Positions 1-48,800 of a stretch of DNA of 48,800 nt are shown here, in pieces. The position numbers were made by a program, and so were the translations under genes. This stretch comes from Streptomyces celluloflavus (GTDB lineage Bacteria > Actinomycetota > Actinomycetes > Streptomycetales > Streptomycetaceae). Position 1 is the first letter of the stretch, and the number at the start of each line of letters is the position of its first letter. The DNA is taken from assembly GCA_000720995.1 (NCBI GenBank), contig JOEL01000050.1, positions 1 through 48,800 on the forward strand. The letters are read 5' to 3'. A model generated the notes under the pieces. The model was given only the letters and a program-made list of their open reading frames with translations, made no database searches and was not told where the DNA came from.

Positions 1-1619
1 GTGATGCGTTGGGGCTGGGGCTGGGGCTGGGGCTGGGGCTGGGGCTGGGGCTGGGGCTGGGGCTGGGGCTGCTGGGACGGGGGCTGGTTCGGGTCGTGGT
101 GGTCCGCCGGTTCGGCCGGTTGCGGCCAGGACAGACCGGTGCGGAGCTCCTCGGACAGGTCTTCCCGTTCCTGCCGGGTACCGGCCAGCGGCTCACCGGT
201 CCGCGCGTCCCAGACGCCCACGGTCAGTTCCGGGGTACCGATGCCGGCCACGGCGGGGCGCCCCTGCCACCGGACCTCGACCAGCTCCCCGATCGCGCCG
301 GGTTCGAGAAAGGCCGGGTGGTAGCCGCCCGGCGGCCGCCACCGCGTCCACCGCGCCCGCCACGGCATACGGATACCCGATGCCGGCAGACCGGACGCGA
401 ATACGGTGTCACCGCGCGCGGTGGCCATTAGATGGAGCCAGGCGGCCCATTCGCCCTGGGCGGGCGGTACGACCCCGTAATCCCAGAGATACATGGCGTC
501 GGCCGCGGCATTGTTCTCCCCGACGACTCCGTTGTGCGCGCAGTGCGCGGCATCCATCAACGAGGTCTGCGGGATATGGGCGACCAGGGTGGCATCGGAA
601 ACCAGCTCGTCGAAGGTGGTCGCGGTCCATTTCTGATCGTGCTCGGCCCGGGTGGCGTGCATGGCCAACCCCATGGCGGCGTACGTCCCGAGAGGGCCGC
701 CGGCGGCCCATCCCTCCGGGTGCCGGATTTCGTCGGACAGGGAGCGCAGCCACGTCGTCATATGGCGGTTCACCCGCGTCACGGTTTCCGCGGACGCCTC
801 CTGGCGCAGGGTCTCGGCCAGCCCCTCATCCGCGAAAGCGACACCCCCGCTCGCCCTGTTCAGCCACTGGGGATGGTCGTCGACCAGCCGGTTGAGGGCG
901 GCCTCCGTGACGGAATCCAGCCCCCATCCTTCGGCGAGCGCCGCCCAGACCCGCAAGGGCACCTGGCGGGGTTCCGCGAGGGCCAGGGCACGCAGTTCGT
1001 CGGGCCAGGGGACTTCGGACGGAGAGATTTCCGACGGAGAGATTTCGGGCCGCGAGATTTCGGAGTGGGAGGCCCGGTTCCGGGAATCGGTGGGCTCCGC
1101 GGGGCCATCGAGCCGGATTCCGGCATCCCGGGAGTCCAGGAGACCGGCCGCCGTATCGACGTGGGCTACGACGTGCAATCCCTTTCGGTTGCACAGTGCC
1201 TTGAGCGTGCCGCCCCACATGCGCCGCGCTTCGCACGAGCGCCGGGTCCGGCCCATGCGGTGCAGATGGCCGATCAGCACCAGACGCCTGGCGGGTTGTT
1301 TGCGCAGTTCGGAAATCCAGCGTGTACCGCCGTACCGCGAAGAGTCCACCGCCAGCGCGGCCAGGACATTCCGCAGAAGTTCCTCCGCGGTCAGCCCCGT
1401 CGCGTCCAGCAGGATGCTCGATTCGACGCGCTGATGCACCGCACGCAGGACCTGTCCGCCGTCAGTTGATACCCGTCCGCCGTCGGCCGATCGCTCGTCG
1501 ACAAGGGACAGCCAGCCTTTCGGCGCCAGTGGATCCGTCCCGTCCTGCCACCACTGGACGACCCGGTCCGCCGCTTCTCCCGACGGCACCCGCTCCAACG
1601 CCGGTGTGTTACTGGCCAT
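1..1619 (-). CDS. STAND-like hypothetical protein lacking a visible P-loop (C-terminus off window)
   Basis: This minus-strand frame stays open from ATG 1619 to the window edge (539 codons). A GAGGGAG ribosome site lies upstream. The product starts MASNTPALERVPSGEAADR. Around residues 110-165 it carries RRLVLIGHLHRMGRTRRS and KGLHVVAHVDTAAGLLDSRD, which resemble the strand and linker after the nucleotide site in Streptomyces STAND ATPases. Further on, GLAMHATRAEHDQKW, FDELVSDATLVAHI and QTSLMDAAHC resemble the helical part of those proteins (their usual pattern is roughly THAARAG..D.L..D..FLVHADP). I see no GxxGxGK[ST] motif, so NTP binding is doubtful. The visible end is a Pro-Gln alternating tract. 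It follows the toxin gene by 175 nt on the same strand. It is too large for a usual immunity protein, and its role is unknown. The STAND relation is my reading of local similarity. Confidence 0.6.
   Translation of the reverse strand, partial: MASNTPALERVPSGEAADRVVQWWQDGTDPLAPKGWLSLVDERSADGGRVSTDGGQVLRAVHQRVESSILLDATGLTAEELLRNVLAALAVDSSRYGGTRWISELRKQPARRLVLIGHLHRMGRTRRSCEARRMWGGTLKALCNRKGLHVVAHVDTAAGLLDSRDAGIRLDGPAEPTDSRNRASHSEISRPEISPSEISPSEVPWPDELRALALAEPRQVPLRVWAALAEGWGLDSVTEAALNRLVDDHPQWLNRASGGVAFADEGLAETLRQEASAETVTRVNRHMTTWLRSLSDEIRHPEGWAAGGPLGTYAAMGLAMHATRAEHDQKWTATTFDELVSDATLVAHIPQTSLMDAAHCAHNGVVGENNAAADAMYLWDYGVVPPAQGEWAAWLHLMATARGDTVFASGLPASGIRMPWRARWTRWRPPGGYHPAFLEPGAIGELVEVRWQGRPAVAGIGTPELTVGVWDARTGEPLAGTRQEREDLSEELRTGLSWPQPAEPADHHDPNQPPSQQPQPQPQPQPQPQPQPQPQPQRI
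11..70. repeat. Hexanucleotide repeat (GGGGCT)x10
   Basis: Ten perfect copies of GGGGCT run without interruption. On the minus strand they encode alternating Pro-Gln codons of the partial protein at the left edge. The plus strand has ten runs of four G separated by CT, so it could form G-quadruplexes. Tracts of this kind are prone to copy-number slippage; each six-base step would keep the frame and change the length of the Pro-Gln linker. Confidence 0.95.
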
Positions 1620-1744
1620 ACCCGTACCCGTTCTCCCTCGCTGACCTCTGCGACAGCCTCATGACGACATCACGTGCAGAGTGGTTACAGCATGAGTCGT
1701 GTCGTTACGTCACGCGTCGCATGGCGGCAGCACCGCCGTGCGGC

Positions 1745-1784
1745 GACAGCACGCGCCGTACGACGACAGCACGCGCCGTATGAC
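1745..1784. repeat. 20-bp tandem direct repeat between toxin and downstream gene
   Basis: Two adjacent 20-bp copies beginning GACAGCACGCGCCGTA differ at one base (CGAC versus TGAC) and are followed by another GAC. They lie just past the stop codon of the 2156-residue toxin gene (minus strand), in the 175-nt gap before the next minus-strand gene. No function is evident. Binding-site arrays and slippage debris are both possible. Confidence 0.85.
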
Positions 1785-1794
1785 GACCACCCCA

Positions 1795-8265
<6,471 letters not shown>

Positions 8266-8419
8266 GACAGCAATCCCCCGTAGGACAGCGAGATGACGAA
8301 AGAGATGACGAACGAGACGACAGGCGGAATGGCGAGTGGGACGGCGAGCGAGAGGGCGAGGTGCGGGCGGAGCGGGGCGGAAGGGAGCGGCCGGAGCCGG
8401 GCGGGAGGAAGGAGGGTGG

Positions 8420-8448
8420 GGCCGCCGGGGTCGGTGGGGCCGGCGGCC
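8420..8448 (-). terminator. Hairpin between WXG100 gene and toxin gene
   Basis: GGCCGCCGG (8420-8428) and CCGGCGGCC (8440-8448) form perfect 9-bp arms with an 11-nt loop, right after the WXG100 stop codon. There is no T-tract, as is common in Streptomyces. In an operon this hairpin could act as a partial terminator, giving more of the small WXG100 protein than of the toxin. The attenuation role is inferred. Confidence 0.5.
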
Positions 8449-8455
8449 GGGGGCG

Positions 8456-8842
8456 TCAGGCGGTGTGGGGGGCCTTGACGTTGGAGATCAGTTGGCTCTC
8501 CGCCTCGGCGTTCGCGACGTGCTGCTGCATCAGCGAGTGGGTGAAGTCCTCGCCGGCCTCGTGGTTCTCGGCCATGGTGGTCAGGGCGCCGCCGACCTCC
8601 TGGAGTTTGGCGGCTAGGTGGCCCATCGACTCGTACATGCCGTCGCGCAGCCCCTCGTAGACGACGCCGAACTTCTCGCCGATGTCGTCATCGCCCCACG
8701 GCGGGGTGTCCTTGCCTTCCAGCCCGGTCAGCGCGGCCTTCAGCTTGTCCACCGCGGACTGGTAGCGCTCACCGATGCCCGTGAAGTCCTTGCCGCCGGA
8801 CTTGAGTGACGGGATATCTGCTTTCAGGCCATCTCCGGCCAT
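8456..8842 (-). CDS. WXG100-family type VII secretion protein
   Basis: A 128-residue, mostly helical protein without a signal peptide. It starts at ATG 8842 behind GGGGGAAG. The turn between its two predicted helices holds a W-G element (PPWGDDDIGEKFG, around residues 48-60), typical of WXG100/ESAT-6-like proteins. The second helix ends in NHEAGEDFTHSLM. Such proteins form helical-hairpin dimers that are exported by, or escort substrates to, the EccC-type ATPase. The gene lies 190 nt upstream of the giant toxin on the same strand, so the toxin's N-terminal WXG100-like domain is its probable partner. It is longer than a minimal 100-residue ESAT-6. No T7SS machinery gene is in the window. Confidence 0.85.
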   Translation of the reverse strand: MAGDGLKADIPSLKSGGKDFTGIGERYQSAVDKLKAALTGLEGKDTPPWGDDDIGEKFGVVYEGLRDGMYESMGHLAAKLQEVGGALTTMAENHEAGEDFTHSLMQQHVANAEAESQLISNVKAPHTA

Positions 8843-8892
8843 GGCTTCCCCCGCTTCGACATCTCTTTACGTACTGCACAGTATTGAGCCAA

Positions 8893-8923
8893 ATTCTAGA
8901 CGTGGGTGCCGGTGCGGCCTCAA
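8893..8923 (-). promoter_or_regulatory. Candidate housekeeping promoter for WXG100/toxin genes
   Basis: Read on the minus strand, TTGAGG (8918-8923) and TAGAAT (8893-8898) are separated by 19 bp, an acceptable fit to the HrdB-type pattern. The -10 element ends about 50 nt upstream of the WXG100 ATG. The surrounding sequence is AT-richer than its neighbourhood. No start-site data. Confidence 0.45.
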
Positions 8924-8984
8924 GTCCACATTCGTCACAGAGCTGTCATGGCTGGGGATTCCGTGCCCGGCGAAGCGTCACCAA

Positions 8985-9383
8985 TCAGGACGTACTCGGG
9001 CGATACCACTGGCGGTAGACCTCGACGGCCGACTCCGGCGGGAAGTTGGGGAGGGTTGTGACATCGCCGTTGAGCTTGGAGATGGCGATGTTGCTGCCAC
9101 CGGGGTGCGAGGGGGGCGCGGTCGGGTCCTCGGGGGCCGGGTAGCCGGCGTGGATGAGGTAGCCGATGTCGAATTCGTGGACGAAGAGGGAGACCGGGCC
9201 GCCGGGTGAGCCGACCGGCGGGAAGTACGCGCGGCCGATCTCCAGCGCCTCTTCGGGCCCGGCCGGTACCACCTGAGCTGCGGAGCCGCCGCCGGGGACG
9301 GTGCTCGGCGGGTAGGGCGGGGGGAGTGGCGGGGTCGGCGGCAGGCCGTCCGCGGTGCCGCCGGTGCTGCCGGATTCCGTCAT
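8985..9383 (-). CDS. Possible YrhB/Imm35-like immunity protein
   Basis: 132 residues from ATG 9383, preceded by a GGGAAGGGACC ribosome site. Residues 1-35 are a Pro/Gly-rich tail. The folded part reads EEALEIGRAYF, then HEFDIGYLIHAGY, then GGSNIAISKLNGDVTTLP, then ESAVEVYRQWY. That order (initial helix, a strand where a W or Y follows 'fD.G', a 'GG..i.i.k..G.v..lp' hairpin, final helix) matches the layout of YrhB/Imm35 immunity proteins as I remember it, though identity is low. It lies upstream of the WXG100 and toxin genes on the same strand, 142 nt away, with its own upstream region. If correct it would protect against one of the two toxin domains. It could also be a T7SS-associated accessory protein. 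Confidence 0.6.
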   Translation of the reverse strand: MTESGSTGGTADGLPPTPPLPPPYPPSTVPGGGSAAQVVPAGPEEALEIGRAYFPPVGSPGGPVSLFVHEFDIGYLIHAGYPAPEDPTAPPSHPGGSNIAISKLNGDVTTLPNFPPESAVEVYRQWYRPSTS

Positions 9384-9683
9384 GGGAGGTCCCTTCCCTG
9401 TCGTGGCTGTCGTTGTCGCTGTCTCTGTCGCGTCGGCCGTCGGTGACCACCCGTCGGCCCGCCGATGTCGGACCGGCGGTACGCCGACGAGCCGTCAGCG
9501 GTCCGTCAGCGGTCCGTCACCGGCCGGTCGGCGGACCGGCGGCGGGCGTCTGGCGGCCCATGGCCGATCCTCGGCCGGCCGGAAGAAGCGCCGGCCAAAC
9601 TTCGGTCAACAGGTGGTCAACCTAACCGACGCCACGGAGGCGTGTCCGGTTCGGGCGGTGGCGCAAAACCGAGGTGCGGAAGC
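9384..9683. other. Non-coding gap with short direct repeats
   Basis: No convincing gene in about 300 nt. Visible: a tandem GTCAGCGGTCC pair (about 9495-9516) and two copies of GGTCAAC 12 nt apart at about 9603-9621. On the minus strand the latter read as two TTGACC boxes and could be -35 elements for the immunity-like gene that begins at 9383. The PucR gene ends at the right side of the gap. Confidence 0.5.
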
Positions 9684-11492
9684 TCACGCCGGAGGCGTCC
9701 CGCGGTCGAGGGTGCGCAGCGCGAACCACAGCTCCATACGGACATCCGGATCGTCCAGGTCCGTATCGAGGAGTGCGGAGATACGGGTGATGCGCTGGCG
9801 AACGGTGTTGCGGTGGATGCCCAGGGCGGTCGCGGTGCGGTCCCAACTCCCGTGCAGAGAGAGCCAGTTGTGGAGCGTGGTGAGGAGGGGTGGGGATGCG
9901 CTCAGGGGCGTGAGGAGGGCCTGGGCGTGCCGGCGGGCTTCACCGGGGGCGACGAGGGAGGTGATGCCGTGCGGGCCGGGGGCGCGGTGGCGTACGAGGG
10001 GGACGCGGCGGGCGAGCGCGCGGCGGAGGGCGGACGCGGCGTGCCGGTCGGCGGCGGGCAACTCCGCGACCGGAACGGGTTCGCTGACACCGAGCGTCCA
10101 GCCGGGCCGTGCGGTGACGTCGCGATCGGCGGGGAGCAGCGCGCGTAGCGTGCCCTGCCCGCTATCGGGGCCGGTACGGACATCGGGGGTGAGATCAGGG
10201 GCGATGTCAGGGGCGGTGTCGGGAACGGACGGCACCGGGTCCGGGTACGGGGCGACGAGGTGGGTGCCCAGGGCGGCGGCCAGCGCGGTGGCGGCCGGGG
10301 TGGCGGGGGATTCGGTGGAGTCGCGGCGGCGCCGGGCGTGGACGACGGTCCAGCGGGGGTGGCCGAGGAGCGGGGCGGTGTCGGCCGGGCGGGCGCCGAG
10401 GAGGAGCTGGACCAGGGCGGCGGAGTGGCCGGGGTCGGCCGGGGCGCTGCCGGTGGCGGGACCGGTGATCAGGGAGAGGAGTACGGCGGCGGCGCCCGCG
10501 ATGGTGCGCGCGGGCGGATTGCCGGGGTCCGCGGCGACCACCAGGGCGAGCGCCTCGTGACCGGGGCCGCGGCCGGTGAGGGCGTATGCGGTCAGGTGCG
10601 TACCGGCGAGCGTATCGGTGGCTGACGAAGGGCCGCCGGCGCCGACGACACGGGCGAGACGGGCGGCCGCGGACCGGCAGGAGGGTGCGGGACGGGGGCC
10701 GGCGGAGCCGTGTTCGGTGCCGTCCGGCGCGAGGAGGGCGGCCCAGCCGTGTGCGTGGCGGGCCAGTGCGCGCAGCACGGAAGGGCCGGGGTCGGGGCGG
10801 GCGGCGGCCGCGGCCAGCGCCCGCTGGGCCTCGCTGAGCCGGGTCAGCTCGCGGTGCCTGGCCGCGGTCACGGCCTGCCAGACGGCGGTCTCCACGGCGG
10901 CGAACGGAGTGGCCGCCGGCACCTCGACGAGCGGCAGACCGTGCCGGTCGCAGGCCGCCACCAGGGCGGGCGGGACGGCGTCGTGCACCGGCGCGATCCC
11001 GAAGCCGAGGGCGGCGGCCCCGGCCGCGACGGTACGGGCGACGTAGCCGTCGAGGTACGCGTCGAGGGCGGGGGTGGAGACGGCGGCCGCGACACCAGGA
11101 GCGGAGGCATCGGGTGCGGAGACATCGGAGGCGGGGCCGGATCCGGAGCCGGGGCCGGCGGGGCTGCCGGTGTCCGCACCCTCCGCTTCCCCCGGACCCT
11201 CCGCTTCCTCCGCACCCGCCGGTCTCTCCGCACCCTTCAACCCCTCCAGCCCCTCCACCCCCGAACCCGCCGCCAGATGCACCCCCGCGGTCAGCAGCAT
11301 CTCGCCGCCCAGGAGGTACGGCACCGGGTCGGCCATCTCGGAGGTGTGCACCCAGTGGATCGCGATGCCCTCGCGCGGCCCCGCGAGCTGCCGCAGGCCC
11401 AGGTCCGTACGGGCCAGCAGGCCGGCCAGCGGTACGGGCGGGGTGGGCGGGGGTGCGGCGGGTGCCGAGGGGCGCGGCGCGGGGTGCGACAT
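9684..11492 (-). CDS. PucR-family transcriptional regulator
   Basis: 602 residues from ATG 11492 with GGAGGG 7 nt upstream; the reading frame stays open far further upstream, but that part is antisense to the symporter. Residues about 15-190 match the PucR N-terminal ligand-type domain (LAGLLARTDLGLRQL, WVHTSEMADPVPYLLGG, LPLVEVPAATPFAAVETAV) and contain a Gly/Ser/Pro-rich insert. The C-terminus is the PucR HTH domain: LLTTLHNWLSLHGSWDRTA, ALGIHRNTVRQRITRI, then DLDDPDVRMELWFALR. PucR proteins often control purine, amino-acid or polyamine catabolism. It is divergent from the symporter across 243 nt and probably regulates that gene and the ThDP enzyme. Confidence 0.88.
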   Translation of the reverse strand: MSHPAPRPSAPAAPPPTPPVPLAGLLARTDLGLRQLAGPREGIAIHWVHTSEMADPVPYLLGGEMLLTAGVHLAAGSGVEGLEGLKGAERPAGAEEAEGPGEAEGADTGSPAGPGSGSGPASDVSAPDASAPGVAAAVSTPALDAYLDGYVARTVAAGAAALGFGIAPVHDAVPPALVAACDRHGLPLVEVPAATPFAAVETAVWQAVTAARHRELTRLSEAQRALAAAAARPDPGPSVLRALARHAHGWAALLAPDGTEHGSAGPRPAPSCRSAAARLARVVGAGGPSSATDTLAGTHLTAYALTGRGPGHEALALVVAADPGNPPARTIAGAAAVLLSLITGPATGSAPADPGHSAALVQLLLGARPADTAPLLGHPRWTVVHARRRRDSTESPATPAATALAAALGTHLVAPYPDPVPSVPDTAPDIAPDLTPDVRTGPDSGQGTLRALLPADRDVTARPGWTLGVSEPVPVAELPAADRHAASALRRALARRVPLVRHRAPGPHGITSLVAPGEARRHAQALLTPLSASPPLLTTLHNWLSLHGSWDRTATALGIHRNTVRQRITRISALLDTDLDDPDVRMELWFALRTLDRGTPPA

Positions 11493-11735
11493 GTGCGAAC
11501 CCTCCACTTCGGGGGCGGCGAGTGGAGGAAACGTACACTTCAGCGCCGCCCGGCCGCCTCCTAGGGTCAACCCCCGAGACGGGATGACGCCGACGGCGCT
11601 TCCGACGCGTCCGTCACCCCCACGCCACCTGCCTCTCATCCCCCGTCTCGCCCTCCTCCCCCTCGTCCCTTTTGCTCTCTTCTCTTCGCTTCTCTCTCGT
11701 TCCCCTCCCCCCGGTGCAGCAGGAAGGGATGGCCC

Positions 11736-13274
11736 ATGGCTGTCGACTATGCGGTGATCGTGCTCTATCTGGCCGGAATGCTCGCCATGGGCTGGTGGGG
11801 GATGCGCCGCGCCAAGTCCAAGAGCGACTTCCTGGTCGCCGGCCGCCGCCTCGGCCCCGCGATGTACTCGGGCACGATGGCCGCGATCGTGCTCGGCGGC
11901 GCGTCCACCATCGGCGGCGTCGGGCTCGGCTACCAGTACGGGCTGTCCGGTGCGTGGATGGTCTTCACCATCGGCCTGGGGCTGCTGGCGCTCAGCATCT
12001 TCTTCTCGGCCCGGATCGCCCGGCTGCGGGTCTACACCGTCTCCGAGATGCTCGATCTGCGGTACGGCGGCTCCGCGGGGATCATCTCCGGCATCGTCAT
12101 GTGGGCGTACACCCTGATGCTCGCGGTGACCTCGACGATCGCCTACGCCACCATCTTCGACGTCCTCTTCGGCCTGGACCGCACGCTCTCGATCGTGCTC
12201 GGCGGGGTGATCGTCGTCGCGTACTCGACGCTCGGCGGCATGTGGTCGATCACGCTCACCGACATGGTGCAGTTCGTCGTCAAGACGATCGGCGTGCTGC
12301 TGCTCCTGCTGCCGATCGCGGTGATCAGGGCGGGCGGATTCGCCGAGATGCGGGCCCAGTTGCCGGACGACTACTTCGCACCGCTGGGCATCGGCGGCCA
12401 GACCGTCTTCACCTACGTCCTCATCTACTCCTTCGGCATGCTGATCGGGCAGGACATCTGGCAGCGGGTGTTCACCGCGCGCGGCGACAAGGTGGCACGG
12501 CTGGGCGGCACCGCGGCCGGTACGTACTGTCTGGTCTACGCGCTGGCCGGCGCGGTCATCGGCACCGCGGCGAAGGTGCTCTACCCGCATCTGGGCAGCC
12601 CGGACGACGCGTTCGCGACGATCGTCAGGGACGCCCTGCCGGTGGGCCTGCGCGGGCTGGTGCTGGCGGCGGCGCTGTCGGCGGTGATGTCCACGTCCTC
12701 CGGTGCGCTGATCGCCTGCGCGACGGTCGCCAACAACGACATCTGGGCGCGAGTGAAGCGCATCGCGGAGCTGCGGGGCCGCGGTCGTGACCAGGACCGG
12801 AACGAGGCTCAGGACCAAGACCAGGGCCAGGAGCACGACGAGGTGCGGGGCAACCGGGCCTTCATCCTGCTGATGGGCGTCGGGGTCATCGCCATCGCCA
12901 TCGCGCTCAACGACGTGGTCGAGGCGCTCACCCTCGCCTACAACGTGCTCGTCGGCGGGCTGCTGGTGCCCATCCTCGGCGGGCTGCTGTGGAAGCGCGG
13001 GACCGGTGCGGGCGCGCTCGCCGCCATCGCGGTCGGCGGACTGACGGTCGTCGGTCTGATGACGGCGCTCGGAGTCCTGGCCAACGAGCCGATCTACTAC
13101 GGGCTGCTGGCCTCGCTCCTGACGTATGTGCTGGTCAGCCTGGCCACCAAGCCCACGGACGCGGCGGTGCTCGCCGCCTGGCGCGAGCGGCTGGCGGGAA
13201 CGCCGGAGCAGGAGGCGCCGACGCCCCCGCCCGTCGGTGCCGCCGCGGGCACCTCCGGCGACACCGGACGATGA
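11736..13274 (+). CDS. Sodium:solute symporter (SSS family)
   Basis: 512 residues from ATG 11736 behind AGGAAGGG. It has roughly 13 hydrophobic segments. Family features include KSKSDFLVAGRRLG in the first cytoplasmic loop, TMAAIVLGGASTIGGVGLGY in helix 2 (a region that usually helps bind Na+), QDIWQRVFTAR, and SAVMSTSSGALIACATVANND, the helix 8 signature with paired Ser that coordinates Na+ in this family. A charged stretch rich in Asp/Gln/Glu (RDQDRNEAQDQDQGQEHDE) sits between two membrane segments. Location is the plasma membrane. The substrate is not evident; pairing with PucR suggests a nitrogenous or small organic-acid nutrient. Confidence 0.9.
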   Translation: MAVDYAVIVLYLAGMLAMGWWGMRRAKSKSDFLVAGRRLGPAMYSGTMAAIVLGGASTIGGVGLGYQYGLSGAWMVFTIGLGLLALSIFFSARIARLRVYTVSEMLDLRYGGSAGIISGIVMWAYTLMLAVTSTIAYATIFDVLFGLDRTLSIVLGGVIVVAYSTLGGMWSITLTDMVQFVVKTIGVLLLLLPIAVIRAGGFAEMRAQLPDDYFAPLGIGGQTVFTYVLIYSFGMLIGQDIWQRVFTARGDKVARLGGTAAGTYCLVYALAGAVIGTAAKVLYPHLGSPDDAFATIVRDALPVGLRGLVLAAALSAVMSTSSGALIACATVANNDIWARVKRIAELRGRGRDQDRNEAQDQDQGQEHDEVRGNRAFILLMGVGVIAIAIALNDVVEALTLAYNVLVGGLLVPILGGLLWKRGTGAGALAAIAVGGLTVVGLMTALGVLANEPIYYGLLASLLTYVLVSLATKPTDAAVLAAWRERLAGTPEQEAPTPPPVGAAAGTSGDTGR

Positions 13275-13410
13275 CTCCGCCCCGGGCCCGGGGCCTCGTC
13301 CCGCCTCGCCCCGTTCCGCCGCACCCAGCCCCGTAGCCCCGCCGCACCCGTCACTCCACCGCCCCGTCCGTGAGCCCTGGCCCGCGCCGCAAGAAAGGCA
13401 GCACGCATCC

Positions 13411-15153
13411 ATGAGCACCACCAACCCCGCAGTTCCCGCGGTACCCGCCGTACCCACGGCTCCCGAAGCTTCCGAGGTGACGCGGGCGCGGCGCACCGGC
13501 GGTGATCTGGTCGTCGAGTCGCTGGCCGCACTCGGCGCGCGCACCGTCTTCGGGCTGCCGGGACAGCACGCGCTCGGGATCTTCGACGCGCTGCGCCGCT
13601 CCGCGCTGCGCTACGTCGGGCTGCGGGTGGAGAACAACGCGGGTTTCGCCGCCGACGCGTACGCCAGGACCACCCACGGGGTGGCGCCGCTGCTGGTCTC
13701 CACCGGGCCTGGCGCGCTGATGACGCTGGCCGCGCTGCAGGAGGCGGCGGCCGGGTCGGCGGCCGTGCTGGCGATCGGCAGCCAGGTGCCGCTGGCCGGG
13801 ATCGGCGGCGGCCGCCACGGCTATCTGCACGAACTCACCGACCAGAGCGCGTCGTTCCGGGGCGTCGTCAAATCCGTCCACACGGCGCGGACGGCCTCGC
13901 AGATCCCGTCCGCGGTGGCCGCCGCCTGGGCGTCGGCACTGAGCGCCCCGCACGGGCCGGTGTGGCTGGAGATCCCGCAGGACGTGCTGCTGGCGCCGGT
14001 GGACGTACCGCCCGTGGCCGAACTCACCGTATCCGTACCGGAGTTGAGGCCGCGTGCGGAGCTGATCGCGGCGGCGGCGGACCGGCTGGCGGGGGCCCGT
14101 ACGTCGGTGATCCTGGCGGGTGGTGGCGTCGTACGGGCCGGGGCCGAGGCGGAGCTGCTGGCGCTCGCCGAGCGGCTGCGGGCCCCGGTGGCGACGACGT
14201 TCGGCGGTAAGGGCGCCTTTCCGTGGGAGCATCCGCTCTCCCTCCGGTCATGGCTGGAGGACCGGCACACCACCCGGTTCCTGGAGGACGCGGACACGCT
14301 GCTGGTCGTCGGCTCCGGGCTCGGCGAACTCTCCTCGAACTACCACACGTTCCGGCCGCGCGGCCGGGTCATCCAGATCGAGGCGGACCTCGGCAAGCTG
14401 GAGTCCAACCACGCCGCCCTGGGCATCCACGCGGACGCCCGGCAGGCCCTCGGCGCGCTGGCGGCGGCGGTGGCCGAGCGCGTGGGGGAGGGGGAGCGGG
14501 GGAGCGCGGCCGCCGATGGAGGTGCCGATGGCCCCGACGCCCCCGAAGCCGCCGTCGCCGGTCTGCTGGCGCGGGTACGGGAACGGATCGACGGCCAGGG
14601 GCTCGACCTGGAGCAGCAGGTGCTGGCCGCCGTGCGCGACGCGCTGCCCGACGAGGGCGTCAGCTGCTGGGACATGACGATCCTGGCCTACTGGGCCTGG
14701 TCCGCCTTCGACGCGCGGCGCCCGAACGCCCTGCACTCCGCACAAGGCGCCGGCGGTCTGGGCTACGGCTTCCCGGCGGCGCTCGGCGCGGCCGTCGCCG
14801 AGCCCGGCCGCCCGGTGCTCGCCGTATCGGGCGACGGGGGTGCGATGTACTCGATCGCCGAACTGGCCACCGCCCGCCAGTACGACCTCCCGGTCACCTG
14901 GCTCATCGTGGACGACGGCGGCTACGGCATCCTGCGCGAGTACATGACCGACGCGTTCGGCCAGGCCACCGCCACCGAGCTGACCCGCCCCGACTTCGTG
15001 GCGCTGGCCGAGTCGTTCGGCGTACCGGCGCTCCGTACGAGCCTCGAACGGCTGCGGACGGACCTGGCGGCGGCGCTCGCCTCGCCCGGACCGTCCGTCG
15101 TCGTCCTGCCGGCCCTGCTGCGGATGTTCGCGCCGACCCACCTGGCGCCCTGA
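13411..15153 (+). CDS. Thiamine diphosphate-dependent acetolactate-synthase-like enzyme
   Basis: 580 residues from ATG 13411 (AAGAAAGG upstream). The three-domain layout of ThDP decarboxylases is complete. The PYR domain has the cofactor-activating Glu in LRVENNAGFAADAYAR, the central domain is Rossmann-like (TLLVVGSGLGELSS), and the PP domain has SGDGGAMYSIAELATARQ and IVDDGGYGIL. In the diphosphate/Mg motif (GDG...N) the usual second Asn appears as Asp. It resembles acetolactate synthase, benzoylformate decarboxylase and 5-guanidino-2-oxopentanoate decarboxylase; I cannot choose between them. No small ALS subunit is nearby, so a catabolic 2-oxo-acid decarboxylase is likelier than valine synthesis. 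It lies 136 nt after the symporter on the same strand. Confidence 0.85.
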   Translation: MSTTNPAVPAVPAVPTAPEASEVTRARRTGGDLVVESLAALGARTVFGLPGQHALGIFDALRRSALRYVGLRVENNAGFAADAYARTTHGVAPLLVSTGPGALMTLAALQEAAAGSAAVLAIGSQVPLAGIGGGRHGYLHELTDQSASFRGVVKSVHTARTASQIPSAVAAAWASALSAPHGPVWLEIPQDVLLAPVDVPPVAELTVSVPELRPRAELIAAAADRLAGARTSVILAGGGVVRAGAEAELLALAERLRAPVATTFGGKGAFPWEHPLSLRSWLEDRHTTRFLEDADTLLVVGSGLGELSSNYHTFRPRGRVIQIEADLGKLESNHAALGIHADARQALGALAAAVAERVGEGERGSAAADGGADGPDAPEAAVAGLLARVRERIDGQGLDLEQQVLAAVRDALPDEGVSCWDMTILAYWAWSAFDARRPNALHSAQGAGGLGYGFPAALGAAVAEPGRPVLAVSGDGGAMYSIAELATARQYDLPVTWLIVDDGGYGILREYMTDAFGQATATELTRPDFVALAESFGVPALRTSLERLRTDLAAALASPGPSVVVLPALLRMFAPTHLAP

Positions 15154-15168
15154 CCGCGCCGCGCGCGG

Positions 15169-15837
15169 CTAACCGTGGGCGCTGACCCGGCCCTGGAGGA
15201 GGAGCGAGAGCGAGGCGTGGACGTCCTCGACGGAGCGGTGCGGCTGGTAGGACTGCCAGTCCAGGGCCGCCACCAGGACCATGCCGAAGAGGGCGGAGGC
15301 GGTGAGGGGGATGTCGAGTTCGTCGCTCAGCTCCCCCGCCCCGACCGCGTCGTGCAGGACGGACTCGATGATGGTGAGGACCCGTCCCCGTACGGAGGTC
15401 AGGGTGGACTGCCAGACCCGGTTCGTACGCCACAGTTCGGCAACGTAGAGCTGGGTGAGCGCCGGGTAGCGGGAGATGAAGTCCAGACCGGCCCGGATCA
15501 TCGCGTCCAGGGCGTCGACGCGGGTGCCGCCCCGCGCCACCGTGCGGCCGGCGGCCTGGTGGAGCGAGTCGGCGAGCAGCTCGATGCCGTCCCGCAGCAA
15601 CTCCTCGTACAGGACGTTCTTGCTGGGGAAGTTGTAGTAGACGGTGCCCTTGGCGACGCCCGCTCGGTCGGCGATCTCGTCCACCGTGGTGGAGGAGAAG
15701 CCCTGTTCGGCGATGAGCGTGACCGCGGCGTCGAAGAGCTTGCGGCGGGTGGCCCCACGGCGGGGCCGGGGCCCGGGGGCGGCGCCGTGACCGGCGCCAC
15801 CCCCGGACTCGCGGACGTGCTCGGCCTGGAGGCTCAC
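15169..15837 (-). CDS. TetR/AcrR-family repressor
   Basis: 222 residues from GTG 15837. The start overlaps the stop of the upstream YhgE/Pip gene as GTGA, so translation is probably coupled. The N-terminal HTH is clear at residues 28-75: RRKLFDAAVTLIAEQGF, TTVDEIADRAGVAKGTVYYN, FPSKNVLYEELL. The C-terminal ligand domain is helical. As the last gene of a three-gene operon whose promoter carries a TetR-type palindrome, it most likely autoregulates the operon and responds to a compound handled by the membrane protein. The inducer is unknown. Confidence 0.93.
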   Translation of the reverse strand: MSLQAEHVRESGGGAGHGAAPGPRPRRGATRRKLFDAAVTLIAEQGFSSTTVDEIADRAGVAKGTVYYNFPSKNVLYEELLRDGIELLADSLHQAAGRTVARGGTRVDALDAMIRAGLDFISRYPALTQLYVAELWRTNRVWQSTLTSVRGRVLTIIESVLHDAVGAGELSDELDIPLTASALFGMVLVAALDWQSYQPHRSVEDVHASLSLLLQGRVSAHG

Positions 15838-18161
15838 AGGCTGAGTTCCGGGTGCAGGTCCTTCATCCGGACGACCTGACGGCTCCGGGCGGCCAGCGCG
15901 GTGAGCGCCAGCGCCCCCAGGGTGAACGCCGCCAGGACGATGGAGCCCTGCCAGACGATGCCCAGGTCACCGCCGGTGATGAGCCTGCGCAGACCGTCCA
16001 CGACATAACTCATCGGCAGGAACGGGTGCAGGGCACCGAAGAACCCGGGGCTGGTCTGCACCGGATAGGTACCGCCGGCCGAGGTCAGCTGGAGCATCAG
16101 CACGACCAGGGTCAGCACCCGGCCCGCCGGGCCGAACTGCGCGCCGAAGAACTGGATGATGGCGGTGAAGGCCGCCGTGGCCAGCAGCAGGAAGCCGATG
16201 GTGGCACCCGCGCGGGCCATCTCCAGCCCCAGTCCCCAGTGCAGTACGGCCATCAGGGCCAGCACCTGGACGACGCCGATGGCGAAGGCCGGCAGCCAGG
16301 AGCCCAGGGCGATCCGCCAGCCCGGCGCACCCGCGGCCAGCGCGCGCTTGCCGAGCGGCTGGAGCAGCATGTACGCGACCATCGCGCCGACCCAGAGGGA
16401 GAGCGGGATGAAGTACGGGGCCAGGCCGGTGCCGTAGTTGGGGGCCTTGTGCATGGACTTCGAGGCGAGTTCGACCGGGTTGGCCATGACCTCGGTGCGG
16501 GCGTCGCGGTCCTTCTTGTCGTAGTCCGGGATCTTGGCGACGCCGCTGTTCAGGCCGCCGGCCAGCTGGTTGGAGCCGTCCTTGAGCTTGAAGAGGCCGC
16601 CGTTGAGCTTGGCGACGCCGTCCTTGGCCGCGCCGACCCCGTTGTGCACCTGGCCGGCGCCGTCGGCGAGGGTCCCCGCGCCGTCGGTGAGCTGGGCGCT
16701 GCCGTCGGCGAGCCGGCCGGAACCGTTGGCGAGCTTGCCCGTTCCGTCGGCCAGCTTCGCGCTGCCGTCGGCCAGCTTGCCCGAACCGTCGGCGAGCGCA
16801 CCGATGCCCGCGGCGAACTGGTTCGCGCCCTGGGACACCTTCTGGGCCCCCTGGTTGAGCGCGTTGATCTGGCCGATGGCGGCGTCCGCGTTGTCGGCGA
16901 TCTCCGGCAGCTTCTCGGCGGTCAGCACGGCGCCCTGGTGCAGTTCCTTCAGCTTGGCGTGCAGCTGCTTCAGATCGGCCTGGGCGATGCCGTCGCTGAC
17001 CCTCTGCACCTTGGTGGCGGTGGTCGCGGCGTGGTCCGCCAGCGACTTCAGCAGCGGGCAGTTGGCGGCCGCGGCGGACCCGCCGCAGCTCTCGTTGTAC
17101 AGCGCCTTGGCGTCGTCGGCGAACTTCCGCGCGTCGGCGGCGGCACCGGCCGCGTCACCCGGCAGCCGGTCGAGGACGCCGTCGATGTCCTCGATCAGAC
17201 CGGCGACGTCCCGGGCCTTCTCGCCGATCTCCTTGCCGTGCGCCTTGATGTAGGGCAGGTCCTTACCGGCGATGCCGTGGACCTTGTCGGCGAGCTGCTG
17301 CGTACCGGCCGCCACCTGGCCCGCGCCCTGGCTGAGCTGCTGGGCCTTCGCGCTGGCGTCGGTCGCGCCCTTGTTGAGGTCGCCGGCGCCCTTGCTGAGC
17401 TCGCCGGCGCCCTTGTTCGCGTCCCCGACGCCCTTGTTGAGGTCGCCCGCGCCCTTGCTCAGCTCGCCTGCCTTCTCGTGCAGCGTCCCGGCGCCCTTGC
17501 TGACGTCGCCCGAGCCCTTGTCGAGCTTGCCCAGGCCGTCCGTGAGTTCGCCGGTGCCCTTCGCGGCGTCGCCGATGCCCTTGTCGATCTTCCCCGCGCC
17601 GTCGGCGGCCTTGGCCGTCTGGTCGTGCAGGTCGGAGAAGGAGACGAAGATCTTGTCGAGGAAGGTGCGCGACGACTTCGCCGAGGTCTTGGCGCGGATC
17701 TCGGAGAAGACGGTCTTGGAGATCGAGCCCACGATGTAGTTGTTGGCGTCGTTCGTCCGGACCTGGAGGGCGCCGGTCTGCGGGGAGTCGCCGGAGCTGG
17801 AGGCGATCCGCTCGCTGAAGTTCTTCGGGACGGTCAGGGAGAGGTAGTACGTACCGTTCTCGACGCCCTTGGCGGCGTCGGTGGCACTGACCTCCTCCCA
17901 GTCGAAGGTCTTGCTGTCCTGGAGGTTGCCGACCAGATCGTCGCCCACGGTGAGCTTCTTGCCGTCGGCGGTGGCGCCCCGGTCCTCGTTGACGAGGGCC
18001 ACCGGGATCTTGTCCAGGCGGCTGTAGGGGTCCCAGAAGGAGAAGAGGTACAGGGCTCCGTAGAGCAGGGGGATCAGCATCAGGGCGACGAGCCCCAGCC
18101 GGGGGAGCTTTCCCCTGCCGAAACGCCTGAGCTCAAGCGCGGCCAGTTTTGGCGAACGCAT
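15834..18161 (-). CDS. YhgE/Pip-type multi-pass membrane protein (ABC-2/MmpL-like)
   Basis: 775 residues from ATG 18161. One membrane helix near the N-terminus (LVALMLIPLLYGALYLF) is followed by a long extracytoplasmic region and about five helices from residue 580 to 760 ending in the motif region FLPMSYVVDGLRRLITGG. The external region contains two blocks of seven-residue repeats: about residues 190-270 as GAGELSK/GAGDLNK, and about 440-510 as LADGSGK/LADGSAK. These are typical YhgE/Pip spacers expected to form an extended stalk. Phage-infection proteins and SMR-like exporters of this family sit in the envelope. Its first 29 nt overlap the end of the ATPase-like gene and its stop overlaps the TetR start. 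Confidence 0.92.
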   Translation of the reverse strand: MRSPKLAALELRRFGRGKLPRLGLVALMLIPLLYGALYLFSFWDPYSRLDKIPVALVNEDRGATADGKKLTVGDDLVGNLQDSKTFDWEEVSATDAAKGVENGTYYLSLTVPKNFSERIASSSGDSPQTGALQVRTNDANNYIVGSISKTVFSEIRAKTSAKSSRTFLDKIFVSFSDLHDQTAKAADGAGKIDKGIGDAAKGTGELTDGLGKLDKGSGDVSKGAGTLHEKAGELSKGAGDLNKGVGDANKGAGELSKGAGDLNKGATDASAKAQQLSQGAGQVAAGTQQLADKVHGIAGKDLPYIKAHGKEIGEKARDVAGLIEDIDGVLDRLPGDAAGAAADARKFADDAKALYNESCGGSAAAANCPLLKSLADHAATTATKVQRVSDGIAQADLKQLHAKLKELHQGAVLTAEKLPEIADNADAAIGQINALNQGAQKVSQGANQFAAGIGALADGSGKLADGSAKLADGTGKLANGSGRLADGSAQLTDGAGTLADGAGQVHNGVGAAKDGVAKLNGGLFKLKDGSNQLAGGLNSGVAKIPDYDKKDRDARTEVMANPVELASKSMHKAPNYGTGLAPYFIPLSLWVGAMVAYMLLQPLGKRALAAGAPGWRIALGSWLPAFAIGVVQVLALMAVLHWGLGLEMARAGATIGFLLLATAAFTAIIQFFGAQFGPAGRVLTLVVLMLQLTSAGGTYPVQTSPGFFGALHPFLPMSYVVDGLRRLITGGDLGIVWQGSIVLAAFTLGALALTALAARSRQVVRMKDLHPELSL

Positions 18162-19050
18162 GCGCCGCTTCCTCCTTGCGGGTGTCGGCCTGGCCGTGCG
18201 GGGCCTGCCGGTCCTGTGAGCTGTGCCGGTCCTGCTGCTCCTGCGAGCCCTGCGGGGGGTGCTGGGCCTGGAGGGTGGGCTGGACGTGCGGGCCGTGCTG
18301 GTCGGGAATGGTGACGGGGGCGGGCTCCGGTGCCGGAGCCGCGGCGGTGTCGGCCGGTGCGGTGCTGACGAGCAGCGCGTCCGCCGGTGCGTCGGTGCAG
18401 GCGGCGACGACGGTGATGCCCGTCAGCGCGAGATCGCGCAGCAGCTGCCAGGCCAGCTCGCGTTCGTCGGCGGACAGCTTGAGGTCGATGTCGTCGACGG
18501 CGAGCAGCTGCGGGTCGTGCATCACCGCGAGCGCGATCGACAGCCGCAGCGCTTCGAGCCGCTCCAGGTCGCGGACGGTGGTGCGCAGACCCTTGGGGAG
18601 CGTGTCGGGGTCCAGCCCGGCGGCGGCCAGGGCGGCGTTGATCCGGGCGCGGGTGGCGTCCTTGTAGCGGCGGCCCCAGGGGAGCGCGCCGAAGACGGAG
18701 CCCTTCAGGCGGCGGCCCAGCAGGGCCTGCTCCTGGAGGTGCTCGCCGACGGTGAGGGCCGGTTCGAGGTCGGCGATACCGGGCACATGGGCGATGGCGG
18801 TACGGCCGCGCACCGTCCCCATCCGCTTGGGCAGCGGGAAGCCGGCGACCGTGGCGTGGCCCTCGGTGATCCGCATCCGGCCGGCGAGCGCGAGCAGGAG
18901 GCAGGTACGGCCGGAGCCCGAGGGGCCCTGGACGGCGATCAGTGCGCCCGGTTCCGCGGAGACGTCGACACCTCTGAAGGCCCATCCCCGCGGGCCCTCG
19001 ACTCCGATTCCCCTGGCGTTGACCGCCGCCCCCTGACGGGTGGTGTCCAC
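18133..19050 (-). CDS. Degenerate ABC-type ATP-binding protein, partner of YhgE/Pip
   Basis: 305 residues from GTG 19050; AGGAGG lies 4 nt upstream, which argues against the much longer open frame extending to 19443. It has an ABC-NBD layout, but the key motifs are changed. Walker A reads GPSGSGRT, with Arg where catalytic Lys is expected. The LSGGQ signature is replaced by DLERLEALRLSIALA. Walker B ends LLAVDDID, with Asp in place of the catalytic Glu. The switch His is absent (VVAACTDAP). ATP binding may persist while hydrolysis is likely impaired. The C-terminal 70 residues are Gln/Pro/His-rich. It overlaps the next gene by 29 nt and is the first gene of the operon under the TetR-type operator. 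Confidence 0.82.
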   Translation of the reverse strand: MDTTRQGAAVNARGIGVEGPRGWAFRGVDVSAEPGALIAVQGPSGSGRTCLLLALAGRMRITEGHATVAGFPLPKRMGTVRGRTAIAHVPGIADLEPALTVGEHLQEQALLGRRLKGSVFGALPWGRRYKDATRARINAALAAAGLDPDTLPKGLRTTVRDLERLEALRLSIALAVMHDPQLLAVDDIDLKLSADERELAWQLLRDLALTGITVVAACTDAPADALLVSTAPADTAAAPAPEPAPVTIPDQHGPHVQPTLQAQHPPQGSQEQQDRHSSQDRQAPHGQADTRKEEAAHAFAKTGRA

Positions 19051-19065
19051 AACCCCTCCTTTGAT

Positions 19066-19079
19066 CTGACTGGTCAGTC
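19066..19079. promoter_or_regulatory. TetR-type operator candidate at start of the YhgE operon
   Basis: The sequence CTGACTGGTCAGTC contains two nested dyads, CTGAC-TG-GTCAG (19066-19077) and GACTG-GT-CAGTC (19068-19079). This is the form commonly bound by TetR/QacR-like dimers. It sits 16 nt upstream of the GTG of the ATPase-like gene, just before its AGGAGG, so binding would block transcription or elongation. The regulator is probably the TetR encoded at the end of the same operon. Confidence 0.65.
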
Positions 19080-19429
19080 TAAAAGTGTGCCGCATGAGCG
19101 GCTCGTTGACCAATCGAAGGGGCGTCGTTTTGCGCACAATACGGCGATTTAACAGGAGACCTGACGAAGGATTGACGAGTTCTTGCCCAGTCGGGTCCGG
19201 TCGGGCGGGTGGATCTGGTGGGTCCGGCCGGTCCGGTCGGGCGGGTGGATCCGGGTCCGGTCCCCGGGCCGATCCCGGTGGGGAAGGCGGGACGCCGAGG
19301 GCGTCACCGGGCCCGGCGCATACGGCAACGGCGTCGGCGGCGTCGACGGCGGTGTCCTCACCGACGCCGGCGCCGCCACCGTGCCGCGCCACCCGTGCCG
19401 CCGCTCTCCGCGGCGAGCGGGCCCCGGCC

Positions 19430-19585
19430 TCCCGGAAGACCATCGCCGACGGGTTCCGCGTCCCCTACGGCCACGACGCGGAGCACAGGGTCTTCCAGCG
19501 GTACGCCGGTTATCGGGGCGCCACCGTCGAGCAGGTGGACACCGTTCTGCTGGTGTACCCGCTGGAGAGGCGGCTGACGCGGCGG
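19430..19585 (+). pseudogene. Remnant of a GH65-family glycoside hydrolase gene
   Basis: A plus-strand segment of about 50 codons reads RKTIADGFRVPYGHDAEHRV, then FQRYAGYRGATVEQVDTVLLVYPLE. The run 'GY....ikQaDtvLL.YPLE' is a recognisable motif of GH65 acid-trehalase/phosphorylase-like enzymes (yeast Ath1 has a similar EIKQADVVLMVYPL). No catalytic domain surrounds it: both flanks dissolve into Gly/Arg/Pro-rich shadow sequence and no credible start exists. I read it as the relic of a deleted gene. It occupies the otherwise gene-free stretch 19051-19739, where I see nothing else except the TetR-type operator. Confidence 0.55.
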
Positions 19586-19739
19586 GCGGGACGGGGGCCC
19601 CGTCCGGGACGGCGGCCGGGGCGGGCGCCGACCGGGTCCGGCCGCCCCGCCGCGAGCCGCCGATTTGTTGCGGAGGGATGAAATCCGCACGCCACGGTGT
19701 TGGCGCCTCCGGTAAGGGACGAGATGCAGGAGGCATCGG

Positions 19740-22700
19740 GTGACGGGGACGGACACGGCACGGCAGGGCTGGGCACGACGGCTGACGCGCGACACCTGGC
19801 AGTACAAGAAGGACGTGCTGCTCGCGCTCGGGGCCTCGCTCGCCGGGATGGCCGTGATGGCGCTCGTCCCGCTCGTGCCGAAGCTGATCATCGACGATGT
19901 CATCGTCCGGCAGGACCGCCCGCTCGCCCCCTGGGCCACCCTGCTGGTGGTCGCCGCGGTCGTCGTCTACGGCCTCACCTACATCCGCCGCTTCTACGGC
20001 GGCCGGCTCGCCCTCGACGTCCAGCACGATCTGCGGACCCGGATGTTCGGCGCCATCGCCCGGCTGGACGGCCGGCGGCAGGACGAGCTGAGCACCGGCC
20101 AGGTCGTCGGCCGCGCCACCAGCGACCTCCAGCTGATCCAGGGCCTGCTCTTCATGCTCCCGATGATGATCGGGAACATCCTGCTCTTCGCGATCTCCCT
20201 GGTCGTGATGGTGACCCTCTCCCCGCTGCTCACGGTCGTCGCGCTGGCCGTCGCCCCGGCCCTGTGGTTCATCGCCAAGCGCAGCCGCGACCGGCTCTTC
20301 CCGGCCACCTGGTACGCCCAGGGCCAGGCCGCGGCGGTGGCCGGCGTCGTGGACGGCGCGGTCTCCGGCGTCCGGGTCGTCAAGGGGTTCGGGCAGGAGG
20401 AGCAGGAGACCGGCAAGCTGCGCGAGGTCAGCCACCGGCTGTTCGCCGGGCGGCTGCGGACGGTCCGCCTGAACGCCCGCTACACGCCCGCCCTCCAGGC
20501 CGTACCGGCGCTCGGCCAGGTCGCGATGCTGGCCCTCGGCGGCTGGATGGCCACCCAGGGCCAGGTCACGCTCGGCACCTTCGTCGCCTTCTCCACGTAT
20601 CTGGCGCAGCTCGTCGGGCCGGTCCGGATGCTGGCGATGATGCTCACCGTCGGCCAGCAGGCGCGGGCCGGTGTGGAGCGGGTCTACGAGCTGATCGACA
20701 CCGAGCCGGCGCTCACCGAACGGCCGGACGCCCGCCCGCTGCCCGCCGACGCCCCGGCGACGGTCGAATTCGACGCGGTGACGTTCGGGTACGCGTCGCG
20801 ACGGGAGGCGGAAGAGGGGGAGACGGACGGCCGGGCGGCTGACGGCCGGGCCGAGGGCGCCGGTGGCCCGACGGGCTCCGCGGCCTCGGCAGCCTCGGCA
20901 GCCTCGGCAGCCTCGGCAGGCGCGGCGGACTCCGGGGGCGCCGCGCCCGCCCTCCGCCCCGTCATCGACGGCTTCTCACTGCGCATCGAACCCGGTGAGA
21001 CGGTCGCCGTCGTCGGCACCTCCGGCAGCGGCAAGTCCACCGTCTCGCTGCTGCTGCCCCGGTTCTACGACGTCTCCGCGGGCCGGGTGCTGGTCGGCGG
21101 CCACGACGTACGCGAGCTGACCCTCGAATCGCTGCGGGCCGCCATCGGGCTGGTCCCCGAGAGCAGCTTCCTCTTCTCCGACTCCATCCGCGACAACATC
21201 GCCTACGGCCATCCGGACGCCACCGACGAGCAGATACGCACGGCGGCGCGAGCCGCCCAGGCCGACGGCTTCATATCCGAGCTGCCCGAGGGGTACGACA
21301 CCGAGGTCGGCGAGCAGGGGCTGACCCTCTCCGGCGGCCAGCGGCAGCGCGTCGCACTGGCCCGCGCCATCCTCACCGACCCCCGGCTGCTGGTCCTGGA
21401 CGACGCCACCTCGGCGGTCGACGCGCGCGTGGAGCACGAGATACACGAGGCGCTGCGCGGTGTCATGGCCGGCCGGACCACCCTGCTCATCGCGCACCGC
21501 GCCTCCACCCTGGCACTCGCCGACCGGGTCGCCGTCCTCGACGGCGGGCGGCTGGTCGACATCGGCACCCAGGAGGAACTGGCGGACCGCTGTCCGCTCT
21601 ACCGCAGGCTGCTGACCGACCCGGAGGAGCTGGGCGGCGTCGAACGGGACCCGGCGGGCGAGCTGGCCGGTGCCTTCAGCGGCGACTACGCGGCGAGCGG
21701 GCTGCTCGACGCGGATATCGAGGAGTGTCTGGACTGTCCGGACACCGATGACGCGGAGCGGGGGGAAGTGGACGGGGCGGCCGCGGGCACGTCCACCACC
21801 GCCCGCACACGCGCCGCTACCGGGGGCGCTGCGGGCACCAAGGGTGCCGACAGCGCCGACGCCGTCCCCGGCGTCACCCCCGAGCTGTGGGTCCGCCGCC
21901 GGGACGGCGCGGCGGGCACGGACGGCGCGGCCGCCGGTGCGGGCGGTGCGGCCGGACCGGGCATGGCCGCCGCGATGGCCGGTATGCCGGCCACGCCCGA
22001 GCTGCTGGCCAAGGTCGCCGCGCTGCCCCCGGCCACCGACGCACCGGACATCGACGAGGACCGCGCCACCCGCCCCGAGAGCTCCTACGGACTGCGCCGC
22101 CTGCTGCGCGGCTTCGGCGGGCCGCTGGCGCTCGCGCTCGCCCTGGTCGCGGTGGACGCCGTCGGCGGCCTGCTGGTACCGGTCCTGATCCGGCAGGGCA
22201 TCGACGAGGGCGTCCGCGTCGGCGCGCTGGCCGGGGTGTGGACGGCGGCCGCGTTCGCGCTGGTCGTGGTGGTCGCCCAGTGGGGTGCGCAGATCGGCTC
22301 CAACCGGGTGACCGGACGCACCGGCGAGCGGGTCCTCTACTCCCTGCGCGTCAAGATCTTCGCGCAGCTCCAGCGGCTCGGACTCGACTACTACGAGCGC
22401 GAGCTGACCGGCAAGATCATGACCCGGATGACGACGGATGTGGACGCGCTGTCCTCCTTCCTCCAGACCGGCCTGGTCACCGCCGTCGTCTCGGTCCTGA
22501 CCTTCTTCGGCATACTCGTCGCGCTGCTCGCCATCGACGTCCAGCTGGCCCTGGTCGTCTTCGCCACCCTGCCGCCGCTGATCATCGGCACGTACTTCTT
22601 CCGCAAGCAGAGCGTGAAGGCGTACGAACTCGCCCGCGAGCGGATCAGCGTGGTCAACGGCGACCTTCAGGAGAGCGTGGCCGGGCTCCGTATCGTCCAG

Positions 22701-23855
22701 GCGTTCCGGCGCGAGGCGAGCGGCGCCGAGCGGTTCGCCGCCCGCAGCGACGCCTACCGTGCGGCGCGCATCCGCGGCCAGTTCCTGATATCCGTCTACT
22801 TCCCGTTCGTGCAGCTGCTGTCCTCCGTCGCGGCGGCGCTGGTGCTGATCGTCGGCGCCCACCGGATCGGCGCGGGCACCCTCACCGCCGGTGCGCTGGT
22901 CGCCTACCTGCTCTACATCGATCTGTTCTTCGCCCCCGTCCAGCAGCTCTCCCAGGTCTTCGACGGCTACCAGCAGGCGTCCGTCTCGCTCGGCCGCATC
23001 CAGGAGCTGCTGCGCGAGCCGACCACCACCCCGGCCGCCGAACGGCCGCGCCGGGTGACCGCGCTGCGCGGTGACATCACCTTCGACGAGGTGCACTTCC
23101 ACTACGGCGAGAACGACGAGCAGGCGCTGGCCGGTATCGACCTGACCATCCCCGCGGGCCAGACCGTGGCCTTCGTCGGCCAGACCGGCGCGGGCAAGTC
23201 CACCCTCGTCAAGCTGGTCGCCCGGTTCTACGACCCGTCCTCGGGCGCCGTCCGCGTCGACGGCACCGACCTGCGCGAGCTGGACCTGACCGACTACCGC
23301 CACCGCCTCGGCGTCGTCCCCCAGGAGTCGTACCTCTTCGCGGGCACCGTCCGCGACGCCATCGCCTACGGCCGGCCGGCCGCCACCGACGCCGAGGTCG
23401 AGGCCGCGGCACGGGCGGTCGGCGCCCACGACATGATCGCCACCCTTGAGGACGGCTATCTGCACGAGGTCGCCGAACGCGGCCGGAACCTCTCGGCGGG
23501 CCAGCGCCAGCTGCTCGCCCTGGCCCGCGCCGAACTCGTCGACCCGGACGTGCTGCTGCTGGACGAGGCCACCGCCGCCCTGGACCTCGCCACCGAGGCC
23601 GTCGTCAACCAGGCCACCGACCGCCTCGCCGGCCGCCGCACCACCCTTGTCGTCGCCCACCGGCTGACCACCGCGGCCCGCGCCGACCGCGTCGTGGTGA
23701 TGGACCACGGCCGGGTCGTCGAGGACGGCACCCACGCCCAGCTGCTCGCCCGCGACGGCCACTACGCCCAGCTGTGGCGCGCCTTCACCGGCGAGGCGGA
23801 GGCCGTCCCGCCGCATCCGGGCGACGGGCGGGGAGCGCCGGTACCGGTCCGCTGA
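19740..23855 (+). CDS. Single-chain ABC exporter (two fused TMD-NBD halves)
   Basis: 1371 residues from GTG 19740 (AGGAGG 7 nt upstream). Half 1: membrane domain at about residues 20-310, Walker A GTSGSGKST near 426, LSGGQRQRVALARAIL near 529, Walker B LLVLDDATSAVD, switch His in LLIAHRAST. Half 2: membrane domain at about 795-1080, Walker A GQTGAGKST near 1147, LSAGQRQLLALARAEL near 1250, Walker B LLLDEATAALD, LVVAHRLTT. NBD1 has Asp where NBD2 has the catalytic Glu, so one ATP site is probably weak, as in asymmetric heterodimeric exporters. NBD1 also carries an Ala/Ser/Gly-rich insert ahead of Walker A. A Cys-containing acidic linker (IEECLDCPDTDD) joins the halves. The substrate is unknown; lipid or drug export is usual. 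Confidence 0.93.
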   Translation: MTGTDTARQGWARRLTRDTWQYKKDVLLALGASLAGMAVMALVPLVPKLIIDDVIVRQDRPLAPWATLLVVAAVVVYGLTYIRRFYGGRLALDVQHDLRTRMFGAIARLDGRRQDELSTGQVVGRATSDLQLIQGLLFMLPMMIGNILLFAISLVVMVTLSPLLTVVALAVAPALWFIAKRSRDRLFPATWYAQGQAAAVAGVVDGAVSGVRVVKGFGQEEQETGKLREVSHRLFAGRLRTVRLNARYTPALQAVPALGQVAMLALGGWMATQGQVTLGTFVAFSTYLAQLVGPVRMLAMMLTVGQQARAGVERVYELIDTEPALTERPDARPLPADAPATVEFDAVTFGYASRREAEEGETDGRAADGRAEGAGGPTGSAASAASAASAASAGAADSGGAAPALRPVIDGFSLRIEPGETVAVVGTSGSGKSTVSLLLPRFYDVSAGRVLVGGHDVRELTLESLRAAIGLVPESSFLFSDSIRDNIAYGHPDATDEQIRTAARAAQADGFISELPEGYDTEVGEQGLTLSGGQRQRVALARAILTDPRLLVLDDATSAVDARVEHEIHEALRGVMAGRTTLLIAHRASTLALADRVAVLDGGRLVDIGTQEELADRCPLYRRLLTDPEELGGVERDPAGELAGAFSGDYAASGLLDADIEECLDCPDTDDAERGEVDGAAAGTSTTARTRAATGGAAGTKGADSADAVPGVTPELWVRRRDGAAGTDGAAAGAGGAAGPGMAAAMAGMPATPELLAKVAALPPATDAPDIDEDRATRPESSYGLRRLLRGFGGPLALALALVAVDAVGGLLVPVLIRQGIDEGVRVGALAGVWTAAAFALVVVVAQWGAQIGSNRVTGRTGERVLYSLRVKIFAQLQRLGLDYYERELTGKIMTRMTTDVDALSSFLQTGLVTAVVSVLTFFGILVALLAIDVQLALVVFATLPPLIIGTYFFRKQSVKAYELARERISVVNGDLQESVAGLRIVQAFRREASGAERFAARSDAYRAARIRGQFLISVYFPFVQLLSSVAAALVLIVGAHRIGAGTLTAGALVAYLLYIDLFFAPVQQLSQVFDGYQQASVSLGRIQELLREPTTTPAAERPRRVTALRGDITFDEVHFHYGENDEQALAGIDLTIPAGQTVAFVGQTGAGKSTLVKLVARFYDPSSGAVRVDGTDLRELDLTDYRHRLGVVPQESYLFAGTVRDAIAYGRPAATDAEVEAAARAVGAHDMIATLEDGYLHEVAERGRNLSAGQRQLLALARAELVDPDVLLLDEATAALDLATEAVVNQATDRLAGRRTTLVVAHRLTTAARADRVVVMDHGRVVEDGTHAQLLARDGHYAQLWRAFTGEAEAVPPHPGDGRGAPVPVR

Positions 23856-23861
23856 GGACCG

Positions 23862-23906
23862 GGCGGCCGAGGGCCGCCGGGGCGTGGGCCGGTACACGTA
23901 CCGGCC
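23862..23906. terminator. Two tandem hairpins between convergent genes
   Basis: GGCGGCC (23862-23868) pairs with GGCCGCC (23872-23878) across a 3-nt loop. GGCCGGTAC (23887-23895) pairs with GTACCGGCC (23898-23906). They lie between the ABC exporter stop (23855) and the stop of the convergent acetyltransferase gene (23937), so together they probably form a bidirectional terminator. Confidence 0.7.
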
Positions 23907-23936
23907 GGGTGAGCGCGGTCCCGGTGCGGGCGGCCG

Positions 23937-25106
23937 CTAGAAGTGGTCGGGCAGCCAGGGCTCGAACTCTGCCGTGCTGCGGACGAGGGTCGCCAGAGCT
24001 TTCTCCGATACGGCGTGGACGCCGGCCATGCGGGCCGAGGTGGTGGACCGGTAGCCGCCGGCGTACCAGACCGCGAGCTGGCGCCGCGTGAAGGTCACCT
24101 GCCCCTCGACGTGGGTGGGGACGAAATCGGCCGTTCCGTCCTTGATCTGAAGCATCCACCGGCCCCAGTCGCCGGTCTCGTTCTTGATCTCCATCGGTAC
24201 GGCCGTGGTGAGGTCGTTGGGCCACCCGCGGAGCCGGATGGCCTCGGGGATGTCGAGCATGCGGAGCATCCAGGGGTGCCAGGCTTCAGCGGTTGCGCGG
24301 TAGTGGCGGAGTCCGTGGAGGAGGGTGGGGTAGGGCGGGAGGGCACCGCGCCGGAACTCGATCGTGTGGGCGCGGGTGTTGTGGCGGCCGAGGAAGGCGA
24401 GCATCGCGGCGGCGGTGGGCTGGCTGGCGGCCCAGAAGTCGTGGACGACCAGGCTCATGCCGTGGCGTTCGTGCCGTTTGGTGGTGTAACTGAGCAAGCC
24501 AGTGGTGGGGTGGCCGGGCCGGGCGAAGCGGTAGGTGGCGAGGTTGCTCTTGTCCTGCTTCCACCGGCTCCACCAGGTGGGCCGGTGGACGGGGCCGTTC
24601 CACTGGCGGGCGAGGTCGCGTTGGAGGGCTTCGGCTTCGCCGGTCAGTCCGTGCTCGGCCTCGAAGTCCTCACTGGCAAAGGAGCGTTTGAGGGCGTCGG
24701 TGGCCACCGCCCAGGCGAGGACGCCGGTGGGGGCCTCCCATCCGAGGCGGCGAGCGTAGCCGGTAGAGGAGGTCACGAGCGCGGAGATCACCGCTCCGCG
24801 CTCGATCAAGGGGCGCAGTCGTTCGGTGACCATGTCGGTGGCCAGGTGCTCGCCGCGTTCCTCGGGAGCCACGCAGCCGTCGCCGAGGCAGGCGCTGGGG
24901 ACGGGAGCGCCGCCGAAGAACTGGTCGACGAGGAGGCCGAGGCCGCCCGCGACGACCCGGCCGCCGCGGACGGCGACTTGGAGGTCGGCGTGCTCGCGCA
25001 GGTGGGTGATGTCGCCGACCGGGTGACCGTAGGCGCGGGTGGCGAGCTGCTCGTATTGCTCCCACAGGCAGTCATCGGCTGGGGCGAAGGTCAGTTGCTC
25101 ATTCAT
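23937..25106 (-). CDS. Eis-like GNAT N-acetyltransferase
   Basis: 389 residues from ATG 25106, a normal Eis length (about 400). It has an N-terminal GNAT region (VVAGGLGLLVDQFFGG, LGDGCVAPEERGEHLATDMV), a second GNAT-like region, and a C-terminal sterol-carrier-like fold. A Tyr in TSSTGYARRLGW matches the position of the Eis general-acid Tyr. The chain ends in Phe (WLPDHF), consistent with the terminal carboxylate that serves as base in Eis enzymes. Family members acetylate amines such as aminoglycosides, Lys or polyamines using acetyl-CoA. It is the last gene of the eight-gene operon, 9 nt after the MaoC stop, so it may acetylate the pathway product or give self-protection. That role is inferred. 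Confidence 0.88.
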   Translation of the reverse strand: MNEQLTFAPADDCLWEQYEQLATRAYGHPVGDITHLREHADLQVAVRGGRVVAGGLGLLVDQFFGGAPVPSACLGDGCVAPEERGEHLATDMVTERLRPLIERGAVISALVTSSTGYARRLGWEAPTGVLAWAVATDALKRSFASEDFEAEHGLTGEAEALQRDLARQWNGPVHRPTWWSRWKQDKSNLATYRFARPGHPTTGLLSYTTKRHERHGMSLVVHDFWAASQPTAAAMLAFLGRHNTRAHTIEFRRGALPPYPTLLHGLRHYRATAEAWHPWMLRMLDIPEAIRLRGWPNDLTTAVPMEIKNETGDWGRWMLQIKDGTADFVPTHVEGQVTFTRRQLAVWYAGGYRSTTSARMAGVHAVSEKALATLVRSTAEFEPWLPDHF

Positions 25107-25115
25107 GGTCCACCT

Positions 25116-25646
25116 TCAGTAGTGGGTGGCGTCGCGGGCGGCGTCGGCGTCCAAGGGGACGAGGAAGGTGCGAGCGAAGGTCAGGACGCTGATACCCGCC
25201 TGGTTGTGGGCGGTGGTGCGACAGGTGATGACCCCGGTGTCGGGACGGCTCTCAGAGGCCCGGCGGGTGAGGATCTTCGTCTCGGCGTACAGGGTGTCGC
25301 CGATGTGGACGGGCGCGGTGAAGCGCACGTGGTCGACGGCGAGGTTGGCGGTGGTCAGGCCGCTGACGCTGCGGACGGTCATACCGGCGACAAGGTTGAG
25401 GGTGACGCCGGAGCAGACCAGGATGCGGCCCCACGGGGTCTGGCTGCTGTAGTGGGCGTCGGTGTGGATGGGGGCGACGTTGCCGCTCAGGGCGGCGCCG
25501 AGGAGGTTGTCGAGTTCGGTGACGGTCCGGCCGGGCCGGTGCTCGATGACCAGGCCGGGGGCGAGTTCGGGGTAGGAGAGGCCGACGCTCTCTCGGATCC
25601 GGTCCTCGCCGGTCCGGCGATAGCCGTGGGGCAGGCCGGTGCTCAT
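25116..25646 (-). CDS. MaoC-like (hot-dog) hydratase/dehydratase
   Basis: 176 residues from ATG 25646; the ATGA overlap with the CitE-like stop couples them. The hot-dog hydratase motif reads SGNVAPIHTDAHYSS. The His is kept, but the Asp of the usual GDxNPxH motif is Asn. The following WGRILVCSGVTLNLVAGM and later DHVRFTAPVHIGDTLYAE fit mesaconyl/methylmalyl-CoA hydratase-type MaoC proteins, as I remember them. It probably adds or removes water at an acyl thioester made by its neighbours (a malyl-, citramalyl- or 3-hydroxyacyl-type substrate on CoA or ACP). In the operon it sits between the CitE-like and acetyltransferase genes. Confidence 0.85.
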   Translation of the reverse strand: MSTGLPHGYRRTGEDRIRESVGLSYPELAPGLVIEHRPGRTVTELDNLLGAALSGNVAPIHTDAHYSSQTPWGRILVCSGVTLNLVAGMTVRSVSGLTTANLAVDHVRFTAPVHIGDTLYAETKILTRRASESRPDTGVITCRTTAHNQAGISVLTFARTFLVPLDADAARDATHY

Positions 25647-26488
25647 GACGTACGGTCCGCTTCGGCGACGAGCGCGCGGGCGGCATTGAAGAAGGGGGTG
25701 CCGCGCATCTGTCCGTCCACGGTGGTCACTGTTCCGCCGCTGGCGTCGGCGGCTGCGGCGATGGCGCGGGCCTGGGCGATCTCCTCGGTGGTGGGCGTGA
25801 AGACGTCGTTGATCACCTTCACGTGGCGGGGGTGGACGCAGCCCTTGCCGTGGAAGCCGAGTTCCTTGGCCCGTTCGGCGTCGCGGCGCAGGATGCCAAG
25901 GTCGTCGAGTTCCCAGGTGGGGGCGTCGATCGCGGGGATGTTCGCGGCGGTGGCGGCGTTGATGAGGGCTGAGCGGGCGTAGTGGAGGGTGTCCCAGCCC
26001 AGGCCGCAGCGGACGGAGGCGGCGTAGTCGGCGGAGCCGAAGAGGACGCCTCCGAGCCGGGGCGCGCGCATGATCGCGGGGAGGGTGTCGAAGGCCCGGG
26101 GGCTTTCGATCAGCGCCCAGATGTCGGGGGTGTAGCCGTCGGCGTCGAGCGCGGCGGCGACGAGTTCGATGTCGCGGGGGGATTCCGTCTTGGGGACCAC
26201 GATGAGGTCGGGCCGGGCGGTGTAGGCGGCGAGGGCGACGAGGTCCTTGATGCCGTCGATCGTCGTGAGGCTGTTCATCCGGATGCCGAGGGTGCACGGC
26301 GGGTCGAGGAGGGCGAAGAACGCCTCCGAGGCGGTGCGGACGGTCTGCTTGTCGGGGAGGGCAACGGAGTCCTCGATGTCGACGACGGCGACTGCGGCGC
26401 CGGACTTCTGTGCGTTGACGAAGCGGTCCCTGTGCAGGCCAGGGGTGATGATCCAGGCCCGTCCGGGCCGACGGCTGGTGCTGGTCAT
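25643..26488 (-). CDS. CitE-like CoA/ACP-ester lyase (HpcH/HpaI superfamily)
   Basis: 281 residues from ATG 26488; an alternative GTG at 26500 overlaps the ACP stop as GTGA but has its GGAAG directly against it. This TIM barrel shows CitE features in order: ITPGLHRDRF, VAVVDIEDSVALPDKQ (metal-site Glu/Asp), RMNS, VVPKTESPRDI, WALIESPRAFD, LFGSADYAASV (metal Asp), GCVHPRHV. Relatives cleave or form malyl-, citramalyl- or methylmalyl-CoA from acyl-CoA plus glyoxylate or pyruvate. No citrate lyase alpha or gamma subunit is near, so it works as a stand-alone lyase. Paired with MaoC it recalls methylmalyl-CoA/mesaconyl-CoA chemistry; the neighbouring ACP may be the carrier. The substrate is inferred. 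Confidence 0.87.
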   Translation of the reverse strand: MTSTSRRPGRAWIITPGLHRDRFVNAQKSGAAVAVVDIEDSVALPDKQTVRTASEAFFALLDPPCTLGIRMNSLTTIDGIKDLVALAAYTARPDLIVVPKTESPRDIELVAAALDADGYTPDIWALIESPRAFDTLPAIMRAPRLGGVLFGSADYAASVRCGLGWDTLHYARSALINAATAANIPAIDAPTWELDDLGILRRDAERAKELGFHGKGCVHPRHVKVINDVFTPTTEEIAQARAIAAAADASGGTVTTVDGQMRGTPFFNAARALVAEADRTS

Positions 26489-26496
26489 AGGGGTGG

Positions 26497-26727
26497 TCAC
26501 CTTCCGCTGCGCTTGCTGGTGATGAGGAGATCGAGCTGGCCGAGGGTGGCGGCGTCCTTGATGTCGCTGTCGCTGATGTCGATGCCGTAGCGGTCGGCCA
26601 GGAGGACGGACAGTTCGACGACGACCAGGGAGTCGAATCCGGCGTGGTCAAGGCTGGCGTCGTCGGTGAGCCGGTCGGCAGGCAGCTTGAGGTCGTCGGT
26701 CAGGATGCGGACGAGATCACCGGTCAT
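26497..26727 (-). CDS. Free acyl carrier protein
   Basis: 76 residues from ATG 26727, preceded by AAGGAG that lies within the end of the KAS III gene (11-nt overlap). A four-helix ACP sequence with the phosphopantetheine Ser33 in GFDSLVVVEL, preceded by acidic LTDDASLDH and followed by helix III DSDIKDAATLGQL. It is too small for anything else and lacks neighbouring PKS or NRPS modules. A discrete ACP next to KAS III indicates carrier-bound acyl chemistry separate from housekeeping fatty-acid synthesis. It would need a phosphopantetheinyl transferase encoded elsewhere. The CitE-like and MaoC-like genes downstream may act on its acyl cargo. Confidence 0.92.
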   Translation of the reverse strand: MTGDLVRILTDDLKLPADRLTDDASLDHAGFDSLVVVELSVLLADRYGIDISDSDIKDAATLGQLDLLITSKRSGR

Positions 26728-27724
26728 GCCCGGCTCCTTCCGGGAGGCAGGTGGGGGAGAGGCCGGGCCAGGTGAGGGTGGTGGCACCCCAGGTCAGTCC
26801 GGCGCCGAACGCGGTGAGCAGGGTGCGGTGTCCGGGCTCCAAGCGGCCGTCGGCGGCAGAGCGGGCCAGGAGCAGGGGGAGGGACGCGGCGCCGGTGTTT
26901 CCGACATCACCCACGTTGCCGAGCCGACGGTCGTCGGGGATACCGAGTTGTCGGGCGACGAACGAGGTGATGCGGCTGTTGGCCTGGTGCGGGATCAGAC
27001 GGTCGATGTCCGTGACGTTCCACCCGGCGGCGCCGGCAGCTTGGCGGGAGGCGGTGGACATGCGGTCGACCGCATGCCGGAAGACCTCGGCTCCGTCCAT
27101 GTACAGGGCGCCGGGGCGGGGGGCCCGGATCAGGTCGGCGCCGGTGCCGTCGCTGCCCAGCACCACCGGCCCGAGCGCCCCGGCCTCGTCCGCGCCGCCG
27201 CGGCGCAGCACCACGGCTCCGGCGCCGTCACCGAACAGCGGGACGGTCGTGCGGTCCTCGGGGTCGGGAAGGGTAGCGAGGCGGTCGGCGCCGACGACCA
27301 GGACGGCCTGTGCGGTGTCGGCGGCGATGAGCCCGGCCGCAGTGGCGAGGGCGTAGAGGAATCCGGTGCAGCCGGCCGCGAGGTCGTGGGCGGGGACGCC
27401 GGTCAGCCCGAGCCGGGTGGCCACGGCGGGGGCGGTGGCCGGGCAGCAGCGGTCCGGGGTGGTCGTCGCCACCACCACGGCCTCCACCGTGACCGGTTCA
27501 CCGTCGGCGAGGGCCTGGGCCGCCGCATGGACGGCGAGGTCGGTCGTGGACAGGTCCACCCCGGCGACGTGCCGTTGGGTGATGCCGGTCCGCGAGCGGA
27601 TCCACTCGTCCGTAGTGTCCAGACGTGCGGTCAGGTCGGCGTTGGTCACGATGTGCGGGGGCAACGCCGCGCCGACTCCACAGACCACAGCCGCCCTCCC
27701 GGCAACTTCGGATGCGGCGGTCAT
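26717..27724 (-). CDS. 3-oxoacyl-ACP synthase III (FabH-like)
   Basis: 335 residues from ATG 27724, overlapping the aldolase stop as ATGA. The FabH catalytic triad is intact: Cys119 in [11 protein letters not shown], His246 in IPHQANSRI, Asn in [10 protein letters not shown]-like sequence ([10 protein letters not shown]). The fold landmarks [12 protein letters not shown] and [12 protein letters not shown] are present. KAS III enzymes condense an acyl-CoA starter with a malonyl-type ACP extender; some instead catalyse acyl transfer to ACP or esterification. The ACP gene follows with an 11-nt overlap, so the pair acts together. In this operon the starter could be acetyl-CoA or a C5 unit made by the three upstream enzymes. 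That is inference. Confidence 0.93.
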
Positions 27725-28746
27725 CGGATGGCCGCCTTCAGCTCCCGGGCGACGTCACCGATCAGGTCTTCCTGCCCGGCGACGACCTGCCGCTCGCCAA
27801 GGGCGAGCAACAGGTCGACGGGGTCGACGCCTTCGGCACGGGCGATCTGCTGGACAGGCCGCTTGAAGCCGGAGAACACCCCGGCGAGCCCGCTGGCCAC
27901 GGCGATCGAGTCGATGGACGGCGGGGCCTTCATCAGGCGGTCGGTGGCGATGTCGGCGGCGGCCAGGACCTCGCGCAGGCCGATACCGGTCTCGATGCCA
28001 CGGCGTTCGAGAACGGCCACGAGGACTTCGACCTGGGTGTTGCCCGCCCCGGCGCCGAACCCGCGGGCGGTCGCGTCGATGACGGACGCCCCGGCGTCCA
28101 CGGCGGCAAGGCTGTTCGCCACAGCCAGGCCCAGGTTGTTGTGGCCGTGGAAGATGACCGGCACGTCGACGGCGTCGGCGATGGCGCGCACCCGTTCAGT
28201 GACGTCGGCCGGGAGGAAGTGGCCCGCGGAGTCCATGATGCCGACGGCCTGGGCGCCGAACGCCGCCATCAGGGCGCACTGTTCTGCGAGATGGCCGGGG
28301 CCGGTCATGTGGCTCATGAGCAGGACGCCCTGGGCTTCGGCACCGAGGTCGCGGACAACGCCGAGGTGGCGTTCGGTGACGTCGGCCTCGGTGCAGTGCG
28401 CGGCGATCCGTACGACGTCGGCGCCGTGGTGGACGGCGGCCACCAGGTCGTGGGAGGTGCCCCAGCCGGGGGCCATGAAGACGCCCATCCTTGATGAGGT
28501 GAGGGCCTCGCGGACGGTGGTGAGCATCGTGGCGTCGTCGAGCCGGGCACGGCCGATCTGAAGGCTGGAGGCGCCCAGTCCGTTGCCGTGGCCTACCTCC
28601 ACCACGGGCACTTTGGCGGCGTTCGCGGCGGTGGCGTAGGCGCGGAGCTGGCCGACGTCGAGTTGGTGGCCGACCGCGTGGTGTCCGTCGCGCAGGGTCG
28701 GGTCGTGCAGGAGGATCCGAGGCCGCTTGCACGGGTGTGTGTCCAT
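27721..28746 (-). CDS. 4-hydroxy-2-oxovalerate aldolase
   Basis: 341 residues from ATG 28746 (AAGGGA upstream); ATG 28764 in the same frame overlaps the dehydrogenase stop as ATGA and is an alternative. The DmpG/MhpE barrel motifs are clear: [17 protein letters not shown] (metal-binding Asp and catalytic His region), [17 protein letters not shown], and [15 protein letters not shown] with the two metal His. The C-terminal DmpG communication domain continues to ELKAAIR. The family enzyme splits 4-hydroxy-2-oxovalerate to pyruvate and acetaldehyde, or joins them, and channels acetaldehyde to the partner dehydrogenase encoded just upstream. Symbols mhpE/dmpG apply to degradation operons; here the direction is uncertain. 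Confidence 0.93.
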
Positions 28747-28760
28747 GGACGGGGTTCCCT

Positions 28761-29630
28761 TCATCGTGAGGTGACGGCCGACTGCTCGGCAAGCAGGACT
28801 GCGGCGGCGTTGATGATGTGGACGCTTCCGGTGTGGCGGGGCAGGCGACCGCCCAAGGCGGTTACCTCCACCACGACCGAGATCCGACCCGGGGTCACGG
28901 CGAGCGAGGTCACCGCGTACCCGGGCGCGTAGGCGCGCACGGCCTGGGCGGCAGCCGCGATGCTCGTGCGGACCGGTGCGGGGCGGATGCCGTCCGCGAG
29001 GACGGTCATGGCCACCCGGAATGGCGGGGCGGGGCGGGCGGGGCTGAGGTTGACCATCACCTTCGCGTCCGGGGCGGCGGTGAAGGTCCGGATCGCGGCG
29101 GAGGTGGTGGCGATGTACTGGTCAAGGTTCAGACGGGTGGCCCGGCCGGCGCTCGCGCTCGCCCCGGTGGAGACCACCTCGATGTAGGTGGGGGTACAGC
29201 GCTGGGCGATGGCGTGCAGGACCGGAATGGCCGCCTGCCCGCCGCAGCTGACGAGGTTCAGGTGCCGGTGGGCCGTCGACCGGTAGCTGTTGACGCCTGG
29301 GACGATGACCGTGCCGAGTCCCGTGGGGGTCAGGTCGATCAGCGTGGTACCGGTAGGTTGCAGCGCTGCCCAGTGCTCGGCGTGGCTGTCGGCGTTGGTG
29401 GCGTCGAAGACCGCGTCGAAGGGGCCGCCCTCCACCACGGCGCGAATCCCGCCGTGGGAGGTCGGGTGGCCCATGTCGGCCGACCGGCGCAGCCCCAGGC
29501 TGTCGCGGTCGCGGCCTGCCACCAGGGCCAGTTCCAGCTTCGCCGACCGGCGGATCTTGTCGGCGAGGTCGATCCCGATCAGGCCCGCGCCGAGTACGGC
29601 GACACGCAGACGCTGTTCATCAGCAGCCAT
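28761..29630 (-). CDS. Acetaldehyde dehydrogenase (acylating)
   Basis: 289 residues from ATG 29630 with AAGGAG 7 nt upstream. A Rossmann NAD site begins the protein ([17 protein letters not shown]), followed by [10 protein letters not shown]. The catalytic Cys129 lies in [12 protein letters not shown], the signature of DmpF/MhpF enzymes. It interconverts acetaldehyde and acetyl-CoA with NAD+ and normally forms a channelled complex with the aldolase, whose gene starts at or just after its stop. Run in reverse it would supply acetaldehyde from acetyl-CoA for a biosynthetic aldol step. Slightly shorter than typical (about 300-315). Confidence 0.93.
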
Positions 29631-29703
29631 CGGCCGCTCCTTCGTTCAAGGGGAGGGGTGGTGCACGAGGGTGCGGCGCCGGGCCGGCCTCGGGCTCCGT
29701 GGA

Positions 29704-30495
29704 TCAGCGCACGTGCAGCTCGACCGGCGGCAGATGCGGCGAGCGGGCGCGTACTGTGCTCCGGGCTTCCAGAGGGAGGCTGGCGTGCACGGCCCCGGCC
29801 AGGACCAGCTGCCCGGCACGCAGGCCGTCGCCGCAGCGGTGGAGCCGTCCGGCGAGCCAGACCAGGGCACGGAGCGGGTCCCCGAGGACGGCACGGCCCG
29901 CTCCGGTGACCACCGCGGTTCCGTCGACGCTGACGACCAGCGGCTCGGCGGCCAGGTCCATCTCAGCGCTCAGCGGTACCATGGACCCGGTGACGACCCG
30001 AGCGCACGAGGCGTTGTCGGCGATGCTGTCCGCGACCGTGATCTGCCAACTGGTGAACCGAGTGTCGATCACCTCCAGAGCGAGGAACACTTCCTTCACC
30101 GCCGCCCGTGCCTCGTCCTCGCTCACGTTCGGGCCTGCCAGATCACAGCCGAGCCGGAAAGCGATCTCGGCTTCTACCCGCGGCTGCATCAGCACCGACC
30201 GGGCCACGGCACTGCCGGTAGGCAGCACCCTGTCGTCCAGCAGAACGCCCCAGTCCGGCTCGCCGACGCCCATCTGCTCCTGCATGGCCTTGGAGGTCAC
30301 CCCGGCCTTGTGGCCGACGACGCGGGCGCCTCCCGCGATCCGCCGGGCGACCGTCGCCTTCTGCACCCGGTACGCCGTCGCCAGGGGCAGGCCCGGCCGC
30401 CGGGCGGTCAGCGCCTCGATCGGCACCTGCTCGTACTCCGCCGCCAGCAGAGCCGACGCCGAAGCGGCGATCCAGCGATCCTCCTGGTCGTCCAT
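29704..30495 (-). CDS. 2-oxopent-4-enoate hydratase (MhpD/DmpE family)
   Basis: 263 residues from ATG 30495 with GGAGGG close upstream. It belongs to the fumarylacetoacetase-like superfamily. Markers include GHKAGVTSKAMQEQMGVGEP, DWGVLLDDRVLP, and the metal-site Glu pair in QPRVEAEIAFRLG, followed by LALEVIDTRF. The usual reaction hydrates 2-hydroxypenta-2,4-dienoate to 4-hydroxy-2-oxovalerate, the substrate of the aldolase two genes on. It is the first gene of the operon, 73 nt before the dehydrogenase, and divergent from the TPR regulator. No extradiol dioxygenase or hydrolase that would feed a meta-cleavage route is present in the window. Confidence 0.92.
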   Translation of the reverse strand: MDDQEDRWIAASASALLAAEYEQVPIEALTARRPGLPLATAYRVQKATVARRIAGGARVVGHKAGVTSKAMQEQMGVGEPDWGVLLDDRVLPTGSAVARSVLMQPRVEAEIAFRLGCDLAGPNVSEDEARAAVKEVFLALEVIDTRFTSWQITVADSIADNASCARVVTGSMVPLSAEMDLAAEPLVVSVDGTAVVTGAGRAVLGDPLRALVWLAGRLHRCGDGLRAGQLVLAGAVHASLPLEARSTVRARSPHLPPVELHVR

Positions 30496-30684
30496 GGCGA
30501 TCCCTCCTCAGGGCATGGGGCATCACATGCGGTTCGCGGATGTGGGCACAGAAGCGGATCCGGGGGTGTCACCGGTACCGGCCGCCGGGATCTGGCCTGA
30601 TGAAGAGTCAACCGGCGCTCGCCGCACAGCGGTACGGTGTCGGGCAGGCCAAGCGGTATATCGCGTATATCCGGACAGGTGCTC
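30496..30684. promoter_or_regulatory. Divergent promoter region of the eight-gene operon and its regulator
   Basis: 189 nt between the hydratase ATG and the regulator ATG. Near the regulator are an AT-rich core (TATATCGCGTATATCC, about 30657-30672) and two GCGGTA copies about 23 nt apart (in CAGCGGTACGG and AAGCGGTATAT). These are plausible operator or -10 material. I could not pick a firm -35/-10 pair. Confidence 0.45.
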
Positions 30685-32058
30685 ATGACCACCCGCATGC
30701 CGAACATCCAGCTCAGCGCCCTTGTCGCCGAGTCCGGCCTCACCTACGAGGCACTGGCCAAGGCGGTCTGCGCGGTCGCCGCCGAATGCGGCGACCGCTT
30801 ACGCACGAACAAGTCCGACGTCGAGCACTGGCTCAGCGGATCCGTTCCCCGAGGCGACACACCCCGCTACCTCGCCCTCGCGCTCTCTCGGCGCCTCGGC
30901 CGCCTCCTGGCCCCCGCAGACCTCGGCCTGCCCTCCCCGGCAGAGTTCGACGATGACACCATCGGACTGTCCCTCGGGAGAGACCCGCTGGACACCCTGC
31001 TGCCGATGTGGAGGTACGAGTTGGACCGCCGCCGCTTCCTGACGGCCTCCGCCTACTCCGTGGCAGCCGCTGCCCTGCCCCTCAGCCACCTCCAGGACAT
31101 CGCCTCCCGCACCCAGGCCGCCCGCACCGGCCACCTTGTCGGCATGGCCGAGGTCACCGCCGTCCGTGACCTGATCCACGCGTTTTCCGAGATGGACGAA
31201 CGCCATGGCGGACAACACGGCCGCAGCGCCCTGGTCACCTACCTCCGCGATGACGTCGCCCCGCTGTGCCGGGCCCGGTTCCGCACCGACGAAGCCCGTC
31301 GGCAGATGCTTTCCGCCGCCGGCCGAGGCGTCCACCTGCTGGGCTGGAAGAGCTACGACGCAGGTCAGCAGGGACTCGCCCAGCGCTACTACCTCCAGTC
31401 CTACGCCCTGGCCGCCGAATCCGGCCTGCGCGGGCACGACGGATTCGTGATGCGCACGATGGCCATGCAGGGCCTCAAGCTCCACCGTCCCGAGCACTGC
31501 CTGGGCCTGGCCGAGACCGGCCTGAACCGCGCCAAGGGGCGGGTCGATGCCCAGACCGAAGCCCTCTTCCGTGTCGTCCATGCCCACACCCTGGCCAAGA
31601 GCGGCAAGCACCGCGCGGCCCTCGCCGAGGCCGAGCACGCCCGCACCCTGCTGACCGCTGCTCCCGGCGACGAGGTGCCGTTCTGGGCGCTGGCCTGGGG
31701 CCCGCCGGCCGCGTCGGTGTACTCCCGCACAGCCAAGGTCCACGAGACTCTGGGAGATCACCGGGCCGCTGCCGAGCAGTACGCGCTGGCTGCCACGGCC
31801 CGCCCGGCGGACACCTTCGCGCGGATCGTCGCCCTGGACCTGGTCGCGGGCGCCGAGATGCACCTCAAGCGCGGCAGCATCGAGCAGGCGTGCGCCACCT
31901 GGCACCGGGCCATCGACCACATGGGAGGTGTCCGCTCCGTCCGTACCCGCAACGCAGTCTCCCGCATGCGCGGCGACCTCACACGCTTCCGGGCCCGTGG
32001 CCTGCGGTGCGTGGCCGAACTCGACGAACGGGGACGCGACTTCCTCTCCGGCGTCTGA
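30685..32058 (+). CDS. TPR-type transcriptional regulator with a TTA (bldA) codon
   Basis: 457 residues from ATG 30685 (ATG 30697 is an alternative). The N-terminal 70 residues look like a degenerate XRE-like HTH (LTYEALAKAVCAVAAEC, TNKSDVEHWLSGSVPRG, YLALALSRRLGR). The rest is helical, with TPR-like repeats such as GQQGLAQRYYLQSYALAAES, HRAALAEAEHARTLL and DHRAAAEQYALAATARP. This architecture is common in Streptomyces next to accessory gene clusters. Codon 39 (30799-30801) is TTA, read only by the bldA tRNA, so full-length protein should appear late in growth. It is divergent from the hydratase operon and is its likely regulator. Confidence 0.8.
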   Translation: MTTRMPNIQLSALVAESGLTYEALAKAVCAVAAECGDRLRTNKSDVEHWLSGSVPRGDTPRYLALALSRRLGRLLAPADLGLPSPAEFDDDTIGLSLGRDPLDTLLPMWRYELDRRRFLTASAYSVAAAALPLSHLQDIASRTQAARTGHLVGMAEVTAVRDLIHAFSEMDERHGGQHGRSALVTYLRDDVAPLCRARFRTDEARRQMLSAAGRGVHLLGWKSYDAGQQGLAQRYYLQSYALAAESGLRGHDGFVMRTMAMQGLKLHRPEHCLGLAETGLNRAKGRVDAQTEALFRVVHAHTLAKSGKHRAALAEAEHARTLLTAAPGDEVPFWALAWGPPAASVYSRTAKVHETLGDHRAAAEQYALAATARPADTFARIVALDLVAGAEMHLKRGSIEQACATWHRAIDHMGGVRSVRTRNAVSRMRGDLTRFRARGLRCVAELDERGRDFLSGV

Positions 32059-32060
32059 CC

Positions 32061-32801
32061 TCAGCGGCACCCGGAGAAGCAGCGGACGATCGGCTCCAGG
32101 TAATCCGCGTGCGGACCGGCCAGAGCGGCCAGTTCGTCCGGTGAGTGCACCAGGGCGATGCCGTCGAGTTCAGGTTCGCGGCCCTGGGCGCGCTCGGCTG
32201 CCGCGGCAGCGGTGAAGTCCGCGCGGAGCGCTGCCTCGGGAAGGGCCGGGGCGAGGTAGGTCAGGCCGACACTGCCGTTCTCGCCGCGGGTGACCACCCA
32301 CAGCTTCAGGCCCTCGGGGGCCACGCCGGTACCCAACTCCTCGGCCAGCTCCCGCGCGGCTTGGCCGGCCAGTGCCGACTCGTCCAGCACCGCCCCGCTC
32401 TGGGGAGGTTCCAGGGACCCCCCTGGCAGCTGCCAGCGACCCGGGGCGGCCGTAGCGGGCGACATCCTCGCCACCAGCACACGGCCGTCGTCGGTCGGCT
32501 GGACGACGTTCACGAACAACGAGGGCAGTGCGGTGGCGCCGGGAACGCGACGCAAGGCGTAGTGCCGGTAGGTCACACGCACCCACGACAGACGCAGGAC
32601 GCGCGGGCCAGTCCACTCCACACCCCCACACGCCACCACAGGCCCGTCGAAGAGGGTGGGGTTGGCCCGCACCGCCATGTCCCACACCCGGTCCCGGGCC
32701 TCAGCATCCCGGGGCGGCAGCGGCGGCTCCGCAGCTTCGTCCAGCAGGAGCCGTTCAACCTCGAAGAGGTCAATGCCCACCGGGGGCAGCGTCTCGGTCA
32801 C
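32061..32801 (-). CDS. NUDIX hydrolase
   Basis: 246 residues from GTG 32801. The Nudix box is at about residues 123-156: LPGGSLEPPQ, a short insert, DESALAGQAARELAEELG. It retains the RE..EE.G core that binds Mg2+ and cuts nucleoside-diphosphate-linked substrates. The N-terminal 95 residues (FEVERLLLDEAAE, VACGGVEWTGPRVLRLSWVRV) form an extra domain that I do not recognise. The substrate is not evident. It converges on the TPR regulator, whose stop is 2 nt away, so the two are probably part of the same accessory block. Confidence 0.85.
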   Translation of the reverse strand: MTETLPPVGIDLFEVERLLLDEAAEPPLPPRDAEARDRVWDMAVRANPTLFDGPVVACGGVEWTGPRVLRLSWVRVTYRHYALRRVPGATALPSLFVNVVQPTDDGRVLVARMSPATAAPGRWQLPGGSLEPPQSGAVLDESALAGQAARELAEELGTGVAPEGLKLWVVTRGENGSVGLTYLAPALPEAALRADFTAAAAAERAQGREPELDGIALVHSPDELAALAGPHADYLEPIVRCFSGCR

Positions 32802-32867
32802 TGGCCCATCTTAGAACCCGCTCCAGGCTTGACCGCCAACTTCGCATCCATGGCCGTGCAGGTGAGT

Positions 32868-32960
32868 TCATGGACGCCCGGCTGGCTGCTGTTCGTCGGT
32901 GTCCGCTGGTGTTCGGGGGCCCGGCACGGTGACCGCAGCCAGGTTCAGGCGGGTATCCAT
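32868..32960 (-). CDS. Doubtful 30-residue peptide ORF
   Basis: In the 319-nt gap between the NUDIX and kinase genes (32802-33120), a minus-strand frame from ATG 32960 (AAGGTG 9 nt upstream) encodes [20 protein letters not shown] then [10 protein letters not shown]. The same frame continues upstream through [10 protein letters not shown] without a stop. The peptide is Pro/Thr/Asp-rich and Cys-free. It might be a small modified-peptide precursor or simply a chance frame. I see nothing else convincing in this gap. Confidence 0.2.
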
Positions 32961-33120
32961 GTCGAGGTTCACCTTCCCGTACGGTCGGACGTGGGACCAG
33001 AACAGCGGGGTCAGGCCGCGCCGGTCGGCGGGGCGAGATGGCCCTCGGCCTGCGGGCCATCGCGCGCGGCCTGGAGTCCACCACCTGACGCGGGAGCGTC
33101 GCCCCCACCGAAAGGAAGCG

Positions 33121-34086
33121 ATGGAACAGCACCTGCCCGCATCCGGCCGCACCACGGAGCCGGAGGCCGCACCCGGCGGCCCGGCCGGGGCCGGGGCGTC
33201 CACGGCCCCGGACGTCCCCGGCGTCGACTCCGCACCGCCTCCCGCGTCGCGACGGCGGGACTGGGACGACCTCCCCGCCGGGGTCCGGGCGGCGGTCCGC
33301 GAGCACACCGGCCCCATCCGGGCCGCCAGGTCCGCCGGCGCCGGGTTCAGCAGCCAGCTCGCCGTCACCCTGGACACCGCGCGCGGCCGCGTCTTCGTCA
33401 AGGGCATGCGCCAGGATCACGCGGAGGCGTGGACCCAGCGGCGTGAGGCGGACGTCGGTCCGCATATCGTCCCCCTCGGCCCGAGGCTGCTGTGGCACGT
33501 CACCGCGGGCGGCTGGGACCTGCTGGGCTTCGAGCACCTGACGGGCCGCAGCGCCGACTACGGTCCGGCGTCCGCGGACCTGCCCCTCGTCGTCGAGGCC
33601 ATGACGGCGCTCGGCCGGATCGCCTGCCCCGAGGTGGAGCTGGCGGACGCCGGACAGCGCTGGGCCGCGTACCTGGACGACCCCGCCGACGCCCGGCTCT
33701 TCACCGGCACCGCGCTCCTGCACACCGACTGGCACCACACCAATGTGCTCATCACCGGCCCGGACACCGCGCCGCCGGCGAACACCCCGCGCCCCACGGA
33801 CACCGCGCGGCTCATCGACTGGCCCTGGGCCACCCGCGGCGCCGCCTGGATCGACCCGGCGTGCTGGATCGTCTGGCTCGGATTCGCCGGGCACGACCCC
33901 CAGCAGGCCGAACGGTGGGCCGCCAAGGTCCCCGCCTGGTCCACCGCGCCCGCCGGCGCCCTCGACCTCTTCGCCACCGCCCAGGCCCGTTTCTGGCAGG
34001 AGACCGAAGCGACGTACCCCAACGCGTGGACGCACGGCCTCCGGAGTGCGGCCGACCGGTGGGCCGCCCATCGGGCGGACGGCTGA
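33121..34086 (+). CDS. APH-like small-molecule kinase/phosphotransferase
   Basis: 321 residues from ATG 33121 with AAAGGAAG upstream; the frame is open further left but has no better start. The first 45 residues are Pro/Ala-rich. The kinase-like core has VFVKGM (ATP-site Lys), the catalytic loop [13 protein letters not shown] (HxDxxxxN) and the metal motif [12 protein letters not shown]. These are features of the aminoglycoside/choline kinase superfamily (APH). The substrate cannot be read from sequence. It is transcribed away from the NUDIX gene, and gives way on the right to the conserved-looking peptidase gene 108 nt on. Confidence 0.82.
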
Positions 34087-34194
34087 CCGGCCGTCAGCCA
34101 TCCGGCCGCTCCGCTGATCGCCGCATAGGGGCTGGTGGCCGCCCCGTCGCGCCGATAGGTTCACCCCGACTTTGCTATTCCATGGGGAGGACGC

Positions 34195-35637
34195 ATGCGC
34201 AAGGCCATCAGATGGCTGCTGTCGCTCGTCGTGCTCGTCGGCACAGTGGGTGCCGGCGGGGCCACGGCAGGGGCGGCCACCGCCGCCGAGTCGAACCGTA
34301 CGGATACCACGCGCACCACCGATATCAAGGACCGGATCCTCGCCATACCGGGGATGAGCCTCGTAGAGGAGAAACCGGTCGAGGGCTACCGCTACTTCGT
34401 CCTGAACTACACCCAGCCGATCGACCACCGGCACCCGGCCCGGGGCACCTTCCAGCAGCGGCTGACCCTGCTGCACAAGTCGGTGGACCGCCCGACGGTC
34501 TTCTTCACCTCCGGTTACAACGTCAGCACCAGCCCGTCCCGCAGCGAGCCGACGCAGATCATCGACGGCAACCAGGTCTCCCTGGAATACCGCTACTTCA
34601 CCCCGTCGCGGCCCCGGCCCACCGACTGGACGAAGCTGGACATCCGCCAGGGCGCGAACGACCAGCACCGCATCTTCCAGGCGCTGCACCGCATCTATGC
34701 CAAGAACTGGATCGCCACCGGCGGCAGCAAGGGCGGTATGACGGCGACCTACTACCGCCGCTTCTTCCCCCATGACATGAACGGCACCGTCGCCTACGTC
34801 GCGCCCAACGACGTCAACAACGACGAGGACTCGGCGTACGACCGGTTCTTCCGGACCGTCGGGACCGCGCAGTGCCGCGCCGACCTCGCCGCCGTCGAGC
34901 GCGAGGCGCTGGTGCGCCGCGGTGAGATGGTCGACCGCTTCCAGAAGTGGGCCGACAAGGAAGGCCGTACCTTCAAGACCGTCGGCAACGCCGACCGCTC
35001 CTACGAAGTCATGGTCACGGACCTGGTGTTCGGCTTCTGGCAGTACCAGCCGGCCGCGACCGCCTGCGCCGAGGTGCCCAAGCCGACCGCCTCCACGGAC
35101 GCCCTGTGGGCGTGGATGGACAAGATCGGCGGCTTCGCCAGCTACACCGACCAGGGCCTGGAGTCCTACCTTCCGTACTACTACCAGGCGGGCACCCAGC
35201 TCGGTGAGCCCGGCTACCACTACCCGCAGCTCAAGGGCCTGCTGAAGTACCCCGGCATCAACAACTCCCGGTCGTTCGTGCCGCGGGAGATCCCGATGCA
35301 CTTCGACAAGCGCGCGATGCCCGACATCGACCGCTGGGTGCGCCAGCACGCCAACCGGATGATGTTCGTCAACGGCGAGTACGACCCGTGGAGTTCGGAG
35401 CACTTCGAGCTCGGCAAGGGCTCCCGGAACTCGTACGTCTTCACCGTCCCCGGCGGCAACCACGGCTCCAACATCGCCAAGCTGAAGGACGCCGACCGCA
35501 CCAAGGCCACCGCCGAACTCCTCGGCTGGGCCGGCCTCAAGGCGCCCGTGAACGGCAAGGCCACCCCGCAGGCCCCGTACAACAAGAAGCTGGACAAGCA
35601 GGAGCTGCGGCGGACGGCGACGCCGCTGCTGCCGTGA
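34195..35637 (+). CDS. Secreted PS-10 / S37-family tripeptidyl aminopeptidase
   Basis: 480 residues from ATG 34195 with GGGGAGG upstream. A Sec signal peptide spans residues 1 to about 31 (MRKAIRWLLSLVVLVGTVGA, then AGAATAAES). The mature enzyme has an alpha/beta-hydrolase fold. The nucleophile Ser is in ATGGSKGGMTATYY (GxSxG), the Asp probably in VNGEYDPWSSEHF, and the His in PGGNHGSNIAKL. Peptidase family S37 removes tri/tetrapeptides ending in Pro from the N-termini of secreted or exogenous peptides. It is monocistronic, with a strong hairpin 58 nt after the stop. Confidence 0.92.
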   Translation: MRKAIRWLLSLVVLVGTVGAGGATAGAATAAESNRTDTTRTTDIKDRILAIPGMSLVEEKPVEGYRYFVLNYTQPIDHRHPARGTFQQRLTLLHKSVDRPTVFFTSGYNVSTSPSRSEPTQIIDGNQVSLEYRYFTPSRPRPTDWTKLDIRQGANDQHRIFQALHRIYAKNWIATGGSKGGMTATYYRRFFPHDMNGTVAYVAPNDVNNDEDSAYDRFFRTVGTAQCRADLAAVEREALVRRGEMVDRFQKWADKEGRTFKTVGNADRSYEVMVTDLVFGFWQYQPAATACAEVPKPTASTDALWAWMDKIGGFASYTDQGLESYLPYYYQAGTQLGEPGYHYPQLKGLLKYPGINNSRSFVPREIPMHFDKRAMPDIDRWVRQHANRMMFVNGEYDPWSSEHFELGKGSRNSYVFTVPGGNHGSNIAKLKDADRTKATAELLGWAGLKAPVNGKATPQAPYNKKLDKQELRRTATPLLP

Positions 35638-35694
35638 CCTGGACTGCTGCCGTGACCGTGTAACGGCCGGCGCTCCGCTCCCGTACGCCCCTGG

Positions 35695-35723
35695 GGCGCG
35701 CTCTCCCGTTGGGGGAGCGCGCC
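35695..35723. terminator. Strong bidirectional terminator hairpin
   Basis: GGCGCGCTC (35695-35703) pairs with GAGCGCGCC (35715-35723), extended inward by TCCC against GGGG, with loop GTT. It lies between the stops of the convergent S37 peptidase (35637) and GH3 (35764) genes. Confidence 0.85.
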
Positions 35724-35763
35724 GTCCGGGGGCGTATGTGTGTGCCCGGCCCCGTGCGGGGCC

Positions 35764-37611
35764 TCAGTACGTCAGGCCGTGGCCGATCGGGTAGAGCACC
35801 GTGGCCGGGGTGCCGGCGCGCAGCACCGGGACCGGGAGCCGGCCGGCCGGCTCCCGGTGGCCGGCGATCACCCGCGCGGCGGCCCGCAGCTCCACATCCG
35901 TCCACGAGTAGCTCGCCAGGCCCGCCTTGACACCGTCCAGCTGGGCGATGTCGTACGGATTGCGCACCGCCAGCTGCACCACCGGCTTCCCGCTCGCCAG
36001 GAGGGCGGCGACCAGCTGCCGCTGCGGTGAGCCGGCGGTGACGTTGTACGTCGCCACCACCACTGCGTCCCGGTCGGCGAGCGCCGCCACGGCCCGGTCG
36101 ATCAGCGCCTGCGACGGCGCCGTGCCCGTGGCGAGGGCGGTGGCCGCGAACCCGAGCCCGCGCAGGGCGGTGGCCAGGACGGCGGTGGGCGGACCGCCGG
36201 TGCCGGACGGCGCATCGGCGTCGGCGCCCACCACCAGCACCCGGTGTTCGCGGCGGCGGGAGAGCGGCAGCAGCCCGTCGTCGTTGCGCAGCAAGGTGGT
36301 GGTGCGGTCCGCGATCCGGTCCGCGGCGGCGAGGTGCGCGCCGGTGCCGACCACCCGGTCCACCGCCCGCCGGGTGGTGTACGGGTCCGCGAAGAGACCG
36401 CGCCGCTCCTTCAGCAGCAGGATGCGCAGCAGCTTCGCGTCGATGTCGGGGCCGGACAGCTCGCCCTCCCGGAGCGCCTTGAGGACGGCGGCGTACGCGA
36501 CGGCCAGATCCGGCGGGTTGAGCAGCTGGTCGACGCCCGCCTTCAGGGCCAGTACCGGCACCCGGGCGTCGCCGTACTTCACCCGGACGCCCTCCATGCC
36601 GAGCGAATCGGTCACCACCACACCGTCGTAGCCGAGCCGTTCGCGCAGGATGCCGGTGAGGATCGGGCGGGAGAGCGTGGCCGGGTCCCCGCTCGGGTCG
36701 AAGGCGGGGACGACGATATGCGCCGTCATGATCGAATCGATACCGGCGGCGATGGCGGCCTTGAAGGGCGGCGCGTCCAGCCGCTCCCACTCCACGGCGG
36801 TGTGGGAGATGCGGGGCAGCCCGATGTGGCTGTCGGTGTCGGTGTCGCCGTGCCCGGGGAAGTGCTTGGCGCAGGCCGCGACCCCGGAGCTCTGGTAGCC
36901 GCGCACCGCGGCGGCGGCCAGCCGGGACACGGCCTGCGGATCGGCGCCGAAGGAGCGGACACCGATGACCGGGTTGGCCGGGTTGACGTTGACGTCCGCG
37001 TCCGGCGCGTAGTTCTGCCGCAGGCCCATCGCGCGCAGCTCCGCACCGGCGATCCGGGCCGCCGTACGGGCGTCGTCGCGGGAGCCGGCCGCGCCGAGCG
37101 CCATCGCCCCGGGGAAGAGCGTGGCGGGCGCGCCGATCCGGGCCACGGCGCCGTGCTCCTGATCGGTGGAGATCAGCACCGGAACGGGGATCCGCTGGGC
37201 GGCGGCGGCCCGCTGGATGCCGTTGGAAAGGCCGGCGATCTGATGGGGTTCACGGGTGTTGTGCGCCCAGCCGAAGTAGATGATGCCGCCGACGTGGTAT
37301 CTGGCGATCAGCTCGGCGGCGTCGGAGACCCCGATCTCCTTCCGGTTCGCCGCCACATCGGCCGGGTCGGGGTCGGTCGCGGAGTGCCCGTAGACCCGCA
37401 TCACGAAGAGCTGGCCGACCTTCTCCTCGGGCGTCATACGGGAGATGAGACGGCGCAGCCGGGCCCGGGTCGCGGCGCCGGGGGTCGCGGGGGCCGGGAC
37501 GGCGGGCCGGCCGGCGGTGGCCTGCGCGGTGGCCTGTGCTGGGGCGGTGCCGGTGGCGCAGGCGGCCGCGGCGGCCGCGGCGGTGGTCAGGACGGTACGT
37601 CGGGAGTGCAT
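35764..37611 (-). CDS. Secreted GH3 beta-N-acetylglucosaminidase-like enzyme
   Basis: 615 residues from ATG 37611 (AAGGAG upstream). A twin-arginine-type signal begins MHSRRTVLTTAAAAAAAC; the Cys at residue 18 might be a lipobox, though it is poor. The GH3 barrel includes PVLISTDQEHGAVARIG, the NagZ hallmark KHFPGHGDTDTDSH (catalytic Asp-His dyad loop of bacterial beta-N-acetylglucosaminidases), and the nucleophile Asp in VVVTDSLGMEGV. A second alpha/beta domain follows (ALADRDAVVVATYN, GKPVVQLAVRNPYDIA). It probably removes terminal GlcNAc from chitin or peptidoglycan fragments outside the cell. It converges on the S37 peptidase gene. Confidence 0.9.
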   Translation of the reverse strand: MHSRRTVLTTAAAAAAACATGTAPAQATAQATAGRPAVPAPATPGAATRARLRRLISRMTPEEKVGQLFVMRVYGHSATDPDPADVAANRKEIGVSDAAELIARYHVGGIIYFGWAHNTREPHQIAGLSNGIQRAAAAQRIPVPVLISTDQEHGAVARIGAPATLFPGAMALGAAGSRDDARTAARIAGAELRAMGLRQNYAPDADVNVNPANPVIGVRSFGADPQAVSRLAAAAVRGYQSSGVAACAKHFPGHGDTDTDSHIGLPRISHTAVEWERLDAPPFKAAIAAGIDSIMTAHIVVPAFDPSGDPATLSRPILTGILRERLGYDGVVVTDSLGMEGVRVKYGDARVPVLALKAGVDQLLNPPDLAVAYAAVLKALREGELSGPDIDAKLLRILLLKERRGLFADPYTTRRAVDRVVGTGAHLAAADRIADRTTTLLRNDDGLLPLSRRREHRVLVVGADADAPSGTGGPPTAVLATALRGLGFAATALATGTAPSQALIDRAVAALADRDAVVVATYNVTAGSPQRQLVAALLASGKPVVQLAVRNPYDIAQLDGVKAGLASYSWTDVELRAAARVIAGHREPAGRLPVPVLRAGTPATVLYPIGHGLTY

Positions 37612-38023
37612 GTGCGCTCCTTCCGGAGGGGGCTCCCTCAGGGGGTCCTCGTGGCGTGCTCGGGGCTGTCTCGGGGCTGGCTCAGGGCTGTACCGGGGTC
37701 GGCTCAGGGCTTGCCCGGCGAGCCGGCGGGAATCTCTTTCGAGGTGACACGGATAGCCGGAAAACGCTTGCCGGTCAACGACTGAGAGCGAGGTGGCGCC
37801 CAGGGCTTGCGGGGCGGGCGGGGGTGTGGGATAGGCACGGCCCACCAGCACGGCATCGGCCGGGGCCTCCGCTGCCCACTCGGCCGTCGGCGTGTCCGCG
37901 TCGGGAGCCGGGAGCCGGGAGCCGGCACGCGGCCGTCGATCGTCGGTGCGCGGCCGTCGACCGTCGGTGCGGTCACGCCGGATGCCGGTGGGGCCGTGGC
38001 GCCGGGCGCACTAGCCGGGCGTA
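37612..38023. other. Non-coding stretch upstream of the GH3 gene
   Basis: 412 nt without a credible gene. It holds the candidate promoter at 37750-37778, three tandem GGGAGCC units (about 37900-37920) and several imperfect GGGGCTG/CAGGGCT repeats near 37660-37710. An open frame extending the GH3 gene upstream to 37851 lacks signal-peptide sense and a good ribosome site. I saw no DasR-type box. Confidence 0.5.
37750..37778 (-). promoter_or_regulatory. Candidate promoter of the GH3 gene
   Basis: On the minus strand TTGACC (37773-37778) and TATCCG (37750-37755) are 17 bp apart, about 140 nt upstream of the GH3 ATG. The -35 box is a perfect HrdB-type match; the -10 lacks its final T. The long leader would include the GGGGCTG repeats. 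Confidence 0.4.
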
Positions 38024-38938
38024 CTAGGCGGTCGTTGACGCGATGGTGTCGAGGAGGTGTTGGAGACGGTCGCGGCCCGCGGCCAGCAGGGCGGGGAGTT
38101 CGGCCGCCCCCGGGTACCAGCGCTTTTCGTACTCCCAGCACAGCCAGTCGTCGGACGCCCGGCCGTCCGTCCGGCCGCCGCAGTACCTCCCCGCCCGGCC
38201 GAGGGCGGCGAGGGCGGCGGCGAGCGGCAGGGCGCCGGTGCCGAGCGGGAGCGGGGTGGTGTCCTCGGCCGAGGCGACGTCCTTGACCTGGACATATCCC
38301 AGATACGGGGCGAGCGCGGTCTGTGTGTCGGCGGGCCGTTCGCCGCCGAGCCAGCTGTGCAGTACGTCCCAGAGCGCGCCGATGCCGTGGTGGCCCACCG
38401 CGCCCAGGACGCGGGCGGCGGCGGCCCCCGTACGGTGCGAGTCGTGGGTCTCCAGCAGGACGCGGACACCCCGTTCGGCGGCGAGCGGCGCCAGCGCGGC
38501 GAGGCGGCGGACGGCATCCGCCTCCGCCGCCTCCGCCGGGCGGTCACCACCGCCGGGGAACACCCGTACGAAGGGTGCCCCCAGGTCGGCGGCGAGCAGC
38601 ACCAGCCCGTTCAGCTCGTGTGCCAGCGCCGCCTCACCCGCCGCGTCCAGGGCGGCGGCGACCTTGGCGTATCCGGCCACCGCCAGGATGTCGATACCGG
38701 CGTCCGCGAACTGCCCGCGCACCGCGGCCCGTTCACGCGTACCGGTCCCGAGGTGCACCGGCTCCTCCGGATGGGCGCGCAGCTCCACCCCCTGATATCC
38801 GGTATCGGTGGCGAGCCGCAGCACCTCGGGCACCGGCATCCCGGGCACTCCGAGGGTCGAGAACGCGAACCGCACCGCCGCGCTTCTGGTGCCGCCCGCC
38901 GCGTCCCCGGCGGTTTCGTTCGCGGCGTCTCCGATCAC
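38024..38938 (-). CDS. Sugar phosphate isomerase/epimerase-like TIM barrel
   Basis: 304 residues from GTG 38938, chosen because AAGGAGAAGG lies just upstream; the open frame continues to 39010. The xylose-isomerase-like (AP endonuclease 2) barrel shows FAFSTLGVPGMPVPEVL, GYQGVELRAH, RVLLETHDSHRTG (metal Glu), IGALWDVLHSWLGG (Asp/His) and VQVKDV, and ends with CWEYEKRWYPG. Relatives isomerise or epimerise sugars and cyclitols such as inosose. It is transcribed in the same direction as the LacI gene 307 nt upstream and lies near the oxidoreductase operon that also contains an isomerase-like protein. A shared cyclitol or sugar pathway is plausible. Confidence 0.85.
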   Translation of the reverse strand: MIGDAANETAGDAAGGTRSAAVRFAFSTLGVPGMPVPEVLRLATDTGYQGVELRAHPEEPVHLGTGTRERAAVRGQFADAGIDILAVAGYAKVAAALDAAGEAALAHELNGLVLLAADLGAPFVRVFPGGGDRPAEAAEADAVRRLAALAPLAAERGVRVLLETHDSHRTGAAAARVLGAVGHHGIGALWDVLHSWLGGERPADTQTALAPYLGYVQVKDVASAEDTTPLPLGTGALPLAAALAALGRAGRYCGGRTDGRASDDWLCWEYEKRWYPGAAELPALLAAGRDRLQHLLDTIASTTA

Positions 38939-39245
38939 GGGCCTTCTCCTTGGTTCTCTCGTCGGTTCACCTATCGGGCTGCTTGCCGGTTCTCTCCGGG
39001 CTTTCGCCACGGCGGTGTCGCCACCGACCGTACGGCCCCCGCCGTCACAGGATCAGCCGTCGGCCCCGGCCGATGAGGTCCTGGCCGAAGCTGTGGCGCG
39101 GCGCCTGCCGACCTGCTCGAATCCGGCGTGCTGACGGCTGCTCCCGGCCGCGCCCGGCACGGAACCGGTCCACAGTGCCGGCCCGGGAAATCCGGCAGAG
39201 TTGGCGAATTCCGCGGCGGTGAGTTGGCGCCCCACGCCGTGCCGG
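38939..39245. other. Gap between LacI and isomerase genes
   Basis: 307 nt. Short frames exist on both strands but show no family features or good ribosome sites. No LacI-type GAAAGCGCTTTC box was found here, so the isomerase may have its own promoter or read through from the LacI gene. Confidence 0.4.
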
Positions 39246-40415
39246 TCAAGGGCAGGGAACGGACGTGGACGCGCGCACGATCAACTCGGCGCGCAGCGTG
39301 GCCAGTCCGCCCGGCGGCCGTTCCTCGCGCCCCATCGCCAGCCGGCCGGCCCGCGCACCGGTCTCCTGGAGCGGCAGCCGGACGGTCGTCAGCGCGGGCG
39401 TGGCGTCCACACTGAACGGCAGATCGTCGAAGCCCGCGACGGACACGTCCTCGGGGATGCGCAGTCCGCGGTCGCGCACCGCCGCGCAGACGCCCAGCGC
39501 GGCGGTGTCGTTGGCCGCCACGATCGCGGTCAGACCTGCTTCCCTGCGCAGGAGTTCCGCGGCGGCGTCGTAGCCGGAGGCGCGGTCGTAGGCGCCGTGC
39601 ACGGTACGCCGCGGGGTGTCCTCGATGCCGTACGCGGCGAGGGCGGCGCGATGGCCCGCCAGGCGCTCGCCGGTGGTGGTGCGGCCGGCCGGCCCCGCGA
39701 CACAGCCGATACGGCGGTGGCCGAGACCGATGAGGTGGGCGGTCAACTGCCGTGCGCCGCCCCGGTTGTCGAACGCGAGCGTGGTGAGCGCGGTGAGCGG
39801 GACCCGGGGCGGGGCCTCGTCCGCCTCCGGGGTCTTTCCCGCCCCTCGGGCCTTCCCCGGCTCCCGGGTCTCTTCCGCCCCCTGGCTCTCGCCCGGTACC
39901 GCTCCCGTCGCCTCCGCCGCGGCCGCCACTCCCGTCGGCCGCCCGCACAGCACCACCCGGGTGCCCGCCTCCGCCAGCCGCGCCAGGGTGGCGGTCAGTG
40001 CCCGTGCATGGGCGGCGTCCTCCGAGGCGCTGCCGGTCAGGATGACCGCGGCCGCCCGCTGCCGCTGCAACAGGGTGAGATAGGTCAGTTCGCGCTCGGG
40101 GGAGCCGCCCGTGTTGCACACCACGGCGAGCTTCTCGCCTCCTTGTGCCGCGCCGCTCAGCTCCGTCTGCACGGCACCGGCGATGATCCCGAAGAACGGG
40201 TCGGCGATGTCGTTGACCAGGATGCCGACCAGGTCGGAGCTGGCGGCGGCGAGCGCGCTGGCCGGGCCGTTGACGACGTAGGCCAACTCCTCGACGGCGC
40301 GCAGCACCCGGCCGCGGGTGCCCGCGGCCACCGGGTAGTTGCCGCTGAGCACCCGTGAGACCGTCGCCGCCGAGACGCGCGCCCGCGCCGCCACATCCGC
40401 CAGCGTCACCGCCAT
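39246..40415 (-). CDS. LacI-family transcriptional regulator
   Basis: 389 residues from ATG 40415 with GGGGAGG upstream. The LacI HTH and hinge are at residues 1-55: VTLADVAARARVSAATVSRV, LSGNYPVAAGTRGRVL, AVEELAYVVNG. The periplasmic-binding-like core follows (DLVGILVNDIADPFFG, TTLAFDNRGGARQLTAHLIG, AAYGIEDTPRRTV, SVAGFDDLPFSVDATPALTT). A Glu/Gly/Lys-rich insert of about 35 residues (around 185-220) separates the two lobes and is unusual in length. It is divergent from the oxidoreductase operon across 363 nt, which contain a LacI-type operator. It probably represses that operon and responds to a sugar or cyclitol derivative. Confidence 0.93.
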   Translation of the reverse strand: MAVTLADVAARARVSAATVSRVLSGNYPVAAGTRGRVLRAVEELAYVVNGPASALAAASSDLVGILVNDIADPFFGIIAGAVQTELSGAAQGGEKLAVVCNTGGSPERELTYLTLLQRQRAAAVILTGSASEDAAHARALTATLARLAEAGTRVVLCGRPTGVAAAAEATGAVPGESQGAEETREPGKARGAGKTPEADEAPPRVPLTALTTLAFDNRGGARQLTAHLIGLGHRRIGCVAGPAGRTTTGERLAGHRAALAAYGIEDTPRRTVHGAYDRASGYDAAAELLRREAGLTAIVAANDTAALGVCAAVRDRGLRIPEDVSVAGFDDLPFSVDATPALTTVRLPLQETGARAGRLAMGREERPPGGLATLRAELIVRASTSVPCP

Positions 40416-40623
40416 CGCGGCCTCCCCGTGCTCCTCGTGCTTCTGGTGTTCCTCATGCTCCCCGAACTCCCCATAGGGCCCATCCTCCCCGTATGTTCCG
40501 CGCGTTCCGTGCGCACTGCGTCTGCTGTGTGATCCGTTGGGCCGGTGTGGTTCATGCGGTGCACGCGGTCCGGGTTTCCCGCACTTTTATCCCCCGGGCA
40601 CCGGGCTTTCCACGCCCCGCCTC

Positions 40624-40653
40624 TTGTCCGTGTCCCGCACCGCAGGTTAGCTT
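40624..40653 (+). promoter_or_regulatory. Promoter of the oxidoreductase operon
   Basis: TTGTCC (40624-40629) and TAGCTT (40648-40653) are separated by 18 bp, a good HrdB-type fit. Transcription would begin near 40660, about 120 nt upstream of the GTG. It lies in the 363-nt gap 40416-40778, in which I see no gene. Confidence 0.6.
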
Positions 40654-40664
40654 CTCTCGCGATA

Positions 40665-40676
40665 GAAAGCGCTTAC
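40665..40676. promoter_or_regulatory. LacI-family operator
   Basis: GAAAGCGCTTAC has a central AAGCGCTT palindrome (40667-40674) with flanking G/C symmetry broken at one base pair. It matches the GAAAGCGCTTTC-like boxes of many LacI regulators. It sits just downstream of the predicted transcription start of the oxidoreductase operon, a repressing position. The LacI gene is divergent from that operon. Confidence 0.75.
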
Positions 40677-40778
40677 TGAATCTGCCTTCGCATGCCCCCT
40701 GCGGGCACCCGCACCGCCATCCGCACCCGCATCGAACGGACTGACCTGCCGTCAGTGCCGAGTGAGAGAGGCCGGGCC

Positions 40779-41930
40779 GTGACACGCACGACCGTACGCA
40801 TCGCCATGAACGGCGTGACCGGACGCATGGGATACCGCCAGCATCTGGTCCGCTCCCTGCTCGCCCTGCGGGAACAGGGCGGCCTCGACCTGGGCGACGG
40901 GACGGTGATCTGGCCGGAACCGGTCCTCGTCGGCCGCTCCGCGCACAAGCTCCGGACGCTGGCCGAACGGCACGGTCTGGAGCACTGGAGCACCGACCTC
41001 GACACCGTGCTCGGCGACGACGGCATCGACATCTACTTCGACGCACAGGTCACCGCCGCCCGCGAGGAGGCCGTGCAGAAAGCGATTGCCGCCGGGAAGC
41101 ATCTGTACGTCGAGAAGCCGACCGCCACCGGGCTGGCCGGTGCGCTGGAGCTGGCCCGGTCGGCCAGGGACGCCGGCATCAAACACGGCGTCGTCCAGGA
41201 CAAGCTCTTCCTGCCCGGTCTGCGCAAGCTCCGCCGCCTGGTGGAGGGCGGGTTCTTCGGCCGCATCCTGTCCGTACGGAGCGAGTTCGGCTACTGGGTC
41301 TTCGAGGGCGACTGGCAGGAGGCGCAGCGCCCCTCGTGGAACTACCGCGCCGAGGACGGCGGCGGTATCGCGGCCGATATGTTCCCGCACTGGGAGTATG
41401 TGCTGCACGAGCTGTTCGGACCGGTCAAGACCGTCCAGGCGCAGGTCACCACGCATATCCCGCGCCGCTGGGACGAGTCGGGCACACCGTACGACGCCAC
41501 CGCCGACGACGCCGCGTACGGCATCTTCGAGCTGGCGGGCGGTATCGTCGCGCAGCTCAACTCCTCCTGGGCGGTGCGGGTGCACCGCGACGAACTGGTG
41601 GAGTTCCAGGTGGACGGCACCGAGGGATCGGCCGTCGCCGGACTGCGCGGCTGCCGGGTCCAGCACCGCTCCAGCACCCCCAAACCCGTCTGGAACCCGG
41701 ATATTCCGGCGAGTGAGCGGTTCCGCGAGCAGTGGCAGGAAGTCCCCGACAACGCCGAGTTCGACAACGGCTTCAAGGCGCAGTGGGAGCTGTTCCTGCG
41801 GCATGTCGTCCGCGACGAACCCTGGCGCTGGGACCTGATGGCGGGCGCCCGCGGTGTCCAACTGGCCGAACTGGGGCTGCGGTCGTCGGCCGAGGGACGC
41901 CGCCTGGACGTGCCGGAGCTGACGCTGTGA
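40779..41930 (+). CDS. Gfo/Idh/MocA-family NAD(P)-dependent oxidoreductase
   Basis: 383 residues from GTG 40779; the frame is open further left, but the promoter and operator lie only 100-150 nt upstream, and VTRTTVRIAMNGVTGRMG is the expected Rossmann start. The family motif EKP is in HLYVEKPTATGLAGALELA. The C-terminal domain contains LFLPGLRKLRRLVEGGFFGR, SWNYRAEDGGGIAADMFPHW (active-site Asp and His) and LNSSWAVRVHRDEL. Relatives oxidise sugars, cyclitols or their acids. It is the first gene of a three-gene operon whose next start overlaps its stop (GTGA). Confidence 0.92.
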   Translation: MTRTTVRIAMNGVTGRMGYRQHLVRSLLALREQGGLDLGDGTVIWPEPVLVGRSAHKLRTLAERHGLEHWSTDLDTVLGDDGIDIYFDAQVTAAREEAVQKAIAAGKHLYVEKPTATGLAGALELARSARDAGIKHGVVQDKLFLPGLRKLRRLVEGGFFGRILSVRSEFGYWVFEGDWQEAQRPSWNYRAEDGGGIAADMFPHWEYVLHELFGPVKTVQAQVTTHIPRRWDESGTPYDATADDAAYGIFELAGGIVAQLNSSWAVRVHRDELVEFQVDGTEGSAVAGLRGCRVQHRSSTPKPVWNPDIPASERFREQWQEVPDNAEFDNGFKAQWELFLRHVVRDEPWRWDLMAGARGVQLAELGLRSSAEGRRLDVPELTL

Positions 41931-43066
41931 CCGCCGCCGGACCCCGGGCGGGCCACCGTTCGCCGGCGGCCGCCCGTACCGTCTTCGCCGCCGCCCATGT
42001 GGTGGCCGATCCGCGCGCCGACACCCCGGTGGACGGCCCGGCCGCCATCGACTGGGACGCCACCCTCGCCTTCCGCCACCACCTGTGGTCGCACGGCCTG
42101 GGCGTGGCCGAGGCGATGGACACCGCGCAGCGCGGGATGGGCCTGGACTGGCCGGCCGCCGCCGAGCTGATCCGCCGCTCCGCCGCCGAGGCACGGACCG
42201 TCGGCGGCCTGCTGGCCTGCGGCGCCGGCACCGACCAGCTCCCGGCGCACGGCGCGTCGTTGGCGGCGGTCCGGGGCGCGTACGAGGAGCAGCTGGGGCT
42301 CGTCGAGGACGCCGGTGCCCGGCCGGTCCTGATGGCGTCCCGGCAGCTCGCCGCGGCCGCCACCGGACCGGCGGACTATCTGGAGCTGTACGGCCAGCTG
42401 CTGCGCCAGGCCACCGGACCGGTCGTCCTGCACTGGCTCGGCCCGATGTTCGACCCGGCGCTGGAGGGCTACTGGGGCAGCCCCGATCTCGACGCCGCCA
42501 CCGAGACCTTCCTGCGGATCATCGCCGACCATCCCGGCAAGGTGGACGGCGTCAAGGTCTCCCTGCTGGACGCCGGCCGGGAGGTGCGGCTGCGCCGCCG
42601 GCTGCCGGCCGGCGTCCGCTGCTACACCGGCGACGATTTCCACTACCCCGAGCTGATCGCGGGTGACGACCACGGTTTCAGCCATGCGCTGCTGGGCGTC
42701 TTCGACCCGCTGGCACCACTGGCGGCCGAGGCCGTGCGCCTCCTGGACCCCGCGGTTCCCGGGGACCCGGCGGACCGCGGGGACCCGGCCGCCTTCCGGG
42801 CCGCCCTGGACCCGACCGTCGCGCTCGCCCGGCACCTCTTCCAGGCGCCGACCCGCTACTACAAGACCGGTGTCGTGCTGCTGGCCTGGCTCGCCGGGCA
42901 CCAGTCGCACTTCACCATGGTCGGCGGGCTCCAGTCGGCCCGCTCGCTGCCGCATCTGCGGCGCGCGTACCAACTGGCCGACGGGCTCGGCCTCTTCCCG
43001 GACCCGGAGCTCGCCGCCGCCCGGATGCGCCAACTGCTCGCCGTGTACGGAGAGGCGGACGTATGA
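41927..43066 (+). CDS. DUF993-family protein, dihydrodipicolinate-synthase-like aldolase
   Basis: 379 residues from GTG 41927, overlapping the oxidoreductase stop as GTGA. I recognise the DUF993 pattern, annotated as a dihydrodipicolinate-synthase-family protein: WDATLAFRHHLWSHGLGVAE, AMDTAQRGMGLDW, GPVVLHWLGPMFDPALEGYW, VDGVKVSLLD (probable Schiff-base Lys), CYTGDDFHYPELIAGDD, and LAWLAGHQSHFTMVGGLQSA near the end. It is expected to be a TIM-barrel class I aldolase cleaving a 2-oxo sugar acid-like intermediate to pyruvate or a similar product. Its place between the oxidoreductase and the isomerase fits a catabolic role. The substrate is unknown. Confidence 0.83.
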   Translation: MTAAGPRAGHRSPAAARTVFAAAHVVADPRADTPVDGPAAIDWDATLAFRHHLWSHGLGVAEAMDTAQRGMGLDWPAAAELIRRSAAEARTVGGLLACGAGTDQLPAHGASLAAVRGAYEEQLGLVEDAGARPVLMASRQLAAAATGPADYLELYGQLLRQATGPVVLHWLGPMFDPALEGYWGSPDLDAATETFLRIIADHPGKVDGVKVSLLDAGREVRLRRRLPAGVRCYTGDDFHYPELIAGDDHGFSHALLGVFDPLAPLAAEAVRLLDPAVPGDPADRGDPAAFRAALDPTVALARHLFQAPTRYYKTGVVLLAWLAGHQSHFTMVGGLQSARSLPHLRRAYQLADGLGLFPDPELAAARMRQLLAVYGEADV

Positions 43067-44025
43067 CGGACTCCGGCCGGCCGGCCGCCGCGGCCGATCT
43101 GCTCGCCCGCCTGAGCCTCAACCAGGAGACCGTCAAACAGTGGTCGCTGCCGGAGCTCGCCGACGGGTGCGCGCGGGCGGGCGTGCGCGGGGTGGGCCTG
43201 TGGCGCGCGCCGGTGCAGGAGTACGGACCGGCCGCCGCCGCCCGGCTCGTACGGGATGCCGGGCTGACCGTCACCAGCCTGTGCCGCGGCGGTTTCCTCA
43301 CCGCCCAGGACCCGGCCGGGCAGGCGGCCGCCCTGGAGGACAACCGGGCCGCCATCGAGGAGGCCGCCGTCCTCGGTACGGACACCCTGGTCCTGGTAGC
43401 GGGCGGACTGCCGCCCGGCAGCCGCGATCTGCACGGCGCCCGGGAGCGGATCGCGGACGCGCTGGGCGAGTTGGGACCGTACGCCGCGGCGCGGGGCGTA
43501 CGGCTGGCGATCGAACCGCTGCACCCGATGTACGCGGCGGACCGGTGTGTGGTCTCCACCCTCACCCAGGCGCTCGATCTCGCCGAACGGTTCCCCGCCG
43601 ACCAGGTGGGGGTGGTCGTGGACACGTACCACCTGTGGTGGGACGACACGGCCGGTGCCCAGATCGCCCGCGCGGGCGGGACGGACGCGGGGCCGGCGGG
43701 GACGGACACGGCGGCCGGGCCGGACGCGGTGGCCGGGGCCGGTGGTACGGGCGGCGCCGGGGGACCGGCGGGCGGTGGTGCCGGCTCGCGGATCGCCGCC
43801 TTCCAGCTGGCCGACTGGGTCACCCCGTTGCCCGAGGGCGTCCTCCTGGGGCGTGGGCAGCTCGGCGACGGGTCGGTGGACTTCCGGTGGTTCCGGGAGC
43901 GGGTCGACGCGGCCGGCTACCGGGGGCCCATCGAGGTGGAGATCTTCAACCCGGCGCTGTGGGCACGGGACGGCGCGCAGGTCCTGGCCGAGATCGTCAA
44001 CCGCTTCGCGGCGCACGTCGGCTGA
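43063..44025 (+). CDS. Sugar phosphate isomerase/epimerase-like TIM barrel
   Basis: 320 residues from ATG 43063 (ATGA overlap with the DUF993 stop, GGAGAGG upstream). The xylose-isomerase-like barrel carries RGVGLWRAPVQEYG, RLAIEPLHPMYAADRCVV (metal Glu), VGVVVDTYHLWWDD (Asp/His), FQLADWV and the final metal Glu in YRGPIEVEIFNPALW. A Gly/Ala/Thr-rich insert of about 45 residues around 208-250 interrupts the barrel; it is low-complexity and probably a surface loop. It is the last gene of the LacI-controlled operon and is followed by a strong hairpin. Confidence 0.9.
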   Translation: MTDSGRPAAAADLLARLSLNQETVKQWSLPELADGCARAGVRGVGLWRAPVQEYGPAAAARLVRDAGLTVTSLCRGGFLTAQDPAGQAAALEDNRAAIEEAAVLGTDTLVLVAGGLPPGSRDLHGARERIADALGELGPYAAARGVRLAIEPLHPMYAADRCVVSTLTQALDLAERFPADQVGVVVDTYHLWWDDTAGAQIARAGGTDAGPAGTDTAAGPDAVAGAGGTGGAGGPAGGGAGSRIAAFQLADWVTPLPEGVLLGRGQLGDGSVDFRWFRERVDAAGYRGPIEVEIFNPALWARDGAQVLAEIVNRFAAHVG

Positions 44026-44178
44026 CGGCGCCGGTGCGTACCGGGCCGCCACCTCCGGCGACCGGGCAACAGCTCGGCGGAACGGCACAACCGTTCCGCG
44101 GCCACGAAGGTCATATCCGGCGGCGGTCTCGTGTGGGGAGGGATCCGGGGGGATCCGGGGCCGGCCCGGAGGGGGAAC

Positions 44179-44209
44179 CGAGGGGTCCGGCCCGGTGCCG
44201 GACCCCTCG
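44179..44209 (+). terminator. Perfect 13-bp hairpin terminator after the sugar operon
   Basis: CGAGGGGTCCGGC (44179-44191) and GCCGGACCCCTCG (44197-44209) form perfect 13-bp arms with a 5-nt loop, 154 nt after the isomerase stop and 92 nt before the helicase ATG. A direct pair of GGGGATCCGG lies a little upstream. It probably isolates the helicase gene from read-through. Confidence 0.85.
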
Positions 44210-44300
44210 ATGGCGGTCCGGGCGCGCGCCCGCCGGGCGGGCGGTGGCCCGGGGACACCGGCCGGGACGTGTTGTCGGACCCGGGCGGTACGGTCGGGTC

Positions 44301-46511
44301 ATGGTCAACGCAGCCGTGGTGGAAGGGGTCCTGGAGCGGATCACCTACGCCAACGAGGAGAGCGGCTATACGGTCGCGCGGGTCGACACCGGCCGGGGCG
44401 CCGGCGATCTCCTCACCGTCGTCGGCGCGTTGCTCGGCGCGCAGCCGGGGGAGTCGCTGCGCATGGAGGGGCGCTGGGGCTCCCATCCGCAGTACGGCAA
44501 GCAGTTCACGGTCGAGAACTACACCACCGTGCTGCCCGCCACGATCCAGGGCATCCGGCGCTATCTCGGCTCGGGGCTGATCAAGGGCATCGGCCCGCGG
44601 ATCGCCGACCGCATCGTGGAGCACTTCGGCACGGACACCCTCGACGTCATCGAGGAGCGGCCCGAGCGGCTGATCGAGGTGCCCGGCCTCGGCCCGAAGC
44701 GGACGAAGCTGATCGGCGCGGCGTGGGAGGAGCAGAAGGCCATCAAGGAGGTGATGGTCTTCCTCCAGGGCGTCGGCGTCTCGACCTCCATCGCGGTGCG
44801 CATCTACAAGAAGTACGGCGACGCCTCCATCTCCGTCGTCCGCAACCAGCCCTACCGCCTGGCCGCGGATGTGTGGGGCATCGGCTTTCTGACCGCCGAC
44901 CGCATCGCCCAGGCCGTCGGCATCCCGCACGACAGCCCCGACCGGGTCAAAGCGGGCCTCCAGTACGCCCTGTCGCAGTCCACCGACCAGGGGCACTGCT
45001 TCCTCCCCGAGGAGCGGCTGATCGCGGACGCGGTGAAGCTGCTCCAGGTGGACACCGGACTGGTCATCGACTGCCTGGGCGAGCTGGCCGCGGACCCCGA
45101 GGGGGTGGTCCGCGAGCAGGTGCCCGGCGACGCGGACGGCGAGCGGGTCACCGCCGTCTACCTGGTGCCGTTCCACCGCGCGGAGATCTCCCTGGCCGGC
45201 CGGCTGACCCGGCTGCTGCGGACGGACGAGGACCGGATGCCGGCGTTCCGGGACGTGGCGTGGGACAAGGCGCTGGCATGGCTCGCGAAGCGGACGGGCG
45301 CCGAGCTGGCGCCGGAGCAGCAGGCTGCGGTGCGGCTGGCGCTGACGCGGAAGGTCGCGGTGCTCACCGGCGGGCCGGGCTGCGGCAAGTCCTTCACGGT
45401 CCGTTCGGTGGTGGAGCTGGCCCGTGCGAAGAAGGCCAAGGTGGTGCTGGCGGCGCCGACCGGCCGGGCGGCCAAGCGGCTCGCGGAGCTGACCGGGGCG
45501 GACGCCTCCACGGTGCACCGCCTCCTGGAGCTCAAGCCCGGCGGCGACGCCGCGTACGACGCGGACCGCCCGCTCGACGCCGATCTGGTGGTGGTGGACG
45601 AGGCGTCGATGCTCGATCTGCTGCTCGCGAACAAGCTGGTCAAGGCGGTGCCGCCCGGTGCCCATCTGCTGCTGGTGGGGGATGTCGACCAGCTGCCGTC
45701 GGTCGGTGCGGGCGAGGTGCTGCGCGATCTGCTCGCCGAGTCGGGTCCGGTGCCGGCCGTCCGGCTGACCAGGATCTTCCGGCAGGCCCAGCAGTCCGGG
45801 GTGGTCACCAACGCCCACCGCATCAATTCCGGTGTCCCGCCGCTGACGACCGGCCTGCCGGATTTCTTCCTGTTCGCCGAGGAGGACACGGAGGAGACCG
45901 GGCGGCTGACGGTCGATGTGGTGGCCCACCGGATCCCGGCGAAGTTCGGACTCGACCCGCGCCGGGATGTCCAGGTGCTGGCGCCGATGCACCGCGGTCC
46001 GGCCGGGGCGGGCGCCCTGAACGCCCTGCTCCAGCAGGCCGTCACCCCGGCGCGCCCCGATCTGCCCGAGCGGCGCTTCGGCGGCCGGGTCTTCCGGGTC
46101 GGCGACAAAGTCACCCAGATCCGTAACAACTATGAAAAAGGCCGTAACGGCGTCTTCAACGGCACGGTCGGTGTGGTCACCGCGCTGAGCGTCGACGACC
46201 AGCGGCTGACGGTGCTCACCGACGAGGACGAGGAGGTCCCCTACGACTTCGACGAACTCGACGAGCTCTCGCACGCCTACGCGGTGACGATCCATCGCTC
46301 ACAGGGCAGCGAATACCCCGCCGTGGTGATTCCGGTCACCACGAGCGCCTGGATGATGTTGCAGCGCAATCTGTTGTATACCGCCGTGACCCGGGCAAAA
46401 CGATTGGTGGTGCTGGTCGGCTCACGGAGGGCATTGGGGCAGGCCGTGCGCACCGTATCCGCCGGTCGGCGGTGTACGGCTCTCGATCACCGGCTTGGCG
46501 GTGCGATGTGA
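44301..46511 (+). CDS. recD2: RecD2-like ATP-dependent DNA helicase
   Basis: 736 residues from ATG 44301 (no strong ribosome site; the frame is open far upstream but is a shadow of the preceding gene). RecD2 layout: an N-terminal OB-like domain (VEGVLERITYANEESGYTVA), helix-hairpin-helix elements (GIGPRIADRIVEHFG, VPGLGPKRTKLI), then SF1B helicase motifs: LTGGPGCGKSFT (Walker A), APTGRAAKRLAEL, VVDEASMLDLLLA (Walker B), VGDVDQLPSVGAGEVL, LTRIFRQAQQSG, TIHRSQGSEYPAVVIP and YTAVTRAKRLVVLVG. It moves 5' to 3' on DNA in repair or replication-fork maintenance, without RecBC partners in most bacteria that carry it. Confidence 0.94.
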   Translation: MVNAAVVEGVLERITYANEESGYTVARVDTGRGAGDLLTVVGALLGAQPGESLRMEGRWGSHPQYGKQFTVENYTTVLPATIQGIRRYLGSGLIKGIGPRIADRIVEHFGTDTLDVIEERPERLIEVPGLGPKRTKLIGAAWEEQKAIKEVMVFLQGVGVSTSIAVRIYKKYGDASISVVRNQPYRLAADVWGIGFLTADRIAQAVGIPHDSPDRVKAGLQYALSQSTDQGHCFLPEERLIADAVKLLQVDTGLVIDCLGELAADPEGVVREQVPGDADGERVTAVYLVPFHRAEISLAGRLTRLLRTDEDRMPAFRDVAWDKALAWLAKRTGAELAPEQQAAVRLALTRKVAVLTGGPGCGKSFTVRSVVELARAKKAKVVLAAPTGRAAKRLAELTGADASTVHRLLELKPGGDAAYDADRPLDADLVVVDEASMLDLLLANKLVKAVPPGAHLLLVGDVDQLPSVGAGEVLRDLLAESGPVPAVRLTRIFRQAQQSGVVTNAHRINSGVPPLTTGLPDFFLFAEEDTEETGRLTVDVVAHRIPAKFGLDPRRDVQVLAPMHRGPAGAGALNALLQQAVTPARPDLPERRFGGRVFRVGDKVTQIRNNYEKGRNGVFNGTVGVVTALSVDDQRLTVLTDEDEEVPYDFDELDELSHAYAVTIHRSQGSEYPAVVIPVTTSAWMMLQRNLLYTAVTRAKRLVVLVGSRRALGQAVRTVSAGRRCTALDHRLGGAM

Positions 46512-46685
46512 TGTCACCCCTTTCCCAATCGGGGCGAAAGGGAGCAGGATGGGCGCTCGGACGGCACTGAGTGCCGCGATGAGGCTCTATGGCCGACCCC
46601 GAGTGCACAGCCAAGGTCCAAATGGGGGAAGGTATAGGCAGTCAGGGCACCTCGAAGAAGAGGCACAACGTCGGTGAGGGATGAC

Positions 46686-47975
46686 GTGAGCGACAACTCT
46701 GTAGTACTGCGTTACGGGGACGGCGAATACAGCTACCCGATTGTCGACAGCAGCGTCGGCGACAAGGGCTTCGACATCTCGAAGCTGCGCGCCCAGACCG
46801 GTCTGGTGACCCTGGATTCCGGTTACGGCAACACTGCCGCGTATAAATCCGCGATCACCTATCTGGATGGTGAGAACGGGATTCTTCGCTACCGCGGCTA
46901 CCCGATCGAGCAGCTCGCAGAGCGCAGCACGTTCGTCGAGACCGCGTACCTGCTGATCAACGGTGAGCTGCCCACCGTTGACGAGCTGGCGAACTTCAAG
47001 CAGGACATCACCTACCACACCCTGCTGCACGAGGACGTCAAGCGCTTCTACGACGGCTTCCCCCGGGACGCCCACCCGATGGCGATGCTGTCGTCGGTCG
47101 TCAGCGCGCTGTCGACGTTCTACCAGGACAGCCACAACCCGTTCGACGAGCGGCAGCGGCACATCTCCACGATCCGGCTGCTGGCCAAGCTGCCCACGAT
47201 CGCGGCGTACGCGTACAAGAAGTCCGTCGGCCACCCGGTCGTCTACCCGAGCAACGAGCTCGGCTACGTCGAGAACTTCCTGCGGATGACGTTCTCGGTG
47301 CCGGCCGCCGAGTTCGACCTCGACCCGGTCGTCGTGGGCGCCCTGGACAAGCTGCTGATCCTGCACGCGGACCACGAGCAGAACTGCTCCACCTCCACCG
47401 TGCGCCTGGTCGGCTCCTCGCAGGCGAACCTCTTCGCCTCGATCTCGGCCGGTATCAACGCGCTGTGGGGCCCGCTGCACGGCGGCGCCAACCAGTCGGT
47501 GCTGGAGATGCTGGAAGGCATCCAGCGCGATGGCGGCGATGTCGACGCCTTCATCCGCAAGGTGAAGAACAAGGAAGACGGCGTGAAGCTCATGGGCTTC
47601 GGGCACCGCGTCTACAAGAACTTCGACCCCCGGGCGAAGATCATCAAGGCGGCGGCGCACGACGTCCTGTCGGCCCTTGGCAAGTCCGACGAGCTGCTGG
47701 ACATCGCCCTCAAGCTGGAGGAGCACGCGCTCTCCGACGACTACTTCGTCTCGCGCAAGCTCTACCCGAACGTCGACTTCTACACCGGCCTGATCTACCG
47801 GGCGATGGGCTTCCCGACCGAGATGTTCACCGTGCTCTTCGCGCTCGGCCGGCTGCCCGGCTGGATCGCCCAGTGGCACGAGATGATCAAGGAGCCCGGC
47901 TCCCGCATCGGCCGCCCGCGCCAGATCTACACCGGCGTCGTCGAGCGCGACTTCGTCCCGGTCGAGCAGCGCTGA
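46686..47975 (+). CDS. gltA: Citrate synthase
   Basis: 429 residues from GTG 46686 (VSDNSVVLRYGDGEY). An in-frame GTG at 46674 is an alternative, but the chosen start agrees with Streptomyces citrate synthases as I remember them. The type I hexameric synthase has the catalytic His in PLHGGANQSVLEML, the second His in LMGFGHRVYKNFDPRAK, and the Asp in PNVDFYTGLIYRAMG. The C-terminus ends RPRQIYTGVVERDFVPVEQR. It condenses oxaloacetate and acetyl-CoA to citrate, the entry step of the TCA cycle. It is monocistronic between the helicase and a terminator hairpin. In S. coelicolor the equivalent gene is called citA. Confidence 0.97.
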   Translation: MSDNSVVLRYGDGEYSYPIVDSSVGDKGFDISKLRAQTGLVTLDSGYGNTAAYKSAITYLDGENGILRYRGYPIEQLAERSTFVETAYLLINGELPTVDELANFKQDITYHTLLHEDVKRFYDGFPRDAHPMAMLSSVVSALSTFYQDSHNPFDERQRHISTIRLLAKLPTIAAYAYKKSVGHPVVYPSNELGYVENFLRMTFSVPAAEFDLDPVVVGALDKLLILHADHEQNCSTSTVRLVGSSQANLFASISAGINALWGPLHGGANQSVLEMLEGIQRDGGDVDAFIRKVKNKEDGVKLMGFGHRVYKNFDPRAKIIKAAAHDVLSALGKSDELLDIALKLEEHALSDDYFVSRKLYPNVDFYTGLIYRAMGFPTEMFTVLFALGRLPGWIAQWHEMIKEPGSRIGRPRQIYTGVVERDFVPVEQR

Positions 47976-48005
47976 CGGCCACACGCCGAGCGCAGTGAAC
48001 CCGGA

Positions 48006-48038
48006 CCGGCCCCCGCCCCTCGAAGGGACGGGGGCCGG
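48006..48038 (+). terminator. Citrate synthase terminator hairpin
   Basis: CCGGCCCCCG (48006-48015) pairs perfectly with CGGGGGCCGG (48029-48038), and the loop itself holds a CCCT-CG-AAGGG stem. It starts 31 nt after the citrate synthase stop. Confidence 0.88.
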
Positions 48039-48156
48039 CCGCGTTCGGGGCCGTCGAGGGCCGCCGCCGTCGCGCCCGGCCACGGCCTCGTAAGGGCCAC
48101 CGGGAGCGCCGTCCACGGCCTCGTACGGGCCGCCGGAAAGGTTGCGCAAACGAGAA

Positions 48157-48201
48157 GCGCCCCGCCTCCAGATCCCCCCACGGGTCCGGAGTGCGGGGCG
48201 C
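48157..48201. terminator. Second GC-rich stem downstream of citrate synthase
   Basis: GCGCCCCGC (48157-48165) pairs with GCGGGGCGC (48193-48201), continued by CTCC against GGAG. It may terminate the copper ATPase transcript coming from the right, although it is about 340 nt past that stop, or be a structured RNA element. Confidence 0.5.
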
Positions 48202-48544
48202 CTCCCTTGTCCCGGTTCGGATTCCCCCCACGGGATCCGTCCGGGCGTTCTGGGTTGCACCGCGCTCTGCCGGGACGCGCACATTCGGGAGGGCCGCTCA
48301 AAGCTCCCCGGGCGCGTCGTCCCGGCCACGCGTTGCCGAGCACGATCCCCCAAGATCGGCACGGCTTTGCAGTGCAAGCCCCGCCGGGGTGCCTGCACTG
48401 CCCGGTTAGACTCACGACCCCCCTCAATGGTTACGTTCGGATCTCTGTGATCTGGGTCTCCTGCCATAAGGGGGCGAATATGGTCAAGGGTTGCGATTTG
48501 AAGATCAAGGCTTTCCCGTATGGGTGTTGTGTCAGTTGTGAGAG
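48202..48544. other. Intergenic region with an AT-richer segment and a doubtful small ORF
   Basis: No firm gene between the second stem and the ATPase stop. From about 48415 the sequence becomes clearly less GC-rich. A plus-strand frame from ATG 48481, behind AAGGGGG at 7 nt, encodes MVKGCDLKIKAFPYGCCVSC and runs to 48671, antisense to the ATPase end. The ribosome site is good, but the antisense half is probably chance. A leader peptide or antisense transcript remains possible. Confidence 0.35.
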
Positions 48545-48800
48545 CTATGTGAAAGCGCGCAGCCGCAGGCTGTTGGCAACCACGAAGACCGACGAGAAGG
48601 CCATCGCGGCGCCCGCGATCATCGGGTTGAGCAGTCCGGCGGCGGCCAGCGGGAGCGCCGCGACGTTGTAACCGAACGCCCAGCAGAGATTTCCCTTGAT
48701 CGTGCCGAGGGTGGCGCGGGCGAGGCGGATGGCGTCGGCGGCGGTGCGGAGGTCGCCGCGGACGAGGGTGAGGTCGCCGGCTTCGATGGCGGCGTCGGTG
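48545..48800 (-). CDS. Copper-type P-type ATPase, C-terminal part (N-terminus off window)
   Basis: 85 codons ending at TAG 48545-48547; the gene enters from the right edge. The visible part reads [79 protein letters not shown]. This is the end of the P domain and the last two membrane helices of P1B-type ATPases. [13 protein letters not shown] and [15 protein letters not shown] carry the Asn-Tyr and Met/Ser residues that bind Cu(I) in CopA-type pumps. It exports copper at the plasma membrane. The residue before WAFGYN is Cys where Phe is more usual. Confidence 0.93.

What the first reader, a model, noticed from the sequence alone, without database searches (positions are those of the whole stretch)
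23937..30495. Eight-gene operon joining lower meta-cleavage enzymes to KAS III/ACP, CitE and MaoC: a candidate new biosynthetic system
The operon encodes hydratase, acylating acetaldehyde dehydrogenase and hydroxy-oxovalerate aldolase, normally the end of aromatic meta-cleavage. Here they are fused by ATGA-type overlaps to KAS III, a free ACP, a CitE-like lyase, a MaoC-like hydratase and an Eis-like acetyltransferase. No extradiol dioxygenase, ring hydroxylase or hydrolase is in the window. Run in reverse, the first three could turn acetyl-CoA and pyruvate into 4-hydroxy-2-oxovalerate and 2-oxopent-4-enoate. A C5 unit of this kind, or acetyl units on ACP, could then be elongated by KAS III and CitE and dehydrated by MaoC. 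I know no characterised pathway with this set. Enzyme identities are seen from motifs; direction and product are inference.
Basis: partly seen in the sequence, partly recalled or inferred. Interest (0 to 1): 0.88.

Follow-up and report, generated by a model that had tools for sequence, protein, structure and literature searches.

The report
Mobile streptomycete acyl-assembly gene cassette
A compact ten-gene cassette found on Streptomyces plasmids and chromosomes appears to use enzymes best known from breaking down aromatic compounds to build a small, still unidentified molecule, and its aldolase carries in nature a change that chemists once engineered to let such an enzyme accept larger substrates.

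Summary
The eight genes are real, but the conserved unit is larger: a ten-gene cassette, window 23937-32801, that adds a divergent NsdA-family regulator and a NUDIX gene. DNA similarity to 16 of 16 relatives compared stays inside about 23926-33050. Relatives lie on linear and circular Streptomyces plasmids and on contigs of 7.5 and 8.0 Mb.

The aldolase belongs to a 70-row clade (100/98) apart from the strain's own meta-cleavage set. This cassette type has a small residue in place of DmpG Leu90 in 24 of 25 rows (Ala or Gly in 21, and in no other of 112 rows); in BphI that change admits longer aldehydes. Clade members sit in four gene contexts: this one, ketomemicin-like, LnmK/aminotransferase and enediyne-like. 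KAS III is missing in 7 of 25 cassette rows; CitE-MaoC-GNAT also occurs alone once.

Best reading: acyl thioester -> aldehyde -> (+ pyruvate) 4-hydroxy-2-oxo acid -> 2-oxo-enoate -> (CitE, acetyl-CoA) malyl-type thioester -> (MaoC) 3-carboxy-enoyl thioester -> (GNAT) product. Gene content and residues support it; no reaction or product is shown. I found no description in print.

The parts
29704..30495 (-). hyd: 2-oxopent-4-enoate hydratase/decarboxylase-like protein (FAH family), proposed to dehydrate the 4-hydroxy-2-oxo acid
   Evidence: Pfam FAA_hydrolase above cut-off; best NCBIfam DmpE 199.8 bits, below its 408.8 cut-off; K63, E108, E110, E141 invariant with MhpD over 25 sequences
28761..29630 (-). 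adh: acylating aldehyde dehydrogenase (DmpF family), catalytic Cys129
   Evidence: (PRK08300 above cut-off, TIGR03215 below)
27721..28764 (-). ald: class II pyruvate aldolase (DmpG family) with communication domain; Phe96, Ala98 and Phe297 in place of DmpG Leu88, Leu90, Tyr291
   Evidence: TIGR03217 above cut-off
26717..27724 (-). kas: KAS III, Cys119-His246-Asn276 triad intact
   Evidence: TIGR00747 above cut-off; triad in 31 of 31 rows; positions
26497..26727 (-). acp: free acyl carrier protein, Ser33
   Evidence: PF00550 above cut-off; DSL motif
25643..26500 (-). cit: CitE/RipC-like citramalyl-CoA lyase-type enzyme, proposed to condense an alpha-keto acid with acetyl-CoA
   Evidence: RipC_Ccl best NCBIfam, 215.5 bits against a cut-off of 375; best PDB 3qll; R74, E132, D158 invariant over 50 sequences
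25116..25646 (-). mao: MaoC-fold dehydratase with Asn56/His61, as in beta-methylmalyl-CoA dehydratases
   Evidence: RipB_Ich best NCBIfam, 166.5 bits against 340; best PDB 8hgn; Asn-His in 24 of 24 A-type and 24 of 24 B-type relatives and in the second domain of 8hgn and 4e3e, Asp-His in 4ffu
23937..25106 (-). gnat: Eis-like acyl/acetyltransferase (two GNAT domains plus SCP2-like domain), C-terminal Phe
   Evidence: three Pfam domains above cut-off; best PDB 2ozg, Eis 3r1k at 1.5e-8; C-terminal Phe in 22 of 26
30685..32058 (+). divergent NsdA-family TPR regulator, part of the cassette
   Evidence: NF053720 381.5 bits, cut-off 75; 78-93% identical in 9 relatives; inside the conserved span
30648..30670 (-). 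candidate operator: near-palindrome ATATACGCGATATAC followed by CGCTTGGC
   Evidence: present in 14 of 15 aligned NsdA-bearing relatives (the 15th, L076, diverged) and in none of 12 relatives with another or no NsdA gene in place; single match in the own genome with up to 3 mismatches
30594..30613 (-). conserved GGTTGACTCTTCATCAGGCC box upstream of hyd, possible -35 region or second operator half
   Evidence: GGTTGACT in 15 of 15 aligned relatives; position; no sigma-70 match by the simple scan
32061..32801 (-). NUDIX-domain gene, part of the cassette, role unknown
   Evidence: PF00293 above cut-off; inside the conserved span in 14 of 16

Best explanation
The cassette makes a small acyl product by a biosynthetic use of the meta-cleavage end enzymes. 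(1) A short acyl thioester, on the dedicated ACP where KAS III is present and otherwise on CoA, is reduced to the aldehyde by adh (inferred). (2) ald adds pyruvate to give a 4-hydroxy-2-oxo acid; the enlarged pocket points to an aldehyde longer than acetaldehyde (family and residues shown, reaction inferred). (3) hyd removes water to give a 2-oxo-enoic acid (inferred; family shown). (4) cit joins this alpha-keto acid to acetyl-CoA or malonyl-CoA, giving a citramalyl-type 3-hydroxy-3-carboxyacyl thioester (inferred from RipC/KtmA precedent). (5) mao dehydrates it to a 3-carboxy-2-enoyl thioester (inferred; Asn-His pair shown). (6) gnat transfers this acyl, or acetyl, to an amine (inferred). The NsdA-type protein probably controls the operon through the palindrome between the two promoters (inferred).
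For: Clade of 70 aldolase rows apart from the own meta-cleavage paralogue, whose locus holds 3-HAO, an amidohydrolase and an aldehyde dehydrogenase. Gene contexts of 69 clade loci: A 17, A without KAS III 7, B (AONS-CitE-adh-ald-OCD, 25, MaoC seen in 24) 25, C (hyd-adh-ald with aminotransferase) 12, of which 10 with LnmK and 2 with KAS III, D (adh-ald-KAS III-ACP-SDR-aminotransferase) 6, plus 2 with adh-ald only. LnmK makes propionyl-ACP (PMC9396626, passages), so two unlike acyl-ACP makers stand next to the same adh-ald pair. Leu90 equivalent small in 24 of 25 A-type rows, Ala/Gly in no other of 112 rows; BphI L89A takes butanal to hexanal much better (PMC3962088, passages). Catalytic residues of all enzymes kept. 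CitE-MaoC-GNAT without adh/ald in L160 shows a separable second half.
Against: No product, assay or expression data. Phe at DmpG Tyr291 and Arg at AcDH position 40 are not marks of this clade: the other 26-row outside group has them too (25 of 26 each), so only the 16-row meta-cleavage group differs. D-type clusters have KAS III but keep Leu or Phe at the pocket position, so pocket size does not track KAS III. No reductase that would turn a beta-ketoacyl-ACP into a saturated acyl-ACP is in the cassette. NCBIfam scores of hyd, cit and mao lie well below the equivalog cut-offs, so substrates may differ. No amine donor gene is present to explain gnat. The ketomemicin comparison is by gene content only; ktm sequences were not compared.
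Confidence: 0.5

Rival explanations
1. Catabolic cassette: it degrades a branched unsaturated acid through RipB/RipC-like and meta-cleavage-like steps, both ending in pyruvate and acetyl-CoA.
For: Both halves, hyd-ald-adh and mao-cit, run downhill to pyruvate and acetyl-CoA in their best-known relatives; plasmid location suits a catabolic island.
Against: No CoA transferase or ring-cleavage gene named in 7 of 7 annotated type-A plasmid regions (incomplete gene table); KAS III and ACP in 18 of 25 rows have no catabolic role; related adh-ald pairs lie in aminotransferase, AONS, LnmK and enediyne-like contexts; the strain has a separate meta-cleavage set.
Confidence: 0.12
2. One reading: pyruvate and acetyl-CoA give 2-oxopent-4-enoate, which KAS III and CitE then elongate on ACP and MaoC dehydrates.
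For: Gene families are as stated; KAS III keeps the condensing triad.
Against: KAS III is lost or absent in 7 of 25 rows and ACP in 5, so neither can be the common elongation step; RipC-like CitE uses CoA thioesters and an alpha-keto acid, not malonyl-ACP elongation; the aldolase pocket suggests an aldehyde larger than acetaldehyde.
Confidence: 0.12
3. The cassette makes a diffusible signal that its own NsdA-type regulator senses, rather than an antibiotic or building block.
For: Compact unit with one divergent regulator, an operator-like palindrome found once in the genome, sharp ends, small predicted product, no transporter inside the cassette.
Against: NsdA is not a known receptor; the predicted structure is of low confidence (mean pLDDT 58.5); half of the relatives lack this regulator in place.
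Confidence: 0.16
4. The Eis-like gene is a separate drug-modifying passenger, and the other genes make an unrelated product.
For: Eis-type fold; one truncated copy stands alone in L158.
Against: It ends the operon in all 25 type-A loci and stays with CitE-MaoC where adh-ald is missing (L160).
Confidence: 0.1

Closest known systems
Ketomemicin (ktm) pseudopeptide clusters
   Same: Aldolase (ktmA) and dehydratase (ktmC) act on an alpha-keto acid-derived thioester; type B relatives of the window's adh-ald pair sit beside AONS, CitE, OCD and MaoC genes (PMC11943689, passages and introduction).
   Different: The window has no PLP acyltransferase, OCD, ATP-grasp or amidinotransferase gene; it has hyd, KAS III, ACP and GNAT. 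CitE is only 33% identical (median) to the type B CitE. ktm sequences themselves were not compared.
Lower meta-cleavage enzymes DmpEFG / BphHIJ
   Same: Same three families, same gene neighbours, catalytic residues kept, communication domain present.
   Different: Separate clade; aldolase pocket changed at positions 88, 90, 139 and 291; no ring-cleavage genes found nearby.
Itaconate degradation RipB/RipC (Ich/Ccl)
   Same: Best NCBIfam hits of mao and cit; best PDB hit of cit is 3qll.
   Different: Scores 166.5 of 340 and 215.5 of 375 needed; about 36% identity of cit to 3qll; no CoA transferase in the cassette.
Nikkomycin NikA/NikB (recalled, no call supports it)
   Same: An acylating aldehyde dehydrogenase and a 4-hydroxy-2-oxovalerate-type aldolase used to make a 4-hydroxy-2-oxo acid.
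   Different: Other substrates and setting; one paper search for it found nothing and no sequence was compared.
Enediyne-like plasmid clusters with adh-ald-KAS III-ACP (NBC_00726, NBC_00887)
   Same: Same four-gene order adh-ald-KAS III-ACP.
   Different: No hyd, CitE, MaoC or GNAT; SDR and aminotransferase instead. 'Enediyne-like' rests on neighbour names and recall.

Membership tests
Meta-cleavage (dmp/bph) lower pathway | hydratase, acylating dehydrogenase and aldolase of the three families | tested here: met
Meta-cleavage (dmp/bph) lower pathway | linked ring-cleavage dioxygenase, hydrolase or decarboxylase | tested here: not met
   none among 22 window ORFs nor named in 7 annotated plasmid regions; gene tables incomplete, a dienelactone hydrolase family gene in L040 and a VOC family gene in L042 lie several kb away
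Meta-cleavage (dmp/bph) lower pathway | aldolase grouping with the strain's own meta-cleavage aldolase | tested here: not met
Ketomemicin-type (ktm) cluster | CitE-type aldolase and MaoC-type dehydratase | tested here: met
   families only
Ketomemicin-type (ktm) cluster | PLP-dependent C-acyltransferase, OCD-type dehydrogenase, ATP-grasp ligase | tested here: not met
   no hits to AONS or OCD references in type A loci; the 'ATPg?' reference had no Pfam hit and is a guess
Itaconate degradation (rip/ict-ich-ccl) | RipB and RipC above curated cut-offs | tested here: not met
   166.5 of 340 and 215.5 of 375 bits
Itaconate degradation (rip/ict-ich-ccl) | itaconate CoA transferase in the cluster | tested here: not met
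   all ten cassette genes identified, none is one
De novo fatty acid synthesis FabH/ACP | KAS III with Cys-His-Asn triad and ACP Ser motif | tested here: met
De novo fatty acid synthesis FabH/ACP | housekeeping gene, not a separate clade | tested here: inconclusive
   A-type KAS III is one clade (100/97) but only two other KAS III of the own genome served as comparison
Eis acetyltransferases | GNAT-GNAT-SCP2 domain order | tested here: met
Eis acetyltransferases | acetylation of aminoglycosides or other amines | not testable with these tools
   needs an assay

The most novel reading that the evidence does not exclude
A carrier-protein-fed aldol pathway: a DmpF-type acylating dehydrogenase takes an acyl group from a dedicated ACP (loaded by KAS III here, by LnmK in sister clusters), passes the aldehyde through the tunnel to a class II pyruvate aldolase naturally shaped for longer chains, and a CitE-MaoC pair builds a branched carboxylated enoyl thioester that an Eis-like enzyme attaches to an amine. 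The product is made by a plasmid-borne, self-regulated cassette and may be a signal.
Probability: 0.3. Interest if true: 0.78.

Novelty: new variant of a known kind. Interest (0 to 1): 0.6.

Why it matters
It shows that the aldolase/acylating dehydrogenase pair known from aromatic catabolism is a recurrent biosynthetic module in actinomycetes, placed in four gene contexts. It gives a concrete case in which a natural aldolase carries the pocket change that was engineered in BphI, so chain-length preference and stereochemistry can be tested directly. The cassette is small, discrete and present in a model strain (S. venezuelae NRRL B-65442 plasmid), so its product is within reach. The exchange of KAS III for LnmK beside the same pair makes the question whether acylating aldehyde dehydrogenases of this family accept acyl-ACP testable.

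Tried and rejected
Considered and rejected: an aromatic-degradation operon (no ring-cleavage genes found; separate own set); an itaconate-degradation operon (scores below cut-off, no CoA transferase); cispentacin-type ACP (AmcB hit 33.2 of 80 bits); KAS III as a defining part (missing in 7 of 25 rows).

My own over-reading, mended: which compared the 70 clade rows with one chosen group of 13 meta-cleavage rows, I took Phe at DmpG Tyr291 and, Arg at AcDH position 40 as marks of the biosynthetic clade and of NADPH use. One search added the remaining tree rows: 25 of 26 rows of the other outside group have Phe and 25 of 26 have Arg. I dropped both as clade marks and make no cofactor claim. The Leu90 change survived the check.

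Led nowhere: a structure model of the regulator (mean pLDDT 58.5; no fold search done); promoter and terminator scan (no promoter, one chance-level terminator); Rfam (nothing in the cassette); searches for NikB and for the S. venezuelae locus tags found no papers. Paper searches for this gene set; the library lacks most subscription journals, and MIBiG was not available, so 'not described' is limited to these.

In one search, 16 of 392 genus genomes have the GNAT at E 1e-60 or better: 7 with the full order including the window's own, 4 without KAS III, and 5 partial (G228 lacks hyd and has a shortened adh; G238 has only CitE-MaoC-GNAT; G314 a shortened GNAT alone; G261 and G008 end at contig ends).


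Full report
What is there. Five of seven junctions overlap; two have gaps of 73 and 9 bases.

The unit is larger than reported. Blastn of the window against 16 relatives gives matches that stay within 23926-33050, so the divergent NsdA-family regulator and the NUDIX gene belong to a ten-gene cassette with sharp ends. GC content inside and outside is alike (0.714 and 0.721). Relatives are on linear plasmids (L039, L041, L042, L043, L045, L145), a circular plasmid (L040) and on contigs of 7.5 Mb (L046) and 8.0 Mb (L149). In the plasmid collection 279 records match the dehydrogenase; of the 15 listed, 12 are of this type or its close relatives by identity or inspection, 7 of which I inspected. 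In the genus, 14 of 199 genomes have a dehydrogenase at 47% identity or more, 5 of them of this cassette type, and 16 of 392 have the GNAT. The host is a streptomycete by inference from its relatives; the window is a whole contig (C50).

A control region. Between the regulator and hyd lies a near-palindrome, ATATACGCGATATAC, followed by CGCTTGGC (30670-30648), and a GGTTGACT box (30613-30594). The palindrome is found in 14 of 15 aligned relatives that have this regulator and in none of 12 that do not have it in place; the box is in 15 of 15. The palindrome with its flank occurs once in the 8.68 Mb genome with up to three mismatches, none for the backward control. I infer a dedicated operator. 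It lies upstream of ATG 30685, which is therefore the likelier start of the regulator.

Not the catabolic set. The genome has another set on contig C33 (L148) with 3-hydroxyanthranilate dioxygenase, an amidohydrolase and an aldehyde dehydrogenase, a canonical meta-cleavage neighbourhood. In an aldolase tree of 112 distinct rows the cassette type forms one clade of 25 rows (100/95) inside a clade of 70 rows (100/98); the own meta-cleavage aldolase lies in another group of 16 rows (root by midpoint only).

Four contexts. For 69 clade loci the neighbours were named by tblastn with reference proteins: type A, this cassette, 17 plus the window; type A without KAS III, 7, of which two keep an ACP; type B, AONS-CitE-adh-ald-OCD with MaoC in 24 of 25, in Streptomyces and other actinomycetes and in Xenorhabdus and Serratia; type C, hyd-adh-ald with an aminotransferase in 11 of 12, LnmK in 10 and KAS III in 2; type D, adh-ald-KAS III-ACP-SDR-aminotransferase in 6, plus two loci with adh-ald only. 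Pfam supports LnmK, the aminotransferase, OCD and CitE in representatives. Type B has the ktmA, ktmB, ktmC and ktmF kinds of gene (PMC11943689, passages and introduction read); the resemblance is of gene content.

What the swaps suggest. LnmK loads methylmalonyl on an ACP and decarboxylates it to propionyl-ACP (PMC9396626, passages). That it and KAS III both stand with an ACP beside the same adh-ald pair suggests that they feed an acyl-ACP to the dehydrogenase. This is inference. Where KAS III and ACP are missing, an acyl-CoA would serve. L075, without both, groups with two KAS III-bearing rows (100/94, long branches), so a loss is likely. One genome (L160) has CitE-MaoC-GNAT without hyd, adh or ald, which suggests a separable second half.

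Residues. In the aldolase the equivalents of DmpG Leu88, Leu90 and Tyr291 (BphI Leu87, Leu89, Tyr290) are Phe96, Ala98 and Phe297. A small residue at the second is found in 24 of 25 type-A rows (Ala 19, Gly 2, Val 3, Leu 1); Ala or Gly occurs in none of the other 87 rows, Val in two of them. BphI L89A has far higher specificity for butanal, pentanal and hexanal; Y290F loses stereocontrol, and with L87W or L87N it prefers the 4R form (PMC3962088, passages). So the cassette's aldolase should accept longer aldehydes, and perhaps make the 4R product. Against a wider claim: Phe at position 291 is also found in 25 of 26 rows of another outside group, as is Arg at dehydrogenase position 40, so these two separate only the 16-row meta-cleavage group. 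Type D rows have KAS III but keep Leu or Phe at the pocket position, so the pocket does not follow KAS III.

Second half. CitE keeps R74, E132 and D158 over 50 sequences including 3qll; MaoC has the Asn-His pair seen in beta-methylmalyl-CoA dehydratase (8hgn) and 4e3e, against Asp-His in 4ffu. In itaconate degradation the RipB/RipC type of pair interconverts itaconyl-CoA, citramalyl-CoA and acetyl-CoA plus pyruvate (PMC12290011, passages). I infer that cit joins the 2-oxo acid from ald/hyd to acetyl-CoA or malonyl-CoA and that mao dehydrates the result. The GNAT ends in Phe in 22 of 26; that Eis uses its C-terminal carboxylate as base is recalled.

How sure. That the cassette is biosynthetic: about 0.85. 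That the order of steps is as given: about 0.5. That acyl-ACP feeds the dehydrogenase: about 0.3-0.35. The product is unknown. Paper searches showed no description of this gene set; MIBiG and most subscription journals could not be searched. The chemistry uses known enzyme kinds in a new combination, so I rate it a new variant of a known kind.

Noticed in passing
L087, L089, L101 and 22 actinomycete loci: A ketomemicin-like gene set that also carries adh-ald occurs in actinomycetes and in Xenorhabdus and Serratia; the aldolases form one supported clade, pointing to transfer between phyla.
   Followed up: partly
L049, L050, L052, L078, L079, L080, L083, L092, L094, L096: Clusters joining hyd-adh-ald, an ACP and LnmK, nine of the ten also with a HisC-like aminotransferase: a likely route from propionyl-ACP to an unusual amino acid.
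   Followed up: partly
L044 and L146 (plasmids NBC_00726, NBC_00887): adh-ald-KAS III-ACP inside clusters with a type I PKS, two DUF1702 genes and NRPS genes that look enediyne-like.
   Followed up: no
L160, 9696-12487: CitE-MaoC-GNAT without adh-ald, beside other enzyme genes that I did not scan with Pfam.
   Followed up: no
L155 and L158: Decaying copies near contig ends: L155 lacks hyd, has a shortened adh and a stop in the GNAT; L158 keeps only a shortened GNAT.
   Followed up: partly
L043, L072, L073: A PIG-L type deacetylase gene lies just upstream of hyd in this subgroup, and the NUDIX gene has moved to the other end.
   Followed up: no
L042 and L065: Kitasatospora aureofaciens strains hold either a close copy of the cassette (87% dehydrogenase identity) or a diverged copy without KAS III on a plasmid (59%).
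   Followed up: no
window 1795-8265: A 2156-residue minus-strand ORF with a small ORF (8456-8842) beside it, of the look of a large secreted or toxin-like protein; not scanned.
   Followed up: no
window 38024-44025: Sugar or inositol-like catabolic genes: two AP_endonuc_2 proteins, a GFO_IDH_MocA oxidoreductase, a LacI regulator and DUF993.
   Followed up: no
window 48185-48247: Rfam match to the Streptomyces sRNA Scr2736, 72.2 bits.
   Followed up: no
G000:C33:31000-50000 (L148): The strain's canonical 3-hydroxyanthranilate meta-cleavage neighbourhood.
   Followed up: yes
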